From the NCBI GenBank assembly GCA_902524895.1, contig CABZFH010000002.1, forward strand, positions 1 through 64,000: 64,000 nt of DNA. The letters run 5' to 3'. The stretch comes from an uncultured Alphaproteobacteria bacterium. GTDB lineage: Bacteria; Pseudomonadota; Alphaproteobacteria; Methylaequorales; Methylaequoraceae. The notes below the pieces were generated by a model. The model was given only the letters and a program-made list of their open reading frames with translations. It was not told the DNA's origin and ran no database searches. Below are positions 1 to 64,000 of the stretch, piece after piece. The position numbers and the translations under genes are program-made. Position 1 is the stretch's first letter; the number at the start of each line of letters is the position of its first letter.

Positions 1-1
1 G

Positions 2-229
2 AAAGTAATGTTAAAAAGATTAACAATTACAGGATCTACTCTAAGAATTCGTGACGAGAATTTTAAAGGAAAGGTTTTAAAAAATATTGAAAAAAATATT
101 TTTCCAAAAATTAAAGATGGTACAATAAGACCAATTATTGATTCAACTTTTAAACTTAATGATGCATCAAAAGCACATCAAAGGCTATATAAAAATGAAC
201 ATATTGGAAAAGTCATAATAGAGATATAA
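2..229 (+). CDS. NAD(P)H quinone oxidoreductase, PIG3-like (3' fragment)
   Basis: This is the C-terminal end of a gene that enters from the left edge of the window; the frame is open back to base 2. The visible 75 residues match the end of zinc-independent medium-chain quinone oxidoreductases of the PIG3/TP53I3 type: a KRLTITGSTLR segment, then the run ending PIIDSTFKL, AHQRLYKNEHIGK and a final short strand. Such enzymes transfer electrons from NADPH to quinones in the cytoplasm. The Met at base 8 is internal to the family alignment, so it is not taken as the start. The gene is followed 20 bases later by trcR, a pairing I recall from other alphaproteobacteria. The family is fairly certain, the substrate unknown. 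Confidence 0.8.
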   Translation, partial: KVMLKRLTITGSTLRIRDENFKGKVLKNIEKNIFPKIKDGTIRPIIDSTFKLNDASKAHQRLYKNEHIGKVIIEI

Positions 230-249
230 TATAACGTAGGATAGAAAAT

Positions 250-780
250 ATGAAAAAACCTTTAATGCCAAAAGCCACAGCAATATGGTTAATTGAAAAT
301 ACATCTTTGTCGTTTTCTCAAATTGCAGAATTTGTTGATATGCATGAACTTGAAATACAGGCTATAGCAGATGGAGAAGTTTCGGTTGGTATTTTACCAA
401 GAAACCCACTAGAAAACGGTGAATTAGATAAAAAAGAAATTGAAAAATGTGAGAAAAATCCCAGCATAAATTTAAAAATTTTAAAAACTAATATTCCTCA
501 ACCAAAAACTAAAACGAGAGGTGCAAAATACACTCCATTGTCAAAAAGAGCAGACAAACCAAATGGTATTTCTTGGATTTTAAAAAATCTTCCAAATTTA
601 CCAGATTCAAAAACATGCAAACTTATTGGAACCACTAAAAATACAATAAAGTCAATCAGGGACAGAAGTCATTGGAATTCACAAAATATTAGACCACAAA
701 ATCCATTTGAGTTGGGTTTTTGTTCCAAAGATGAACTAGAAGAGTTATTCAAAAAATACTCAGAAAGATCAGAACCTTAA
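250..780 (+). CDS. trcR: DUF1013 family protein, TrcR-like cell-cycle transcriptional regulator
   Basis: The 176-residue protein begins with the highly conserved DUF1013 opening (MKKPLMPKATAIWLIENTSL, residues 1-20), followed by a helix-turn-helix-like segment (SFSQIAEFVDMHELEIQAIADGE). A second probable DNA-binding segment lies near residues 125-145 (CKLIGTTKNTIKSIRDRSHW). The family is essentially restricted to alphaproteobacteria, and the Caulobacter member has been named TrcR for a role in cell-cycle transcription. A DNA-binding role here is inferred from family and fold. The protein is soluble with no signal peptide. It lies directly after the quinone oxidoreductase gene and before purE. 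The family assignment is strong; the target genes cannot be read from this window. Confidence 0.85.
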   Translation: MKKPLMPKATAIWLIENTSLSFSQIAEFVDMHELEIQAIADGEVSVGILPRNPLENGELDKKEIEKCEKNPSINLKILKTNIPQPKTKTRGAKYTPLSKRADKPNGISWILKNLPNLPDSKTCKLIGTTKNTIKSIRDRSHWNSQNIRPQNPFELGFCSKDELEELFKKYSERSEP

Positions 781-826
781 TGTTAATATGGTTATCTACT
801 TTTAAAAACTCTTACTAGATTGAAAA

Positions 827-1315
827 GTGGTTAGAAAAAAAATTAAAATTTCGGTTGTAATGGGAAGTCAATCTGATTGGAAAACACTTCAAAAATGTCA
901 AGATATTTTTAAATCATTTGATTTACTATTTGAAAAAAAAATAATATCTGCCCATAGAACACCAAAAAGACTATACGAGTATGCAAATAATCTTTCAAAA
1001 ACTGATATTCAAGTTGTAATAGCCGGGGCGGGAGGTGCCGCTCATTTGCCGGGAATGATTGCTTCAATGACAACAATACCTGTATTAGGTGTTCCAATTC
1101 AAACCAAAACATTATCAGGAATTGATAGTTTATTATCCATTGTTCAAATGCCATATGGAATTCCTTTGCCAACTTTAGCAATAGGAGAAGTCGGAGCAAA
1201 AAATGCTGCATTATCTGCCGTTTCAATTCTAGGTCTTAATGATGAAAAAATTAAAAAAAAATTAGAAAGATTTAGAATAAAGCAAACAGAATCTATAAAA
1301 AAAGTGCCTCGATAA
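827..1315 (+). CDS. purE: N5-carboxyaminoimidazole ribonucleotide mutase PurE
   Basis: PurE converts N5-CAIR to CAIR in de novo purine synthesis, in the cytoplasm. The 162-residue length is typical of class I PurE. Visible motifs are GSQSDW (13-18), the catalytic SAHRTP (41-46) and AGAGGAAHLPG (66-76), which binds the substrate phosphate and contains the catalytic loop. The start is the GTG at 827; no in-frame ATG lies upstream, and the next ATG would remove the first strand. No strong ribosome binding site is visible. The stop codon immediately precedes the ATG of purK, so the two are co-transcribed. Presence of purK means the N5-CAIR route is used rather than direct carboxylation. Confidence 0.95.
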   Translation: MVRKKIKISVVMGSQSDWKTLQKCQDIFKSFDLLFEKKIISAHRTPKRLYEYANNLSKTDIQVVIAGAGGAAHLPGMIASMTTIPVLGVPIQTKTLSGIDSLLSIVQMPYGIPLPTLAIGEVGAKNAALSAVSILGLNDEKIKKKLERFRIKQTESIKKVPR

Positions 1316-2377
1316 ATGGATACAAAAAAATCAATAAATACTATTGGTGTTTTAGGAGGGGGGCAGTTAGGTATGTTCTTATGTAAAGAATCAAAAAAAC
1401 TTAATTTAAAAACAATTATACTATCTGAAAATGAAAATTGCAGTGCGTCTAAGTTTTGTGATAAACTGTTCATAGGTAAATTTGATGATTTTGATGTTAT
1501 TAAAAATTTTATAGAGAAAGTTGATGTCGTTACTATAGAGACTGAAAATGTACCTCTAAAAACTCTACTATTTATTGAAGAAAAAATAAAATTAAAACCT
1601 TCATCGAAAATCATTGAAATAGCTCAAAACAGAATTAAAGAAAAAAAATTCTTGAATTCTTTAGATGGAATTTCAACAACAGAATTCGTTGAAATTAATC
1701 ATTTTGAAGATCTTTTAAAGGCGTTTAATAGATTTGGAAGAGAACTTTTAATTAAATCCTCAGAATTTGGATATGATGGAAAAAATCAGTTTAAGATAAA
1801 TATAAAAAATATTTCCAAATTTAAAAATTTAAATTTAAACGGTTTTATAGCAGAGAAAATTGTAGATTTTGAAAAGGAAATTTCTGTAATTAGTTTCAGA
1901 GATTATAAAGGTAATATTGAATATTTACCACCGGTGCATAATGTACATAAGGATAATATTTTAAAATCAACTACATATCCTCCTGATATTTCTCTAGAAA
2001 CTAAACGTAAAGCAATTGAATATACGAAAAGAATTACTTTAAAATTAAACCTAATTGGAATTTTAGCAGTTGAAATGTTTGTTTTGAAAAATGGTGAAGT
2101 TATAATTAATGAATTAGCACCTAGACCACATAATTCAGGACATTGGAGTCTAGACTGTTGTAAAATTAACCAATTCGAAAACCTACTAAGAGCAATTTCT
2201 GAACAAAAAGTATTAGCACCTAAAATATTATCAGGTGGTATTATGAAAAATTTAATTGGTAAAGAGTATCAAAAAAATATAATCAGTAAAAAAAATATTA
2301 AAATTTATGATTATTTTAAAAAAACTATTAAAGAAAAAAGAAAAATGGGACATGTAACATATATTAAAAAACTATAA
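1316..2377 (+). CDS. purK: 5-(carboxyamino)imidazole ribonucleotide synthase PurK
   Basis: PurK is an ATP-grasp ligase that carboxylates aminoimidazole ribonucleotide with bicarbonate and ATP, giving N5-CAIR for PurE. The 353-residue protein starts with a glycine-rich dinucleotide-like loop (GGGQLG, 14-19). It has the ATP-grasp core in the middle and ends with the metal and phosphate loop NELAPRPHNSGHW near residue 265, characteristic of PurK. It abuts purE with no gap. Its last six bases overlap the end of the convergent COQ9 gene. The C-terminal tail is Lys-rich, as expected for this AT-rich genome. The assignment is secure. Confidence 0.95.
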   Translation: MDTKKSINTIGVLGGGQLGMFLCKESKKLNLKTIILSENENCSASKFCDKLFIGKFDDFDVIKNFIEKVDVVTIETENVPLKTLLFIEEKIKLKPSSKIIEIAQNRIKEKKFLNSLDGISTTEFVEINHFEDLLKAFNRFGRELLIKSSEFGYDGKNQFKINIKNISKFKNLNLNGFIAEKIVDFEKEISVISFRDYKGNIEYLPPVHNVHKDNILKSTTYPPDISLETKRKAIEYTKRITLKLNLIGILAVEMFVLKNGEVIINELAPRPHNSGHWSLDCCKINQFENLLRAISEQKVLAPKILSGGIMKNLIGKEYQKNIISKKNIKIYDYFKKTIKEKRKMGHVTYIKKL

Positions 2378-2983
2378 TCCTAGTTTTCCAAATATATTTT
2401 TTACCCAATATTTAAATTTACCAATTTTAGATACATTTTTGATTTGTTTACTAATAAACTCGTTGCTCTTAATCTTTTTTGGACTTTTGTCAAAGACCCA
2501 ATATATTAAACCGGTAGAATAAATATTCATCAAAATAATTCTTTTTGAATAATAATTAAAATCGAGAGATTTATCTCCTGCCAAAAACCAAATTTCATCG
2601 CAAACTTTAAAAAGAAGCTTATTAGTAAATAAAAGGTTTTGTGGAAGAATTAAATATCTTAACAGAGGTTTAAAGTTTATTTTTTCTTTTTCTAGTATTT
2701 CTAATCTTGAAAATAATAAAAACTTTATTTTTTCACTGACAGAAAGTTTTTTTAATTTCAATTTAGTTAAATCATGGAGTTTTAGTCTTATGATTTCATT
2801 AAAATTTAAAAAAACGTCATTTATTCCTTTAGGGAAAAATGATGATAAATATCTGCTACATTGTTCAGGTTCAATTCCAAGTTTTTTGCATTCAACCATT
2901 TTAGATAAATTTTTATAATTTAAGCTATCAAAATTCTTAAGGATTTCTCGCGTAAATTTGTCTTTTAAATTTTTTTCTTTCAT
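2372..2983 (-). CDS. COQ9 family ubiquinone biosynthesis protein
   Basis: COQ9 proteins have a TetR-like fold, bind lipids and assist the COQ7 hydroxylation step of ubiquinone synthesis at the inner membrane. The 203-residue sequence shows the diagnostic C-terminal signature near residues 130-150 (EIWFLAGDKSLDFNYYSKR), followed by the helix ending in LIYWVFDKSP. The N-terminal half is a Lys-rich helical segment with weak conservation. It is transcribed divergently from rpsU, an arrangement common in alphaproteobacteria, which supports the call. Its 3' end overlaps purK by six bases. No signal peptide is present. Confidence 0.85.
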   Translation of the reverse strand: MKEKNLKDKFTREILKNFDSLNYKNLSKMVECKKLGIEPEQCSRYLSSFFPKGINDVFLNFNEIIRLKLHDLTKLKLKKLSVSEKIKFLLFSRLEILEKEKINFKPLLRYLILPQNLLFTNKLLFKVCDEIWFLAGDKSLDFNYYSKRIILMNIYSTGLIYWVFDKSPKKIKSNEFISKQIKNVSKIGKFKYWVKNIFGKLGL

Positions 2984-3054
2984 TTAAAAAAAAGGTTTAC
3001 ATTAATATTATTTTTTATATAACTTAGAAGCAACAATTTAAAGGGAGAAAAAAA

Positions 3055-3261
3055 ATAATAAGAGTACACGTAAAAGATAACAATGTCGAAAAAGCAATGC
3101 GTGCGATGAAAAAAAAAATGCAAAGAGAAGGTGTTTTTAGAGAAATGAAGCAAAGAAGGGCTTACGAGAAACCCTCTGAAAAAAAAGCTAGATTGTTAAA
3201 TGAGTCTACAAGAAGATTTAAGAAGATACTAAGAAAAAAAATTGATTTCGACGGTTTTTAA
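3055..3261 (+). CDS. rpsU: 30S ribosomal protein S21 (apparent AUA start)
   Basis: The reading frame encodes a typical bS21 of about 68 residues. It contains VKDNNVEKAMRAMKKK, MQREGVFREMK and YEKPSEKKAR, then a basic C-terminal helix. S21 binds the 30S subunit near the anti-Shine-Dalgarno region. No ATG, GTG or TTG exists in any frame between the coq9 start and base 3060, and the frame is closed by TAG at 3025. A good ribosome binding site (GGGAG, 3043-3047) sits 7 bases before the ATA at 3055; a second ATA at 3058 is equally possible. The next ATG (3097) would remove about 14 conserved residues. Translation therefore seems to start at AUA, unless the base is an assembly error. Confidence 0.88.
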   Translation: MIRVHVKDNNVEKAMRAMKKKMQREGVFREMKQRRAYEKPSEKKARLLNESTRRFKKILRKKIDFDGF

Positions 3262-3265
3262 ACGA

Positions 3266-4657
3266 CTATATATTTTTAATAATATTTTCTACCATTTTTT
3301 TTGCATCTGAAAAAAGCATCATAGTATTATCCTTAAAAAATAATTCATTTTGCACACCGGCATATCCCGAAGCCATAGATCTTTTTATAAATAAGACGGT
3401 TCCGGCATTTTCAACGTCAAGAATGGGCATACCGTAAATAGGACTAGTCTTATCGATCTTAGCAGCTGGATTGGTAATATCGTTAGCCCCAATTACAAGC
3501 ACAGCATCCGTATTAGAAAAATCACTATTTATTTCTTCTAATTCAAATACATCATCATAAGATACATTAGCTTCGGCTAATAAAACATTCATATGACCTG
3601 GCATTCTTCCAGCGACTGGATGAATAGCATACTTAACTTTCACATCATTTTTCTTTAACGTATCACACATTTCTCTAAGTGCATGTTGAGCTTGGGCAAC
3701 AGCCATTCCGTATCCAGGTACAATAATAACTGAATTTGCATTACTTAAAATAAAAGCTGCATCTTCAGGACTTCCCGTTTTTACCGGCCTTTCCTCAACT
3801 TTCCTTGTGCTTGAACTACCTTCATCTACACCAAATCCCCCAAGTATCACATTAAAAAATGATCTATTCATTCCTTTACACATGACATAACTAAGTATTG
3901 CTCCAGAGGCACCAACCAAGGAACCAACAATAATAAGTAAATGATTACTCAAAGTAAAACCTATTCCCGCTGCTGCCCATCCGGAATAAGAGTTCAACAT
4001 TGATACAACAACAGGCATGTCTGCTCCACCTATAGGAATAATCAACAGAATTCCTAAAAATAATGACATAGCTACAATAACCCAAAATAATAACTTTGAT
4101 TCAGTAGAAGAAAATAAGCCAATTAAAATAATGATCGAAATTGCAATTAATAAGTTCAGTAAATGTTGGCCTGAAAATGTTATTGGTGCTCCACTCATAA
4201 TTCCTTGGAGTTTAGAAAAGGCTATTATTGAACCTGTAAATGTAATTGCTCCAATCGTAACTCCAATAGCCATTTCGATTAAACTTGATAGGAATATGTT
4301 TCCCTTAACTCCAATACCATAACTTTCTGGAGAATATAATGCACTCGCAGCTACAAAAACTGCAGCTAAACCAACAAGAGAGTGAAATGCTGCAACTAAT
4401 TCTGGCAAAGAAGTCATTTCAATTTTTAAAGCAATAAAAGTTCCAATTGTACCACCAATTAATATGGCTACTAGAATCATTTGATATGAAATAACTTGAG
4501 GACTTAACATTGTAGTTACAACTGCTGTAATCATACCAAGAATACCAAAAGTATTCCCTCTCCTTGCACTATCCGGGTGGGCCAATCCGTTGAGGGCGAA
4601 AACGAAAAAAATTGCTGAAATTAAGTATGCAACTGCTGAAATATTTGCTGAAATCAT
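3266..4657 (-). CDS. pntB: NAD(P) transhydrogenase subunit beta PntB
   Basis: PntB carries the second half of the membrane channel and the NADP(H)-binding domain III of proton-translocating transhydrogenase, which makes NADPH from NADH using the proton gradient. The 463-residue protein has about nine hydrophobic segments in residues 1-260. The soluble domain III contains the Rossmann motif VPGYGMAVAQAQ near residue 315, a PVAGRMPGHMNVLLAEA segment and VLVIGANDITNPAA. It overlaps the upstream pntAB gene by 4 bases, and the order pntAA-pntAB-pntB is an operon. It is the distal gene, with the convergent rpsU ending 4 bases away. The assignment is very secure. Confidence 0.97.
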   Translation of the reverse strand: MISANISAVAYLISAIFFVFALNGLAHPDSARRGNTFGILGMITAVVTTMLSPQVISYQMILVAILIGGTIGTFIALKIEMTSLPELVAAFHSLVGLAAVFVAASALYSPESYGIGVKGNIFLSSLIEMAIGVTIGAITFTGSIIAFSKLQGIMSGAPITFSGQHLLNLLIAISIIILIGLFSSTESKLLFWVIVAMSLFLGILLIIPIGGADMPVVVSMLNSYSGWAAAGIGFTLSNHLLIIVGSLVGASGAILSYVMCKGMNRSFFNVILGGFGVDEGSSSTRKVEERPVKTGSPEDAAFILSNANSVIIVPGYGMAVAQAQHALREMCDTLKKNDVKVKYAIHPVAGRMPGHMNVLLAEANVSYDDVFELEEINSDFSNTDAVLVIGANDITNPAAKIDKTSPIYGMPILDVENAGTVLFIKRSMASGYAGVQNELFFKDNTMMLFSDAKKMVENIIKNI

Positions 4658-4959
4658 TTTTTTGTCTTTTTTTCTTTTTTCTTGAACATTGAGAGCATTC
4701 TATGAGAAACAACAAAACCCCCAAAAATATTAATTGATGCTAAAATAATTCCAAAAAATCCCATTACAGAAGAAAAGTTTATTTCTGCTGGACCGGCTGC
4801 AATTATAGCTCCCACAATTATAACACTCGATATAGCATTTGTGACTGCCATTAATGGTGAATGTAGGGCAGAAGTCACACCCCAGATAACATAATAACCC
4901 ACCATGCAAGCTAAAACAAATATTATCAACAATGTTATTATTGGATCAACTGTTTCCAT
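4654..4959 (-). CDS. pntAB: NAD(P) transhydrogenase subunit alpha, membrane part PntAB
   Basis: This 101-residue protein has three hydrophobic segments and corresponds to the membrane portion of the alpha subunit, which in many alphaproteobacteria is a separate polypeptide. The segment GVTSALHSPLMAVTNAISS (about residues 28-46) is the strongly conserved helix lining the proton path. The protein ends in a run of lysines. It lies two bases after pntAA and overlaps pntB by four bases, so the three genes should be translated in coupled fashion. Its function is tied to the other two subunits in the inner membrane. The call is secure from sequence and context. Confidence 0.96.
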   Translation of the reverse strand: METVDPIITLLIIFVLACMVGYYVIWGVTSALHSPLMAVTNAISSVIIVGAIIAAGPAEINFSSVMGFFGIILASINIFGGFVVSHRMLSMFKKKEKKTKK

Positions 4960-4961
4960 TC

Positions 4962-6080
4962 TTATCTTCCTTTTTTTACTTTATTGACACAAGTGCCTTT
5001 TACTAATTCATCTTCCCAATTGAAATCGAGAAATTTACCTTCTTTACATGAATTTTTTAAAAAATTTAAAATATTTTTTGAATAAAGTCTTGATGCATCT
5101 TGAGATACTGACGAAGGAAGGTTAAAGGGACCAATAATTTTTTTAGATTCAAACTCTATTGTTTTTCCATGTTCAGTTAATTCACAGTTCCCACCAAATT
5201 CTGAGGCAAGATCCATAATTACACTTCCAGACTTCATACTTTTAACCATTTTTTTTGTTATTATTAGTGGGGCTTTCTTTCCTGGTATAAGAGCAGTTGT
5301 AATTACAATATCCATTTTTTTGATATTTTCTTCCAACAGAACTGCTTGCTTTTTTTTATAGGCTGCAGACATTTCTTTAGCATAACCACTTGCAGACTCT
5401 CCAGAATCTTCACCACCTACTTTTATGAAATTCCCGCCTAAACTTTCTACTTGTTCCTGCGTCGCAGATCTAACATCAAAACAAAAGACAACTGAACCAA
5501 GCCTCTTTGCAGTAGCAATGGCTTGAAGTCCAGCAACCCCAGCACCAATTACAAGTAATTTTGCCGGAGCAATTGTTCCAGCTGAAGTCATCATAAGTGG
5601 AAAAGCTTTATTATACAAAGATGCAGAGTCTACAACAGCTTTATAACCAGAAAGATTGCTTTGTGAAGACAAGACATCCATGCTTTGGGCTCTAGAAATT
5701 CTTGGCATAAGCTCCATTGCAAAAGTATTAATATCTTCTTTTTTTAAATTTGTAAAATCTTGTTTAAATCTTGAAGAATAAATTGTTCCAAGAAAACAAG
5801 AATTTTTTTCTAATAAATTAAATTCATTTATCTTTGAACTTTTAAACGGTCTCTGAATTTTGACTATTAATTTAGCATTTTGATATAAGTCTTTAATATG
5901 TTTTGAGATTTTAGCTCCTGCATTTTTATAGTCTTTGTCACTAAATGATGCACCATTACCAGCTCCCTCTTCTATGAAAACTTCAAAGCCAATTTTTTTT
6001 AAAGATGAAACACAATCTGGAGTTATACTCACTCTAAATTCATTCTCGTGTCTTTCTTTTGGAACAGCTAATTTTATCAT
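4962..6080 (-). CDS. pntAA: NAD(P) transhydrogenase subunit alpha, NAD-binding part PntAA
   Basis: PntAA is the cytoplasmic NAD(H)-binding domain I of transhydrogenase, related to alanine dehydrogenase. The 372-residue length fits the split alpha1 subunit. The start region (AVPKERHENEFRVSITPDCV) and the Rossmann motif GAGVAGLQAIATAKRLG near residue 176 are visible. So is the conserved FDVRSATQEQVESLGG that follows. It is first in the pntAA-pntAB-pntB operon, with only 15 bases separating it from the upstream pepF gene, which is on the same strand. Co-transcription with pepF is possible. The three-subunit organisation is typical of alphaproteobacteria. Confidence 0.97.
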   Translation of the reverse strand: MIKLAVPKERHENEFRVSITPDCVSSLKKIGFEVFIEEGAGNGASFSDKDYKNAGAKISKHIKDLYQNAKLIVKIQRPFKSSKINEFNLLEKNSCFLGTIYSSRFKQDFTNLKKEDINTFAMELMPRISRAQSMDVLSSQSNLSGYKAVVDSASLYNKAFPLMMTSAGTIAPAKLLVIGAGVAGLQAIATAKRLGSVVFCFDVRSATQEQVESLGGNFIKVGGEDSGESASGYAKEMSAAYKKKQAVLLEENIKKMDIVITTALIPGKKAPLIITKKMVKSMKSGSVIMDLASEFGGNCELTEHGKTIEFESKKIIGPFNLPSSVSQDASRLYSKNILNFLKNSCKEGKFLDFNWEDELVKGTCVNKVKKGR

Positions 6081-6095
6081 ATCTATTAAGTATAA

Positions 6096-7850
6096 TTATC
6101 CTAATTCTTCTAAATCATCTATAAGTTTTTTTATTAAGTTTAAACCACTTTGCCAGAACATTGAATTTTTTGGGTCTAAATCAAAAGTTTGCAATAATTC
6201 AGAATACTCAATTGATCCGCCAGATTTAAGTAAATGTATATACTTATCGTTAAAATCTTTCAATCCTTCTTCATATTTTGCATAAAGAGAATTCACAAGA
6301 CAATCTCCAAAAGCGTAGGCATAAACATAAAAGGGGGAATGAATAAAGTGTGGAATATATGCCCAGAAATATTTGTAATCACCGTTAAGCTTTACAGAAT
6401 CTCCTAAACTTTCTTTTTGGGTTTCTAACCAAAAATTACAAATAAGTTCTGTTGATAGTTCACCCAAAAGTCTTTGACGGTGAATTTTTTTTTCAAATTC
6501 ATAAAATGAAATTTGTCTTACAACTGTATTTAACATATCCTCAATTTTAGACCTTAACACAACTTTTCTTTGTTGATTTGACTTAGTGCCACTCAATATT
6601 GAGCGAAAAGTCAACATTTCTCCAAATACGCTTGCAGTTTCTGCTAAAGTAAGAGGGGTTGAGGATAATAGTAAGCCATTGTTATTAGCAAGATATTGGT
6701 GAACTCCATGTCCCAACTCATGTGATAAGGTCATAACATCTCTAACCTTGTTTTGATAGTTTAATAAAATATAAGGATGAACCGACGGTACTGTAGGATG
6801 GGCAAAAGCACCTGATGTTTTGCCATTTAGAACCTCTGCATGAATCCAAGAGTTTCTAAAAAATAACTCCACTACGTCAGAAATTCTTTTGTCAAACTTT
6901 TCATATGATTCTAAAACAATTTTTTTTGCTTCAGACCAATTTATATTTTGAACACTTTGATTAGGATAAGGTGCATTTCTATCCCAATAATTAAGTTGCT
7001 TGGTCTTAAATATCCTAGCTTTATACTTGTAGTATCTATGAGAAAGACTTTTATAATTTTTTTTTACAGTTTCGGCTAGACAGTCGACGTCGGCAGCATC
7101 GACTTGATTATTTAAATGTCTCGAGGAATCAGGATTAGTAAACCCTCGAATTGAATTATCAATTTGAAGATCCTTTGATAACGTATTGGTTATCATTGAA
7201 AAAAGATGAATGTTTTCCTTCAAGGTTTTTCCAAAAACTTTTGCAGCATTTTCTCTTTTTTTCGGATTCTTTGAAGAAATAAGATTCAGAATCTCACTTT
7301 CGTTGAGTTTTTTTCCAGCTAGATTAAACTTCAATCTAGCCATCGTCTCATCGAAGAGCCTTATCCAAGAGTTTGAACTTGTGGTGGATTTGTCTAATAA
7401 AACTTTTTCAATATTTTCGTTTTTTTGATACCTTTTAAACTTTCTTTGAATTTTTAACCAAACATGATACTTCGAGTTTTTAATGTTATGTAAATTTTTA
7501 TTTGGAAGTTTATTAATTTCTAGTCCAAAAAAGATCAAACTACCTTCTAATTTAGTCAAATCCTCAGATGTCTTTTGGTAAAAAACACTCTTAGTCTCAT
7601 TTAATTGGTCAGTACAATACAATAGGAAGATATAGCTTTTAATTTTTACTATAATTTCTTCAATTTCCTCATACTTTGATATCACATCAATAAGCTTTTG
7701 GGGTGATAATTTAGATAATTTTCCTTTAAAACTCTTGGAAAAATTAGTTGTAAGTTTTTCAAGTTCAGTTAAATCATTTTTAAATTCTTTTGAATCATGA
7801 GAGGGATAAAAATCATCAAGATTCCATATTGGTAATTTTAATTTGCTCAT
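6096..7850 (-). CDS. pepF: M3 family oligoendopeptidase, PepF-like
   Basis: This is a zinc metallopeptidase of family M3B (oligoendopeptidase F type), 584 residues, acting on short peptides in the cytoplasm. The HExxH zinc site is read as SHELGHGVHQYL at about residues 376-387, with the third ligand expected in the following helix (TLAETASVFGEML). The N-terminal helical domain (PIWNLDDFYPS onward) and the later HFIHSPFYVYAYAFG segment, which contributes to the active site, match the family. There is no signal peptide. Its start lies 39 bases from the divergent acyl-CoA ligase gene. The family is secure; the exact peptide specificity is not known. Confidence 0.92.
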   Translation of the reverse strand: MSKLKLPIWNLDDFYPSHDSKEFKNDLTELEKLTTNFSKSFKGKLSKLSPQKLIDVISKYEEIEEIIVKIKSYIFLLYCTDQLNETKSVFYQKTSEDLTKLEGSLIFFGLEINKLPNKNLHNIKNSKYHVWLKIQRKFKRYQKNENIEKVLLDKSTTSSNSWIRLFDETMARLKFNLAGKKLNESEILNLISSKNPKKRENAAKVFGKTLKENIHLFSMITNTLSKDLQIDNSIRGFTNPDSSRHLNNQVDAADVDCLAETVKKNYKSLSHRYYKYKARIFKTKQLNYWDRNAPYPNQSVQNINWSEAKKIVLESYEKFDKRISDVVELFFRNSWIHAEVLNGKTSGAFAHPTVPSVHPYILLNYQNKVRDVMTLSHELGHGVHQYLANNNGLLLSSTPLTLAETASVFGEMLTFRSILSGTKSNQQRKVVLRSKIEDMLNTVVRQISFYEFEKKIHRQRLLGELSTELICNFWLETQKESLGDSVKLNGDYKYFWAYIPHFIHSPFYVYAYAFGDCLVNSLYAKYEEGLKDFNDKYIHLLKSGGSIEYSELLQTFDLDPKNSMFWQSGLNLIKKLIDDLEELG

Positions 7851-7889
7851 AGATGGTATAGGTTATTTAGATATAATTAAAAGTTATAA

Positions 7890-9566
7890 ATGCATAATAT
7901 AATAAAATATAAAAAAATTTCAAATCTCTGTGAGTTTTTTATAGAACAAGAGTCGAAAAACCCAAATAAAAAATTTTTATACTCAAAAATTAAAGGTAAG
8001 TGGGTTGGTAATTCTTATGTTGAGATTAAAAAAGAAATTTCAAAAATATCATCTTTTCTATTAAAAAAACAGGTAAATAAGAATGACAGAGTTTTATTAA
8101 TATCCGAAAATAGGCCAGAATGGTTTATATTTGATATGGCTATTATGTCAATTGGTGCTGTCACAGTTCCATGTTTTTCTACTAATAACGAAAATGACAA
8201 TAATTTTATAATAAAAGATTGTAAACCAAAGATTATTGTTTTAGAAAACTCAAGTCTTTTCAAAAAAAATCAAAAAACATTCAAACCTTATAAAAAAAAA
8301 ATAGTCCTTATTGATAAACCTTCAAAAGATTTTTTGACATTTGAAGATATTATTAAAGAAGAAGATGATTTTAATTTTGATACAAATATTAAAGGCTCAG
8401 ATCTTTCAACAATTATCTACACCTCAGGAACCAGTGGATATCCAAAAGGAGTAATGTTGTCACATTCAACTATTATACATAATTGTTTTGCAGCATATGA
8501 ACTTTTAAAAGATTTTAATTTCTCAAATGAAAGATTTTTGTCATTTCTTCCTTTATCACACTCATATGAAAGGATGGCTGGACTATATTTTCCATTAAGC
8601 ATTGGAGCAGAGATTTACTACTGTGAAAGTTTAGATAAAATTAATAAAAATTTTCTTGAAGTTAAACCAACTATTATGACAGCTGTGCCAAGACTATATG
8701 AAAACATTTACAAAAAAATATTAAGAAAAATCCAAAATTCTAATTTTCTAATTAAATTTTGTTTTTTAAAGTTTTCTCTCTTACATAGAATAAAAAAATT
8801 AAATACTAGAGATATTATATTAAGAAGTTTGATGGCTTTCTTATTAAAAAAAAAGATTAAAAAAATTTTTGGGGGGAAATTAAAAACTTTTGTTTCAGGA
8901 GGTGCTGCTTTAAGTCCTGAAATAGGACAATTTTTTATTAATCTTGGAGTAAATATTTTACAAGGTTATGGTCAAACTGAATCTGGACCATTGATTAGTT
9001 GTAATGATTTAAAAACCAATGATGTTTCAACTGTAGGAAAACCTGTCAAAGATGTTAAAGTAAAAATATCTAGAGATAATGAAATTCTTGTAAAAGGACC
9101 AAATGTTATGATGGGTTATTGGAATAATTATGAATTAACTAAAAAAACTTTGAGGAACAAATGGTTGCACACTGGAGATCTTGGTTTGATTGACGATCTG
9201 GGTAGATTGAAAATTATTGGAAGAAAAAAAGATTTAATAGTCACTTCAGGTGGCGAAAATATTTCACCAACAAAAATAGAAAATTTGTTAACGGAAAACT
9301 TAGATATTAATCAAGCTGTTGTTTTCGGTGATAATAGAAGTTATGTTGTTGCTATTTTAACTCTTGAAAAAAAGATTAAAAATGATGCTATAAGTCGAAT
9401 AGTTGATAGAACAAACAAAAAATTAAATATACCTGAAAAGATTAGAAAATTCGCAATAATAAAAAATCCATTCACTTACGAAAATGGTCTTCTTACAAAT
9501 ACACTAAAAATAAAAAGACAAGCTGTGTTAAAAAGATACAAAAAAATAATAGATGAATTATATTAA
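7890..9566 (+). CDS. AMP-dependent long-chain fatty-acid-CoA ligase
   Basis: The 558-residue protein is an acyl-adenylate-forming enzyme. It activates a carboxylic acid, most likely a long-chain fatty acid, to its CoA thioester. The P-loop signature YTSGTSGYPKGVMLSH is at about residues 178-193. GYGQTESGP marks the acyl-substrate/adenylate region, and HTGDLG with GRKKDLIVTSGGENISP marks the hinge and C-terminal domain. It most resembles the FadD15/long-chain synthetase branch with a LPLSHSYERMAG segment. It is transcribed alone and divergently from pepF. The last four bases overlap the convergent epimerase gene. The substrate is an inference from family features. Confidence 0.88.
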   Translation: MHNIIKYKKISNLCEFFIEQESKNPNKKFLYSKIKGKWVGNSYVEIKKEISKISSFLLKKQVNKNDRVLLISENRPEWFIFDMAIMSIGAVTVPCFSTNNENDNNFIIKDCKPKIIVLENSSLFKKNQKTFKPYKKKIVLIDKPSKDFLTFEDIIKEEDDFNFDTNIKGSDLSTIIYTSGTSGYPKGVMLSHSTIIHNCFAAYELLKDFNFSNERFLSFLPLSHSYERMAGLYFPLSIGAEIYYCESLDKINKNFLEVKPTIMTAVPRLYENIYKKILRKIQNSNFLIKFCFLKFSLLHRIKKLNTRDIILRSLMAFLLKKKIKKIFGGKLKTFVSGGAALSPEIGQFFINLGVNILQGYGQTESGPLISCNDLKTNDVSTVGKPVKDVKVKISRDNEILVKGPNVMMGYWNNYELTKKTLRNKWLHTGDLGLIDDLGRLKIIGRKKDLIVTSGGENISPTKIENLLTENLDINQAVVFGDNRSYVVAILTLEKKIKNDAISRIVDRTNKKLNIPEKIRKFAIIKNPFTYENGLLTNTLKIKRQAVLKRYKKIIDELY

Positions 9567-10537
9567 TATATTTTGTAATATTCCTTATACCATTTTATAA
9601 ATTTTGGTATACCATCTTGAATCGTAGTGTTTGGATGAAAATTTAAATCTTTTTTACTTTCAGAGATTTCGGCATAAGTTTCTTTTACGTCTCCTGGCTG
9701 TAAAGGCAAAAAGTTTTTATTTGATATAATGCCAAGATTTTTCTCAATTGTTTTAATAAAATCCATTAATTTCTCAGACTTATTATTTCCCAAGTTATAG
9801 ATTTTGTGAAATTTTTTTTTTCCAATTTTAGAATTAACAGCGCCACAAATACCTTTTACGATGTCATCAATATACGTAAAATCTCTTTTCATTCTTCCGT
9901 GGTTATATACATCGATTTTTTTTTTCTCTAAAATTTTCTTTGTAAAAATATAAGTTGCCATATCGGGTCTTCCCCAAGGTCCATAAACTGTAAAAAAACG
10001 AAGCCCAATAGCATTTATGTCATATAACTTTGCATAACATTCTGCTACTAATTCAGTAGACTTTTTAGTGGCAGCATACAATGAAACTGGTTTGTCCACT
10101 CTTTGTTTTACTGAAAAAGGAAGTTGTTTGTTTCCACCGTAAACTGATGAAGAACTTGCATATATAAATCTTTTAATTTTTAACGATTTTGCAATCTCCA
10201 ACATATTAAGTTGGCCAAGAATGTTAGAGTTTACATAAGAGTAAGGATCTTTAAAAGAGTGTCTAACCCCGGCCTGCGCAGCTAGATTTATTATACAATT
10301 AAAATTTTTTTGTTCATTAAGATAGTTTAAATTTTCCTCTAATTTTAAGTCCTGAATATCTGATTGAATAAATTTGAAATTTTTTAATTTTTTGAGTTCT
10401 TTGAGTCTGTTTTTTTTTAGTTTTACGTCGTAGTAATTATTTAAATTATCAATACCAACAACAATATTTTTTTTACATAAAAATTTAGTTGTATGAAATC
10501 CAATGAATCCAGCAGCACCAGTTAATATAATTTTCAT
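9563..10537 (-). CDS. NAD-dependent epimerase, probable UDP-glucuronate 4-epimerase
   Basis: This extended short-chain dehydrogenase has the NAD-binding motif GAAGFIG (residues 7-13), a catalytic ASSSSVYGG segment and the YAATK dyad. The run GLRFFTVYGPWGRPDMA is characteristic of UDP-glucuronate 4-epimerases, which make UDP-galacturonate for surface polysaccharide. The start chosen is the ATG at 10537, one base after the stop of the DUF1244 gene. A longer frame up to 10621 would overlap that gene and has no conserved content. The gene is third in a three-gene operon with N-formylglutamate amidohydrolase and DUF1244. No other sugar genes are nearby, so its pathway here is unclear. Confidence 0.85.
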   Translation of the reverse strand: MKIILTGAAGFIGFHTTKFLCKKNIVVGIDNLNNYYDVKLKKNRLKELKKLKNFKFIQSDIQDLKLEENLNYLNEQKNFNCIINLAAQAGVRHSFKDPYSYVNSNILGQLNMLEIAKSLKIKRFIYASSSSVYGGNKQLPFSVKQRVDKPVSLYAATKKSTELVAECYAKLYDINAIGLRFFTVYGPWGRPDMATYIFTKKILEKKKIDVYNHGRMKRDFTYIDDIVKGICGAVNSKIGKKKFHKIYNLGNNKSEKLMDFIKTIEKNLGIISNKNFLPLQPGDVKETYAEISESKKDLNFHPNTTIQDGIPKFIKWYKEYYKIY

Positions 10538-10538
10538 A

Positions 10539-10793
10539 TCAATCAATAGGTTTTTGGTATTTTTTTTTCCAAAGATCATATGGCATACCGTATACTTCTT
10601 CACGACAATTTTCATAATCAATTTCAGATTTAAGTTTGATTGATTCTTCTTTCATCCATTTTGATAAACAATTTCTACAAAATCCAGCTAGATTCATTAG
10701 ATCAATATTTTGCACATTGTGATTTTTTTGTAGATGTTCAATAAGTCTTCTAAAAGCGGCAGCTTCTATTTGAATTTTTTTTTCATTTTTCAT
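10539..10793 (-). CDS. DUF1244 domain protein
   Basis: The 84-residue protein matches DUF1244, a small helical family conserved in alphaproteobacteria and some gammaproteobacteria. Recognised elements are EAAAFRRLIEHLQ, the Cys pair in NLAGFCRNCLSKWM, and the C-terminal REEVYGMPYDLWKKKYQ. The Cys-x2-Cys could bind a metal, but no function is established. It sits between the N-formylglutamate amidohydrolase gene, whose stop directly follows this gene's start region, and the epimerase. An FGase-DUF1244 pairing is one I recall from other alphaproteobacteria. Confidence 0.88.
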   Translation of the reverse strand: MKNEKKIQIEAAAFRRLIEHLQKNHNVQNIDLMNLAGFCRNCLSKWMKEESIKLKSEIDYENCREEVYGMPYDLWKKKYQKPID

Positions 10794-11546
10794 TTAAATA
10801 TTCTTTATTTTATTAATTTGTTTAAAAATAGTATTAGACCATTTATTAATCCCTTTTTTATCACAAATCAAATCGTTTCTAACTTCTATACATAAATTTC
10901 TAATTTTATTTTTTTTTCCGTGTTCATCCAGTGTGTAATTTAAAAAAAAACCCGAATAAGGTTTATTACACCCAACATTTATTTTTCTTTTTATTAAACC
11001 CTTTTTAATTGGTAACATTAAAGAGATATCCTTATTCCATAACAAACCAACTTCTGTTGGACGATTAAAATTCTTTCCCGATTTGGTAAATGAATGAATT
11101 GAGAGTAATTTTAATTTTTTATTAAAGATCAATTTATTTTTGAGTTTTTTTTCAAGGTTTTGGTGATAAACCCCATAAAATTTTCTAATTCTTTTCGTTT
11201 TTTCTTCTTCTGTAAGATATAAATTGGATGGAATATTTATTCCAAATGAAGAAGTACAAATCAAATCTTTATCTTCAAGCTTTCTATTAGGATCTATTAG
11301 TAATCTAGAAAAGTTTCCTAAAAAACATGCTGATTTTGTTAGTTTAGCAAGCATAAGAGTTAAATTTTTTGCTCCTAAATCCCATGAAATATGAGATTTT
11401 AAATGCCTTTTAGAAAGTCCTAGGTTATTATATCTTTTAGGAATATAATTGGATGCATGGTCACAAATAAAAAAGAAATTGTTACCTTCAGATTTTGCAT
11501 TACTAAAATCATAATAAGAAAAAACTTGTTTAATGTTTTCTTTCAT
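10794..11546 (-). CDS. N-formylglutamate amidohydrolase family protein
   Basis: The 250-residue protein belongs to the N-formylglutamate amidohydrolase (HutG/FGase) family, metal-dependent hydrolases best known from the last step of one histidine-degradation route. Conserved elements are FFICDHASNYIPKRY, the segment HISWDLGAKNLTLML, SRLLIDPNR and SIHSFTKSG, plus a C-terminal EVRNDLI. No other histidine-utilisation genes are nearby, so activity on N-formylglutamate itself is not proven. It is first in a leftward operon with DUF1244 and the epimerase, and is divergent from pyruvate kinase across a 44-base gap. No signal peptide is visible. Confidence 0.85.
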   Translation of the reverse strand: MKENIKQVFSYYDFSNAKSEGNNFFFICDHASNYIPKRYNNLGLSKRHLKSHISWDLGAKNLTLMLAKLTKSACFLGNFSRLLIDPNRKLEDKDLICTSSFGINIPSNLYLTEEEKTKRIRKFYGVYHQNLEKKLKNKLIFNKKLKLLSIHSFTKSGKNFNRPTEVGLLWNKDISLMLPIKKGLIKRKINVGCNKPYSGFFLNYTLDEHGKKNKIRNLCIEVRNDLICDKKGINKWSNTIFKQINKIKNI

Positions 11547-11590
11547 TTTTTTAATATTTCGCGGCCTTCAGAATTATATTATAAGACATA

Positions 11591-13006
11591 ATGCTCAGAG
11601 ATAGAAATACAAAAATAATTGCAACTTTAGGCCCCTCTTCCTCATCTCCTTCAAAGATCCACTCACTATTTAAATCTGGTGCTGATATATTTAGACTAAA
11701 TTTTAGTCATAGTAATCATTACGAACATAGAAAAAGAGTCTTTCATATAAGACAATACGAAAAAAGAATTGGAAGACCAATAGCGATTCTGGGTGATTTG
11801 CAAGGACCAAAATTAAGAATAGGCAATTTCAAAAAGTCTTTTCATTTATTAAAAGAGGGTGAAAGATTTATTCTTGATTTAAAATCAGAATTGGGAAACG
11901 AAAAAAGGGTTTTTTTACCTCATCCGGAAATCTTTAAATCTGTTCAACATAATACTGAAATCTTAATTGATGATGGTAAAATTAAGTTAAACGTAACAAA
12001 ATCAAATAATGAGAAAATTGAAACCGAAATCCTCACTGGTGGAAAAATTTCAAATAATAAAGGAGTCAATTTACCCAAAACATTTGTTAAACTCTCTCCT
12101 CTGACAAAAAAGGATTTCAAAGACCTTGAATTAGCGTTGGACTTAAGTCTTGATTATGTAGCTTTGTCATTTGTACAAAAGTCCAAAGATTTGATTAAGT
12201 TAAGAAAAATTATCAAAGGTCAAACAGGTATAATGTCAAAATTTGAAAAACCACTTGCCATACAGAATATGGATGAAATTTTAAAATTTTCTGATGCAGC
12301 AATGGTTGCAAGGGGGGATCTTGGAGTTGAAATGCCACCAGAAGAAGTACCGATCATTCAAAAAAAACTAGTGCAAGCGTCCAGAGATCACGGCAAACCA
12401 GTTGTTGTTGCCACGCAAATGCTCGATTCAATGATCAATGCCCCCTCACCAACTAGAGCTGAAGCATCAGATATAGCCACAGCCGTTTACGATTGCGCAG
12501 ATTGCTTAATGTTATCAGCTGAAACTGCTGCTGGTAAGTATCCAATAGAATCGGTAAAAATTATGGACAGAATAATAAGAGGTGTTGAATCTGATACATC
12601 TTACAGACAACTTATTGAGTCAAAACAAGTTTCACTAGAGGAAACAACTTCTGATGCAATTAGTTCGGCTGCTTCGCAAGTAGTAAAAACAGTATCAGCT
12701 AAGGCAATTTTTACTTATACACGTTCAGGAACAACAGCCAAAAGAGCTTCAAGAGAACGACCATCAGTTCCCATAATTGGCCTATCTCCAGAGAGACTAA
12801 CGTCTAGACAATTAGCAATGATCTGGGGGGTTCACACAATTCATGCGCATGAACCAAAAAGTTTTTCTGGAATGATTGAAAACGCCTGTAAACTTGCAAA
12901 AAAAGAGGGTATTGTAAAAAAAGGAGACAGTGTCGTTATCACTGCTGGAGCGCCAATAGGTGTGTCTGGATCAACAAATAATTTGAGAATCGCAAAAATA
13001 AATTAA
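11591..13006 (+). CDS. pyk: Pyruvate kinase
   Basis: Pyruvate kinase transfers phosphate from phosphoenolpyruvate to ADP at the end of glycolysis. The 471-residue length is normal. It starts with the canonical [14 protein letters not shown]. It contains the substrate loop [11 protein letters not shown] and [11 protein letters not shown], the metal-binding region [17 protein letters not shown], and [21 protein letters not shown]. The C-terminal domain with TRSGTTAK is intact, so allosteric control is possible. It is divergent from the FGase operon. Its last four bases overlap the convergent rpmJ gene. The assignment is certain. Confidence 0.97.
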
Positions 13007-13128
13007 CCTTGCCTAGCTTTAAATCTTGAATCTGTTTTATTAATTACGTAAAGTCTTCCTTTTCTTTTAACTACTCTGCAATCTCTATGACGCGATTTAG
13101 CAGATTTAATTGATCTTAAAACTTTCAT
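13003..13128 (-). CDS. rpmJ: 50S ribosomal protein L36
   Basis: A 41-residue frame on the minus strand starts with ATG at 13126-13128 and reads [20 protein letters not shown], followed by [21 protein letters not shown]. This is the bL36 family in the form with the single Cys and His spacing typical of many alphaproteobacteria (the longer, YkgO-like type that lacks the complete zinc ribbon). It is very small and basic, as expected. It overlaps the last four bases of pyk in convergent orientation. A gene caller can easily miss it because of its size. Confidence 0.93.
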
Positions 13129-13202
13129 ATACTTTACTGATTTATGTTATACTATACGTTTTAATTTATTTAATTTAAAAGTCAAATTATCTTACAAATT
13201 TT

Positions 13203-13700
13203 ATGAACAAAAATAATAAAAATAAAATTGATGAAATTATAGATATTATTGGCAAACTATCAGGTTTATTGATTTTTGTTTTAATATTTTTAATATTTAC
13301 TTCAGTAGTTTTAAGATATTTTTTTTCAATTGGTTTCACTTGGTTACAAGATTTGTATATTTGGACTCATGCCATTATAATTTTGCTTGGCATATCATAT
13401 ACTCTGAAACAAAATGAGCATGTAAGAATTGATCTTATTTATCGAAATGCCTCTGTAAAATATAAAAAAATAGTTAATCTTTTTGGATTAATTGTTTTTG
13501 GTCTGCCATTTTGTTATATTATCCTTAAATATGGATTAAGTTATTTCTTAAGATCTTATCTGTTAAATGAAACTTCTAAAGAAATTGGAGGACTATCTAA
13601 CCTTTTTATTTTAAAATTTTTCATTTTTTTTATGGGCATTACTGTTTTTTTTCAAGTTTTAAACTTAATTTTTAAAATTTTTAAGGACAAAAAATGGTAA
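13203..13700 (+). CDS. TRAP transporter small permease, DctQ-type
   Basis: The 165-residue protein has four hydrophobic segments (about residues 20-40, 57-75, 95-115 and 137-157). The DctQ family segment reads VVLRYFFSIGFTWLQDLYIWTH and is followed by LKQNEHVRIDLIY. In TRAP transporters this subunit pairs with the large permease and a periplasmic binding protein to import organic acids using an ion gradient. Its last seven bases overlap the start of the large-permease gene, indicating translational coupling. The binding protein gene lies just beyond the large permease but on the opposite strand. The family is clear; the substrate is unknown. Confidence 0.93.
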   Translation: MNKNNKNKIDEIIDIIGKLSGLLIFVLIFLIFTSVVLRYFFSIGFTWLQDLYIWTHAIIILLGISYTLKQNEHVRIDLIYRNASVKYKKIVNLFGLIVFGLPFCYIILKYGLSYFLRSYLLNETSKEIGGLSNLFILKFFIFFMGITVFFQVLNLIFKIFKDKKW

Positions 13701-15073
13701 TATTTGATGTTGAATATATCCCAATTTATTTATTCATAGCTTTAGCTTTCTTTTTACTTCTTGGCTTCCCAGTTGCTTTAACACTTGCAGGCACATCTAT
13801 TATGTTTGCTTTTTTTGGCTTCATGTTTGATTTTTTTCCAATAGTTTTACTTGGAGTATTGCCAAACAGAATATTCAGTATTTTAACTAATGAGTCTTTA
13901 ATAGCAGTACCACTATTTATTTTTATGGGAGTTATGATGAAAGAATCTAAAATAATTGACTCTTTACTTATTAACTTAACAAAAATTCTTGGAAATAAAA
14001 AAGGTGGATTGGCCTATGCAACTCTATTTGTAGGTATGTTAATGGCTGCTTCGACAGGTATAGTTGGTGCAACAGTTGTTACTATGGGAGTTTTATCATT
14101 ACCTTTAATGCAGAAATGGGGTTATAATAATAAGATCTCAACTGGAATAATTTGTGCTAGTGGTACACTTGGACAAATAATACCCCCATCCATTGTATTA
14201 GTTTTACTTGCAGATATTTTACAAGGATCTAATGAACAAGCATCACAAATCAAAGGTGATTTAGCACCTGATCCTGTAAGTAGCATTGATTTATTCTCAG
14301 GTGCAATTTTGCCTGGATTTATCTTAGTTTTTTTGTATGCTACATGGATTTTTATTTATTCTAAATTTTTTCCTAAACAAATACCTGCTTTGCCCAATAA
14401 AGGAAATCATAATATAAATAATTATACAATATTTAAGTTAATAATTGCCCCATTATTCCTAATTTTACTTGTCTTAGGTTCAATTCTTTTTGGAATAGCA
14501 ACACCTTCAGAATCTGCAGCTTTAGGAGCAGTTGGTGCCACTTTTATTTCTTTTTACCAAAATAAACTAAATTTTGAAAATTTAAAAAAAGTAGCGGACG
14601 AAAGCTTGAAAATAACTTCTATGGTTTTCTTTATTTTGATTGGAGCATCACTTTTCTCCTTAGTTTTCCGTGGATATGGTGGCGATAGGTTGGTAGAAGA
14701 CTTTTTAACTAATATTCCTGGAGGTCCTAATTTTTCCTTATTTCTAGTAATGATAACAATATTCTTTTTAGGTTTTTTTTTAGATTTTTTAGAAATTATA
14801 TTTGTAATAATTCCTATTATAGCTCCAGCTTTAATTTCACTAGGATTCGACCCTGTATGGCTTGGTATAATTATAGCTGTTAACATACAAACAAGCTTTT
14901 TAACGCCACCATTTGGCTTTGCCTTATTTTATTTACGTGGAGTAGCAAAGAAAACAATAAGAACAGAGGAAATCTATAGAGGGGTTATTCCATTTATTTT
15001 TTTACAAATAACGTTAATGATAATTTTATTTAAATTTCCAATTATTGTTAAGTGGCTTCCAGACTTATTATAA
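13694..15073 (+). CDS. TRAP transporter large permease, DctM-type
   Basis: The 459-residue inner membrane protein has about twelve hydrophobic segments and the DctM signatures GMLMAASTGIVGATVVTMG and CASGTLGQIIPPSIVLVLL. It also has a C-terminal region with NIQTSFLTPPFGFALFYL. An extra hydrophilic stretch near residues 175-200 (ILQGSNEQASQIKGDLAPDP) is found in the subfamily handling mannitol/chloroaromatic or keto-acid type substrates. It forms the transport channel together with the small permease. Three bases separate its stop from the convergent gene for the periplasmic binding protein, so the transporter genes meet tail to tail. The substrate is undetermined. Confidence 0.94.
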   Translation: MVIFDVEYIPIYLFIALAFFLLLGFPVALTLAGTSIMFAFFGFMFDFFPIVLLGVLPNRIFSILTNESLIAVPLFIFMGVMMKESKIIDSLLINLTKILGNKKGGLAYATLFVGMLMAASTGIVGATVVTMGVLSLPLMQKWGYNNKISTGIICASGTLGQIIPPSIVLVLLADILQGSNEQASQIKGDLAPDPVSSIDLFSGAILPGFILVFLYATWIFIYSKFFPKQIPALPNKGNHNINNYTIFKLIIAPLFLILLVLGSILFGIATPSESAALGAVGATFISFYQNKLNFENLKKVADESLKITSMVFFILIGASLFSLVFRGYGGDRLVEDFLTNIPGGPNFSLFLVMITIFFLGFFLDFLEIIFVIIPIIAPALISLGFDPVWLGIIIAVNIQTSFLTPPFGFALFYLRGVAKKTIRTEEIYRGVIPFIFLQITLMIILFKFPIIVKWLPDLL

Positions 15074-15075
15074 AT

Positions 15076-16164
15076 TTACATATTTCTGGCAGCCAGATAA
15101 TCTTTTTCAGAATAATTTGACCAAAACATTGCTTCTTTCCTGAATTTTAAAATCTCATTGTGTAATTCCTTTGAAAAATTATCCTTTGAAGCGTAATCTA
15201 ACAAAACCTCGTCAGAAGCCCTCTTTAAAAGTTTTAAAGTTAAGTCTGAAAATCTTGAAAAATTGACATCAAATTCCTCTCTAAGTTTTTTTATTGCAAA
15301 ACAATTTCGAGCAAAAAATTCTGCTGCTATTTCAGCATTTGATTTTTTACAAGCCATCTCGACTAATCGTTTGAGGTCTGAGTCTAACTTAGACCAAGCT
15401 TTTAGGTTAATAAATGCCTCCAAGCATGTGCCAGGTTCATGCCAACCAGGATAATAATAATATTTGCAAATTTTGTGAAGACCTTTACCTAAATCTGCTG
15501 CAGGGCCTATCCACTCAGTTCCATCTATCGTACCTGAAGTTATAGCTGGAACAACATCACTCCCAGGTAATAAAACTACGTTAGTTCCATAGCTTTTTAA
15601 TACTTCCCCTCCTAAACCTGGCATTCTGAATTTTAATCCTTTAAAATCACCTACTTCTGCTATTCTTTTGTTAAACCATCCTCCCATTTGATTTCCTGTG
15701 TTGCCTGCGGGAAAAAACTTTAAGTTAAATTCATTGTAAATTTTATCGGCTAATTTCATGCCTGTTCCAAAATAAAACCAAGCACTCATCTCCTGAGAAT
15801 TTAGTCCAAAAGGTATGCCTGATAAAAAAGCAATTGCTGGTGACTTGCCCGTCCAATAATAAGGAGATCCAAACCCCAGTTGACAGGTTCCACTTTGGAC
15901 TACATCAAAAGATTCAAATGCACCAACTAATTCATTGGCATGAAATAGTCTTATTGTGAGTTCGCCTTTGGAAATTCGAGTGATTTCGTCACAAATTTTT
16001 TGAAAAGACCTACCAAGAATACCTGCTTTATCAAAAGCTGATACGGCTACCCAAGTATGTTTTGTTTTAGATCTAATTATATTCGGAAAAGCAAGAGTTG
16101 AACCAACAACTGCACCAATTGTCACATTTTTAATTGTATTTTTTAAAAATTTTCTTCTAGTCAT
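15076..16164 (-). CDS. TRAP transporter periplasmic substrate-binding protein, DctP family
   Basis: The 362-residue protein begins with TRRKFLKN and a hydrophobic stretch, a likely Tat or Sec signal peptide, and is then a DctP-type periplasmic binding protein. The segment LKFRMPGLGGEVLKSYG contains the Arg that usually contacts the substrate carboxylate. SGTIDGTEWIGPAADLGKGL resembles the TakP (2-keto acid) and related subfamilies. A carboxylate substrate such as a 2-oxo acid is therefore plausible but not shown. It is convergent with the dctQ-dctM pair and so is expressed from its own promoter. It is followed upstream by tRNA-Val. Confidence 0.9.
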   Translation of the reverse strand: MTRRKFLKNTIKNVTIGAVVGSTLAFPNIIRSKTKHTWVAVSAFDKAGILGRSFQKICDEITRISKGELTIRLFHANELVGAFESFDVVQSGTCQLGFGSPYYWTGKSPAIAFLSGIPFGLNSQEMSAWFYFGTGMKLADKIYNEFNLKFFPAGNTGNQMGGWFNKRIAEVGDFKGLKFRMPGLGGEVLKSYGTNVVLLPGSDVVPAITSGTIDGTEWIGPAADLGKGLHKICKYYYYPGWHEPGTCLEAFINLKAWSKLDSDLKRLVEMACKKSNAEIAAEFFARNCFAIKKLREEFDVNFSRFSDLTLKLLKRASDEVLLDYASKDNFSKELHNEILKFRKEAMFWSNYSEKDYLAARNM

Positions 16165-16234
16165 TTTTTAGAATCCATATGTATCAATAACATTAAAATT
16201 AAAACAAATAAAATATGATATAATTTTTTTAATT

Positions 16235-16310
16235 TGGTGGGCGGAACAGGGATCGAACCTGCGACCTATTGCGTGTCGAGCAATTGCTCTCCCAGCTGAG
16301 CTATCCGCCC
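16235..16310 (-). tRNA. tRNA-Val(GAC)
   Basis: The minus strand folds as a complete 76-base tRNA with an encoded CCA end (16235-16237). The acceptor arm GGGCGGA pairs with TCCGCCC. The D arm has GCTC/GAGC, the anticodon arm ATTGC/GCAAT encloses the loop TCGACAC, and the T arm is GCAGG/CCTGT with TTCGATC. The anticodon is GAC, reading valine GUC/GUU codons. It lies between the TRAP binding protein gene and the flagellar block. Confidence 0.96.
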
Positions 16311-16355
16311 GTGGCTCCATAATACTAAATTTGATGTATATTACAATAAACAAAT

Positions 16356-16371
16356 TGGCATATATTTTGCT
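16356..16371 (+). promoter_or_regulatory. Putative sigma-54 promoter for the lone hook/rod gene
   Basis: The 16-base element TGGCATATATTTTGCT has GG at 16357-16358 and GC at 16369-16370, the 12-base spacing of -24/-12 promoters. The predicted start of transcription is about 16382, right at the ATG at 16383, so the message would be almost leaderless. It closely resembles three other elements in the flagellar block. Confidence 0.7.
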
Positions 16372-16382
16372 GTAAAAAATTT

Positions 16383-17192
16383 ATGAGTATGTTTTCAATT
16401 ATAAAAACAGGCATTGATTCAGCTAATAAAGATATAGCAGTGATATCAAATAATATAGCAAATGCCTCTACAAATGGTTTCAAAAGAAGCGAAGCTCAGT
16501 TCGAAGATATGTATTTTTCCCAACATAATAATTCAACAGAAATAGCTACTGGAATGGGTGTTAAAAACATTAAACCAAGACAATCTTTTTCTCAGGGTTC
16601 ATTTCAACAAACCGGTGGAAGTTTAGACCTCGCAATTATGGGAGAAGGTTTTTTTATATTAGGCGAACCTATTAGTAAAAATGCTCTTGTAAGAGAAAAT
16701 GAAACTTTAAGTTATACTCGAGACGGATCATTTCAAATAGATCAGTTAGGAAATATTGTCAATACAGATGGTCTTCCTATGCTAGGAGAAGGAAAACAAC
16801 CAATAAATGTTCCTGTAACACTTGTAAATAATTTTGGAGATCCAAAAATAATATCTGAAATTCGTGTAGACGATAATGGAACAATTCAGGCAACTTATGG
16901 CTTAGATGATACAAGAATAGTTGGAAAAATTTTATTAGCAGATTTCGTTAATGAACATGGGTTGCAAAATGTTGGGAATGCAAGGTTTGTTGAAACCGGG
17001 GAAAGTGGTGAACCAGTTGAAGGGTTTGCGAAAGAGAGGTCATTGGGAAAGATTCTTCCGGGTGCTCTTGAAAAATCAAACACTGACATTACTGATGAAT
17101 TAGTTACAATGCTGAGAACTCAGCATGCTTTTAGTGGATTTTCTAAAATACTCCAATCAGAAGTTGATACTGTAAAAAGGCTTATAGGCTAA
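16383..17192 (+). CDS. FlgE/FlgG-family flagellar hook or rod protein
   Basis: The 269-residue protein is a flagellar axial protein. The N-terminal motif ISNNIANASTNGFKRSEAQF (residues 22-41) and the GSLDLAIMGEGFFIL segment are shared by FlgE, FlgF and FlgG. The C-terminal part has LEKSNTDITDELVTMLRTQ, but the last helix (HAFSGFSKILQSEVDTVKRL) departs from the usual pattern. Length suits FlgG (about 260), while DDNGTIQATYGLDD and the FGDP stretch look more FlgE-like. A separate FlgE and FlgF exist at 29-34.5 kb and no FlgG is present there, so this may serve as FlgG or as an extra hook-related part. It has its own sigma-54-type promoter and is convergent with the fliA operon. Confidence 0.8.
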   Translation: MSMFSIIKTGIDSANKDIAVISNNIANASTNGFKRSEAQFEDMYFSQHNNSTEIATGMGVKNIKPRQSFSQGSFQQTGGSLDLAIMGEGFFILGEPISKNALVRENETLSYTRDGSFQIDQLGNIVNTDGLPMLGEGKQPINVPVTLVNNFGDPKIISEIRVDDNGTIQATYGLDDTRIVGKILLADFVNEHGLQNVGNARFVETGESGEPVEGFAKERSLGKILPGALEKSNTDITDELVTMLRTQHAFSGFSKILQSEVDTVKRLIG

Positions 17193-17194
17193 AA

Positions 17195-17599
17195 TTAAAA
17201 AAGTGGAATTAACCACTCAATTTTTAAAACTTTTATTTTCGTTTTTTCTTCAACATACAGATATCCCTGATTATTAATCGCTAAACCTTCAGAAATGTGT
17301 AATGTGATTTTCTTTTTTCTAATTGATGAAAATTTGATGTGATTTATTATTTCTTCTATTTTTTTTAATTCATAAAAAACTTTTACCTCCATGAGAGGTT
17401 TGTCTGAAAAAACCAACACCTGATCTTCTTCCTTTTTTTTTTTCTCATTTATAATCAAATTACATCGACCTTTAACTATATTCTCAAAATTACAACTTAA
17501 GACTATTTTGATTGAGTTATCATGAATATGAAGATCTGAGGATAAGATATTTAATATAATTTTATCAAGAATCTTCCAACTATGAGGTAATTTTTTCAT
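17195..17599 (-). CDS. Uncharacterised protein at the end of the flhA-fliA operon
   Basis: The 134-residue protein has no family I recognise. It starts MKKLPHSWKILDKIILNILS and appears as mixed strands and helices without membrane segments or signal peptide. A Lys/Glu run (NEKKKKEEDQV) sits near the middle, and the C-terminal half reads like beta strands. Its start overlaps the end of fliA by 20 bases, indicating translational coupling and a role linked to flagellar assembly, motility control or chemotaxis. Its stop lies three bases from the convergent hook/rod gene. It is probably a real gene because of the overlap, the full-length open frame and the compact context. Confidence 0.65.
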   Translation of the reverse strand: MKKLPHSWKILDKIILNILSSDLHIHDNSIKIVLSCNFENIVKGRCNLIINEKKKKEEDQVLVFSDKPLMEVKVFYELKKIEEIINHIKFSSIRKKKITLHISEGLAINNQGYLYVEEKTKIKVLKIEWLIPLF

Positions 17600-18293
17600 T
17601 GATTATTTTTCTTAATTTTTCAACAATAGCTTTTTTAATTTGAGAAATCCTACCAGTACTTATTTGAAGAATATCTGCAATTTCATAAACGTTCAATTCT
17701 TCAACATAATAAAGTTGCGTTACCATAATTTCTCTTTGATTAAGATTTTTTAAAGCATTTTTAAGAAGATTTTTCATTTCAAGGTCAGAAAATTGCTCTT
17801 CCGGGTTTGTATTATTCGATGCAAATAAAATTGAAAATTCATCATAAATCTCATCTAAACTTTGAACTTTATTAGCTTGAAAAGCATTTTCCCAATAACT
17901 AAATTCTTCGTTAGTAATACCAAGATGTTTAATTAATTCCGCTTTGGTTGGTTCTTTGCTTAGCTTATTCAATAAAAAATTATAAGCTGAATCAAACTCT
18001 TGTTTTTTTTTAATAGTTGTTCTACATAAATTTGAATTTTTTCTTAAATAATCTATTATTGATCCCCGTATTCTCAGATAAGCATATTGTGTAAAATCAA
18101 CACCTTCTTTACTTGTGTATTTTTGTGCTGCTTGAATGAGACCTTCCATTCCCTGCTGAATTAAATCCTCAATTTCAACAACATTATTAACTTTTCCAAA
18201 AATCTGCCAGGCAATTTTTTTTACCAGATCAAGATTATTTTTAACCAGTTTTTCAATTTTATTTTCATGACTTTCATTATAATAAGAGTTCAT
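17580..18293 (-). CDS. fliA: RNA polymerase sigma factor FliA (sigma-28)
   Basis: FliA directs transcription of late flagellar genes and is held inactive by FlgM until the hook is complete. The 237-residue protein has region 2 (VEIEDLIQQGMEGLIQAAQKY, then VDFTQYAYLRIRGSIIDYLR). The region 3 helix-turn-helix reads SKEPTKAELIKHLGI, and region 4 has LNVYEIADILQISTGRISQIKKA. The RGSIIDYLR stretch is typical of FliA, in place of the RGAMLDELR form. It follows flhG by three bases in the operon flhA-flhF-flhG-fliA, the order found in Vibrio-type flagellar systems. Its cognate anti-sigma gene flgM is at 25444. Confidence 0.93.
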   Translation of the reverse strand: MNSYYNESHENKIEKLVKNNLDLVKKIAWQIFGKVNNVVEIEDLIQQGMEGLIQAAQKYTSKEGVDFTQYAYLRIRGSIIDYLRKNSNLCRTTIKKKQEFDSAYNFLLNKLSKEPTKAELIKHLGITNEEFSYWENAFQANKVQSLDEIYDEFSILFASNNTNPEEQFSDLEMKNLLKNALKNLNQREIMVTQLYYVEELNVYEIADILQISTGRISQIKKAIVEKLRKIINEKITS

Positions 18294-18296
18294 TCT

Positions 18297-19094
18297 TTAT
18301 GCTCTTTTCTTTTTACCTAATGAAAAACTTAGTCCCCCCCATTCATTTTGAGGAGTTTTTAAAATTTCGCTAGCTATTTTTTTAAAAGAAAATGAAATAT
18401 CAGAATTAGGGTCAGTTATAATTAGTGGTTTTCTATTGATAATAGAGTCCTTCACTTTTTTTGAATTATTTAAACTACCAACATAATGAAGTTTAACGTC
18501 AAGAAATTTTGAGGTTATTATTTCAAATCTTTTAAATAAATCTTTACCTATTTTAGAATTCTCAACTTGATTTACCAAGATGCAAAAATTCTTAAATGAT
18601 GATTTTTGATAAATTGTTTTTATTAGTGAATAAGAATCTACAAAACTTGTTGGTTCACCGACTATAATAACTACAATTCTTCCGCATGCATTAGCAAAAA
18701 CAACAGTATTATCTTCTGCGCCAGCGGCAACATCAACAATCAGTTTTACTTTTTCATAATTTTTCAAATAGTCATCTATTTCATTCAATACTCTAAATCT
18801 TTTTTTATTTTCCAAGTTTAACAGATCAGAGGTTGCAGAACCTCCTGAAACTAATTCTATTCCATAATCTGTTTTTACTACTATTTCACTAATTTTTTTA
18901 TTTCCATTTATTACACTTGATAAATTATTTGTTGGATTTACTCCTAATAAGACATGTGAATTAGCCATACCAAGATCAGTATCTAAAAGTAAGACTTTAT
19001 TTTGAAGTTTTTGGAAAGCAATTGACAAATTTACTGATACAGTTGTTTTGCCAACTCCGCCTTTACCACTTGTTATAGCAACTGAATCAGACAC
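18297..19094 (-). CDS. flhG: Flagellar number regulator FlhG (MinD-like ATPase)
   Basis: FlhG (FleN, YlxH) is a MinD/ParA-type ATPase that limits the number of polar flagella, working with FlhF. The deviant Walker A motif SGKGGVGKTTVSVN is at about residues 8-21, the switch I region has DTDLGMANSHVLLG, and the VDVAAGAEDN segment matches switch II. The protein starts almost directly at the Walker strand, so the DQAxxLR activation helix found at the N-terminus of many FlhG proteins is not visible. The C-terminus is basic. It overlaps flhF by eight bases and precedes fliA. The assignment is strong from sequence plus order. Confidence 0.92.
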   Translation of the reverse strand: MSDSVAITSGKGGVGKTTVSVNLSIAFQKLQNKVLLLDTDLGMANSHVLLGVNPTNNLSSVINGNKKISEIVVKTDYGIELVSGGSATSDLLNLENKKRFRVLNEIDDYLKNYEKVKLIVDVAAGAEDNTVVFANACGRIVVIIVGEPTSFVDSYSLIKTIYQKSSFKNFCILVNQVENSKIGKDLFKRFEIITSKFLDVKLHYVGSLNNSKKVKDSIINRKPLIITDPNSDISFSFKKIASEILKTPQNEWGGLSFSLGKKKRA

Positions 19095-20229
19095 CTTGAA
19101 AATTTTCTTTCATATATTTAGTAAGAGAATTCTCAGAAGCAGGTAAAATTGAATCTATAATAACCTTCGTACCAGTGAATAATCCAATTCTAGCTTTATT
19201 AAAAGCTAATGTTGATAATTCTTCTGCACCAGTCCAACATTCATCCAACTTCGTAATTGCAACCATGGGCTTAATACCAGAAACTTGTTTCCAAATATTG
19301 TTAATCATAGTGGCGTTAGAACCACTTTGAATTGATAGTATAGAACAAAAATCAAAATCTTTATAATTATTTTTTATATGGTCTATTTTAGATAAACTAA
19401 AATTCAAATCTCCTGAAAAATCAAAAATATTTATGCCTTCGTTTTGAGTTTTAGAAAATTGAAAATTATTAAAATTTATTAACTTAAAACCTAAAACTCT
19501 ACTGTAAGCACGTAAAACCTCTGAATTATTAGTCGAGGCGTTAGAAACTTCGATAAAGTTAACATTACATTTTTTTTCATCTGAAATATATGAAGCTAGC
19601 TTTGCTGATAAAGTAGATTTTCCAGAACCTGAATTTCCAAATATGAATATATTTTTTGAATTAAACAATCTTTGGAAATCTAAAGAAGCGAGTTTTTTTG
19701 ACATTTCTCTAAAAAAAGATATTTTTCCTTCTTCTAAATTTTTTCCTTGAAAGGTATAGTTTAATTCATTGATAATAGTATTTGAAAATCCGCTCTGAGC
19801 AAGTTTTACTGGAGTCGATGCAGAAAGACTATCGCATAAACTAGACTCATTAGTTAAAAACATTCCATAAAGTTGTTTTTTTATATCTTTTATTTCTTTT
19901 TTAAGATTATTAAATTCTTCATAAAATTCATTTTTATAAGAATATTTTGTTGTTTTACTGTCTATTTTAGATTGAGTTCTAATTTCCTTTTTATTTGCAA
20001 TCTTTAAATCTTTATTTTCCAACTTTTTTAAGAATATCTTTGAAAAAGCTTTATTTTCTTGGTTATTTCTTGGGAATGAAGTCAAAATATTATTATCATT
20101 TGAAGCTTCAATCTCAACCAAACCGTTATTTTTTTTTGTTGAAAGTATAATTGCATCATTACCAAATTCTTCAGTAACTTTACTAATAGCTGACTTAACG
20201 TCTTTTGCCTTAAACAGTTGCGTTGTCAT
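19087..20229 (-). CDS. flhF: Flagellar biosynthesis GTPase FlhF
   Basis: FlhF is an SRP-type GTPase that sets the polar site of the flagellum. The N-terminal start (TTQLFKAKDVKSAISKVTEEFGNDAIILSTKK in outline) is the family hallmark. A poorly conserved Lys/Asn-rich linker covers about residues 40-150. The GTPase domain has the G1 motif FGNSGSGKSTLSAKLA near residue 190, a D-x-x-G (DFSG) at G3 and TKLDECWTGAE at G4. The G1 and G3 sequences are less standard than in Vibrio or Bacillus FlhF. At 380 residues it is of ordinary length. It overlaps flhA by 20 bases and has its own good ribosome binding site inside flhA. Confidence 0.92.
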   Translation of the reverse strand: MTTQLFKAKDVKSAISKVTEEFGNDAIILSTKKNNGLVEIEASNDNNILTSFPRNNQENKAFSKIFLKKLENKDLKIANKKEIRTQSKIDSKTTKYSYKNEFYEEFNNLKKEIKDIKKQLYGMFLTNESSLCDSLSASTPVKLAQSGFSNTIINELNYTFQGKNLEEGKISFFREMSKKLASLDFQRLFNSKNIFIFGNSGSGKSTLSAKLASYISDEKKCNVNFIEVSNASTNNSEVLRAYSRVLGFKLINFNNFQFSKTQNEGINIFDFSGDLNFSLSKIDHIKNNYKDFDFCSILSIQSGSNATMINNIWKQVSGIKPMVAITKLDECWTGAEELSTLAFNKARIGLFTGTKVIIDSILPASENSLTKYMKENFQGV

Positions 20230-22348
20230 TTTGTCTCTCCTTTTTTTCGGTTAGTATTTTTTCACCAATTGTGGCAATTACCTTTATTTTTTTTGTTTCC
20301 GGTAATTCTGTAAATGCTAGAACAACAACATCCTCGATGTGTTGTCTTAATAAAATAGATAAATCTTTTCTTATAACAGGTGATGTTACTACTACAGCAG
20401 TTTTATTTTCCGCAGACATTTTCTCATTAATATCGATAATAGATTGAATAATTTGTTTTGCTAAACTTGGATCTATTAACAAACCCTCAGAACTACTTTT
20501 CTGTGCCATGGAAATTAACATCTGTTCAAAATCTGCATTAAATGTGCTAACATTCAATGGTTCATTAATCTTAGAAATCCTTTGAATTAAAAGTGAAGTA
20601 ATAGCAGGTCTTACAGCTTCAGATAATTCTTCAGGATTCATTTTTTTTTCTGCCAAATTAGATAACGCCTCTAGTATTTTTTTTAGATCATTGATCGGCA
20701 CTCTTTCAACCAGTAAATTTCTTAATATAATGGTTAAATGGTGTAATGGTACTAATTTAGGTACCACTGATTGCACCAACTGTGGACTAGATTTTGATAA
20801 ATTGTCCAATAAAAACTGAACATCATCTTGACTAATTAATTCTCCTGCAAATTTGATTAAAATTTGATTTAAATGTGTTCCAATTACAGCCTCAGGATCA
20901 ATTACCATGTAATGATTATTTTCAGCTTTAGAAATTAAATGTTTCTCAATCCAATATGCTTTCATACCAAAACTTGGATCAAGTGTTTCAATACCCTGAA
21001 TATTTATTTGAGTTTCATCACTAGGCATTGCAAGTTTTCTATCGGGATAAATTTTATCCTGTGCTACGATTGTATGTCCGATTCTTATAACATATGTATT
21101 CGCATCTAGCGTGAGGTCATCTTTTACTCTTACATGTGGTAAAACAAAACCAAGCTCCTTAGATACCTGTTTTCTAATTCCTGTGATTTTTGAAATTAAT
21201 GGGCCGTTTGATTTTTTATCGTTGGAGTCTACTAGTGAAATAAGTCCATATCCTAAATCTAGTGAAATAGCAGAATTGTCTGCGACATCATCAACATCAA
21301 TTTTTTCAGGGTTTTCATCAGTTTGATCTTTATTTTCTGAATCCTTGTCAAATGACTTTTCACTTTTTTTACCAATCCGCCACGCAAAAAGTCCAGCTAT
21401 TGCTCCAGCAATTAAAAATAAAGCATTAGGCATACCAGGAACTAGACCAAATAAAAACAACACTCCAGAAACAGGAATCCATGCTTTTGACATTCCCATT
21501 TGATTAGATATTTGACCTGACAAATCATTCTCATCTGAACCTATTCTCGTTACTATGGTCGCAGTAGCTAATGCTAATAATAAAGAAGGTATTTGTGCAA
21601 CCAATCCGTCACCAACTGTGAGCAAAATATATTTTTCTGCAGATTCATCAAGTGATAAATCGTGTTGAACAGATCCAATTATCAAACCTCCAATTATATT
21701 AATTATTAAAATTAGTATACCGGCAATTGCATCTCCTTTTACGAATTTTGCTGCTCCGTCCATTGCACCATAAAACTCACCTTCTTTAGATAAATCCTTT
21801 CTTCTAGCCTTTGCTTCATCACTGGTGATAATACCTGCATTCAAATCAGCATCAACAGCCATTTGTTTGCCTGGCATTGCATCTAAAGTGAATCTTGCTG
21901 CTACTTCTGATACTCTACCAGCACCCTTAGTAATAACAATTAAGTTAATTATTACAAGGATACTAAATACAAATAAACCAACAACATAACTTCCCGACAT
22001 AACAAATGCACCAAAAGCTTCAATTATGTTTCCAGCAGCATCAGTTCCAGTATGACCATTACTTAGAATTACTCTTGTTGAGGCGACATTAAGTCCAAGT
22101 CTTAAAACAGTAGCAAACAAAAGTACTGTTGGAAAACTTGAAAAATCAAGTGGTCTAAAAGCTTGTAAAGCCACCATCAATACAAGCAACGATACTAAGA
22201 TATTGGTTGTAAATAAAAGATCTAATATAACTGGACTGAGAGGAATTACCATCATGCCCACAAGAATCATTATACCTAAAGGGATACTAAAAGTTTTTAC
22301 TAAATAATTTAAACTTTTTCTATTGAATGAATTTAATGTTAATTCCAT
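20210..22348 (-). CDS. flhA: Flagellar export gate protein FlhA
   Basis: FlhA is the large component of the flagellar type III export gate in the inner membrane. The 712-residue protein has about eight hydrophobic segments in residues 20-330. It carries the conserved loop AARFTLDAMPGKQMAVDADL near residue 150 and EGEFYGAMDGAAKFVKGDA further on. An acidic linker lies near 335-365, and the cytoplasmic domain has LDPSFGMKAYWIE and the AEVIGTHL-like segment (here PEAVIGTHLNQI). It is the first gene of the leftward operon flhA-flhF-flhG-fliA. A sigma-54-type element about 130 bases upstream probably drives it. Confidence 0.97.
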   Translation of the reverse strand: MELTLNSFNRKSLNYLVKTFSIPLGIMILVGMMVIPLSPVILDLLFTTNILVSLLVLMVALQAFRPLDFSSFPTVLLFATVLRLGLNVASTRVILSNGHTGTDAAGNIIEAFGAFVMSGSYVVGLFVFSILVIINLIVITKGAGRVSEVAARFTLDAMPGKQMAVDADLNAGIITSDEAKARRKDLSKEGEFYGAMDGAAKFVKGDAIAGILILIINIIGGLIIGSVQHDLSLDESAEKYILLTVGDGLVAQIPSLLLALATATIVTRIGSDENDLSGQISNQMGMSKAWIPVSGVLFLFGLVPGMPNALFLIAGAIAGLFAWRIGKKSEKSFDKDSENKDQTDENPEKIDVDDVADNSAISLDLGYGLISLVDSNDKKSNGPLISKITGIRKQVSKELGFVLPHVRVKDDLTLDANTYVIRIGHTIVAQDKIYPDRKLAMPSDETQINIQGIETLDPSFGMKAYWIEKHLISKAENNHYMVIDPEAVIGTHLNQILIKFAGELISQDDVQFLLDNLSKSSPQLVQSVVPKLVPLHHLTIILRNLLVERVPINDLKKILEALSNLAEKKMNPEELSEAVRPAITSLLIQRISKINEPLNVSTFNADFEQMLISMAQKSSSEGLLIDPSLAKQIIQSIIDINEKMSAENKTAVVVTSPVIRKDLSILLRQHIEDVVVLAFTELPETKKIKVIATIGEKILTEKKERQNDNATV

Positions 22349-22464
22349 GACATCACTTTCAAGTCAAAAAAATGACATATTTTTTTATAAGTATCGATTA
22401 AATAGCCATTTATCTGATTTTTTTCATTTTTATTTAAATTAAAATTTTTCATAGAACTTTAAGA

Positions 22465-22480
22465 TGCAACAGATATGCCA
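22465..22480 (-). promoter_or_regulatory. Putative sigma-54 promoter for flhA-flhF-flhG-fliA
   Basis: Read on the minus strand the element is TGGCATATCTGTTGCA, the closest of the four to the -24/-12 consensus TGGCAC-N5-TTGCA, with GG and GC exactly 12 bases apart. Transcription would begin near 22454, giving a leader of about 105 bases before the flhA start at 22348. Confidence 0.75.
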
Positions 22481-22516
22481 AATATGTTTTTAATGTTTAG
22501 AAGCTATATTTAAAGA

Positions 22517-22532
22517 TGGCATATTATATGCA
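22517..22532 (+). promoter_or_regulatory. Putative sigma-54 promoter for the flgP-flgT operon
   Basis: The element TGGCATATTATATGCA has GG at 22518-22519 and GC at 22530-22531. It lies about 36 bases from the opposing flhA element and forms a divergent pair with it. The predicted transcription start near 22543 leaves a 25-base leader before the ATG at 22568. That start would exclude the longer reading frame beginning at 22541. Confidence 0.7.
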
Positions 22533-22567
22533 TAAATTTTATGAACTTAAATTTAAGGACATTAAAA

Positions 22568-23068
22568 ATGAGAAAAATAATTTTAGTACTTACACTTTTT
22601 ATAATGCAATCATGTGCCGGAGCTGGAAATTTTTTAGAGCAATTCACTCAAAACGAATCTTTTTCTAGTAATGAAACAAACACTCCTACAGCACAATTAA
22701 ATAAAACTAAAGAAATACTAGATGCCTCAAGCATTACGTTTCCAACCCTTACTGCCACTGGTTATGCAGTCGTATCTAGTCAACCCGGTCAAAGTATAGA
22801 ACAGAAAAGATTAATGGCTATAAGGGCTGCAAGAATGGCTGCAATACGTGAACTAGCTGAGCAAATACACGGTCTAAAAGTTGATAGTAATACAACTGTT
22901 ATTGATTTAATGGTTCAAAATGACACTTTTAGGGGTATTGTTAGCGGAGTTATAAGAGGCGCAAGAACTGTAAGAATTAATCCAACTGGATCAGATACAT
23001 ATGAAACCGTTTTAGAAATTGACCAAGATATGGTTGCATACTTATTTAGAACAGCTCAATCATTGTAA
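22568..23068 (+). CDS. flgP: FlgP-like outer membrane lipoprotein (LPP20 family)
   Basis: FlgP is an outer membrane lipoprotein that forms a disk around the base of polar flagella in Vibrio and Campylobacter. The 166-residue protein has a short lipoprotein signal with Cys at about residue 16 (LFIMQSC), then a linker. The LPP20/FlgP domain reads ATGYAVVSSQPGQSIEQKRL, and later RAARMAAIRELAEQIHGLKV and RGIVSGVIRGARTV. The ATG at 22568 is preferred over one at 22541. It follows an AAGGA ribosome site by about eight bases, begins the signal peptide, and lies downstream of the predicted transcription start. It heads the rightward operon with flgT. Confidence 0.85.
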   Translation: MRKIILVLTLFIMQSCAGAGNFLEQFTQNESFSSNETNTPTAQLNKTKEILDASSITFPTLTATGYAVVSSQPGQSIEQKRLMAIRAARMAAIRELAEQIHGLKVDSNTTVIDLMVQNDTFRGIVSGVIRGARTVRINPTGSDTYETVLEIDQDMVAYLFRTAQSL

Positions 23069-23089
23069 TATAAGAAAAAGGAAAAAAAC

Positions 23090-24268
23090 TTGAAAAATTT
23101 TTCTTACAACCCTTTTGATAGATTAATAAAAAAAGCTCTCATTATTTTCTGGGGAGTTATAGCTACGTTATTTTTAGGCATTAACTTTGCTTTTGCAAGT
23201 GAGAATACTGTAAAAATGGTTTTTACTTCAGGAAGAGCAATAATAGTAGACGGAAAAAAAGAAATTGCGAAAAAAAGAGCTCTGGATGAAGCACTGTATT
23301 TAGCCAGTTTACAAGGTGGAGCAAAAGTAGATGGATTTTCAAGTATTGATACCAAAACTCGTCTCAATGAGAATCTTGTAATCCGACCTGCCTCAGAAAT
23401 AATAGATTTTAAAGTACTCAACGAAAACTCTGATTTAACTCATTATGAAGTAAAAATACAAGCAGCATTATTACAAAAAAATGTAAATTTAAAATGTGAT
23501 AGCACTAGAATTAATAATATTTCTTTTCTACAACCTCATTATATAATTTCAAGTAATTCTCCTGCATGGACTCATCATTTACCAATTTTAATATCTTCAA
23601 TAATACTCAAAAACCTTAAAAACCTGAAAGATCTAAAAATGAGTGACAAAAGAGATTTTTTCATTGATCCTGAGAATATGAAAAAGATTAAAAATGAACT
23701 TAATTACGAAGCGTTAACTGAAAAAACCTTGTATATAAAAAATGGGGAGTTTAGCATCATACCTGTAATTAATATATCTAGAGCTTTATCAAGATTACAT
23801 AGATTTAGTGAAGAATTAGTTTTTTCAATAGATTTGCTACTATATGAAGGGCCTGATTACAATTTTGTAGATTCATTTAATTATAATTTTTCTCTGAATT
23901 TAGGAAATCACACTGGGTATGAAGGTTTGGATAGTTTTTATAGTGTATCAAAATCAAAAATAATAGAGTATTTAGATTTAAGTTTATCAAAATACCACTT
24001 CAGAATTCATGACACAATGAAATGTTTACCTTTGGAAACTGAGCTGATTTACTCAAACGAAAAATTGATTGCCAATTTAGGTACAAATCAAGGGTTGTAT
24101 AGGGGAAAAATAGGTTTAATTTCAACAAGAAACCCAGATAATTCTATGGAAAACTGGTCTGTGATGAGTGTTGTAAGTTCTGATTTAGATGCTTCCATTT
24201 TAGAACCTTTGAATCCAAACATAGATTTGATTGATTTAAATGGTAAATTAATTAGATTTTTAAATTAA
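23090..24268 (+). CDS. flgT: FlgT-like flagellar assembly (H-ring) protein
   Basis: The 392-residue protein has a signal peptide (hydrophobic stretch about residues 17-36, ending AFA-S). A FlgT N-terminal domain follows: FTSGRAIIVDGKKEIAKKRA, then DEALYLASLQGGAKVDGFSS. In Vibrio FlgT forms the periplasmic H ring around the basal body. The middle domain is less conserved. The C-terminal domain (ANLGTNQGLYRGKIGLIS) resembles the FlgT C-terminal region. The start is TTG, with an AAAAAGG ribosome site about 8 bases upstream; no in-frame ATG would keep the signal peptide. It lies 21 bases after flgP. The family call rests mainly on the N-terminal domain and context. Confidence 0.82.
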   Translation: MKNFSYNPFDRLIKKALIIFWGVIATLFLGINFAFASENTVKMVFTSGRAIIVDGKKEIAKKRALDEALYLASLQGGAKVDGFSSIDTKTRLNENLVIRPASEIIDFKVLNENSDLTHYEVKIQAALLQKNVNLKCDSTRINNISFLQPHYIISSNSPAWTHHLPILISSIILKNLKNLKDLKMSDKRDFFIDPENMKKIKNELNYEALTEKTLYIKNGEFSIIPVINISRALSRLHRFSEELVFSIDLLLYEGPDYNFVDSFNYNFSLNLGNHTGYEGLDSFYSVSKSKIIEYLDLSLSKYHFRIHDTMKCLPLETELIYSNEKLIANLGTNQGLYRGKIGLISTRNPDNSMENWSVMSVVSSDLDASILEPLNPNIDLIDLNGKLIRFLN

Positions 24269-24278
24269 AGGATAAAAT

Positions 24279-24701
24279 ATGATGAAGTTTTTTAAGTTTT
24301 TATATTTACTAGGTTTATTAAATTTTGCGGCTAATGTAAATGCAATAGAACCGTTTGTCGTTCTTGATTATAATAATTATAGTCATTCAGACGACGTGGA
24401 CCAAAACAATGCGTTTTTAAGAGACTCTAGTTATTCTACAACCCATCTTGTTGAAATAGGAGATTCTTTGTCGGGAATTATAAATAAATATTATAAAAAT
24501 ACCGGTTTCAATATGAGAATTGTTGAAATTTCAATTTTAGAAATAAATAAAAAGGCGTTCGTGAGAAATAATCCAAATTATTTATTTGCAGGCAAAACAT
24601 TAAAAATACCATCTGTAAATGAAATGATGAATTTAGTAAAAAAAGGTACTAAAAAAAATCAAAATAGTGGAAAACATATATATTTTTTTGGTGGTTTTTA
24701 A
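24279..24701 (+). CDS. Small exported LysM/FimV-like domain protein
   Basis: The 140-residue protein has a signal peptide (residues 1-22, ending VNA). An acidic linker follows, then one LysM-like domain at about residues 56-112: HLVEIGDSLSGIINKYY, ILEINKKAFVRNNP and LFAGKTLKIPS. The spacing with the FNMRIVEISILEINKKAF insert looks like the FimV-type LysM variant, which binds peptidoglycan. The C-terminal tail is basic and short. It sits between flgT and flgA, overlapping flgA by one base, so it is probably made with the basal body. Peptidoglycan anchoring of the periplasmic rings is an inference; no named flagellar protein matches it in my memory. Confidence 0.75.
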   Translation: MMKFFKFLYLLGLLNFAANVNAIEPFVVLDYNNYSHSDDVDQNNAFLRDSSYSTTHLVEIGDSLSGIINKYYKNTGFNMRIVEISILEINKKAFVRNNPNYLFAGKTLKIPSVNEMMNLVKKGTKKNQNSGKHIYFFGGF

Positions 24702-25411
24702 TGCTGATTATAAGAATCTTATTATTTTTATTTTTACTTGCTCCTCTAAACGCAATTTTTTCAAATGAACTAAGTGGTGTCGAAATCACAAAGATTGTGT
24801 CGGTTTGGCTTTCTGAAAAAAATAAAGCATCAAATATAAATATTCTACCTGAAAAAAAATATCCAGAATGTATAGATTTAAAAATTAGAAATATTTCAAC
24901 TGACTTTTCATTGCTAAAAATCAATTGTCAAAAACCAACGCAATGGAGTTTTATTTTGAGAAATAAAATAAAACAAGTTAAAAAAAAAAATAATGAAAAG
25001 AAAAAAATAAGTAAAAATCTTGTAAAGTATCTTACCTTCAACTCTGATATGCCAAAAGGAAGTATTGTAAAAGATGATGATTTAATTTTTTTAAAAAAAA
25101 ATATTTCTAACTCAAGAAATTTGATTGTTGATAAAAAAGATATATTAGGTAAAAAATTAAAAAGAACTATTAGATTCCACACTCCAATTTATGCCAATAA
25201 TCTTGAAAAAGAGTGGTTAATCAGAAAAAATGACGAAGTAACAATAGAAAATAACTTAGGAAGTGTTATAATTAAAGTTGAGGGTATTGCCCTAGAAGAT
25301 TCAGATTATATGGAAAAAATTAAGGTTAAAAATATTTCTAGTGGTCAAATTGTTAATGCTTATGTTAAAAATAGAAAAAAAGTTGTAATTAATCCTAAAC
25401 AATTCAGATAG
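24701..25411 (+). CDS. flgA: Flagellar P-ring assembly chaperone FlgA
   Basis: FlgA is a periplasmic chaperone for P-ring formation by FlgI. The 236-residue protein has a signal peptide (about residues 1-20). A weakly conserved N-terminal domain with two Cys residues follows, then a Lys-rich linker near residues 88-105. The SAF/FlgA domain has DMPKGSIVKDDDLIFLK and ILGKKLKRTIRFHTPIYANNL. The C-terminal strand region matches too: NDEVTIENNLGSVIIKVEG, then SSGQIVNAYVKNRK. Length is usual. It overlaps the LysM gene by one base and precedes flgM by 32 bases, an order close to the Vibrio flgM-flgA neighbourhood. The flgI target is outside the window. Confidence 0.88.
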   Translation: MLIIRILLFLFLLAPLNAIFSNELSGVEITKIVSVWLSEKNKASNINILPEKKYPECIDLKIRNISTDFSLLKINCQKPTQWSFILRNKIKQVKKKNNEKKKISKNLVKYLTFNSDMPKGSIVKDDDLIFLKKNISNSRNLIVDKKDILGKKLKRTIRFHTPIYANNLEKEWLIRKNDEVTIENNLGSVIIKVEGIALEDSDYMEKIKVKNISSGQIVNAYVKNRKKVVINPKQFR

Positions 25412-25443
25412 TATGTCGATATATATAAATAAGGAATAAAATA

Positions 25444-25755
25444 ATGGTAGATCAAATTAAAAACAATATTTCTTCATCAACAAAATCTGTCTCTCAGACA
25501 AATTCATCTGGTGAATCAAATAAAACTCCAACTTCATCGACGAAGATTACTCAAAAAAATGATCAATCTAGTCAAAATTCAACTAATATTTCTAAATTTA
25601 TTAGTAAAGAAGCAATTAAAGATATGGCCGTTCAACCACCTATTGATAAAGAAAAAGTTAGTAGAATTAAAAATGCTATTGCTAACAATAATTATCCTAT
25701 TGATTTAGAAAAAATTTCTGATGCATTAATGGATGCCTACAAAGAGATGAAATAA
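25444..25755 (+). CDS. flgM: Anti-sigma-28 factor FlgM
   Basis: FlgM binds FliA and is exported through the finished hook, releasing late gene expression. The 103-residue protein has a disordered Ser/Thr/Asn-rich N-terminal half. The C-terminal FlgM motif reads DKEKVSRIKNAIANNNYPID, then LEKISDALMDAYKEM. An AAGGA ribosome binding site lies about 7 bases before the ATG. It follows flgA. Its partner fliA is at 17580-18293 in the divergent operon, and both would be under sigma-54-type promoters. The assignment is firm. Confidence 0.9.
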   Translation: MVDQIKNNISSSTKSVSQTNSSGESNKTPTSSTKITQKNDQSSQNSTNISKFISKEAIKDMAVQPPIDKEKVSRIKNAIANNNYPIDLEKISDALMDAYKEMK

Positions 25756-25780
25756 AATCTAATTTGTGTTATTCTAAATC

Positions 25781-26047
25781 ATGCAGAATAACAATTTCAA
25801 CGACCTTTTAGATTTATTTGATAATTTACTAACTTGTGACTTTAGAGATTCACAAAATATTCAAAAAACAATTATTAGTAAAATCGATGAGCTCAAAATA
25901 GATTTGAAATCAAATAAACTTGATAAAGAAGATATAGTTCAATTATCTAAAAGAGTTGATAAATTAATTAAATCTAAAGAATTAAAGCATAAAAAAGATT
26001 TCATAATTTTTGAAGAATTTAAAAATTATTTAGAGAAAAAAACTTAA
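25781..26047 (+). CDS. Small helical protein downstream of flgM (FlgN position)
   Basis: The 88-residue acidic/basic protein is predicted to be almost wholly helical (MQNNNFNDLLDLFDNLLTCD; LSKRVDKLIKSKELKHKKDF). It has no signal peptide or membrane segment. It lies 25 bases after flgM and 20 bases before the DUF2802-like gene. In many systems the export chaperone FlgN follows flgM and is also a small helical protein, but usually about 140 residues. I see no clear FlgN motif, so a chaperone role is a guess from position and helical content. It is likely a real gene because of the tight operon context. Confidence 0.6.
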   Translation: MQNNNFNDLLDLFDNLLTCDFRDSQNIQKTIISKIDELKIDLKSNKLDKEDIVQLSKRVDKLIKSKELKHKKDFIIFEEFKNYLEKKT

Positions 26048-26067
26048 ATTTCTTTTATAATAGATTC

Positions 26068-26493
26068 ATGGATTCAATATCGTTATTTTTTGAAGAAAAC
26101 CCTCAGAAGTTTTTTGCATATGCATTGATGGCTATTTCACTTATCTCAATATTTTTTATTAGTTTATCTTTTTATTATGATAATTTAAAAAAAAAAGAGC
26201 TTTTAAAAAAATTTACTACTTTTGATAGGTCACTGAAAGATCTTGTTGAAGAATTTCGATCCTTTGAATTAATGTTTAGTGAACAAAAAAAATCATTTGA
26301 AGAATATAAATTTGTAATCAACAGGATTGAACAAGAGATTTCCAGACTAGCAGATTCTCTGAGTAATGAAAAAAATATTACATCCGCCATTTCACTTGCA
26401 AAAGAAGGTTATTCTGTATTAGAGATTTCAGAAAAAACTGGTATACCAAAAGAAGAAATTGAACCGATTGTAAAATATCATGGTTCGAATTAA
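26068..26493 (+). CDS. DUF2802-like membrane-anchored coiled-coil protein
   Basis: The 141-residue protein has one N-terminal membrane segment (about residues 17-37). A long charged coiled-coil (about 45-105) follows, then a small C-terminal helix-turn-helix-like motif: AISLAKEGYSVLEISEKTG, then IPKEEIEPIVKYH. This layout matches DUF2802 proteins encoded in flagellar/chemotaxis loci of gammaproteobacteria, and resembles SwrB of Bacillus, which helps activate the flagellar export apparatus. It ends the rightward operon starting at flgP. An assembly-control role at the inner membrane is inferred from these likenesses. It is convergent with the charged protein gene at 26509. Confidence 0.7.
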   Translation: MDSISLFFEENPQKFFAYALMAISLISIFFISLSFYYDNLKKKELLKKFTTFDRSLKDLVEEFRSFELMFSEQKKSFEEYKFVINRIEQEISRLADSLSNEKNITSAISLAKEGYSVLEISEKTGIPKEEIEPIVKYHGSN

Positions 26494-26508
26494 CATTTAC
26501 AATAAATT

Positions 26509-27438
26509 TTATTTTTCTTCTATTTTTACTTTTTCTTCGTGAATTTTTAGTAAATCAGCTTCATCTTTATTTATTTCGTTTTCTTTTTCAGTATTATTAA
26601 TACTAGATTTAGGAGTTATATTATCTAAATTTTCATCAGTTGCACTCTCATCATTCTTCTGTTCGGTTTTTTCAATTATATCCTTTTCATCTTTTTTTAA
26701 TTGGACATCCTGAACCTTAATTTTTTCATCGTCATTATCTTTATTTAGTTTTTCCTCTCCATTCTTTGTTATTTTTTCTTCATTAGAATTTTTTTCGTTT
26801 TCTTTTTTTCTATCAATTTTACTTTCATCATCTTTTTTTTCTAAATTATTATTTTCTAATTTTTTTTCATCTTCATTTTTGGATTTATCATTTAAATTTG
26901 ATTCTGAATCTTTGTTTTGATCAAGAAGCTTTTCTTCTTTCTGTTCACTTTTAACCTCTTGGTTTAATTTGTTATCTTTTTTTATTTCTTCTTTATCTAA
27001 AGCTTGTTTTTGGTCATTTATATTAATTGGGATAGCCTTTTTATTTTCAATTAGTTTTTGTGCATCAATCTTTGATACATCCAATATAACCCCCTTATCA
27101 ATTTGTTTTCCATTTACTTCTGAAGGCTCAAGCATTTCCAATTTAACCCAATCTTCTTGTTTTTTTTCGGGTACCTTTGGTTCTTCAGAAACATTTTTAG
27201 TTTCAATTTTTTTAAATTTTTTTGGTACCCTTGTTTCGTATAATTCTTCAATTCTTAATCTTATAATTTTAACTCTTGCTGCTAATGCACCTAGTCGGGT
27301 AATTTCATCCATTTGTCCGTTTAATAATTTTTTTATAATTGCATTAACTTCTTCCAATGGTTTATTACCAATTTTTTTTATTATTTGGTCTCTAACCTTT
27401 GAAACCTCTGGATCTGGCTCGTAATTAAAATTATTCAT
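26509..27438 (-). CDS. Charged low-complexity protein divergent from flgB
   Basis: The protein is 309 residues when started at the ATG at 27436-27438. That start has an AAAGG ribosome site and fits the 67-base gap to flgB; a longer frame to 27633 would run through the flgB promoter and gene. Residues 1-75 look like a compact helical domain (PDPEVSKVRDQIIKKIG; ITRLGALAARVKIIRLRIEE). About residues 90-150 contain a Val/Leu-rich segment with VKLEMLEPSEVNG. The last 150 or so residues are an Asp/Glu/Lys/Asn-rich, probably disordered or coiled tail. No family is recognised. Divergence from flgBCDEF and placement inside the flagellar block suggest a motility link. Confidence 0.65.
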   Translation of the reverse strand: MNNFNYEPDPEVSKVRDQIIKKIGNKPLEEVNAIIKKLLNGQMDEITRLGALAARVKIIRLRIEELYETRVPKKFKKIETKNVSEEPKVPEKKQEDWVKLEMLEPSEVNGKQIDKGVILDVSKIDAQKLIENKKAIPININDQKQALDKEEIKKDNKLNQEVKSEQKEEKLLDQNKDSESNLNDKSKNEDEKKLENNNLEKKDDESKIDRKKENEKNSNEEKITKNGEEKLNKDNDDEKIKVQDVQLKKDEKDIIEKTEQKNDESATDENLDNITPKSSINNTEKENEINKDEADLLKIHEEKVKIEEK

Positions 27439-27455
27439 TTTTTTATACCTTTCTT

Positions 27456-27471
27456 TGGCATTCAATTTGCA
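27456..27471 (+). promoter_or_regulatory. Putative sigma-54 promoter for flgBCDEF
   Basis: The element TGGCATTCAATTTGCA has GG at 27457-27458 and GC at 27469-27470. Transcription is predicted from about 27482, giving a 24-base leader to the flgB ATG at 27506. It lies inside the 67-base gap between the divergent charged-protein gene and flgB. Confidence 0.75.
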
Positions 27472-27505
27472 ATTTCTAAACCAAATTGAACTTTTTTTTA
27501 AGAAT

Positions 27506-27895
27506 ATGACAAATAGTATTAAACAACAATTCGAAGTATTTAGCAAAGCACTAGAAATACGAAATAGAAAAAATGAAATTCTGGCTTCAAATATTGCAAA
27601 TGCGGCAACACCTAATTTTAAAGCAAGAGACATAACATTTGAAACAGAGTTAGCGAGATCTTTAAGTTCTGGGCCTTTAAATTCAACTAATAATATGCAT
27701 TTCAGTGTGGCGTCTAAAAGCCTTCCAGGAAAAGTTCAGTATAGACAATCTTTAAATCCTTCAATGGATGGAAATACAGTTGAACTTGCTGTTGAACAAA
27801 TGGAATTTGCAGAAAATGCGGTCAGATATCAAACTACATTGAGTTTTATAAATGGAAAATTACAAGGATTAATGAGTGCTATAAGGGGTGAATAA
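27506..27895 (+). CDS. flgB: Flagellar basal-body rod protein FlgB
   Basis: FlgB is a proximal rod component. The 129-residue protein has the N-terminal signature EILASNIANAATPNFKARDI about 25 residues after the start. The C-terminal helix is TVELAVEQMEFAENAVRYQT, giving the normal FlgB length. The ATG at 27506 is preferred because it aligns with other FlgB proteins, follows an AAGA site and is downstream of the predicted sigma-54 transcription start. An upstream ATG at 27455 overlaps the promoter itself. flgC begins at its stop codon. It opens the flgBCDEF operon. Confidence 0.93.
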   Translation: MTNSIKQQFEVFSKALEIRNRKNEILASNIANAATPNFKARDITFETELARSLSSGPLNSTNNMHFSVASKSLPGKVQYRQSLNPSMDGNTVELAVEQMEFAENAVRYQTTLSFINGKLQGLMSAIRGE

Positions 27896-28308
27896 TGGAA
27901 ATTAAAAATATTTATAACATTACAAAACGAGCAATGGGTGCACAATTAGTTAGATTAAATGCAATTGCAAGTAATTTAGCCAATGCTGATAATATTGCAA
28001 GTAATCCAAAAGATGCTTATAAGCCTATAAAGCCGGTTTTTGAAACTCAATACATGGATATAATCAGAAAAAGGGGAATTTCTACTGTGGATGCTGTAAC
28101 AGTTAAACAGATGGATATTGAACCAATTAAAGAATACAAACCCGGTCATCCTCTTGCCGATCAGGAAGGTTTCATTTACAAGGCTCCTGTCAATGCTGAA
28201 GAAGAGTATGTTGAAATGCTTGAGGCCTCAAGACAATATCAAAATAATGTAGAAGTAATTACAACCATAAAAGCACTTATGATGAAAACAGCTAATTTAG
28301 GAAAATAA
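27895..28308 (+). CDS. flgC: Flagellar basal-body rod protein FlgC
   Basis: FlgC is a proximal rod protein. The 137-residue sequence has the N-terminal heptad region with LNAIASNLANADNIASNP, a core with YKPIKPVFE, and the C-terminal motif NAEEEYVEMLEASRQYQNNV followed by EVITTIKALMMKTANLGK. Its start overlaps the flgB stop by one base. The family is clear and the order flgB-flgC-flgD-flgE is standard. It is exported by the flagellar type III system and needs no cleaved signal. Confidence 0.95.
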   Translation: MEIKNIYNITKRAMGAQLVRLNAIASNLANADNIASNPKDAYKPIKPVFETQYMDIIRKRGISTVDAVTVKQMDIEPIKEYKPGHPLADQEGFIYKAPVNAEEEYVEMLEASRQYQNNVEVITTIKALMMKTANLGK

Positions 28309-28323
28309 AATAGGAGAATATAT

Positions 28324-29031
28324 ATGACAGATGTAACAAAAACCTCAGATCAATCCTTAAATAATATTCTGGATAAGTTAGGAATAAATTCTTCAGATGA
28401 AAAAAAAAGTATAAAAAAAGATTCTTCTGTATTAGGACAAGCAGAATTTTTAAAATTGATGACAGCGCAACTTCAGAATCAGGATCCATTTTCTCCAATG
28501 GATAATGGTGACTTTATTGCACAGATGGCACAATTTTCTACTGTTACAGGAATAACAGAGATTAATAATAATTTAACTACCCTAGGTGAGCGTTTAGAAC
28601 CAAATAGAATTGCTACAGCAGCTTCATTTTTAGGTACGTCTGTGTTGGTACCTGGACAAACAGTTACTCCAGATGATAATGGACAAATCCATGGTGTTAT
28701 TGATTTACCTGCATCCTCAAATAATGTTGGTTTAACAATTTCAAATTCCAAAGGAGAAATTGTTCATACTATTGATTTAGGTTCACAAAAGAAAGGTCTC
28801 ATAGGATTTAGCTGGGCTAACATACCTGAAGATATCTTGAAATCTAATCAAAAACTTTCTCTACAGGCATTTGCTGGTAATGGGAATGCTACTAACGGGT
28901 TAACTACAGCTGTTTATAACAAAGTAATTGCAGCATCTACACCAAAGAATTCAGAAGATGTTCTTTTAGAATTAAAAGACTTTGGAGAAATTTCAGCTTC
29001 AGAAGCACTTAAACTCAAAACAAATGATTAA
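28324..29031 (+). CDS. flgD: Flagellar hook assembly scaffolding protein FlgD
   Basis: FlgD is the temporary hook cap that allows FlgE to polymerise. The 235-residue protein has the conserved N-terminal region LGQAEFLKLMTAQLQNQDPF then SPMDNGDFIAQMAQFSTVTG, and a C-terminal FlgD Ig-like/tudor domain with VDLPASSNNVGLTISNSKGE. A GGAG ribosome site precedes the ATG. The protein is of typical length even though its partner FlgE is exceptionally large, so the cap itself shows no obvious matching enlargement. It lies between flgC and flgE in the operon. Confidence 0.95.
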   Translation: MTDVTKTSDQSLNNILDKLGINSSDEKKSIKKDSSVLGQAEFLKLMTAQLQNQDPFSPMDNGDFIAQMAQFSTVTGITEINNNLTTLGERLEPNRIATAASFLGTSVLVPGQTVTPDDNGQIHGVIDLPASSNNVGLTISNSKGEIVHTIDLGSQKKGLIGFSWANIPEDILKSNQKLSLQAFAGNGNATNGLTTAVYNKVIAASTPKNSEDVLLELKDFGEISASEALKLKTND

Positions 29032-29047
29032 ATAGAGGAGTAAAAAT

Positions 29048-32000
29048 ATGTCATTTTATACAGCATTAACAGGACTAAATGGTTCACAATCAGATATATC
29101 TGCAACTTCAAATAATATTGCTAACGTAAACACAACTGGTTTTAAAAGATCCCGAGCAGAATTTGGTGATATTTTTGCTACCTCTCCTCTTCAGAATGCA
29201 TCATCGTCTATTGGTTCTGGTACAATTCTTAAAGGTGTAAAACAACAGTTCACTCAGGGAAATATTAGTTCTTCTCTAAATGCATTAGACTTAGCAATTT
29301 CAGGTCAAGGATTTTTTGCTCTCCAACCCTCTTTGACATCAACACAAACTGTATATACGCGAAATGGCTCATTTAACGTTAATAATGATAGATATGTTGT
29401 TGATTCATCTGGACAGTTCGTTTTGGCATATCCGGTTAATGCCGACGGATCTGTGACCGCTAAAGATTTAGTAAGTGCTAACCCACTTCAACTCCCAATT
29501 ACTTCTGGAACTCCTCAAGCAACATCTGCTATTGATTTAGGTGTTAACGTTCCAGCAACGGCTGAAGTTATTCCTGAAAAAGCACAATTTGCATCTGGTT
29601 ATGCGTTTAATGCTAATGATCCAGAAACCTATAATAATTCAACATCTATAACAATCTTTGATGATTTAGGTAACCCAACAATTGCTACAATTTTTTTCAT
29701 AAGAACTCAAGCAGCTTCAGCTGCAGATCCTACTAATAAATTTGAAACTAGATTGGTTATTAATGATACTGTAATTGAACCTGATTTAGTTCCCGCTGTT
29801 AGTGATACAAAACAACAAATATTTATTGATAGATTTGGTCAACAAACAACCTCTGTTCCTGACGATAACTACTTTTTGGAAGGAAAAGGTTCACCTCTTC
29901 ATAAATTAGATGATTTAAGAACACTTGTTGATTCAACTCCTGCGTCAATCAGAGGTGAAACTAGTGCATTCGATTTTGGTGATGAGGGTGATAAAACTGT
30001 AACAATTGTTACGGATCCAGTTCAATTTAATTCAACTAGAGAAAGTGGTGATACTACATCAAATGTTTATTGGGGTACAAATTTCTTAACAATCAACGTA
30101 GATAATGCAGATACACCTATTAACGTGGACATTAGACCTGGATCTTACAACGCCACACAGCTTTCTACAGAAATTCAAAGAGCAGTAAATGCTGCATATG
30201 GTGATGATAAAAAAATACAAATTGTAAGAAATGTCGATGATACTATATCAATTGATTTATTAAAACTTAATGCAGACGGAACTTCTACTGGACTTACAAC
30301 ACCAATATCAGTAGATCTACTTTCAGATTCATATGTGTCAGATGTTGAAGGAATTACCCTTACAGGTGTTTCACCTGACTTTACAAAAGATCAATTTTTA
30401 GCACACGTTCAAGCAAGAATAAACTCAACTCTAAATGAATATGCAGTCGATTCTACTGATTCTGTTCAAAGCGCAACTGCTTTGGGAGTGAATTCAGCTT
30501 TATTTGCAAGAAATGTGGGTTCAGCTATGTCAACTGTACTGAATCAAAATCAAGTTTTTAATCTCACATATAGAGATGGTGGAAGTGCGGCTGCAGGTTC
30601 AGTCACCGCGGTTACAGAAGCGGCGAAATATTTAACATATTCGTACTATCAAAATAGTCCCCAATTAAATGTTTATGATTCAAAAAATGCCGTATCAGCT
30701 AATAATAGTAGCAATACAATTGAATATTCACATACTGAAAATACTGTTAAAATTTATTTTGGCTCCAGTGATCCTGGATTTACAGTGAATGAAAAAGTAA
30801 GAGTGATGGGTTTATTTGATGAATCAGCTACTGAAACTACAAATGGCGCATTTCTAAACGGAAGAGAGTTTACTGTCTCATCTCAATCAACCGATGCAAA
30901 TGGAAACTTCTTCATTCAAGCTAGTACCTCTGGAATGAGTTTTCCAGATTCAAGTTTTAATCTATCAGAAACAAATGTTAATGTTTATAGCGACTTGTCT
31001 ACTTCGGTTGAAGGCTTTTTTGAAGGAGCAGATAATGTTTACAAGGATGCAACAGTAAACTTTAGTAATAAAAAAATTGTTCTAAGAGAAATTGGTACAT
31101 CAAATAAACATTCATACACCAATGATGATATTATTGGTTTCTCAGGAGAGGGTATAATTGGTGTAGACAGTGCAGAATTTAATTTAACAAATGCAGACGG
31201 TACTCATTTAGATTCAATGTCGACAGCTGGTTTTTCACCAACCGCTTTAACTCTTGATACAACAAGTGCAAGTGTTGTAAGTACGGCTAATGAAACATTT
31301 ACATCAACTGCGCACGGATTTGTAACTGGAGATACTTTGGTATATAAATCTGGTGATATTTTTGATGTCGTGGCTGGCTCTGGTGGAGGAACTTCAAGAA
31401 CGGTCAATACAACAAGTAACTCTGTTGTATCAGCAGCAAACGATACCATCGTTCAAGCAAACATTGCCGCTTTAACAGAAGGTTCAGCAGTGGTTTATAA
31501 TGCAGCAGGAACAGGATCTGCAGTTACTATTGACACTACAGCTCCAGTAAATAATGTGATTTCTCATACATCAGCTCATGGTTTTAGTACTGGTGATGCC
31601 GTTACCTATTCTGCAAGTGGTACAGCTTTAACTGGTTTGACTGATGCTACAACTTACTTCGTTATTAAAGTTGATAATAACAGTTTTAAACTTGCTACAA
31701 GTTATGAAAATGCAACAGGAAAAACACAAGCTGCAATTACGTTAACAGCAACAAACGGTTCAACTACAGATTCTTTTACTCCAAAAAGTAATCTATCAGG
31801 TCTTCAACATGGAAGAACTTATTATGTTGCTGATCCTGATGGAAGTTCAGCTTTTAAGTTGGCGGAAACCTATGCTGATGCAACTGCATCAACTGCAAGA
31901 GTGATAGATTTAGCTTTGAGTGGTGGTAATGCGTCAGATGCGTTTATACCAACATCTGATCATACAGATTTGAATCATGGAAGAACATATTATGTAATTA

Positions 32001-33691
32001 AAAGTGATGCAGATAATTTTAAACTTGCAACTTCTTTAAGTAATGCAGTTGCAGGCACAGCAATTAATCTAACTGCAACTGATGGTCATGCTTCTGACAC
32101 ATTAACACCCTTAAGTGGACTTACTGAAGCAACCCATTGGGTCGACGAAAAAGATCCTGCTATAGAAGTTAGCTATGATGTTTTAAATCAAAAATTACAG
32201 TTTGAAGTTGATAGAAATATTCTTGGAACAGGTACAAACAGTAATTTTAACAGTTTTAAATTGTATGGAGCCTCGACAGCTACAGCTACTAATAATTTAG
32301 GAATTCCAGCATTAGCAACCACAACTGCAACATTAATTAAAGGAGGAGAAAAATTCTCCGGAGATACTTTTGTTGCTGATGGTGCTGAAGTTCAACTTAA
32401 TGATAAAAGATTCGGAGTTAAAGTAGAATATAGCAGTGAATTTAAGTCCTTCATTTTTAAAAGTGGTACAACTGGAGAAGCTATTGCAGCTAATGGTGCA
32501 ATTGGAGTTACAACAGCACAAACAGCTTCCGATATTTCCATCGGAAGATATTCATTATCAACTACTGATGGTTCAGTTATTGATACTACAGATTTTTTTG
32601 CTGGTGATAATCAACTTTTAGGAATTGGCGCAACCAAAACTTCAACGGTTAAAACCGAAGGTAAAGGTCTTGCTGCTACCGCTGCAGTTGTTACGGGTGC
32701 AACTGCAACTGAAGATTTAACGGAAGTATTTAGATTATCTAATACAAATAATGAAAATGTATTTAACGTTTCAGTTGATGGAATTAGTGGAGTGATTGAA
32801 GTTCCAACCGGTTTTTATGTTGGGTCTACTCTCGCTGAAGCATTACAACAAAGAATTAATCAAGTAGAAAATTCAGCTGGTACGGTCGGAGGAGGTATTA
32901 CTGTAAAGTATGATTCTTCAACAAATAAATTTACTTTTACAAATGGAACTAAAGGCACAACTTCAACTTTGAAGATTAAAGGAGCTGCAAGATTTGGTTT
33001 AGATGATGTGGATTTAGGTGTTGGAACAATACCCCAAATATATAACATTTCTCAATCACAAAATGCTGCTGGTGTTGCCCTTTTTGTTGATGCTAATGGT
33101 AATAAAGTTGAAACGCCACCAACTGATGTAGTGTCAGGATATTTCCCGTTATTCATTGATGAGGGTGAGCTTACTTTTGATAAATCAGGTGCAATCATAA
33201 GTCCAAAGCAAGGCGTTCATTATGAAAAACAAGAAGCAGGGTTTAGTATTGATCTAGATATTGATTTTACAAAATCGACTCAGCTTGCTCAACCATTCTC
33301 TGTAACAAATGTAACACAGGATGGTTTTACATCTGGTAGACTTGATGGATTGGAAATTGACGCATCAGGTACAGTTAGAGCTAACTATACTAATGGTCAG
33401 AACAATCCTCTTGGAAAAATTGTACTTGCAAACTTTAATAACCAAAATGGTTTAAAACAAATTGGAAATGCTACTTATGTAGAGACTGCAGTTTCTGGAA
33501 CGGCAACAGTAGGGGAAGCTGGTTCTGAGGGATTTGGTACAATTTTATCAGGTTCACTGGAGCGTTCTAATGTAGATATTACAGAAGAACTTGTAAACTT
33601 AATTACGGCTCAAAGAAATTTCCAAGCAAACGCTAAATCTATTGAAACAACTGCTGCAACAACTCAGCAAATCGTAAATATTAGAATGTAG
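29048..33691 (+). CDS. flgE: Giant flagellar hook protein FlgE with repeat insertion
   Basis: FlgE polymerises into the flagellar hook. Typical proteins have 400-600 residues; this one has 1547. Residues 1-130 are a standard D0/D1 region (SATSNNIANVNTTGFKRSRA; LDLAISGQGFFAL). The end is equally standard: LDGLEIDASGTVRANY, LGKIVLANFNNQNGLKQIG, then ITEELVNLITAQRNFQANAK. In between is a long Ser/Thr/Asp/Ala-rich insertion. Segments near residues 350-385 and 1230-1280 resemble flagellin-IN/hook-IN motifs, and about 844-1021 holds three copies of a 55-56-residue repeat. The gene is one open frame without disruption and has a strong GAGGAG site. The insertion probably forms surface domains on the outside of the hook. 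Confidence 0.93.
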   Translation: MSFYTALTGLNGSQSDISATSNNIANVNTTGFKRSRAEFGDIFATSPLQNASSSIGSGTILKGVKQQFTQGNISSSLNALDLAISGQGFFALQPSLTSTQTVYTRNGSFNVNNDRYVVDSSGQFVLAYPVNADGSVTAKDLVSANPLQLPITSGTPQATSAIDLGVNVPATAEVIPEKAQFASGYAFNANDPETYNNSTSITIFDDLGNPTIATIFFIRTQAASAADPTNKFETRLVINDTVIEPDLVPAVSDTKQQIFIDRFGQQTTSVPDDNYFLEGKGSPLHKLDDLRTLVDSTPASIRGETSAFDFGDEGDKTVTIVTDPVQFNSTRESGDTTSNVYWGTNFLTINVDNADTPINVDIRPGSYNATQLSTEIQRAVNAAYGDDKKIQIVRNVDDTISIDLLKLNADGTSTGLTTPISVDLLSDSYVSDVEGITLTGVSPDFTKDQFLAHVQARINSTLNEYAVDSTDSVQSATALGVNSALFARNVGSAMSTVLNQNQVFNLTYRDGGSAAAGSVTAVTEAAKYLTYSYYQNSPQLNVYDSKNAVSANNSSNTIEYSHTENTVKIYFGSSDPGFTVNEKVRVMGLFDESATETTNGAFLNGREFTVSSQSTDANGNFFIQASTSGMSFPDSSFNLSETNVNVYSDLSTSVEGFFEGADNVYKDATVNFSNKKIVLREIGTSNKHSYTNDDIIGFSGEGIIGVDSAEFNLTNADGTHLDSMSTAGFSPTALTLDTTSASVVSTANETFTSTAHGFVTGDTLVYKSGDIFDVVAGSGGGTSRTVNTTSNSVVSAANDTIVQANIAALTEGSAVVYNAAGTGSAVTIDTTAPVNNVISHTSAHGFSTGDAVTYSASGTALTGLTDATTYFVIKVDNNSFKLATSYENATGKTQAAITLTATNGSTTDSFTPKSNLSGLQHGRTYYVADPDGSSAFKLAETYADATASTARVIDLALSGGNASDAFIPTSDHTDLNHGRTYYVIKSDADNFKLATSLSNAVAGTAINLTATDGHASDTLTPLSGLTEATHWVDEKDPAIEVSYDVLNQKLQFEVDRNILGTGTNSNFNSFKLYGASTATATNNLGIPALATTTATLIKGGEKFSGDTFVADGAEVQLNDKRFGVKVEYSSEFKSFIFKSGTTGEAIAANGAIGVTTAQTASDISIGRYSLSTTDGSVIDTTDFFAGDNQLLGIGATKTSTVKTEGKGLAATAAVVTGATATEDLTEVFRLSNTNNENVFNVSVDGISGVIEVPTGFYVGSTLAEALQQRINQVENSAGTVGGGITVKYDSSTNKFTFTNGTKGTTSTLKIKGAARFGLDDVDLGVGTIPQIYNISQSQNAAGVALFVDANGNKVETPPTDVVSGYFPLFIDEGELTFDKSGAIISPKQGVHYEKQEAGFSIDLDIDFTKSTQLAQPFSVTNVTQDGFTSGRLDGLEIDASGTVRANYTNGQNNPLGKIVLANFNNQNGLKQIGNATYVETAVSGTATVGEAGSEGFGTILSGSLERSNVDITEELVNLITAQRNFQANAKSIETTAATTQQIVNIRM
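31577..32110 (+). repeat. Three tandem protein-level repeats inside flgE
   Basis: Three units of 55-56 codons share the core T-Y-[FY]-V, then FKLA, then a run of A/T-rich residues, I-x-L, G, and D-x-[FL]-[TI]-P. The aligned core Tyr codons are at 31655, 31820 and 31988. The first unit is preceded by HGFSTGDAVTYS. A degenerate HGFVTGDTLVYKSG upstream near 31310 may be another copy. The pattern is like repeats I recall from large secreted adhesins and phage structural proteins. Confidence 0.8.
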
Positions 33692-33709
33692 TACTGTAGG
33701 TAATTTATT

Positions 33710-34501
33710 ATGGATAGAATGGCACAAACAGCTCTGAATAGTTTAAAAATGTTGATGGAAAACCAAACAGCAATCGCGCATAATTTAGCGAATGTTAACA
33801 CTCCAGGATTTAAACAAGACGTAGCAACTGACTTTAGTAGTATATTTTTAGATAGACAAAATGGTATGGAGCCAAGAATTGTGTCAATGAGGAATACAGG
33901 GGGCTTTTCACTAGAGCAAGGTCAATTAGAAAGTACTAAAAATAATTTAGATGTTGCAATTAAAAATGATGGTTATTTCATTATCCAACCAAAGAATGGA
34001 GGATCGGTTGCATTTTCTAGAAGAGGAGATTTACAAATTAACGAAAACGGAGAATTACTTGATGGCGCAGGGAATCAAATGCTAGATGCTGGTCTCCAAG
34101 CAATTGAAATTCCTGCTTTCACATCAATCAATATTTCTCCAGAAGGACAAATATTTATCAAACCTCTCGGAGGAGAGGTTGATGCTGAACCTGTTGAAGT
34201 AGCAGTTTTGGGAACATCAATTCCAGATGAAGAAGTGCAACTAACAAAATCGCTGGATGGACACATAAGAATTCTTCCATCACAAAATGAAGATGGTGCG
34301 GAGGAAGAAGTTGCAATTGAAGCTAATCAGCAAGCCAAAATAATTTCTGGGTTTCTTGAAAAAAGCAATGTTAACTCGGTAGATGAAATGGTAAATTCTC
34401 TTGAAAATCAAAGAAAATTTGAAATGCATATTAAATTCATTCAAATGGCAGAAGAACTTGATTCTGCGGGTGCTAGCTTGTTAAGACTACCTGGTATGTA
34501 G
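33710..34501 (+). CDS. flgF: Flagellar basal-body rod protein FlgF
   Basis: FlgF is a proximal rod protein. The 263-residue sequence starts MDRMAQTALNSLKMLMENQ and continues AHNLANVNTPGFKQDVATDF, the pattern of gammaproteobacterial-type FlgF. SKSLDVAI-like text appears as KNNLDVAIKNDGYFIIQ, followed by FSRRGDLQINENGELL. The C-terminal part has SGFLEKSNVNSVDEMVNSLE and FEMHIKFIQMAEELD, characteristic of FlgF rather than FlgG. It follows flgE by 18 bases and ends the operon; flgG, flgH and flgI, which usually follow, are not here. The final short residue run LLRLPGM is ordinary. Confidence 0.9.
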   Translation: MDRMAQTALNSLKMLMENQTAIAHNLANVNTPGFKQDVATDFSSIFLDRQNGMEPRIVSMRNTGGFSLEQGQLESTKNNLDVAIKNDGYFIIQPKNGGSVAFSRRGDLQINENGELLDGAGNQMLDAGLQAIEIPAFTSINISPEGQIFIKPLGGEVDAEPVEVAVLGTSIPDEEVQLTKSLDGHIRILPSQNEDGAEEEVAIEANQQAKIISGFLEKSNVNSVDEMVNSLENQRKFEMHIKFIQMAEELDSAGASLLRLPGM

Positions 34502-34550
34502 TTTTTAAAAAAAAAATTTTTTTCTTGTTTTAATAACATTATAATGTCGA

Positions 34551-35420
34551 ATGGCAATTTTTATTTGCATAGTCTCTGGCATTTTTTGGTCTTTTTTTGA
34601 TGTTAGCAGAAAATTAACCTTAAAAAAAATTTCCTCAATTTCACTTCTGATAATTTTTTCTATAACTCAAATCTTAATCTTTTTTGTTTGGGTTGCTCTA
34701 GATGGGTTTAGAATTGAAATATCTTCATATTTTGTTCCCGGATTAAGTTTGATTATAATTAGCACAATTTCGGCTTTGCTTTTTTTAGAATCTATTAAAA
34801 AATCTGAACTTAGTTTAACAATTCCTTTACTTTCATTTACACCATTGTTTAGTGCAATATTATCATCTTTCATGTTAAAAGAAAATTTAGTGATGACTCA
34901 ATATTTTGGTATAGTATTCATTGTTCTTGGTGCAACAATATTGTATTCCAAAAAAATTTCATTAGCTGGAATTTACAACAGTATATTTTCTATTTTAAAG
35001 AACCAATCAGCAAAATACATGTTGTGCGTTTCTTTTTTGTGGAGTTTAACACCAATTATTGACAAAATTTGTTTTAAATTTAGCTCTATAAATTTTCATG
35101 GGTTAATTCAAGCAATTGGAATTTGCCTAGTTCTATTTTGCTTTTACAAAAATTCAATACAAAAAGATTTTCCATTAATAAAAAAAAATAAATTGTTAAT
35201 ATTTATCACGGTAGCAATAGGAACAACTGCCACAATACTACAATTTTTAGCAATAAAATTAACATTTGTTTCTATCATGGAATCCATAAAAAGGAGTTTT
35301 GGTCAAATTTTATCTGTAGTTTTTGGGAGAATTTTTTTCAAAGAGAATATTTCTCCTCAAAAAACTCTAGGAATATTTATTATTATTACAGGAGTTCTAA
35401 ATCTACTAATTAATTCATAA
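34551..35420 (+). CDS. EamA/DMT superfamily transporter
   Basis: The 289-residue inner membrane protein has ten hydrophobic segments arranged as two EamA repeats of five. LSLTIPLLSFTPLFSAILS with MLKENL (about residues 88-112) and the C-terminal SFGQILSVVFGRIFFKENIS (about 250-270) are the usual repeat signatures. Such proteins export or import metabolites such as amino acids or nucleotides; the substrate cannot be told. It lies 49 bases after flgF on the same strand and is not an obvious flagellar gene. It marks the right boundary of the flagellar block. Confidence 0.88.
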   Translation: MAIFICIVSGIFWSFFDVSRKLTLKKISSISLLIIFSITQILIFFVWVALDGFRIEISSYFVPGLSLIIISTISALLFLESIKKSELSLTIPLLSFTPLFSAILSSFMLKENLVMTQYFGIVFIVLGATILYSKKISLAGIYNSIFSILKNQSAKYMLCVSFLWSLTPIIDKICFKFSSINFHGLIQAIGICLVLFCFYKNSIQKDFPLIKKNKLLIFITVAIGTTATILQFLAIKLTFVSIMESIKRSFGQILSVVFGRIFFKENISPQKTLGIFIIITGVLNLLINS

Positions 35421-35441
35421 AACAAGTAAAGTGAGGGTTTC

Positions 35442-36563
35442 TTATAATTTTCTTGATCCATTATATAAAATTTTTGATTTGGAGAATCCATTAAATTTAG
35501 AATGCATACTTTTTGAATATGCACCTAACTGACAGATTTCAATTAAGTCTCCTTCTTGAATATTGAAGGGCAATAAAAAAGGGCCTTTTAAATAATCATT
35601 TGAGTCACAAGTTGGTCCATAAAAAGAGAAACCTAACTTAGTTTCACATTTTTTTTGAGGGTCAACAATGTTTACAGAATAAGGAAATTTATCATTATAT
35701 ATTCCTCTCAATGATCCATAAATACCGTCGTTGATATATAATTTATTTTTTTTTCTTAATTCAACTCTGACAATTAATGATAAACAACCTGATACTAAAG
35801 CTCTCCCTGGTTCAGCTAATAATTTAATATCCTTATAATTTTCAATTTTAGAAAACTCTTTTAAAATTTTTTTAAAATATGACTTTAAATTTTTAGGTTT
35901 TAAATTTTCATATGTTGAAGGAAAACCTCCACCCACATTTAAATAGTTGATATCTACATTTGAATTTTTTAAAATTTTTTTTGCAAATTTAATTCCTAAA
36001 ATAAAACCTTTAGAATCCATGCATTGAGACCCTGGATGAAATGACATGCCTATCTTACACGATGTAAATGAAATCTTTTTCAGTAATTTGACTGCTTCAT
36101 TTTTACCAATTCCAAATTTATTTTCTATTTTATATTTTGCAAATTTATTACTAACTTTTAACCTTAAATGCAAGCATAGATCATCAGCATTTTTTGTTTC
36201 TTCTAAAATTTTTTTTAATTCATCTTCATGATCAACAGAAAAATGTTTCACTCCAAATTTAAAATATGCTTTTGAAATAGAGTGTCGAGATTTGATTGGA
36301 TTCATAAAGAATATTTCAGAATTTCTGAATAGTTTTACAATTTTTTTTATTTCATTAATTGAAGATACTTCAAAATGATTGATACCATTTTGATGAATCT
36401 TTTTTAATACACATTTCAAAGGATTAGTTTTGACTGAATAAATCGTTGTTCCTTTAAAAAATTTTAAGAAATTATTAACAGATTTTTCAATAAAGTTAGG
36501 TTTAAAAATGAAAAAAGAATTTTTGTTTTTTTGGTATTTCAAAATATTTAATCTTTGATGCAT
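35442..36563 (-). CDS. Ornithine/lysine decarboxylase-like PLP enzyme (fold type III)
   Basis: The 373-residue protein belongs to the alanine-racemase-fold (group IV) decarboxylases. The PLP lysine is in TIYSVKTNP (about residues 39-47). GMSFHPGSQ, LNVGGGFPS and LLAEPGRALVSG bind the cofactor phosphate. The active-site Cys is in GPTCDSND, and QLGAYS lies close to the C-terminus. The GPTCDS motif favours ornithine (or ornithine/lysine) decarboxylase over diaminopimelate decarboxylase, so a role in putrescine or cadaverine synthesis is likely. It is transcribed alone, with a 21-base gap to the convergent EamA gene. The exact substrate is uncertain. Confidence 0.85.
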   Translation of the reverse strand: MHQRLNILKYQKNKNSFFIFKPNFIEKSVNNFLKFFKGTTIYSVKTNPLKCVLKKIHQNGINHFEVSSINEIKKIVKLFRNSEIFFMNPIKSRHSISKAYFKFGVKHFSVDHEDELKKILEETKNADDLCLHLRLKVSNKFAKYKIENKFGIGKNEAVKLLKKISFTSCKIGMSFHPGSQCMDSKGFILGIKFAKKILKNSNVDINYLNVGGGFPSTYENLKPKNLKSYFKKILKEFSKIENYKDIKLLAEPGRALVSGCLSLIVRVELRKKNKLYINDGIYGSLRGIYNDKFPYSVNIVDPQKKCETKLGFSFYGPTCDSNDYLKGPFLLPFNIQEGDLIEICQLGAYSKSMHSKFNGFSKSKILYNGSRKL

Positions 36564-36630
36564 TTGAAAAAATTATGATAATCTAATATAATAACATTTA
36601 AAATATTAACACTACATAATAAAAGTGATT

Positions 36631-37284
36631 ATGCAATTGAGAATAAACGATATTGCCCCAAACTTTACAGCAAATACAACAGAAGGAAAAATTAATTTTC
36701 ACGAGTGGCTGGATAATTCTTGGGCTATTCTATTTTCTCACCCGAAAGATTTTACCCCTGTGTGCACAACTGAATTGGGTTATATGGCAAGAATTGAAAG
36801 GGAATTTTCAAATAGAAAATGTAAAATTATTGGGTTAAGCGTAGACTCAGTTTCTGACCATATGAATTGGAAGAAAGATATAGAAGAAACACAGGGCGCT
36901 AAAGTTAATTATCCTTTAATTGCTGATGAAAATCTTGAAATCGCTAAACTTTATAATATGTTACCTGCTAGTGATAATATAATTGATAATAGGACTGCAA
37001 TCACAAATGCTACAGTGAGGTCAATTTTTCTTATCGATCCAAACAAAAAAATTAGAATGACATTAACCTATCCAATGACTACTGGAAGAAATTTTGAGGA
37101 GATAATTCGAGTGCTTGATTCAATACAACTATCTTCTAGTCATAAAGTTGCTACTCCTGCAAATTGGAATAAAGGTGAAGATGTAATAATAGTGCCTGCT
37201 GTATCAGATGACGAAGCTGAAAGATTATTTCCAAAAGGTTTTAAAAAAATAAAACCATATTTAAGAACTACTGAGGAACCTTAA
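36631..37284 (+). CDS. 1-Cys type peroxiredoxin (Prx6 subfamily)
   Basis: This 217-residue thiol peroxidase removes hydrogen peroxide and organic peroxides. The peroxidatic Cys is in FTPVCTTELGYMA (about residues 38-50). The segment LRINDIAPNFTANTTEG at the start and TYPMTTGRNFEEIIRVLDS further on match Prx6/Prdx6-type proteins with the long C-terminal domain (VATPANWNKGEDVIIVPAVS). The ATG at 36631 is chosen because it gives the canonical N-terminus; a GTG at 36625 would add two residues. It lies close to the photolyase genes, in keeping with protection against light-linked oxidative stress, which is an inference. Confidence 0.92.
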   Translation: MQLRINDIAPNFTANTTEGKINFHEWLDNSWAILFSHPKDFTPVCTTELGYMARIEREFSNRKCKIIGLSVDSVSDHMNWKKDIEETQGAKVNYPLIADENLEIAKLYNMLPASDNIIDNRTAITNATVRSIFLIDPNKKIRMTLTYPMTTGRNFEEIIRVLDSIQLSSSHKVATPANWNKGEDVIIVPAVSDDEAERLFPKGFKKIKPYLRTTEEP

Positions 37285-37402
37285 GATTTTTGCATCTGAC
37301 TGAACAATATTTTACTTCAGACCAGTTGTTTCTCCATTTTTTTCTCCAAACAAAACTCTTTTTGCATGTCTTACAAACTTTTTCAGGAAGATTTTTTTTC
37401 AC
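37268..37402 (-). CDS. DUF2256 small Cys-rich protein
   Basis: A 44-residue minus-strand frame reads KKNLPEKVCKTCKKSFVWRK then KWRNNWSEVKYCSVRCKN, matching DUF2256 with its CxxC and YCSxRC pairs, a probable zinc-binding treble-clef-like unit. The start is taken as GTG at 37400-37402, since no in-frame ATG exists; a TTG at 37418-37420 is also possible. The end overlaps the convergent peroxiredoxin gene by 17 bases. DUF2256 genes often sit beside cryptochrome/photolyase-related genes, as here. Function is unknown. Confidence 0.78.
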   Translation of the reverse strand: MKKNLPEKVCKTCKKSFVWRKKWRNNWSEVKYCSVRCKNLKVPQ

Positions 37403-37425
37403 TTTGTATTTAAATTGCAAATTAA

Positions 37426-38907
37426 CTAAAACGTATTTTTCTGAATAAATCTTTCAGCTTTTTCAAAAATCATCATTTTTCTATCTTTATCCATTTTTTC
37501 TAAAATTCTAACCATCATTGATAGTCTTGGGTTTTTTAAAAAAAATTCTTGTTTCTTTTCAATAAATCTCCAATAAAGTCCATCCATTACAGGACACCAA
37601 TCTCCCTTTTTAAAATCCATCATTTTTAAAAAATACGAAGATCCGCATATATAAGGTTTTGTTGCAAATATTCCACCATCACTATATAAACCCATACCAA
37701 AAACATTTGGAGACATAACCCATTCGGATGAATCAATATACATTTCCATAAACCAATTGAAAATAATACTAGGCTTAATCTCACACAAATTCATTACATT
37801 AGATAAAATCATTAATCTTTCAATATGATGAGACCATCCATAAGTCAATGCATTTTTGATTGCATAATCTAAAGGTTCAAGTCCTGTACTTGCATCATAC
37901 CATGAGTTTTTCATTTGTTTTTCATGTTTAAAAAAATTAGATTCAGTCAATTTTTTTTCATAATTCTGATATATTCCTCTCATGAATTCTCTCCAGCCAA
38001 TTATTTGCCTTATAAAACCCTCGTAAGAATTAATTTTGATTTTACCTTCAAATTCTTTAATTCTATCTATTATTTCCTTAGGAGTTATTAGACCTATATT
38101 GATAAACGGACTTAGAGCACTATGAAATAGAATGTTATCTTTTTGATAGACTGCGTCTTCGTAGTCTCCAAAAAGATTAAATTTATTTTCCAAAAAGTTA
38201 TCAAAACATAACCAAGCATCTGTTCTTGTTGTTCCAATCCAAAAGTCTTCAGTATTACCCAAATGACTAGGAAATTTTTCATCAACAAACTTTGAAACTT
38301 CTAGTGTATGATTACTTTTTGTGAAAGTTATTTGTTTAGGTGGGGAGAAGTTTTTTGGTATTCTTTTTCTATTTTCATCATCAAAACTCCACTTTCCAAA
38401 TTTAGGTTTGTTATCATCTACAAGAATTTTATTTTTTATTCTCTGATCTTTGTAAAAATTTGCCATGAATGGCTTTTTTGTTCTGTTCAAGTATTCTTTA
38501 AAACTATTTCTGTCAGTTAAGAACATTGGAGTTTTGTGGCAGTGAAACTCAATACCAATTTCTTCTAAAAAATCTACAATTTTTTTTTCAAAAGATTTGT
38601 CTTCGATCTCATAAAAAGATATGGATTTTAATTTTTTTGAAACTATAAATGATTTTAATTTTGATACGTAAGTATGTTTAAAATCTTTTTCAGAAGCATT
38701 TTTATATTCTATCTTAAAACCATTCTTTTCTAACTCATCTCTGAAACTTCTCATTGCGGATAAAAAAAAAATAATTTTATGCTTATGATGAGAATAATAC
38801 GTACAAAGGTCATAATCCTCAGCCATAAAAAAAAGGTTTTTTTTAAATGGTTCTAAATATTTAGGATTAAAAAGTTGATTACCTAAAATAATAAATCCAC
38901 TACTCAT
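37426..38907 (-). CDS. Cryptochrome/photolyase-related protein (bacterial (6-4) photolyase family)
   Basis: The 493-residue protein belongs to the DPRP/COG3046 branch that includes the bacterial (6-4) photolyases such as Agrobacterium PhrB. The N-terminal antenna domain starts GFIILGNQLFNP. The FAD-binding domain has RQIIGWREFMRGIY (about residues 300-313), YGWSHHIERLMILSN (356-370) and DSSEWVMSPNVFGMGLYSDG (392-411). The stretch KPYICGSSYFLKMMDF (417-432) follows, then DWCPVMDGLYWRF (436-448). From memory, the CxxC pair of iron-sulfur members should lie near residue 433 but is absent. Cys375, Cys421 and Cys438 are present. It lies five bases after the CPD photolyase gene and before DUF2256. 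Confidence 0.87.
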   Translation of the reverse strand: MSSGFIILGNQLFNPKYLEPFKKNLFFMAEDYDLCTYYSHHKHKIIFFLSAMRSFRDELEKNGFKIEYKNASEKDFKHTYVSKLKSFIVSKKLKSISFYEIEDKSFEKKIVDFLEEIGIEFHCHKTPMFLTDRNSFKEYLNRTKKPFMANFYKDQRIKNKILVDDNKPKFGKWSFDDENRKRIPKNFSPPKQITFTKSNHTLEVSKFVDEKFPSHLGNTEDFWIGTTRTDAWLCFDNFLENKFNLFGDYEDAVYQKDNILFHSALSPFINIGLITPKEIIDRIKEFEGKIKINSYEGFIRQIIGWREFMRGIYQNYEKKLTESNFFKHEKQMKNSWYDASTGLEPLDYAIKNALTYGWSHHIERLMILSNVMNLCEIKPSIIFNWFMEMYIDSSEWVMSPNVFGMGLYSDGGIFATKPYICGSSYFLKMMDFKKGDWCPVMDGLYWRFIEKKQEFFLKNPRLSMMVRILEKMDKDRKMMIFEKAERFIQKNTF

Positions 38908-38912
38908 AATTT

Positions 38913-40325
38913 TTACGACTTAATTGCACTAAAACATTTTAATGCTAACTCACGGGATTGTTTGATATCAACAATTGGATAGGGATAATCAAGACCAAGT
39001 TTAATACTGTTAGATTTCAATACTTCCTCGGGGGCAGCCCAAGGACAAAATAAATACTTAGAAGGTAGGTTTTTTAATTCAGGTATATATTTTTTTGTAT
39101 ATTCTCCATCTGTATCAAATTTTTCACCTTGAGAAATTGGATTAAAAATTCTGAAATAAGGGGCGGCATCAGCTCCAGTTCCAGCTACCCACTGCCAACC
39201 AACATTATTATTAGCAAGATCAGCATCTAACAGGCAATCCCAAAACCATTTTTCTCCCTCTTTCCAATGAATCAATAAGTTCTTTACTAAAAATGAGCCA
39301 ACTATCATCCGCACTCTATTATGCATATAACCAGTTTGCCACAACTCCCTCATACCAGCATCAACAATAGGATAACCTGTTAGGCCTTTTTGCCATTTAA
39401 CAAGGTGATCATTTTTATTTCTCCATGGAAACTTGTCAAATTTAACTTGTAAATTTTTTTTTGTGATTTGAGGAAAGTGATATAGTAAGTAATGTGAAAA
39501 TTCGCGCCATCCTAACTCACTTTTAAAATGTTGAACATTTTCATTTTGAATCAAGTTTTCACACTCATACCATAGCATATTCGGTGAAACTAATCCAAAA
39601 TGGATATATGGAGATAACCTTGACACATTATGTTTCGCAGGAAAATTTCTTCCAAGTTTATAATTTTGAATCTTCTTCTCAAAAAAATCTGCAACTTGAT
39701 TTTTCAGTGAATAATGATCAATTTTCCAAATTTTTTCAAATTTTCTGTACCAATTATTCTTTGGTAAAAGTTTTAACTTGTTTATTTCAAAATCATTAGA
39801 AATGTTTAAAAGATTAAATTTTTTAGATTTAATTGGATATCTTGGGGCTGCAGATTCTAAACAGCCTCTTTTATAATATGGAGAAAAAACTTTATAGGGT
39901 GTGTCATCTTTTTTTAAAACAGTCCATGGTTCCCATAACAAACTTCCATTAAACGATTTAACGTTTATTCCTTCATTTTCTAAAAATGATTTAATTTTCT
40001 TATCTCTTTTTATAGAACAAGGTTCGTAACACCTATTCCATGAAATATTTTTTATTTTAAAATCTTTAAGCAAACTTTCAAGAATTTCAAATGCGCAACC
40101 CTTAAATAAATGCAAACAATTATTTAGAATCGAATTTAGACTTTTTAGCGATTCATTTAAAAAATATTTTGAGGCTTGTCCAATTTTATCATCATTATTA
40201 ATTTCATCTAACACATAAATACACATAATTGGTTCTTCCAAAGAATTTAAATAGTCTAGAGAAGGATTATCTTCTATTCGAAGATCTCGACGAAACCAAT
40301 GAATTGAGATTGTTTTATCTAACAT
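38913..40325 (-). CDS. phrB: Deoxyribodipyrimidine photolyase PhrB (CPD class I)
   Basis: PhrB repairs cyclobutane pyrimidine dimers using blue light and FAD. The 470-residue protein begins ISIHWFRRDLRIEDNPSL. It contains LSPYIHFGLVSP and SELGWREFSHYLLYHFP, then GLTGYPIVDAGMRELWQTGY, MHNRVRMIVGSFLVKNLL and NNNVGWQWVAGTGADAAPYF. These are the standard FAD-binding and DNA-binding motifs of class I enzymes. It is upstream of the second photolyase-family gene in the same orientation with a five-base gap, so the two form an operon with DUF2256. This points to life in sunlit water. Confidence 0.95.
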   Translation of the reverse strand: MLDKTISIHWFRRDLRIEDNPSLDYLNSLEEPIMCIYVLDEINNDDKIGQASKYFLNESLKSLNSILNNCLHLFKGCAFEILESLLKDFKIKNISWNRCYEPCSIKRDKKIKSFLENEGINVKSFNGSLLWEPWTVLKKDDTPYKVFSPYYKRGCLESAAPRYPIKSKKFNLLNISNDFEINKLKLLPKNNWYRKFEKIWKIDHYSLKNQVADFFEKKIQNYKLGRNFPAKHNVSRLSPYIHFGLVSPNMLWYECENLIQNENVQHFKSELGWREFSHYLLYHFPQITKKNLQVKFDKFPWRNKNDHLVKWQKGLTGYPIVDAGMRELWQTGYMHNRVRMIVGSFLVKNLLIHWKEGEKWFWDCLLDADLANNNVGWQWVAGTGADAAPYFRIFNPISQGEKFDTDGEYTKKYIPELKNLPSKYLFCPWAAPEEVLKSNSIKLGLDYPYPIVDIKQSRELALKCFSAIKS

Positions 40326-40378
40326 ATATTTGAAATAGTAATTATAAAGATATATACAACATAAGTGAGTGAAAAAAA

Positions 40379-40813
40379 ATGGAAAGATTAATCTTAGAAT
40401 GTTTATTTTTAATAATAAATTTATTTCTTACAATTTTTTATGTAAGGCTTTTTAAAAATGTTGTAAATCTTAGAAGAAAATTTAAAATTCCACTTGGTTA
40501 TGACAAAAATATTGATCTACAAAGGGCTATTAGGGCACATTCGAATTTTATTGAATATGTTCCATTTTCTTTAATTTTAAGCATGTTTTTATACTTTCAT
40601 AACTATCTAATTTTTTGTTGTTTATCTTCATTCTTCTTACTTTTAGGCAGAACTTTGCATCATCGTGGTATTTCAAATAGCAAAGAAATAGAAACTAAAT
40701 ATCTGTTTCGTATGAGAGGTATGAAGTTTACCATGTGGTCTTATTATGTAAATATTATTGGAATAACAATTTACATAATTCAAACTTTTTATTTTTTTAT
40801 AAAAAATTATTAA
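40379..40813 (+). CDS. MAPEG family membrane protein
   Basis: The 144-residue protein has four hydrophobic segments. The MAPEG signature (RAIRAHSNFIEYVPFSLILS, about residues 51-70) is followed by LLGRTLHHRGIS. Bacterial MAPEG members such as YecN are glutathione-S-transferase-like inner membrane proteins of unclear substrate. It is transcribed divergently from phrB across 53 bases and is followed by tRNA-Ser on the opposite strand. There is no evidence about its biological role in this window. Confidence 0.85.
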   Translation: MERLILECLFLIINLFLTIFYVRLFKNVVNLRRKFKIPLGYDKNIDLQRAIRAHSNFIEYVPFSLILSMFLYFHNYLIFCCLSSFFLLLGRTLHHRGISNSKEIETKYLFRMRGMKFTMWSYYVNIIGITIYIIQTFYFFIKNY

Positions 40814-40816
40814 AAA

Positions 40817-40906
40817 TGGCGGATGGGGTGGGATTCGAACCCACGGAACGATTACTCGTTCGCCAAGTTAGCAACCTGGTACTTTCGGCCTCTCAGTCAC
40901 CCATCC
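40817..40906 (-). tRNA. tRNA-Ser(GCT)
   Basis: The minus strand forms a 90-base class II tRNA with encoded CCA (40817-40819) and discriminator G. The acceptor arm GGATGGG pairs with CCCATCC. The anticodon arm CCAGG/CTTGG holds the loop TTGCTAA, so the anticodon is GCT, reading serine AGC/AGU. A long variable arm (GCGAACGAGTAATCGTTC) and a GTGGG/CCCAC T arm with TTCGAAT are present. It lies between MAPEG and gatB. Confidence 0.96.
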
Positions 40907-40910
40907 TGAT

Positions 40911-42362
40911 TTATTTCTTTAATCGTTTAGTTAATAAAGTATTTACCATTTGTGGGTTAGCTTTTCCATTAGAAATTTTCATGATCTGACCAACAAAAAA
41001 ACCAAATAACTTTTCTTTACCAGATCTATATTCTTCAAGCATTTTTTGATTTTGGTCAAGAACTGTCTCAATCATATTAATAATTTCGTTTTCATCTGAT
41101 ATCTGTACCATACCCTTTTTTTTAACTAATTCTGAAGCTGACATATTTGATTCGATGAACTCTACAAAAAGTTCTTTTGCAAGTCTATTTGATAAAGTAC
41201 CATCATTTATTAAATCTAGTAATTCTCCAAATTTTTCTACAGATATAGCTGATTGGGGATTATCTAAGTTTTTTTTATTTAAATAAGAAAAGAGTTCCCC
41301 CGTTAGCCAGGTTACAACCATTTTGGGGTCTCTATCAGATACCAATTTCTCAAAATATTCAGCAACTTCTTTCTCAGATACTAAAATTTCGGCATCATAT
41401 TTTTTAATACCATAGGTTTCTATAAATCTTATTTTTTTTTTATCTGGCAATTCCGGAAGTTGCAACTTTAAGTCCTCTATCATTTTCTTTTCTAATATTA
41501 ATGGTGGCAAATCAGGATCTGGAAAATATCTGTAATCATGAGATTCCTCTTTGCTTCTCATTGCTCTTGTTTCTCCTTTTTGAGAATCGAATAACCTTGT
41601 CTGTTGTTCAACAATCTTTCCAGATTCTATTAATTTTACTTGTCTTCTTGCTTCATATTCTATTGCTTGTTGTATAAACTTTATAGAATTAATGTTTTTA
41701 ATTTCGCAACGAGTCCCTAATTCTGCATCGAACCTGCGAACAGAAACATTAACGTCTACCCGTAAATTTCCTTTTTCCATGTTACCGTCGCAACTACCTA
41801 AATATCTTAAAATTGATCGTAGTTTCTTAATGTATAAAGATACTTCTGAGGGACTTCTTAAATCTGGTTCAGAAACTATTTCCATAAGTGCACAACCTGA
41901 CCTATTTAAATCAATAAAGGAATTTTCAAAATCTTGATCATGAATACTTTTTCCAGCATCTTGTTCTAAATGTAATCTGGTAATACCAATTTTTTTTGTG
42001 CCCTCTTCTGCTTCTATAATTAAATGACCTGAACCAACTATAGGATTTTCAAATTGAGAAATCTGATAGCCTTGAGGAAGGTCAGGATAAAAATAATTCT
42101 TTCTATCAAATATAGATTTTAAATTAATCTTCGCATTTAATCCCAATCCAGTTATTACTGCTTGTTTAACACATTCTTGATTGATAACAGGAAGAGCTCC
42201 TGGCATACCTGCATCAATAAGATTTACTTGAGAGTTTGGTTCTGCTCCATAACCTGTTGAAGATGGAGAAAATAATTTCGACAATGAATTGATTTGTGCA
42301 TGGACTTCAAGTCCTAAAACAACCTCCCACTTAGATTCATGCCCTCGTATGAAATATGACAT
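40911..42362 (-). CDS. gatB: Asp-tRNA(Asn)/Glu-tRNA(Gln) amidotransferase subunit B
   Basis: GatB is the kinase/transfer subunit that activates misacylated Glu-tRNA(Gln) or Asp-tRNA(Asn). The 483-residue protein has the N-terminal GLEVHAQINSLSKLFS and DAGMPGALPVINQE. It then has DRKNYFYPDLPQGYQISQF, the metal-binding CEIKNINS, and DYRYFPDPDLPPL. The C-terminal helical tRNA-binding YqeY-like domain ends with NGKANPQMVNTLL. It is the last gene of the gatC-gatA-gatB operon, two bases after gatA. The assignment is certain. Confidence 0.97.
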   Translation of the reverse strand: MSYFIRGHESKWEVVLGLEVHAQINSLSKLFSPSSTGYGAEPNSQVNLIDAGMPGALPVINQECVKQAVITGLGLNAKINLKSIFDRKNYFYPDLPQGYQISQFENPIVGSGHLIIEAEEGTKKIGITRLHLEQDAGKSIHDQDFENSFIDLNRSGCALMEIVSEPDLRSPSEVSLYIKKLRSILRYLGSCDGNMEKGNLRVDVNVSVRRFDAELGTRCEIKNINSIKFIQQAIEYEARRQVKLIESGKIVEQQTRLFDSQKGETRAMRSKEESHDYRYFPDPDLPPLILEKKMIEDLKLQLPELPDKKKIRFIETYGIKKYDAEILVSEKEVAEYFEKLVSDRDPKMVVTWLTGELFSYLNKKNLDNPQSAISVEKFGELLDLINDGTLSNRLAKELFVEFIESNMSASELVKKKGMVQISDENEIINMIETVLDQNQKMLEEYRSGKEKLFGFFVGQIMKISNGKANPQMVNTLLTKRLKK

Positions 42363-42364
42363 AG

Positions 42365-43834
42365 CTAATTTTTTAGTTTGTTAAAATTTGATAATTGTTC
42401 TATGACAAATGCAGCTTTGAAACAAGTTTCTTCATCAAATGGTCTTGCTACTATTTGTAATCCAATAGGAAGACCTTCATCATTTAAACCAGATGGAACT
42501 GATATTGCTGGTAAACCAGCTAAACTTGCCGGTACTGTCAACACATCATTCAAATACATTTCTAGGGGGTCATCTTGTTTTTCTCCTATACCAAAAGCCA
42601 CGCCAGGTGTTGTGGGAGTTAGAATACAATCACATTTTTCAAATGCTTTAGAAAAATCATCTGAAATAAGTTTTCTAACTTTTAGTGCCTTCAAATAATA
42701 AGCATCATAATAACCGGCTGAAAGTACATAGGTACCAATCATTATTCTTCTTTTTACTTCATTGCCAAATCCAGATGCTCTAGTATTTTTATAAACCTCG
42801 TCTAAATCCTTACCTATTTCCCTTAATCCAAAACGAATACCATCATATCTTGCCAAATTTGCTGATGCTTCAGCAGGAGCCAAAATATAATATGTTGGTA
42901 ATGCAGATTGAGTATGAGGTAAATTAATTTCGATAATTTCAGCACCTTCAGATTTCAACCATTCAATTCCTTTTTGCCAATTATCATTTACGTTAGAATT
43001 TAAACCATCCACAATGTATTCATCTGGAATACCCACTCTTATGCCTTTAACTCCTAGTTTAACAATTTTAGGAAAGTCAGGAATTTCCATTTTTGAGCTA
43101 GTTGAATCTTTCTTGTCATAACTACACATCGATTTCAACATTATTGATGAATCCAAGACATCTTTAGTAATTGGTCCTGCTTGATCCAATGATGAAGCAA
43201 ACGCAATCATCCCAAATCTTGAACATCTTCCGTATGTTGGTTTCATACCAACAAGGCCACAAAAAGAAGCGGGTTGTCTTATTGAACCACCAGTGTCTGA
43301 TCCAGTAGCAGCTAAACACAAATCGGCTGCAACTGCTGAGGCAGAGCCACCTGATGATCCACCTGGAACCAATTTTTTGTCAATGTCATTTTTTGACTTC
43401 CATGGATTTACAACATTACCAAAAAAACTAGTTGTATTTGCAGAACCCATTGCAAATTCGTCTAAATTGGTTTTTCCTAACAAAACTGCCCCCTCTTCCC
43501 AAAGGTTTTTAGAAACAGTTGATTCATAAAATGGAATAAAATTTTTTAAAATTTTGGATCCTGCAGTTGTTTTAATTTGATTGGTACAAAATAAATCCTT
43601 CATGCCAATTGGAATTCCCTCCATTAAACCAATATCTTTTTTCAATTTATATTTTTCATCTGATATTTTTGACATTTTAAGGGCTTGATCGAATGTTTCT
43701 GTTATAAAACAATTTAAATTTTTAAAATTGGAAATCTTATCAAAAAAAAATTTTGTTAATTCTACAGATGATATAGATCTATTTAACAATAATTCTTTTG
43801 CCTGCGAGATAGTTAGATCCGATAAATTGCTCAT
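42365..43834 (-). CDS. gatA: Asp-tRNA(Asn)/Glu-tRNA(Gln) amidotransferase subunit A
   Basis: GatA is the amidase-signature glutaminase subunit that supplies ammonia for transamidation. The catalytic Lys-Ser-Ser triad is seen in [12 protein letters not shown] (about residues 71-82) and in [17 protein letters not shown] with [16 protein letters not shown]. The 489-residue length is normal. It overlaps the gatC stop by four bases and precedes gatB by two, a tight operon. With gatB and gatC it implies indirect synthesis of Gln-tRNA and/or Asn-tRNA in this organism. Confidence 0.97.
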
Positions 43835-44115
43835 TCAATTACCTTTGGAACCACAAAGAAATTTTCTTTTTTGTCTGGTGCGTTTGATAAAATTTCATCA
43901 GTGTTAGTTAGTTCTACCTTGTCGTCTCGCATTTTCATATTTTCATTAAATACTGACAACATAGGTTCTACCATTTTGGTATCAACTTTTTTCAAATCAT
44001 CTACCCAATCAAGAATTTTATTTAGCTCATGTTTTAAATTTTCTGATTCTTTTTCTGATAAATTTATCTTTGACAAATTTGCAATTTTTTTAACTACTGA
44101 ATTATCTATAGACAT
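43831..44115 (-). CDS. gatC: Asp-tRNA(Asn)/Glu-tRNA(Gln) amidotransferase subunit C
   Basis: GatC is the small subunit that wraps the GatA-GatB interface. The 94-residue protein shows the family pattern: [20 protein letters not shown], a central helix, [20 protein letters not shown], then [10 protein letters not shown] and the C-terminal [16 protein letters not shown]. The gene opens the gatCAB operon and overlaps gatA by four bases. It is divergent from ruvX across about 54 bases. The family assignment is secure. Confidence 0.95.
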
Positions 44116-44169
44116 TATTAATTTTTAATTTTTTTTTGGAATCTATATTGTGTATAAATATCATTCAAG

Positions 44170-44661
44170 ATGATAATCTGCAATATAAATGAATTTTTAA
44201 ATAAAATTAGTTCTAATTCTAAACAGTTAATGTGTATTGATCTGGGAAAAAAGAAAACTGGTGTGGCTTTTTCTGATCCAAATAGAAAGTTCTCTCTTGC
44301 ATCAACTATCATAAAAAAGACTGGATTAGAATTAATCAATGAACTAAGACTTAAAGTTCTTGAATATGATGTGGTTGGTATCATAATGGGATTACCACTA
44401 AATGATGATGATACACTTAATAAAAAATGCCAGTCAATAAAAGATATTACGAAAAATCTAGATTTTATATTTAATACTAATAATATAGACCTACCAATTT
44501 GTTATTGGGATGAGAGTTTTTCAACTGAAACAGCATTTGAAGAGGTAATACCAATTATTGGAAATAAACGTAAACAAAAAAAAGTGATTGATAAATTTGC
44601 AGCCAAGGTTATTTTGCAAGATTTTTTGGATTTTAAAAATAAATATGAAGAAAATAATTAA
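44170..44661 (+). CDS. ruvX: Holliday junction resolvase-like protein RuvX/YqgF
   Basis: The 163-residue protein has the RNase H-like YqgF fold. The first catalytic Asp is in LMCIDLGKKKTGVAFSD (about residues 20-36), the GIIMGLPLN loop follows strand 4, DESFSTETA carries the second acid, and IDKFAAKVILQDFLD the last. The family is proposed to resolve Holliday junctions and to process pre-16S rRNA. Its extended N-terminus (about 18 residues before the catalytic strand) is somewhat long. The last 17 bases overlap the CoA-transferase gene. It is divergent from gatC. Confidence 0.92.
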   Translation: MIICNINEFLNKISSNSKQLMCIDLGKKKTGVAFSDPNRKFSLASTIIKKTGLELINELRLKVLEYDVVGIIMGLPLNDDDTLNKKCQSIKDITKNLDFIFNTNNIDLPICYWDESFSTETAFEEVIPIIGNKRKQKKVIDKFAAKVILQDFLDFKNKYEENN

Positions 44662-45868
44662 CCAACCTCTAGAGGGTATAAATGTCTTTGATTTAACCAG
44701 AGTTCTTGCAGGACCGACCTGTACTCAAGTTTTAGGTGATTTAGGAGCAAACATTATTAAGGTTGAAAGACCAATGTCTGGTGATGATTCGAGAAATCTA
44801 GGTCCACCTTACTTAGATGTTGAAAATTTAAATCCTCAAGAAAGCGCATATTATTTAAGTGTTAATAGAAATAAAAATTCAGTAACCATAGATTTGACAA
44901 GTAAAAAAGGTCAGCAACTTGCTAGGGAACTTATTAAAAAATGTGATGTTGTTGTGGAAAATTTTAGAGCAGGAAATTTAAAACAATATGGTTTAGATTA
45001 TAAAAGTCTTAAAAAAATTAAACCAAATTTAATCTACTGTTCTATAACTGGATTTGGACAAACCGGACCATATGCATCAAGAGGTGGATATGATTATTTG
45101 GTTCAAGCTCTAGGCGGAATAATGAGTATTACTGGTCAAGAAAATGGTGATCCTACAAAAATAGGTGTTGGAGTTTCTGATATAATCACAGGTTTATATT
45201 CGTGTATTGCAATATTATCTGCTTTAAGATTTAGAGAAAAAACAAGTAAAGGTCAACAAATTGATGTTTCACTTCTTGACTCACAAGTTTCTTGGTTAAG
45301 TTACGTGGCCCAAAGCTATCTTATATCAAATATTATTCCAATGAGACTTGGAAACGATCACCCTTCTATTGTTCCTTATCAAACTGTAAAAGCCAAAGAT
45401 GGATTGATGGTTATTGCAATTGCTAATGACAATCAATTTAAAAAATTTTGTAAATTTGCAAAACTAGATGATTTGTTTTTAGATGAAAAGTTTAAAACCA
45501 ATTCTAAAAGAGTAAAAAATAGAAAACCTTTGAATAATATCTTAAAAAAAGTTTTTATGAAGAAAACAATCAAACAATGGGTTGATGGACTTGTAAAACT
45601 TAATGTACCATGTGGACCTATAAATAATATCAAACAAGTATTTGATGATCCACAGGTCATCTCACGAAACATGAAAATTTCAATGAAACACAAAAAATTT
45701 AAAAAAAATATAGACTTGATTGCCAGTCCTATAAATCTTGAAAAGTCACCAGTTGCGTATAAGAAATCACCACCTGTATTGGGAGAAGATACAAATGAAA
45801 TTTTAAAAAAATTTCTCAAATTAGAAAATGATGAAATAAAACAATTAAGAAAAGAAAAAATTATTTAG
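44645..45868 (+). CDS. Family III CoA-transferase (CaiB/BaiF type)
   Basis: The 407-residue protein is a family III CoA-transferase that moves CoA between carboxylic acids. Diagnostic parts are LEGINVFDLTRVLAGPTCTQ at the start, LGANIIKVERP and VVVENFRAGNLKQYGLDY. GFGQTGPYASRGGYDYLVQA follows, and the catalytic Asp lies in VSLLDSQVSW. The ATG at 44645 is chosen since it gives the standard N-terminus; a longer frame from 44588 would lie wholly inside ruvX. It overlaps ruvX by 17 bases. Candidate substrates such as succinate or formyl/oxalyl acids cannot be separated by eye. Confidence 0.9.
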   Translation: MKKIINQPLEGINVFDLTRVLAGPTCTQVLGDLGANIIKVERPMSGDDSRNLGPPYLDVENLNPQESAYYLSVNRNKNSVTIDLTSKKGQQLARELIKKCDVVVENFRAGNLKQYGLDYKSLKKIKPNLIYCSITGFGQTGPYASRGGYDYLVQALGGIMSITGQENGDPTKIGVGVSDIITGLYSCIAILSALRFREKTSKGQQIDVSLLDSQVSWLSYVAQSYLISNIIPMRLGNDHPSIVPYQTVKAKDGLMVIAIANDNQFKKFCKFAKLDDLFLDEKFKTNSKRVKNRKPLNNILKKVFMKKTIKQWVDGLVKLNVPCGPINNIKQVFDDPQVISRNMKISMKHKKFKKNIDLIASPINLEKSPVAYKKSPPVLGEDTNEILKKFLKLENDEIKQLRKEKII

Positions 45869-45914
45869 AAATCAATATTGATGAATCCTTTAAACAATGT
45901 AAGATATTTTGTTA

Positions 45915-46853
45915 ATGACAGAGGATAATAGAAAAAAAAAATTTCCTCACAAACATCTCTTAGGTATTGAGGGGTTAGAACCACCATCAATTAATTATTT
46001 AATTAATCTATCACAACAATTTGTAGATGAACTAAAATTATCATCAAATAAACTTAGTTTTTTAAAAAATAAGACATGTATTAACTTATTTTTTGAAAAT
46101 TCAACACGAACACGAACATCTTTTGAATTAGCAGGAAAAAAACTAGGAGCAGATATACTCAATATTTCTCTTGGTTCAAGTTCAATAAAAAAAGGAGAAA
46201 CTTTAATTGATACAGCGATGACACTAAATGCGATGCAACCTAATATAATTGTTGTAAGACATAACGATGCTGGAGCAGTAAAACTACTCTCAGAAAAGGT
46301 TAATTGTAGTGTCATCAATGCTGGCGATGGTCCTCATGAACACCCAACTCAAGCATTGTTGGATGCTCTTACAATCTTAAGAAGAAAGAAAACCATAAGT
46401 GGCCTAAAAGTAGCAATTTGCGGAGATATACTTCATAGTAGGGTTGCTCGATCAAATATTCATTTGTTAAATACATTAGGTGCTGAAGTTCGTGTAATTG
46501 CACCAGCTACTTTAATTCCAAACCATATTGAAAATATGGGAGTAAAAATTTTTTACAATATGAAAATGGGTCTTAAAGAAGTTGATATTATAATCATGTT
46601 GAGACTTCAATTAGAAAGAATGTCGGGTTCATATGTTCCATCAATTCGTGAATATTTTAGGTTCTATGGTTTAGACAGGGAAAAGTTAAAGTTTGCTAAA
46701 TCTGATGCTTTAATCCTTCATCCTGGACCAATGAACAGGGGGGTTGAGATTGATTCAGAATTAGCTGATGATATTGACAGGTCAGCTATTTTTGAACAAG
46801 TCCAAATGGGAGTTGCGGTAAGAATGGCATGTCTTAAAGCATTACTAGAATAA
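45915..46853 (+). CDS. pyrB: Aspartate carbamoyltransferase catalytic subunit
   Basis: PyrB joins carbamoyl phosphate and aspartate in pyrimidine synthesis. The 312-residue protein has the carbamoyl-phosphate motif [20 protein letters not shown] and the [11 protein letters not shown] segment. It also has [15 protein letters not shown], the substrate-binding MLRLQLERM and the C-terminal [14 protein letters not shown]. The ATG at 45915 is preferred over a TTG at 45909. Its stop overlaps the pyrC start by one base. The pyrB-pyrC pairing without a regulatory pyrI is the arrangement of the ATCase-dihydroorotase complexes in many bacteria. Confidence 0.96.
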
Positions 46854-48172
46854 TGGAGAAAAAAATATTTAATTTAGATAAAAAAACAGAAAAAAATTTC
46901 GCCCTTTTAAACGCAAACATTATACTACCTAATAAGGAATTGAAAAATAGTGGTCTTTTAATCGAAAATAAAACCATTAAAGATTTTGGTGATCATGTAA
47001 ATGCAAAGAAATTAAATAACTTTGAAATTATAGATTGTAAAGGATTGACTATTGCACCAGGAATTGTAGATTTGAGAGTACAAATTAGGGAACCTGGTCA
47101 AGAACATAAAGAAACCATTAAAAGCGCTTCCAAATCTGCAGTCTGTGGAGGAATTACTTCATTTATTTGTTTGCCTAATACTAACCCAGTTATTGATCGG
47201 CCTGCATTAATAAACTCAATAAAAAGAAAAGCAAGAGAAGTAGCATTAGCGAAAATTTTTTGCACTGGGTCGATTACGAGAGACTTAAAAGGAAAAGAAA
47301 TTTCTGAATTACAATTGATGCATGAATCTGGAGCCTTAGGATTTACTGACGCTATAAAAGCAGTTGCTGACACAAGAGTTATGAGAAGAGCGCTTACTTA
47401 TGCCAAATCATTTGATGGATTAATTATTCAACATCCTGAGGAAATTTCTCTAAGTAATGAGGGAGTGGTAAATGAAGGGGAAATTTCAACTAGACTAGGA
47501 TTAAAGGGTATTCCATCATACACCGAAGCTATGATGATTCAAAGAGATTTATGGTTGGTAAGAGAAACCAAATCAAAATATCATGCCAGTCATATATCTA
47601 CAAGTTCTGCTGTACAAATTATTAGACAAGCTAAAGATGAGGGACTAAAGGTTACTTGTGATACTGCACCCCCATATTTCGTGCTAAATGAGTTGGCTAT
47701 TGAAAATTATAGAACATTTGCGAAACTGTCTCCTCCATTAAGAAATGAAAGTGACAGACTTGCTATTATCGAAGGTTTGAAAGATGGTACTATTGACGCT
47801 ATTGTTTCTGATCATACTCCACAGGATCAAGATGCAAAAAGATTACCCTTTAATCAAGCCGAATATGGTGCTGTTGGTCTAGAAACTTTGCTCAGTTTAT
47901 CTTTATCTTTAGTAAAAACATATGATTTGGATATTTGTAAAGTTATTTCATTATTGACTAATAATCCAGCAAAAATTATTGGTCTTAGAAGCGGAGAAAT
48001 AAAAAAAGGTGCGAAGGCAGACATAATAGTTTTTGATTCAGAAAAACCATGGAAAATTAATCCTGAAAAATTTTACAGCAAATCAAAAAATACACCTTTT
48101 GATGGCATGTTAGTTGAAGGAAAAAACCTGATGACTTTTATTGATGGCAGATTAGTTTTTGATATAAGATGA
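46853..48172 (+). CDS. pyrC: Dihydroorotase-like protein linked to PyrB (zinc HxH missing)
   Basis: The 439-residue amidohydrolase follows pyrB directly and matches the class I dihydroorotase family. Matching segments are GLTIAPGIVDLRVQIREPG (about residues 64-82), CLPNTNPVI, GALGFTDAIKAV and IIQHPEE. Further on are YHASHISTSSAV, IVSDHTPQDQDAK and FNQAEYGAVGLETLL. The usual zinc-binding DxHxHxR is DLRVQIR here, so both His of HxH are replaced. In Pseudomonas a similarly altered PyrC' serves as a structural partner of PyrB while another PyrC does catalysis. Whether this protein is active cannot be decided here. Start and stop overlap pyrB and plsY. Confidence 0.88.
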   Translation: MEKKIFNLDKKTEKNFALLNANIILPNKELKNSGLLIENKTIKDFGDHVNAKKLNNFEIIDCKGLTIAPGIVDLRVQIREPGQEHKETIKSASKSAVCGGITSFICLPNTNPVIDRPALINSIKRKAREVALAKIFCTGSITRDLKGKEISELQLMHESGALGFTDAIKAVADTRVMRRALTYAKSFDGLIIQHPEEISLSNEGVVNEGEISTRLGLKGIPSYTEAMMIQRDLWLVRETKSKYHASHISTSSAVQIIRQAKDEGLKVTCDTAPPYFVLNELAIENYRTFAKLSPPLRNESDRLAIIEGLKDGTIDAIVSDHTPQDQDAKRLPFNQAEYGAVGLETLLSLSLSLVKTYDLDICKVISLLTNNPAKIIGLRSGEIKKGAKADIIVFDSEKPWKINPEKFYSKSKNTPFDGMLVEGKNLMTFIDGRLVFDIR

Positions 48173-48753
48173 TTTTTTATGCTATAATTTTTTTAAGCTA
48201 CCTAATTGGATCAATCCCATTTGGTTTAGTAATTTCAAATATTAATAAAAAAAAAGATCCCAGATTACACGGATCTAGAAATATTGGCGCAACAAATGTT
48301 TTAAGATTGAGTGGCTTGAAATTAGGACTTTTGACTTTATTTTTAGATTTTGCAAAGTCCATTATAACTTTGAAACTTATCATTTCAATAAATCCAGATT
48401 TCTTTTCAAGTGCGTCTATTGCTTTATTTTTGGGTCATGTTTTTCCAATATGGTTAAAATTTAAAGGCGGGAAAGGTATCGCCGTATTTATTGGAATTAG
48501 CTTTTCTATTTCTTTAATCCATGGTTTATTTTTTTTGATTACTTGGGTTATTACAGCATTCTTGACAAAGTACTCTTCTCTATCTGCATTAGTTGCTTCA
48601 ATTTCAATATTAGGATATAATATGTTTATAGATTCTAATTCTTTTTCTGTTCTATTATTAATTCTTAATATTTTTATATTCATTAAACACAAAGAAAACA
48701 TTATTCGGATTTTGAATAAAAAAGAATCCAAAATAAAATTAAAAATAAATTAA
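48169..48753 (+). CDS. plsY: Glycerol-3-phosphate acyltransferase PlsY
   Basis: PlsY makes lysophosphatidic acid from acyl-phosphate and glycerol-3-phosphate at the inner membrane. The 194-residue protein has about five or six hydrophobic segments. The first catalytic loop is DPRLHGSRNIGATNVLRLSG (about residues 31-50), and the second phosphate-binding loop is LKFKGGKGIAVFIG. Both are intact. It overlaps pyrC by four bases (ATGA), so it belongs to the pyrB-pyrC-plsY operon, a common arrangement in alphaproteobacteria. The assignment is certain. Confidence 0.95.
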   Translation: MIFYAIIFLSYLIGSIPFGLVISNINKKKDPRLHGSRNIGATNVLRLSGLKLGLLTLFLDFAKSIITLKLIISINPDFFSSASIALFLGHVFPIWLKFKGGKGIAVFIGISFSISLIHGLFFLITWVITAFLTKYSSLSALVASISILGYNMFIDSNSFSVLLLILNIFIFIKHKENIIRILNKKESKIKLKIN

Positions 48754-48803
48754 ATTTTGACAAATTTTTTTTCGAAATTATAAAATATTGAAATGTGATT
48801 AAT

Positions 48804-51293
48804 ATGAAATTAGTAGTTGTAGAATCTCCAGCCAAAGCAAAAACCCTTAAAGGTTATCTAACGTCCGAATATGAGGTTGTGGCTAGCATAGGACATTTTA
48901 GAGATCTTCCAAAGAGTGGTATGGGTATAGATGAAAAGAATAATTTTAATGTTGAAAAATGGGAAGTTGATAGTGAAAAGATCAATCCTATTTTAAAGTT
49001 AGTCAAAAAAGCTGATGAAATTTTTTTAGCACCAGATCCGGATCGTGAAGGTGAATTAATCGCATGGCATCTTCTTGAAATTTGTAAAGAAAAAAAATTA
49101 TATGATAATAAAAAGTTTTCAAGAATTGAATTTAATCAAGTAAATAAACAAACAGTTTTAGATGCAATTGACAATCCCAGAAAAATTAACATAGATTTAG
49201 TTAACGCTGCCATTGCAAGAAGGTTTCTAGATAGGTTTTTTGGATACAGAATTTCACCTATTACGCAAAGGAGAACAATTTTTGGTAAAAGTGCTGGAAG
49301 AGTACAATCTCCAGCTTTGCGATTATTAGCAAATAGAGAAATGGAAATTGATAAGTTTGTTCCGAAAGAATATTGGGAAATAGGTGTTGAGTTAGAAAAT
49401 ATCAAAAAAGATAAATTTTTATTTAGGTTAGTAAAACAAAATGACATGAAAGTCGAAAAATATTCAATTGTCAGTGAAAAGGAAGCTAACGTGATAGTAT
49501 CTCAGATTCAGGAAACTTTCACAATTATAAAAATAGAAAGAAAAAATAAAAAAAGAAACCCCTATCCACCGTTTTCAGCATCAACATTACTTCAAGACGC
49601 ATCATCTAAGCTTGGTTTTTCCTCAGCTCTCACCACTTCAATTGCACAACAACTTTTTGATGGAAGTGCTTACAAAGGTAGCGAACAGGGCTTAATAACA
49701 TATCCTCGTTCTGATTCAATTGTGCTTAATAATGACAAGATTAGTTTATGCAGAGACCTAATTAAATCCACATATGGTGAAAATTACGTCCCAGATGAAA
49801 TAAATTTCTATAAAAATAAGGCTAAATTCGCTCAAGAGTCTCATGAACCAATTAGCCCTGTAAATTTAAAACTATTACCAAAAGACGTTCAAGATAATCT
49901 AAATTCTGACCAATTTAGATTATATGATTTAATTTGGAAAAGAACGGTTTCCTCTCAAATGAAACCAAGTGTAAGTGAAGAAACAACAATATTTGCTGAG
50001 AGTAACAGACTGATATTTAAAACATCGGGGAGTGTTCCGATTTTCGAAGGTTTTAAAAAGGTCTATAATTTCATAGATTCTATAGAACAAGATAAAGAAA
50101 TACCCGCTATAAATTCTGAAAAAGAAAAATTAGATTTTGTTAGATCTCAAAAAAAACAGTTATTTACTTCACCACCCAATAGATTTTCCGAAGCCGGTCT
50201 AATAAAAAAACTTGAAGAATTAGGTATAGGTAGACCATCAACGTATGCTTCTATAATTAAAAAGTTAAAGGAGAAAAATTATGTTGAGATCAAAAATAAA
50301 GCATTAATTCCTAATGCCAAAGGTAAAATTTTGTCAAAATTTCTGGAAAACTTTTTTAATGATTTCGTTGAATATGAGTTTACAGCTGACTTAGAAAAAC
50401 AACTAGATTTAATCTCAAAAGCAGAAATTGAATGGAAAGAAGTTTTGAAAAACTTTCTCAAGGTCTTGAATAATACAGTAACAGATGTTGAAAAAAAAAG
50501 TATTTCTGATGTTATTGACATTATTAATAAAAAAAGTGATGAATTATTAAAAAGTAAAAAATGTCCGAAATGCGAAACTGGAGAAGTTTTAATCAAGTTT
50601 GCGTTTAACGGACCTTTTATTGGTTGTTCGAACTATAACAAAAATGATGGTTGTAAATATAGTAATAGTTTAGATGATAAAGATCTCCAAGAAACTCTCA
50701 TAGAGGGAGAAAAAACATTAGGCATTCATCCTGAATTTAATAGGCTAATAAAAATAAAAAAGGGTCGGTATGGACTTTATCTTGAATTGGAAAGTGAAGA
50801 AAAAGGAGAAATAAAAAGATCAGCAATTCCTAGAAATAAATCAGCTGAATCTATAAATCTTGAAGAAGCCGTAGAAATATTAAAACTTCCAAGATTAGTT
50901 GGACATCATCCTGAAACTGAAAAAAAAATAATCGCTGCTATAGGTCCATTTGGACCATATATAAAACACGAAACAACGCCTAAACCAGTTTTTGTAAATT
51001 TAAAAGAAGATGATGTTTTATTTATTGGACTTAATAGAGCATTAGAATTAATTACAGAAAAAGAGAACCTTAATAAAGGTATAGAAATTGGTTTCGAACC
51101 TAAAACGAAACTAATGATCAAACTAAAAAAAGCAAGATTTGGTTATTTTTTAGAAATAGAAGATGGTAAAAAAAAACCTTTAACTTTCACTGTTCCTAGA
51201 AAATATAATATAAAAGATATAAATCTAGAGGAAGCTTTGAACATAATTAATGCTAAAAAAAAAAAAACAAACAAAAACTTTAAAAAAAAATAA
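48804..51293 (+). CDS. topA: DNA topoisomerase I
   Basis: TopA relaxes negative supercoils. The 829-residue protein begins with the TOPRIM domain (KLVVVESPAKAKTLKGYL) and has the acidic DPDREGELIAWHLLE (about residues 77-91). The active-site Tyr is in GLITYPRSDS. One Cys4 zinc ribbon (CPKCETGEVLIKFA, then GPFIGCSNY and GCKY) is near residue 590. The following C-terminal repeats contain few Cys and end in a Lys-rich tail. The ATG at 48804 is preferred to a GTG at 48795. The last 44 bases overlap rnr. The order topA-rnr-DUF983-rpmG is conserved in related genomes. Confidence 0.97.
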   Translation: MKLVVVESPAKAKTLKGYLTSEYEVVASIGHFRDLPKSGMGIDEKNNFNVEKWEVDSEKINPILKLVKKADEIFLAPDPDREGELIAWHLLEICKEKKLYDNKKFSRIEFNQVNKQTVLDAIDNPRKINIDLVNAAIARRFLDRFFGYRISPITQRRTIFGKSAGRVQSPALRLLANREMEIDKFVPKEYWEIGVELENIKKDKFLFRLVKQNDMKVEKYSIVSEKEANVIVSQIQETFTIIKIERKNKKRNPYPPFSASTLLQDASSKLGFSSALTTSIAQQLFDGSAYKGSEQGLITYPRSDSIVLNNDKISLCRDLIKSTYGENYVPDEINFYKNKAKFAQESHEPISPVNLKLLPKDVQDNLNSDQFRLYDLIWKRTVSSQMKPSVSEETTIFAESNRLIFKTSGSVPIFEGFKKVYNFIDSIEQDKEIPAINSEKEKLDFVRSQKKQLFTSPPNRFSEAGLIKKLEELGIGRPSTYASIIKKLKEKNYVEIKNKALIPNAKGKILSKFLENFFNDFVEYEFTADLEKQLDLISKAEIEWKEVLKNFLKVLNNTVTDVEKKSISDVIDIINKKSDELLKSKKCPKCETGEVLIKFAFNGPFIGCSNYNKNDGCKYSNSLDDKDLQETLIEGEKTLGIHPEFNRLIKIKKGRYGLYLELESEEKGEIKRSAIPRNKSAESINLEEAVEILKLPRLVGHHPETEKKIIAAIGPFGPYIKHETTPKPVFVNLKEDDVLFIGLNRALELITEKENLNKGIEIGFEPKTKLMIKLKKARFGYFLEIEDGKKKPLTFTVPRKYNIKDINLEEALNIINAKKKKTNKNFKKK

Positions 51294-52782
51294 AGCTAGT
51301 TTCTTAGATTTAAATTTTATAATTCAAAAAGAAATAAAACAAAATCGTTTGAGAACAAAATTTAAAGAAAACTATAAATTAAGTGATTTTGAAAAGCTAT
51401 CCTTAAAACCTAAGAGTCATTCAGATTTTACACACATCCCATTCGTTACTATAGATGGAGAAGACAGCAAGGATTTTGATGATGCAGTGTATGCTTTTCC
51501 AAAAAAAAAGAATTTTATCATAATGACTGCAATTGCAGATGTATCATATTATGTAAAAGCCAACACTACGCTTGATAGCGAAGCAAAAGAAAGAGCTAAT
51601 TCATTTTATTTTCCAGGTATGGTAATTCCAATGCTTCCGGAACTCCTCTCTAATAATTTATGTTCATTAGTGCCGGACAAAAAAAGATTATGTTTAGTAG
51701 TTGAAATTGAAATAAATTTAGAAGGATCAATCATAAAAACAAAAATCTCAAGAGGAGTAATTCAATCAAGAGCAAAACTGACTTACAATGAAGTTCAAAA
51801 TCATATTGATAAGACAAGTTTTTTAGAGAGAAATATAGGTACACTCGTTGATAATATATTCAAAGCTTACAGTTCATTAAAAAAAGGAAGTTTTAAACGA
51901 GGAAAAATTGAGTTTGATACAGAAGAATTTGAAATTAAAAAATCGCATGATAAAAATAACTTTGAATTTTCCAAAAAGAAATCACTCATTTCTATGAAAT
52001 TAATTGAAGAGTTTATGATCATTACCAATAAAGCAATTGCTGAATTTTCTAAAGAAAAGAATATTAATATCCTTTATAGAAATCATGACAAACCCTCTGC
52101 TGAAAAAATGTTAAAATTAAAGGAATTTTTTAAGATTTTAAATAAAGATGTATTCAAAGAAAGTTCAAACCTTAATACTGAATTTAACAGAATTTTAAAA
52201 AATAAAAAAAATAAAAATTATAATTTATTTAAAGATATTATTTTAAAGTCTCAATCAAAGGCTACTTATGATTTTAATAATAAGGGTCATTTTGGCCTAG
52301 CGCTTAATAGTTATACACACTTTACTTCACCCATAAGAAGATATTCTGACCTGTTAGTTCATAGAGAAATTTGTGACTTTATTTCCAACAATGGAACTAA
52401 TAAATATAGAAGCATTAATAAAATGTTGTGTAATCATTTACTAGAACAAGAAAAAAAAAGTGAAAATATAGAACGATCAATAACAGAAAAAGCTTGTTGT
52501 ATTTATTTGTCTAAAATTAAAAAGAAATTTTTTTTTGGCTTTGTAGATGGTGTAACTGAATTTGGTATTTTCATAAAGTCTAGTGAATTACCATTTTCTG
52601 GATTAGCACAAATCAAAAACATAAACAGTGATTATAATTTCTTTGATATAAGAAAAAATTGTATTCAAGGAAGAAATAAAGGAATTAAATTTTTGATTGG
52701 TCAAAAAGTTTCTTTTAAAATAAAAAAAAATAACATAGAGAAAGGCTTAATTTCATTAGAAAAAGTTCGTCATGAAAATTAA
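51250..52782 (+). CDS. rnr: RNase R/RNase II family exoribonuclease, N-terminally short
   Basis: This 3'-5' exoribonuclease has the RNB catalytic core. IDGEDSKDFDDAV (about residues 74-86) provides the metal-binding acids. Further core segments are SFYFPGMVIPMLPELLSNNL, LYRNHDKPS and LNSYTHFTSPIRRYSDLLVH. An S1 domain is at the C-terminus (FFFGFVDGVTEFGIFIKSSE onward). At 510 residues it is far shorter than RNase R (about 750), because the N-terminal helix-turn-helix and cold-shock domains are absent; the first 60 residues are a short Lys-rich lead. The start overlaps topA by 44 bases and is followed by DUF983 with an 11-base overlap. It may be a minimal RNase II-like enzyme. Confidence 0.9.
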   Translation: MLKKKKQTKTLKKNKASFLDLNFIIQKEIKQNRLRTKFKENYKLSDFEKLSLKPKSHSDFTHIPFVTIDGEDSKDFDDAVYAFPKKKNFIIMTAIADVSYYVKANTTLDSEAKERANSFYFPGMVIPMLPELLSNNLCSLVPDKKRLCLVVEIEINLEGSIIKTKISRGVIQSRAKLTYNEVQNHIDKTSFLERNIGTLVDNIFKAYSSLKKGSFKRGKIEFDTEEFEIKKSHDKNNFEFSKKKSLISMKLIEEFMIITNKAIAEFSKEKNINILYRNHDKPSAEKMLKLKEFFKILNKDVFKESSNLNTEFNRILKNKKNKNYNLFKDIILKSQSKATYDFNNKGHFGLALNSYTHFTSPIRRYSDLLVHREICDFISNNGTNKYRSINKMLCNHLLEQEKKSENIERSITEKACCIYLSKIKKKFFFGFVDGVTEFGIFIKSSELPFSGLAQIKNINSDYNFFDIRKNCIQGRNKGIKFLIGQKVSFKIKKNNIEKGLISLEKVRHEN

Positions 52783-53140
52783 AAAAAAAAATTCAAAATT
52801 CTTATATATCAAAAGAGGTTTTAAAAAATATTGTCCTGTGTGTGGAAAAAAACCAATATTCATTTCATACCTTAAACTAAAGAGCAGATGTTCAGAGTGT
52901 AATACAAATTTTAAAAAATTTAGAACTGACGACGGTCCCGCTTATTGTACAATTTTTGTTGTTGGACATCTTGTTATTCCATGCATATTGTTCTTGGAAA
53001 GGTTAAATTCTCCTCCTCCACTCTGGATTCAACTTGTTATCTGGCCAATGTTAACAATAGTTTTGAGTATTTGGCTTCTTCCTAAAATGAAAGGTACTTT
53101 TCTAGCATTTCAAATATCTGTTGATGATAGTTCCTCTTGA
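52772..53140 (+). CDS. DUF983 membrane protein
   Basis: The 122-residue protein has an N-terminal zinc-ribbon-like region with CPVCGKKPIF and SRCSECN (CxxC...CxxC, about residues 20-43). Two hydrophobic segments follow (residues about 60-76 and 84-105). The DUF983 signature GPAYCTIFVVGHLVIP and LPKMKGTFLAFQ are clear. The family is common in alphaproteobacteria and has no established function. It overlaps rnr by 11 bases. rpmG begins 30 bases after it. Confidence 0.9.
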   Translation: MKIKKKNSKFLYIKRGFKKYCPVCGKKPIFISYLKLKSRCSECNTNFKKFRTDDGPAYCTIFVVGHLVIPCILFLERLNSPPPLWIQLVIWPMLTIVLSIWLLPKMKGTFLAFQISVDDSSS

Positions 53141-53170
53141 CAGCAAAGAAAATTAATTTATAAAAGTATT

Positions 53171-53338
53171 ATGGCTAAAACTAATACCATACAAATTAAA
53201 CTAGTTAGCTCAGCAAAAACCGGATATTTTTATGTTAAAAATAAAAACCCAAAACAAATGACTGAAAAATTAGAACTTAAAAAGTATGACCCAAGGGTAA
53301 AGAAACATGTTCTTTTCAAGGAACAAAAAATTAAGTAG
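53171..53338 (+). CDS. rpmG: 50S ribosomal protein L33
   Basis: A 55-residue frame starts with ATG at 53171 and reads [20 protein letters not shown], then [20 protein letters not shown] and [14 protein letters not shown]. This is bL33 of the Cys-less type, ending with the normal HxxFKExKIK tail. It is the end of the topA-rnr-DUF983-rpmG series. Its stop lies one base from the convergent eipB gene. The protein is small enough to be missed by length cut-offs. Confidence 0.95.
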
Positions 53339-53339
53339 T

Positions 53340-54143
53340 TTAATCACACTTAACTTTACTAAGTGCAATTTTTTTGAGCTTCATAGTTAATGAATACTCA
53401 GGATAATCATATTGAAAATAACTTACAATACCTTGTTTATTAATTTTAGCTGTTAATTCCATTTGTGGTGTATTTGTTTCACCTTCATAATATGCCATCC
53501 TGACTGACCAGAATCTGTTTTCTACTCCTGAAGGGAAATTAAATTTCTCTTTTTCACTTTTTTCATTTATAAAAGATGAAATATTTAAAAAATTTTTTGG
53601 AATACTGCCTTCATAAACTTTATATGATACAATACCTGAATCATTACCGAGATGCTTCATAATTCTTTTTAAATGGTCATGAGGAAAAATTATTTCATTT
53701 GAAAATTTAAGATTTTCTTCTTTTGGGTTTAATAATTTTATTAAAGTAGAATCTGCTCTTTTCCCAGAACCTCTAAATTGCTCAACTATTTCATTATTTT
53801 GTTTAACCTGTAATGCAAAACTAATATTTCTAGAATCGTAAGTTTCATTTAAAGAATAATTAATATCACTTACAGTACCAACTCCATTAGAATTTGTAAA
53901 ATTAACGAGCATTCTTTGATTAGATACCCAAGATGTACAATTGTCAAACCAGTCAATTAGCAACTCCCCATCAGCTTTTTTAATAGAACTTTGTCCAAGA
54001 GGATTTTTAACTTTTCTATCCTTATCTAGAGAAATTTCATAAAGACTTTGATAAGATACTAAATTTAGATCATTCGAATAAACTTTTAGATTCATTAGAA
54101 AATAAAATAAGATAAAAAAAGCGTGTGATTTCAGTCTAGTCAT
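53340..54143 (-). CDS. EipB-like periplasmic protein (DUF1849)
   Basis: The 267-residue protein has an N-terminal signal peptide (hydrophobic residues about 7-22, ending VYS). The DUF1849/EipB pattern follows: LVSYQSLYEISLDKD, IKKADGELLIDWFDNCTSW and QFRGSGKR. Two Cys residues, in DNCTSW and close to the end (KVKCD), correspond to the pair forming a disulfide in Brucella EipB. EipB is a periplasmic beta-spiral protein needed for cell envelope integrity. The ATG at 54143 follows a GAGGAGG ribosome site, so it is preferred to one 15 bases upstream. It overlaps aspS by eight bases. Confidence 0.87.
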   Translation of the reverse strand: MTRLKSHAFFILFYFLMNLKVYSNDLNLVSYQSLYEISLDKDRKVKNPLGQSSIKKADGELLIDWFDNCTSWVSNQRMLVNFTNSNGVGTVSDINYSLNETYDSRNISFALQVKQNNEIVEQFRGSGKRADSTLIKLLNPKEENLKFSNEIIFPHDHLKRIMKHLGNDSGIVSYKVYEGSIPKNFLNISSFINEKSEKEKFNFPSGVENRFWSVRMAYYEGETNTPQMELTAKINKQGIVSYFQYDYPEYSLTMKLKKIALSKVKCD

Positions 54144-55914
54144 TTTTGTCCTCCTCAATTTTAAGTCTTAATTCTTTTAAATGATTCTTACCTATCAGAT
54201 TAGGTGAACCAAGCATCAAATCCTCTGCCTGTTGGTTTAATGGGAATGCAACAACTTCTCTTAGATTTATTTCTTCAGCAAGTAACATCACAATTCTATC
54301 AATTCCTGGGGCAGCTCCTCCATGAGGTGGTGCTCCAAATTTAAAAGCACTGTACATTGCACCAAATTGTCTTTTAATATCATTTTCGCCATATCCCGCA
54401 ATTTTAAATAACTCAATCATAATATCTAGTTTATGATTTCTAATTGCTCCTGAAGATAGCTCAATTCCGTTGCATACAATATCAAATTGCCAAGCTATAA
54501 TTTCAAGTGGGTTATAATTTTTAATAGCTTCCATCCCACCTTGAGGCATAGAGAATGGATTATGGCTAAAATCAATTTTCTTAGTTTCATTATTATATTC
54601 AAACATTGGATAATCTACTATCCAGCAAAATCGAAATGAACCTTTTTCTCTTAAGTTAATCTCATCACATAATTTTTCTCTTGCAAAAGAAGAAAATTTT
54701 TCTGCAGTACGTCTTTCGTCTGATATAAAAAATAAACAATCACCATTTTTTAAAGCTGCATTACCTACAATAATACTAAGTTTTTCCTTCTTAAGATTAT
54801 TTGCAATTGGACCTTTTGCCTCATCATCATCAAATATAATATATCCTAAACCTTTTTGTCCTAAATCTCTTGCCCATTTATTCAATTTATCAAACCATGT
54901 CCTTGGTTTTTTTGAACTATTTGGAACTTTAATACCTTTAACAACCATATTTTTTTTTAAATTATCCTCAAAAATTTTGAATCCTGAATCGAGAAACTCT
55001 TTTGAAAAATCTTGAATTATCAAAGGATTTCTTAAATCTGGTTTATCAGTTCCAAATGTATCCATTGCCTCTGAAAATTTAATCACTTCAAATGGTGGTG
55101 GTGAGATTTTTTTATTGATAGAAAATTCTCTAAATACTTCAAAAATAACTGGCTCAATCATTTCAAATATTTCACTTTGTGATACAAAAGACATCTCAAA
55201 GTCTAATTGATAAAATTCACCTGGAGATCTATCTGCTCTTGCATCTTCATCTCTAAAACATGGAGCGATTTGGAAATATTTATCAAAACCTCCAACCATT
55301 AGTAGCTGTTTAAAAATTTGAGGTGCTTGAGGAAGTGCATAAAATCTTCCTTTGTGTAATCTACTAGGTACCAAAAAATCTCTTGCACCTTCTGGGGATG
55401 ATGATGATAATATGGGAGTTTGAATTTCAGCGAATCCTCTACTTGTCATTTTTTTTCTAAAAGAGCTAATAACATTAGATCTGAGTAAAATATTCTTATG
55501 AAGTCTCGATTTTCTTAAATCTAAAAATCTATACTTTAATCTAAGATCTTCTGGGGCGTCATCTTCCTGTGAAATTTGAAATGGTATCAGTTCTGACGAA
55601 TTTAATACTTCGAAAGATTTGATCTTTATCTCAACCTCACCCGTCGATATATTCCTATTAACTGTTTCTTCTGATCTTTCAACCACAGAACCGGACACGC
55701 TTAATACGCTTTCCAACCTAATTGACTCAACTTTATGAAAATCGTCGTGTTCTGTGTCCACAACACATTGTGTTATTCCATAGTTATCTCTTAAATCTAA
55801 AAATAATAGACCACCATGATCTCTCTTCTTATTAAGCCAACCAGAAATTTTTACTTCTTTCCCTATATCTTTTTTTGAAATTTCTGAACAATTGTGAGAT
55901 CTATATTGATTCAT
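54136..55914 (-). CDS. aspS: Aspartyl-tRNA synthetase
   Basis: AspRS attaches aspartate to tRNA. The 592-residue bacterial-type protein has the N-terminal OB anticodon-binding domain (VKISGWLNKKRDHGGLLFLDL) and the motif 2 region with FKQLLMVGGFDKYFQIAPCF and RDEDARADR. The bacterial GAD insertion is in the middle, and motif 3 reads PPHGGAAPGIDRIVMLL. GatCAB in the same window makes a non-discriminating role (charging tRNA-Asn as well) plausible, but this cannot be read off with certainty. It is upstream of eipB and divergent from rnd. Confidence 0.97.
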   Translation of the reverse strand: MNQYRSHNCSEISKKDIGKEVKISGWLNKKRDHGGLLFLDLRDNYGITQCVVDTEHDDFHKVESIRLESVLSVSGSVVERSEETVNRNISTGEVEIKIKSFEVLNSSELIPFQISQEDDAPEDLRLKYRFLDLRKSRLHKNILLRSNVISSFRKKMTSRGFAEIQTPILSSSSPEGARDFLVPSRLHKGRFYALPQAPQIFKQLLMVGGFDKYFQIAPCFRDEDARADRSPGEFYQLDFEMSFVSQSEIFEMIEPVIFEVFREFSINKKISPPPFEVIKFSEAMDTFGTDKPDLRNPLIIQDFSKEFLDSGFKIFEDNLKKNMVVKGIKVPNSSKKPRTWFDKLNKWARDLGQKGLGYIIFDDDEAKGPIANNLKKEKLSIIVGNAALKNGDCLFFISDERRTAEKFSSFAREKLCDEINLREKGSFRFCWIVDYPMFEYNNETKKIDFSHNPFSMPQGGMEAIKNYNPLEIIAWQFDIVCNGIELSSGAIRNHKLDIMIELFKIAGYGENDIKRQFGAMYSAFKFGAPPHGGAAPGIDRIVMLLAEEINLREVVAFPLNQQAEDLMLGSPNLIGKNHLKELRLKIEEDKND

Positions 55915-55957
55915 ACTAATTTTGATTTTGAACTTGTTTAATGCTAAATTTATTTTT

Positions 55958-57016
55958 GTGTTAATAATAAATAATTGCCAATTAAAACAATTTTATCATG
56001 AATGTCAAAAGAATAAATGTTTAGGAATTGATACAGAGTTCCATTGGATCGAAACTTATAAACCAATACCGTGTTTAATTCAGATGTCCAATGGTAGCAG
56101 AACGGTTATTATTGATTGTTTAGAAAATAAAGTCGATTTTAGTTTAATAAAAAAACTTCTTTTAGATAAAAAAATTTTAAAAATTTTTCACTCTGGACGA
56201 CAGGATCTAGAAGTATTCAGTAATTTATTTAATATCATTCCTAAAAATATATTCGATACACAAATTGGTGTACTACCTTTAGGATTTAAACTATCGTCCA
56301 GTTATGCAAAGATATGCAAAGATTTGTTAGCAATAAAAATTGTTAAAGAAAATCAGAGATTAGATTGGAGAAAAAGACCACTCAGTAAGGCTCAAATTGT
56401 ATATGCTTCTAATGACGTAAAATATTTAATTCATCTTTACAAAAAAATCATCTCAAAACTAATGAAATATAATAGAAAAGATTGGATCGACCAAATGCAT
56501 GCAAAACTAATAAGCAAAAAACATTACTTTAATAAAACAAAAGAAGCCTGGAAAAGAGTAAAAATAAATCCAAAATATAGTCTCGAAAAAAAAATTTTAA
56601 AAAAAATTTCAGAATTTAGAGAAAAACAAGCCATAATTAAAAATGTTCCAGCAAAAAAAATTTTTAATGACTCGCAAATTATAAAAATTATTAAACTACA
56701 TGATAAGTGTCAAATAAAACAATCAATAAAATCAATCAATAAAAAACAATATTCAGAATTGTTGAAAATTATCAAAAAAGAAATAAATTCAACCGAAAAA
56801 AATGTCAAATTAAGAATAATGAATGAAAACGAAAATGAAAAGTTCTTAATTGCAAAAAAACTTTTGAAACAAAAATCAGAAAATCTTAATATTGAACCAA
56901 GTCTAATTGCCACTAACAAGGAGCTAAAGGAATTGATTCTTAAAAAAAAAAAAAAATTATTAACAGGTTGGAAATACAAAGTTTTTGGTAAGTACTATGA
57001 AAAAATAGATTTATAA
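55958..57016 (+). CDS. rnd: Ribonuclease D
   Basis: RNase D trims 3' ends of tRNA precursors. The exonuclease domain shows the DEDD residues in LGIDTEFHW, in FHSGRQDLEVFSNLF and in the YASNDVKYLIHLY segment. An HRDC domain follows (ISEFREKQAIIKNVPAKKIF), and a weaker Lys-rich second HRDC-like region ends in LLTGWKYKVFG. No ATG is in frame near the start. GTG at 55958 gives the usual N-terminus about 27 residues before DTEF, while TTG codons at 55922, 55928 and 55934 are alternatives. The true start is therefore uncertain. It is divergent from aspS and convergent with hdaA (six-base overlap). Confidence 0.88.
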   Translation: MLIINNCQLKQFYHECQKNKCLGIDTEFHWIETYKPIPCLIQMSNGSRTVIIDCLENKVDFSLIKKLLLDKKILKIFHSGRQDLEVFSNLFNIIPKNIFDTQIGVLPLGFKLSSSYAKICKDLLAIKIVKENQRLDWRKRPLSKAQIVYASNDVKYLIHLYKKIISKLMKYNRKDWIDQMHAKLISKKHYFNKTKEAWKRVKINPKYSLEKKILKKISEFREKQAIIKNVPAKKIFNDSQIIKIIKLHDKCQIKQSIKSINKKQYSELLKIIKKEINSTEKNVKLRIMNENENEKFLIAKKLLKQKSENLNIEPSLIATNKELKELILKKKKKLLTGWKYKVFGKYYEKIDL

Positions 57017-57700
57017 ATCATTTTCATCAATCAGTTTTTTCATAAACTTGATTGATGGGCTCAACTTTAATTCTAAAGATTTCTTGTCAATTAAATTAGC
57101 AATTTTTTTTGCAGATTTATAAGATCTTTCCACTCTGTTAATTAAATACTGTATACTCTTCGCTGAAACATTAATTTGCTTTGAATATAATTCCTTTAAG
57201 ATTATTTGTTCAAGTAAATACTGATCTGGCTCTTTCACCTCAACTACTAAAGAAGCATTCAATCTGGACGTAAGATCACTTAATTTATTTTTTAAATTAG
57301 ACGGATTTTTTTTGGAAGTAATTAGTATATGGTTTCCTTTTGAAATTACAATATTGAAAAAATTCAAAATCTTTTCTTCAATATTATTTATTTTTTTTTT
57401 TAACAAAATATCTAAGTCTTCGATAATCCAACAACTTTTGGAGTCGATTTTATTAATACTTATTTTAAAATCATCTTTTAAAAAAAAATTTGAATTTATT
57501 ATATTGGCATTTGATCTGGCTTTCCAAATATTCGAGAACAAAGTTTTACCAGAATTTTTTGGACCGTAAATAAAAAGTGCATTATTACTCCAATTTGGCC
57601 ATTCTTTTATAATTTTATAAGCAAAAAAATTTTTTTCAGAAATACAAACCGATCCCTTATTTATCTTTTTAAAAGTAAATTTAATTATGTCTTGTCTCAT
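57011..57700 (-). CDS. hdaA: HdaA/DnaA-like ATPase regulating replication initiation
   Basis: The 229-residue protein is a DnaA-like AAA+ protein with the Walker A region LFIYGPKNSGKTLFSNIW (about residues 42-59) and Walker B CWIIEDLDIL. A sensor segment reads ILITSKKNP and an arginine-finger-like region LTSRLNASLVVEV. It lacks the DnaA domain IV DNA-binding motif, in line with Hda/HdaA, which stimulates ATP hydrolysis by DnaA after initiation. The alphaproteobacterial order DUF2066-hdaA divergent from purM-purN is found here. It overlaps the DUF2066 gene by four bases. Confidence 0.87.
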   Translation of the reverse strand: MRQDIIKFTFKKINKGSVCISEKNFFAYKIIKEWPNWSNNALFIYGPKNSGKTLFSNIWKARSNANIINSNFFLKDDFKISINKIDSKSCWIIEDLDILLKKKINNIEEKILNFFNIVISKGNHILITSKKNPSNLKNKLSDLTSRLNASLVVEVKEPDQYLLEQIILKELYSKQINVSAKSIQYLINRVERSYKSAKKIANLIDKKSLELKLSPSIKFMKKLIDENDL

Positions 57701-58797
57701 TTGCTTTTTACAACTTTCAAAATTTCTAACTTTTCATCGAATTTTAGATCAAGATTGCTAGATTTAAGAGCAAGTTTTAGTTTTTCTATTGATCCATGAG
57801 TAAATAATTCATAAAAAATCTTTTTTTTTGATATTTCCTTTGGTACGAGTTGAGATACGTAAGGGTTTTTTTCTAGGGATTCTGAAATTTTTATAGATTG
57901 TTCAATTTTTTCAAATTCTACTAAAATTAAGTATTTATCAAATTCCTTATTTTTCTTATATTTTGTGGTAATTTTATTTTTCCACCATTTTGATAATGCT
58001 TTAAGTGTTTGAAAAGCCAAATAATCAACTTCATTTTTTTTTGAAATATTTTCCCTTAGATTTTCATTATCTGCTAAATCATAAAAGAAATCATCTACGA
58101 AAATTTTTACTTCCACTTTTGATACATAATTTTCAAATTCAAAATCATATTTTTCCTTTAAAAATATTATTATTGCTGATCTTTTATTGTATTCCAGTAA
58201 TATTTTTCTTAATGCTTCTTTGTTTTCTCCTAAAGCATCTTTATAAGAGATTTTAAATTTATTTAGAAGATTAAGTTCAGGAAAAAATAGTTTCAATAAT
58301 TCATTTTTGTCATAGTTTTTTCTCAAAGAAAAATACCATCCATTATTTTTTTCCCAAAGATAATAAGAATTTGAATGATAGTAGATTGGAAGGACTAGAA
58401 AGTCCTCTGAAATAGCATTATTTAAATTAACATCAAACTTTTCTAAAAAACTTTGAATTTCCTTAGCATTAAAGTTTACATCTATTATAGCATTATATTG
58501 TTCATTAAAAAAATCTTCTTGTTTGATTACGTAATCACTTACAAATTTTGTTAAATCAGTATCATCAAATTTGTAAAATAGATCTTTATCATCCTGAGGT
58601 ACAATTCTTTCAAAAAGTCGTTCTAAAGCAATTCTAAATGCTTTTTGTTTTGAAACTTTTCTTGCCTCTAGAATGTCCTTTTGATTAATACTGATTTTAT
58701 TATTTTGGATAAGATAAATATTCGAGTCTGCATAAACATAATTATTAAACCATAAGAAAATAATAACAAAAAAAGAATTTTTAAAAAAATTGATCAA
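57697..58797 (-). CDS. DUF2066 exported protein
   Basis: The 366-residue protein has a signal peptide (residues about 1-23, ending VYA). The DUF2066 N-terminal pattern follows: EARKVSKQKAFRIALERLFE, then a strand-rich region FLVLPIYYHSNSYYLWEKNN. The C-terminal half is Lys/Glu-rich with TLKALSKWWKNKITTKYKKN. Function of the family is unknown; it is widespread next to purM/hdaA. It is translationally coupled to hdaA by a four-base overlap and is divergent from purM across 82 bases. Confidence 0.82.
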   Translation of the reverse strand: MINFFKNSFFVIIFLWFNNYVYADSNIYLIQNNKISINQKDILEARKVSKQKAFRIALERLFERIVPQDDKDLFYKFDDTDLTKFVSDYVIKQEDFFNEQYNAIIDVNFNAKEIQSFLEKFDVNLNNAISEDFLVLPIYYHSNSYYLWEKNNGWYFSLRKNYDKNELLKLFFPELNLLNKFKISYKDALGENKEALRKILLEYNKRSAIIIFLKEKYDFEFENYVSKVEVKIFVDDFFYDLADNENLRENISKKNEVDYLAFQTLKALSKWWKNKITTKYKKNKEFDKYLILVEFEKIEQSIKISESLEKNPYVSQLVPKEISKKKIFYELFTHGSIEKLKLALKSSNLDLKFDEKLEILKVVKSK

Positions 58798-58879
58798 CGG
58801 CCTATTATGTATTAAAAATTAAAATTAAATATAATCTAGTCTTTTGTAATTTCAAAATTAAAATTAATACATTTTAGCA

Positions 58880-59941
58880 ATGATAAAAAAATCTAGTACT
58901 TATAAATCATCTGGTGTTGATATTGAAAAAGCAAATCAAATAGTTAAGAAGATTGAAAAAATTTCGTCAAAAAATGTAAGGGATGAAATTATCAATAATG
59001 TTGGAGGATTTGCATCTATATTAGATTTAAAAAAACTCAACTACAAAGATCCTTTACTGTTATCAAGTGCTGACGGTATTGGAACAAAGTTAAAGTTAGC
59101 TATTGAATGTGATTCTTACGAATTTTTAGGTTTTGATCTCGTTGGTATGTGTGTTAACGACTTACTAGCAGAGGGTGGCGAGCCTTTAATTTTTTTAGAT
59201 TATTTTGCAAGTTCAAGAATTGTAGAAAAAAACTTTATAAAGATAATTAAAAGTATTAATTTAGCATGCTTAGAATCTAATTGTTCTCTTGTTGGAGGAG
59301 AAACTGCAGAAATGCCAGGAATGTATAAGTTAAATGATTTCGATATTGCTGGATTTTCAATAGGAGTTGTAGAAAGAGAAAATTTAGCAAGTAACAAAAA
59401 AGTTGAAAACAATGATATTATTATTGGTTTAAAGTCGAATGGGTTTCATTCAAATGGATATTCCTTAATTAGGAAAATTATAAAAAATAAAAGAATTAAA
59501 CTTGATCAAAAACCACCTTATATTTCTAAGCAAATTACGCTTGGTCAAGATCTTTTGAGACCAACTAAAATTTACATAAAATCCATCCTGCCGCTAGTTA
59601 AAAAAGGATTGGTTTCTTCTATGTCACATATCACCGGAGGTGGTATCATGGATAATCTAAAAAGATCACTACCCTCAGGAATGAGTGCAGAAATTATGTC
59701 TAAAAGTTTTGAATCCGATGATTGTTTTAAATGGATTGCAAAAGTAGGAAATATTAGTTCTTTAGAAATGATTAAAACTTTTAACTGTGGAATCGGTTTT
59801 ATAATTATAATTAATCAAAAGAATGTAGCTGAGGTAAAAAAATTTTTAAAAAAAAATAAAATAGATTTTTTTTTGCTAGGTAATGTTAAAAAAAATTCAA
59901 ATGGTCAAGTCAATATTAAGAAACTAAAACCATGGTTTTAA
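58880..59941 (+). CDS. purM: Phosphoribosylformylglycinamidine cyclo-ligase PurM
   Basis: PurM (AIR synthetase) closes the imidazole ring in purine synthesis. The 353-residue protein has YKSSGVDIEKANQIVKKI at the start and LLSSADGIGTKLKLAIEC. It also has GFDLVGMCVNDLLAEGGEPL and CSLVGGETAEMPGMY. HITGGGIMDNLKRSLPSGM and NCGIGFIIII complete the core motifs. It precedes purN with a 10-base overlap. Together with purE and purK at the left end it shows a de novo purine pathway split across loci. Confidence 0.97.
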   Translation: MIKKSSTYKSSGVDIEKANQIVKKIEKISSKNVRDEIINNVGGFASILDLKKLNYKDPLLLSSADGIGTKLKLAIECDSYEFLGFDLVGMCVNDLLAEGGEPLIFLDYFASSRIVEKNFIKIIKSINLACLESNCSLVGGETAEMPGMYKLNDFDIAGFSIGVVERENLASNKKVENNDIIIGLKSNGFHSNGYSLIRKIIKNKRIKLDQKPPYISKQITLGQDLLRPTKIYIKSILPLVKKGLVSSMSHITGGGIMDNLKRSLPSGMSAEIMSKSFESDDCFKWIAKVGNISSLEMIKTFNCGIGFIIIINQKNVAEVKKFLKKNKIDFFLLGNVKKNSNGQVNIKKLKPWF

Positions 59942-60507
59942 ATTTAGGGATACTTATTTCTCAAGACGGTTCAAATATGCTTAATATTGTAAAAGCATGT
60001 CATGAAAAGAAAATTCAAGCAAATGTTAAAATTGTAATAAGCAATAATCCAGACTCAAAAGGTTTAAAAAAACTTAAAAATTTTAAAACCAAATCAACAA
60101 TTTTACTTCTTAAAGATTTCAAAAATAAAAAAGCTTACGAAGAAAAGATTAATGAGCTTTTTAAAGAAAATAATGTGAACTTTATTTGTCTGGCTGGATA
60201 TATGATAATTCTTGAAAGAGATTTTTTAGAAAAATGGAAGAAAAGGGTTATAAATATTCACCCTTCTTTACTACCATCATTTAAAGGGCTTGAACCTCAG
60301 AAGCAAGCAATTCAAAAGAAAGTAAAGTTTAGTGGTTGTACCGTTCACTACGTAAATGATAACATCGACGATGGGGAGATTATTGACCAATCTATTGTAA
60401 AGGTTGATAAGAAAGAAACAGTGGAATCTCTTAAAAAAAAAATATTGCTAGAAGAGCATAAACTGTATATAAGTGTTTTAACAAAAATATCAAAGGTTTT
60501 AAAATGA
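59932..60507 (+). CDS. purN: Phosphoribosylglycinamide formyltransferase PurN
   Basis: PurN transfers a formyl group from 10-formyl-tetrahydrofolate to GAR. The 191-residue protein has the start LGILISQDGSNMLNIVKACH, with SQDGSN in place of the usual SGxGSN, and the folate-binding LAGYMIIL. The catalytic region INIHPSLLPSFKGLEPQKQA with His is followed by SGCTVHYVNDNIDDGEIIDQ. All catalytic residues (Asn, His, Asp) appear present. It overlaps purM by 10 bases and the small gene at 60504 by four (ATGA). Confidence 0.95.
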   Translation: MVLNLGILISQDGSNMLNIVKACHEKKIQANVKIVISNNPDSKGLKKLKNFKTKSTILLLKDFKNKKAYEEKINELFKENNVNFICLAGYMIILERDFLEKWKKRVINIHPSLLPSFKGLEPQKQAIQKKVKFSGCTVHYVNDNIDDGEIIDQSIVKVDKKETVESLKKKILLEEHKLYISVLTKISKVLK

Positions 60508-60626
60508 ACAAAAATTTAGGCAAAGAACATCAAAAATTTTTTAATTCTTTTATTAAAATTTCAATAATATCAACTATATTCATAGTTCTACTTCTTGCAG
60601 TTCTTTATTATTTCTTAATAGCTTAA
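60504..60626 (+). CDS. Small membrane protein, aa3-type cytochrome oxidase subunit IV-like
   Basis: A 40-residue frame starts at ATG 60504, overlapping the purN stop (ATGA). It reads [20 protein letters not shown], then one hydrophobic segment ([19 protein letters not shown]). The pattern E/H-x-K-x-F-x-x-F-x-K before a single membrane helix resembles the bacterial aa3-type cytochrome c oxidase subunit IV family found in alphaproteobacteria. No oxidase genes are nearby. The family likeness is suggestive only; the overlap with purN argues it is translated. It is convergent with ndk, overlapping by 12 bases. Confidence 0.6.
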
Positions 60627-61037
60627 AATATCTTTGTTTGAGAAAAAAAAACTTATTTCTATTTTAGCATTTTCAAGGCTATCAGATCCATGAACAGAGT
60701 TTTCTTCAACGGAAATACCATACTTTTTTCTAATTGTTCCTTCCTCTGCATTCTCGGGATTTGTTGCTCCCATCAGTTCTCGATTTTTAATAACAGCATT
60801 TTGTCCTTGCAAAACTTGAACAATAACAGGCCCCGAAGTCATATATTCACATAAATCTGAAAAAAAAGCTCTCTCACTGTGAACTTTATAAAATTTTTCT
60901 GCATCATGTTTTGACATTAAGATCATGCGCTGAGCAACAACTTTCAATTTATTATCTTCAAAAATAGCATTTATTTTTCCAGTAATGCTTCTTTTTACAG
61001 CATCCGGTTTAATTATGGATAAAGTCATCTCAGTCAT
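60615..61037 (-). CDS. ndk: Nucleoside diphosphate kinase
   Basis: Ndk balances nucleoside triphosphate pools. The 140-residue protein has the start [18 protein letters not shown], the [20 protein letters not shown] segment, and the active-site His in [20 protein letters not shown]. Arg and Lys residues of the nucleotide pocket are in place. A GAGGTG ribosome site precedes the ATG at 61037. It is the last gene of the pepA-holC-ndk series on the minus strand, an arrangement seen in related alphaproteobacteria. Confidence 0.96.
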
Positions 61038-61057
61038 TTTTCACCTCATCTAAAAAT

Positions 61058-61510
61058 TTAGTATATTTTCCATTTTTGATTTTTTTCTTCTATAAGAGTT
61101 TTAACATTAAATCTAGTTTTTTTTAATTTATTTTTATGATTCTCGTAGTCATTTCTTTCACTTAAGTAACAGAAAAAAAAATGATTATAAGAACTTCTTA
61201 TTCTATTAATTATAACAGATGGAGAAATAATAATCGTATTGAAACCACTTTCCAAAAAACTTTCTTCTTCATCTTCATTTAAGATAACAATTTTCTCTTT
61301 ATTATCAAAAGCATCTAAAGAAGTTCTGTGTGGTAAAAAAGAATATTCTTCGTATGACCAAAGATAATCATCAAGTTCTTCTTGTTCTTTTTTGCTTCCA
61401 ACTTTGATAAGAACTTTGTAGCTTTCTTTGATAAGTTTTTCACATAATTTGGTTACTAAAATTTTGAAGTCAGATTTTATGTAATAAAAATTAATCTTAA
61501 TGGAAGTCAA
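61058..61510 (-). CDS. holC: DNA polymerase III chi subunit HolC
   Basis: HolC (chi) links the clamp loader to single-strand binding protein. The 150-residue protein has the strand NFYYIKSDFKILVTKLCEKL. The key motif EELDDYLWSYEEYSFLPH (about residues 44-61) is followed by VILNEDEEESFLESGFNTII. The C-terminal part is Lys-rich and less conserved. It lies four bases downstream of pepA and 20 bases before ndk. The pepA-holC pairing is typical in proteobacteria and supports the call. Confidence 0.88.
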   Translation of the reverse strand: MTSIKINFYYIKSDFKILVTKLCEKLIKESYKVLIKVGSKKEQEELDDYLWSYEEYSFLPHRTSLDAFDNKEKIVILNEDEEESFLESGFNTIIISPSVIINRIRSSYNHFFFCYLSERNDYENHKNKLKKTRFNVKTLIEEKNQKWKIY

Positions 61511-61514
61511 AAAA

Positions 61515-62999
61515 TCACTCGTAATTTTCTTTTACAAAATTATTTAGAAGTCTTACTCCGAAACCCGTGCCCCCGGATCTTGAAATGGAAGTTCCTGAAT
61601 TAGACCAAGTAACACCAGCTATATCAAGGTGCGCCCATTTCGTATCTCCAACAAATCTTTTTAGAAATTGAGCAGCTGTTATACTACCCGCACCTCTTGT
61701 CCCAGTAATATTTTTCATATCAGCGATGTTACAATTTAATAATTTATCGAATTCTGAATCTAATGGAAGTCTCCAAATGAGTTCTTTAATATAAGTCGAT
61801 GATTTTAAAAGTTTATTAGCAAGATCATCGCTATTTGAAAAAAGACCAGCGTATCTACTGCCTAATGCAACAATGATTGCACCTGTTAGTGTTGCTAGAT
61901 CTACTATCAATTCAGGCTTGTAGAATTTATTAACATACCATAATACATCAGCTAATACTAATCTACCCTCCGCATCAGTATTTAATACTTCAATTGTTTG
62001 ACCTGACATAGACGTAACAATATCACCAGGTCTTTGGGCATTACCATCGGGCATATTTTCAACTAGTCCAACAATCCCGATTACGTTAGCTTTAGCTTTT
62101 CGAAGAGCTAAAGCATACATCAAACCACTCACTACAGCAGCACCACCCATATCCCATTTCATATCTTCCATGCCTCCAGAAGGTTTCAAAGATATTCCTC
62201 CAGTATCAAATGTTACACCTTTACCAACAAATGCGAGAGGATTTTTGAAAGAAGATTTTAATCCTTTCCATTTCATAACTAAAACTCGCGCTGGTTTAAC
62301 AGATCCCTGAGCAACACCTAAGAGCGCTTTCATTTTAAGTTTTTTTAATTTTTTTTCATCAAAAACTTCTAACTCTACTCCAGCTTTTGCTAGTATTCTA
62401 CAATTTTCTACGAAGCTTTCAGGATAAATTTTATTGGCTGGTTCTGAAACCAGATCTCTTGTTAAAAAAACACCTTTAGATATTTTTTCATATTCATTAA
62501 ATAATTTTTGCGCACTCTTAAAATTTGAACAAATAAAATTGAGTTTTTTAATTGAGGTTTTTATTTTTCTAACTTCACTTCGATATTTTCTAAATGAGTA
62601 ATTTTTTAAATTAAAGCCGGAAGCAAAAGCTGAAATAAATTCTTCATTCTTTATATTTTTTAAATTAATGTCTTCAGATATAATGTTAATATTTAGGTTT
62701 TTAGCAGTTTCAAAGCTTGCGAACTTTTGACCAGAAAAAGCCTCGACTTCAACACAATTTTTAAAATCATCAATTTTTAATAAGTGAACACGTCTTAATT
62801 TATTTTTGTCATCATTTACAAAAAAATTTTCTGAAAAATTTTTTTGTTTTTTAAATTCTGGCAATTTTTTAATTTTTGAAACGAAGTCTTTAATGGATTT
62901 ATCTGAAATTAATGATGAATTTTTTTCCGATTTCTTACTTGCTAAAACCACAAGCAATGAAAAGTTATTATCGATTTTATTAGAGAAAGTTATTTCCAA
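61515..62999 (-). CDS. pepA: Leucyl aminopeptidase PepA
   Basis: PepA is an M17 dizinc aminopeptidase. The C-terminal catalytic domain has LAFVGKGVTFDTGGISLKPS, EDMKWDMGGAAVVSGLMYAL and NTDAEGRLVLADVLWY. ATLTGAIIVALG and HLDIAGVTWS complete it. The start is not an ATG: a TTG at 62997-62999 gives the normal opening (EITFSNKIDN) and is preceded by a GGAAAA-like site. A longer frame from 63059 would extend into the AT repeat before lptF. The N-terminal domain is Lys-rich and poorly conserved. It is divergent from lptF. Confidence 0.93.
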   Translation of the reverse strand: MEITFSNKIDNNFSLLVVLASKKSEKNSSLISDKSIKDFVSKIKKLPEFKKQKNFSENFFVNDDKNKLRRVHLLKIDDFKNCVEVEAFSGQKFASFETAKNLNINIISEDINLKNIKNEEFISAFASGFNLKNYSFRKYRSEVRKIKTSIKKLNFICSNFKSAQKLFNEYEKISKGVFLTRDLVSEPANKIYPESFVENCRILAKAGVELEVFDEKKLKKLKMKALLGVAQGSVKPARVLVMKWKGLKSSFKNPLAFVGKGVTFDTGGISLKPSGGMEDMKWDMGGAAVVSGLMYALALRKAKANVIGIVGLVENMPDGNAQRPGDIVTSMSGQTIEVLNTDAEGRLVLADVLWYVNKFYKPELIVDLATLTGAIIVALGSRYAGLFSNSDDLANKLLKSSTYIKELIWRLPLDSEFDKLLNCNIADMKNITGTRGAGSITAAQFLKRFVGDTKWAHLDIAGVTWSNSGTSISRSGGTGFGVRLLNNFVKENYE

Positions 63000-63058
63000 A
63001 ATATTTTCCAAAATTATGTTATGATATATATATATATTTCTATAAACTAAAAATATCA

Positions 63059-64000
63059 ATGAAATTAATTGAAAAATATTTCCTTAAACAACTAGCAGCT
63101 AATTGTTTTTTGTTATTTCTTCTTATTTTATCAATTTTTTCACTTAGTAAAAGTGTACAACTGATAGATTTATCAATTAATAGAGGTTTACCTTTTATTT
63201 TTTTTATCAAACTGATTGGGTTATCATTACCAGCAATTGTACCAATAATTCTGCCAGTCATATTTTGTCTTTCAATCAATTTTACCTACTCGAGAATGAG
63301 AAATGACAGTGAATTAATTATTTTTGAAAGTTCAGGAACCTCTCTTTTTAGATTGGCTAGACCAGTAATTTACTTTGGGATATTTCTTTCAATTTTAAGT
63401 TTTTGTTTTACATGGGGTGTGACACCCACGAGTAATAAAACATTTAAGTTGTTGTTATACTCAATAAAAAATGATTATTCTTCTTCATTACTAGAAGAAG
63501 GTAGTTTTAATAACATTGGAAGTGATTACACAATTTATGTAAAAAAAAGAGATTCTTCAGGAAATCTAAATAATATTTTTATTCATGACACAAGAAACAA
63601 GGATAAACCATCAACACTAATTGCAAACAAAGGAACACTGCTAAAATCTGATTCTGGAACAAAAATACTTTTAGAAGATGGAACACAACACTTTTATTCT
63701 AATTTAGATAAAAAATTATCTGTTCTATATTTTGAAAAATACTTGCTAAACATAATTGAAGATTCAAATAAAAATTTTTCATTTAAGTGGAAAACCCCTT
63801 CAGAAAGAAATTTTAGTGAACTGAAAAATCCAGACCTCAACAACGGTGACGATAGAAATAATCTTCAAGCTTTCAAATCTGAAATTATTCAAAGAGTTAC
63901 ACTTCCGATAAACATTTGTGCATTTGGTTTATTAATAGTTGTTTTAATATTATCTCAGAAGTTTTATAGAATAGAAAATCTAAAAACTAATATCAAAGTA
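63059..64000 (+). CDS. lptF: LptF/LptG family lipopolysaccharide export permease (5' part)
   Basis: The frame starts at ATG 63059 and stays open to the window edge (314 codons). It begins MKLIEKYFLKQLAANCFLLF and has hydrophobic segments at about residues 14-32, 52-80 and 103-125. The YjgP/YjgQ core reads PAIVPIILPVIFCLSINFTY, then RMRNDSELIIFESSGTSLFR and LARPVIYFGI. A periplasmic jellyroll domain (about 140-260) follows and a membrane segment begins near residue 290. The family exports LPS across the periplasm with LptB. The place next to pepA favours LptF over LptG. The C-terminus is beyond the window. Confidence 0.9.
   Translation, partial: MKLIEKYFLKQLAANCFLLFLLILSIFSLSKSVQLIDLSINRGLPFIFFIKLIGLSLPAIVPIILPVIFCLSINFTYSRMRNDSELIIFESSGTSLFRLARPVIYFGIFLSILSFCFTWGVTPTSNKTFKLLLYSIKNDYSSSLLEEGSFNNIGSDYTIYVKKRDSSGNLNNIFIHDTRNKDKPSTLIANKGTLLKSDSGTKILLEDGTQHFYSNLDKKLSVLYFEKYLLNIIEDSNKNFSFKWKTPSERNFSELKNPDLNNGDDRNNLQAFKSEIIQRVTLPINICAFGLLIVVLILSQKFYRIENLKTNIKV

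What the first reader, a model, noticed from the sequence alone, without database searches (positions are those of the whole stretch)
16356..27471. Four matching sigma-54-type promoters define a flagellar regulon
Each transcription unit of the flagellar block has one 16-base TGGCA-x7-x-GC element with GG and GC exactly 12 bases apart (16356-16371 +, 22465-22480 -, 22517-22532 +, 27456-27471 +). All share TGGCAT and a run of A/T before GC, and all sit in short gaps between genes. This implies that an AT-rich, streamlined alphaproteobacterium controls its flagellum by RpoN plus an enhancer-binding activator. FliA/FlgM would then act in a later tier. The positions are seen in sequence; the sigma-54 role is inferred from the -24/-12 consensus.
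Basis: partly seen in the sequence, partly recalled or inferred. Interest (0 to 1): 0.7.

Follow-up and report, generated by a model that had tools for sequence, protein, structure and literature searches.

The report
Flagellar sigma-54 promoters firing on start codons
A small marine bacterium switches on its swimming genes with a known sigma-54/FleQ type of control, but in its whole family many of these promoters sit so close to the gene that the predicted messenger RNA begins at the protein's start codon, with no leader; I found no description of this for sigma-54 promoters and it can be tested directly.

Summary
Four exact TGGCAY-N6-TGC elements lie in the window (0.24 expected), each just upstream of a flagellar operon. 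The genome has one intact rpoN and four enhancer-binding proteins: NtrC, NtrX, a FleQ-like protein, and a FlrC-like protein without a DNA-binding domain that heads fliEFGHIJ. A FleQ-type box (GTCA-N6-TGAC) lies downstream of the flhA promoter in this genome and all 16 relatives read. FliA and FlgM are present. The closest known system is the gamma-derived Fla1 regulon of Rhodobacter sphaeroides (RpoN2, FleQ/FleT, FliA/FlgM), not Caulobacter FlbD: a new member of a known kind.

The new part is promoter placement. In 23 genomes of the window's family the gap between GC and ATG peaks sharply at 11-13 nt (114 cases, 20 expected). The sigma-54 start site is thus predicted at the start codon, giving leaderless mRNAs, in about ten unrelated gene families including glnB. 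The peak is absent from 285 other alphaproteobacterial genomes (964 vs 955 at control distances). In the window it affects the FlgE/F/G-family gene at 16383 and a short ORF before flhA. No transcript ends were mapped; leaderlessness is inferred.

The parts
16356..16370 (+). sigma-54 -24/-12 element TGGCATATATTTTGC; ATG of the next gene 12 nt after GC (predicted leaderless)
   Evidence: conserved with ATG at 11-14 nt in 15 relatives
16383..17192 (+). FlgE/F/G-family rod/hook protein (269 aa); the M orthologous to relatives' start is at 16389, a new in-frame ATG stands at 16383
   Evidence: TIGR03506 222 bits, over cut-off; alignment of starts
22466..22480 (-). sigma-54 element TGGCATATCTGTTGC of the flhA operon
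   Evidence: conserved in 16 relatives
22339..22452 (-). short ORF (37 codons) starting 13 nt after GC and overlapping the flhA start; predicted leaderless upstream ORF
   Evidence: ATG at 12-14 nt in 14 of 15 relatives, peptide not conserved
22363..22376 (.). FleQ-type box GTCAAAAAAATGAC, about +78 from the flhA start of transcription
   Evidence: consensus GTCaNTAAAtTGAC in PMC6120874
17195..22348 (-). flhA operon: flhA 20210-22348, flhF 19087-20229, flhG 18297-19094, fliA 17580-18293, unknown 17195-17599
   Evidence: Pfam FHIPEP, SRP54, CbiA/ParA, Sigma70_r2/r4; 17195 no hit
22517..22531 (+). sigma-54 element TGGCATATTATATGC; about 24-nt predicted leader with AAGGA
22568..26493 (+). H-ring/flgA/flgM unit: LPP20 lipoprotein (FlgP-like) 22568-23068, FlgT-like 23090-24268, LysM-like (by eye) 24279-24701, flgA 24701-25411, flgM 25444-25755, unknown 25781-26047, DUF2802-like 26068-26493
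26509..27438 (-). conserved low-complexity ORF divergent from flgB; no sigma-54 element of its own
   Evidence: no family hit
27456..27470 (+). sigma-54 element TGGCATTCAATTTGC of the flgB operon; about 24-nt predicted leader, conserved AAATTCCAAACCAAA in most relatives
27506..34501 (+). flgB 27506-27895, flgC 27895-28308, flgD 28324-29031, flgE (1547 aa) 29048-33691, flgF 33710-34501
   Evidence: flgB by position, conservation and N-terminus, no Pfam hit

Best explanation
The four elements are genuine sigma-54 promoters of a gamma-type (Fla1-like) flagellar regulon. RpoN-RNA polymerase sits on the -24/-12 site and waits. A FleQ-like enhancer-binding protein (genome C2:92373-93452, minus strand) opens the first promoters; one of its boxes lies downstream of the flhA promoter, as in Pseudomonas, and others lie near its own gene, in the fliN-fliO gap and upstream of rpoN. 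A second, FlrC-like activator (C2:93641-94789) without a DNA-binding domain heads the fliEFGHIJ operon and probably acts together with FleQ at the remaining promoters, as FleT does in Rhodobacter sphaeroides. FliA/FlgM then run a later tier. In this family many sigma-54 promoters are placed so that the transcript starts 0-2 nt before the AUG, so the mRNAs are leaderless and would be translated from a 5'-terminal AUG without a Shine-Dalgarno sequence. Shown: elements, genes, box, spacing peak, restriction to the family. Inferred: start sites of transcription, protein binding, the mixed complex, leaderless translation.
For: Elements 4 vs 0.24, 20 vs 2 in the genome, conserved in up to 16 relatives. 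RpoN. FleQ-like and HTH-less FlrC-like activators. FleQ box at flhA in 16 of 16 relatives, a SAR116 genome and a Rhodobacteraceae MAG. Distance peak d=11-13: 114 vs 20 expected, 107 of 233 after removing near-identical sites. GlnB start fixed by the P-II model aligning from residue 1. All 11 starts at d=11-12 in fetched DNA lack a Shine-Dalgarno sequence, 18 of 31 at d=25-45 have one. No excess outside the family. In the window's genus the orthologous start moved to d=18 and a new ATG stands at d=12.
Against: No 5' end of any transcript was mapped. The genome is 84.5% complete, so another activator could be missing. The FleQ box is not enriched by count in the genome (7 places vs 4 for the control). 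The FleQ/FleT-like mixed complex rests on analogy. Sites are not independent across relatives. An assembly without detected rpoN (G006) still has many pattern matches, mostly of the chance kind.
Confidence: 0.85

Rival explanations
1. Ordinary sigma-54 regulon: the ATGs at d=11-13 are not the real starts, and translation begins downstream from short leaders.
For: The gene at 16383 has a second in-frame ATG at 16389 that is the orthologue of relatives' starts. No 5' ends are mapped.
Against: In relatives that orthologous ATG itself stands at d=11-12 (14 in one). GlnB cannot start later without losing conserved residues. The peak covers about ten unrelated gene families.
Confidence: 0.1
2. The ATG peak reflects sequence preference of sigma-54 initiation or squeezed intergenic gaps, not leaderless translation.
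For: Small genome, short gaps, AT-rich DNA (29% GC).
Against: Leadered promoters (flgB, FlgP-like unit) of the same genomes have no ATG there. Squeezing would give a broad spread, not a 3-nt peak. The ATGs open long real genes in 17 of 20 sampled sites. Other small alphaproteobacterial genomes show no peak.
Confidence: 0.07
3. The activator is an alphaproteobacterial FlbD-type protein, as in Caulobacter.
For: The FlrC-like protein scores best among NCBIfam models with FlbD (301 bits).
Against: That score is far below the FlbD cut-off of 750, and the protein has neither HTH nor a detectable receiver domain. The FleQ box, H-ring genes, FlhF/FlhG and FliA/FlgM are gamma-type parts.
Confidence: 0.03
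4. The elements are chance matches.
For: About seven of the 20 genome-wide matches lie inside unrelated genes.
Against: and conservation.
Confidence: 0.01

Closest known systems
Fla1 flagellar regulon of Rhodobacter (Cereibacter) sphaeroides: RpoN2, FleQ/FleT, FliA/FlgM (PMC7277832)
   Same: RpoN gene in the flagellar region; FleQ-like master; a second activator heading fliEFGHIJ; FliA and FlgM; H-ring genes; gamma-like flagellar proteins in an alphaproteobacterium.
   Different: Only one rpoN, apparently also serving nitrogen genes; a flagellin has a sigma-54 promoter; many promoters are aligned with start codons.
Pseudomonas FleQ regulon (PMC6120874)
   Same: GTCA-N6-TGAC box near the flhA promoter, downstream here; sigma-54 promoters for the same operons.
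   Different: The FleQ-like protein here has no detected N-terminal receiver-like domain; leaders are short or absent.
Leaderless genes with a -10 box next to the ORF, e.g. Deinococcus-Thermus (PMC12340547) and Campylobacter jejuni (PMC3847290)
   Same: Promoter core placed so that the transcript starts at the start codon, no Shine-Dalgarno sequence.
   Different: Those use sigma-70-type -10 boxes. Here the core is the activator-dependent sigma-54 element, and the placement recurs across one family.
Caulobacter FlbD/RpoN flagellar genes
   Same: Alphaproteobacterial flagellar genes under sigma-54.
   Different: No FlbD orthologue was found; the parts are of the FleQ type.

Membership tests
sigma-54 (RpoN) promoter | GG and GC dinucleotides 12 bases apart in a TGGCAY...TTGC-like element | tested here: met
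sigma-54 (RpoN) promoter | rpoN in the genome | tested here: met
   19 of 24 family assemblies
sigma-54 (RpoN) promoter | transcript start about 12 nt after GC, RpoN-dependent | not testable with these tools
   no transcript data for this organism
Fla1-type FleQ/FleT flagellar regulon | FleQ-like activator with HTH | tested here: met
Fla1-type FleQ/FleT flagellar regulon | second activator heading the fliEFGHIJ operon | tested here: met
Fla1-type FleQ/FleT flagellar regulon | the two activators work as a mixed complex | not testable with these tools
   inferred from R. sphaeroides
Fla1-type FleQ/FleT flagellar regulon | FliA and FlgM present | tested here: met
FleQ-regulated flhA | GTCA-N6-TGAC box near the flhA promoter | tested here: met
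FlbD-type regulation | FlbD orthologue with HTH at the model's cut-off | tested here: not met
   (genome 84.5% complete)
Leaderless mRNA | 5' end at or within a few bases of an AUG | not testable with these tools
   predicted from the distance peak
Leaderless mRNA | no Shine-Dalgarno sequence before the start | tested here: met
   11 of 11 starts at d=11-12

The most novel reading that the evidence does not exclude
One family of streamlined marine alphaproteobacteria has joined activator-dependent sigma-54 initiation to leaderless translation: the position of the promoter itself sets a 5'-terminal AUG for flagellar, surface-modification and nitrogen genes, which then bypass Shine-Dalgarno initiation, and a leaderless upstream ORF delivers ribosomes to flhA through the FleQ-bound leader.
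Probability: 0.7. Interest if true: 0.7.

Novelty: new variant of a known kind. Interest (0 to 1): 0.6.

Why it matters
Leaderless genes are usually discussed with sigma-70-type -10 boxes next to the ORF, and one transcription-start study states that no specific promoters are described for them (PMC4842269). A family-wide, spacing-locked sigma-54 version would show that an ATP-driven, all-or-none promoter can be used to make leaderless mRNA. It would let start sites and start codons of a whole regulon be read from DNA in uncultured ocean bacteria. It also extends the FleQ/FleT-type hierarchy, known mainly from R. sphaeroides, to a marine lineage near SAR116.

Tried and rejected
Chance origin of the elements: rejected. 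FlbD-type activator: rejected. FleQ box as a mark of all sigma-54 units: rejected; none near the 16356 or 27456 elements. A sigma-70 -10-to-ATG spacing peak in 407 genes: none seen (low power), so leaderlessness is not shown to be general. ATG at C2:108124 (d=10): rejected, because relatives lack it. ATG at C3:154784 (d=11): rejected, antisense inside a long ORF that looks like murC. Same spacing elsewhere in the class: no excess. Two protein scans failed on coordinates and were redone.

Full report
Observation. The strict pattern TGGCAYN6TGC occurs four times in 64 kb against 0.24 in shuffles, and no shuffle of 100 reached four. Over the 1.43 Mb assembly it occurs 20 times against 2 for the reversed pattern. 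About 13 of these lie in gaps upstream of genes: the FlgE/F/G-family gene at 16383, flhA, the LPP20 (FlgP-like) unit, flgB, a gene in fliK position, the unit after flhB, a lytic-transglycosylase gene, a 61-aa ORF next to rpoN, a flagellin, an ammonium transporter, glnB, a DegT-type aminotransferase and one further gene on contig C7. The rest fall inside genes (several names by eye). The window elements are conserved upstream of their orthologues in the relatives fetched.

The machinery. An intact RpoN with all three domains lies at C2:114604-116055. Four activators exist: NtrC and NtrX on contig C4 (best models, slightly below their cut-offs), and two divergent genes at C2:92.4-94.8 kb. The minus-strand one is FleQ-like through its AAA+ and HTH domains; its best solved relative is FleQ, E=3.5e-85. 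The plus-strand one is FlrC-like. Pfam finds no DNA-binding domain in it, its orthologues in 10 relatives are about as short (384-408 codons), and it is followed by fliE, fliF, fliG, fliH, fliI and fliJ (by reading; FliF and FliI confirmed). In R. sphaeroides, FleQ with sigma-54-2 drives an operon of fleT plus fliEFGHIJ, FleQ and FleT then act as a complex, and FliA/FlgM follow (PMC7277832). The parts here match that scheme, and FliA and FlgM are in the window. FlhA supports a gamma-type origin: after four alphaproteobacterial loci nearly all next-best matches are gamma- or betaproteobacterial.

FleQ box. GTCA-N6-TGAC matches the published FleQ consensus GTCaNTAAAtTGAC (PMC6120874). It lies downstream of the flhA promoter in this genome and in all 16 relatives read: +46 to +49 in most, +78 in this genus and the next, +80 in a SAR116 genome and a Rhodobacteraceae MAG. 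In Pseudomonas, FleQ is reported to act at flhA from close to the promoter without looping. Other copies lie just upstream of the FleQ-like gene, in the fliN-fliO gap and upstream of rpoN. By count alone the box is not enriched in the genome (7 places vs 4 for the control).

Placement of the promoters. Define d as the number of bases between the C of GC and the A of ATG. With the usual start 12 nt after C, d=11 puts A at +1. In 265 sites of 23 family genomes, d=11, 12 and 13 hold 42, 51 and 21 cases; the other distances from 2 to 32 average 6.75 (Poisson tail below 1e-40, not corrected for shared ancestry; the listings were cut, without regard to d). After removing near-identical sites 107 of 233 remain. 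Spacer sequences vary while the distance holds, for example upstream of the FlgE/F/G-family gene in 15 relatives. In the window's genus the orthologous start has moved to d=18 and a new in-frame ATG stands at d=12. The genes are unrelated: GlnB, lytic transglycosylase, DegT aminotransferase, FkbM methyltransferase, other methyltransferases, cysteine-rich FliB-like and GT11-like proteins (by eye), a radical-SAM-like protein (by eye), the gene in fliK position and the FlgE/F/G-family gene. GlnB is the firmest anchor: the P-II Pfam model aligns from its first residue. In the fetched DNA all 11 starts at d=11-12 lack a Shine-Dalgarno sequence, while starts at d=25-45 have one in 18 of 31.

Where it occurs. 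In 285 alphaproteobacterial genomes outside the family, d=11-13 and control distances d=17-19 give 964 and 955 matches. In the four family genomes of the same sample they give 22 and 3. The test is weak for GC-rich genomes, where chance matches swamp real sites. The SAR116 relative keeps the promoter of the FlgE/F/G-family gene but with a leader and AGGAGA, so the close placement looks derived in this family. An assembly with no rpoN found (G006) shows 2 of 17 sites in the peak. Other rpoN-less assemblies (G009, G020, G023) do show it and belong to genera where rpoN is present, so they are probably incomplete.

The flhA leader. The flhA promoter sets an ATG at d=12-14 in 14 of 15 relatives, opening an ORF of 10-38 codons that often ends near or overlaps the flhA start. 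Its peptide is not conserved, and the FleQ box lies within or near it. I read it as a leaderless upstream ORF that may couple translation to flhA; this is inference.

Literature. Papers in the library that hold both 'leaderless' and sigma-54/RpoN describe leaderless mRNAs with sigma-70-type boxes in C. jejuni, an extended -10 in B. japonicum with the remark that no specific promoters are described for this type, and leaderless sets in S. meliloti that all begin with AUG. None of the passages read reports start-codon-aligned sigma-54 promoters. The library is open-access only, and not every hit was read.

Identity. One family member (G009) has a contig of the same length as contig 2 of AG-901-J22, an uncultured alphaproteobacterium, with the same FlhA match. 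The nearest named relative outside the family is SAR116 AG-390-L20.

Verdict. The added finding, family-wide start-codon-aligned sigma-54 promoters, is a new variant that one 5'-end data set could confirm or refute.

Noticed in passing
genome C6:91982 (L019) and C1:35025 (L008): sigma-54 elements also stand upstream of glnB (ATG at d=11, predicted leaderless) and an ammonium transporter (leadered), so the single RpoN probably serves NtrC-type nitrogen control too.
   Followed up: partly
L135, L137, L138, L140, L141, L144, L147, L151, L152, L024: Many genes with start-codon-aligned sigma-54 elements look like surface or flagellin modification genes (FliB-like Cys-rich proteins by eye, methyltransferases, DegT aminotransferase).
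   Followed up: partly
genome C2:114513-114526: A FleQ-type box lies about 90 bp upstream of rpoN, next to a TATAAT-like sequence; FleQ may control rpoN.
   Followed up: no
window 27471-27485: Most relatives share the sequence AAATTCCAAACCAAA just after the flgB promoter; its role is unknown.
   Followed up: no
genome C2:108124: Another conserved leader (CACTATTTTCAAA...) follows the sigma-54 element of the unit after flhB in many relatives.
   Followed up: no
window 25396-25421: A FliA-like promoter (TAAA-N15-GTCGATA, one mismatch) lies just upstream of flgM; chance level not computed.
   Followed up: no
window 29048-33691: The hook protein FlgE is very long (1547 aa), with a large insert between its conserved ends.
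   Followed up: no
genome C13:16816 (L026): A flagellin gene has a sigma-54 element and a Shine-Dalgarno leader, whereas in R. sphaeroides flagellin is FliA-driven.
   Followed up: no
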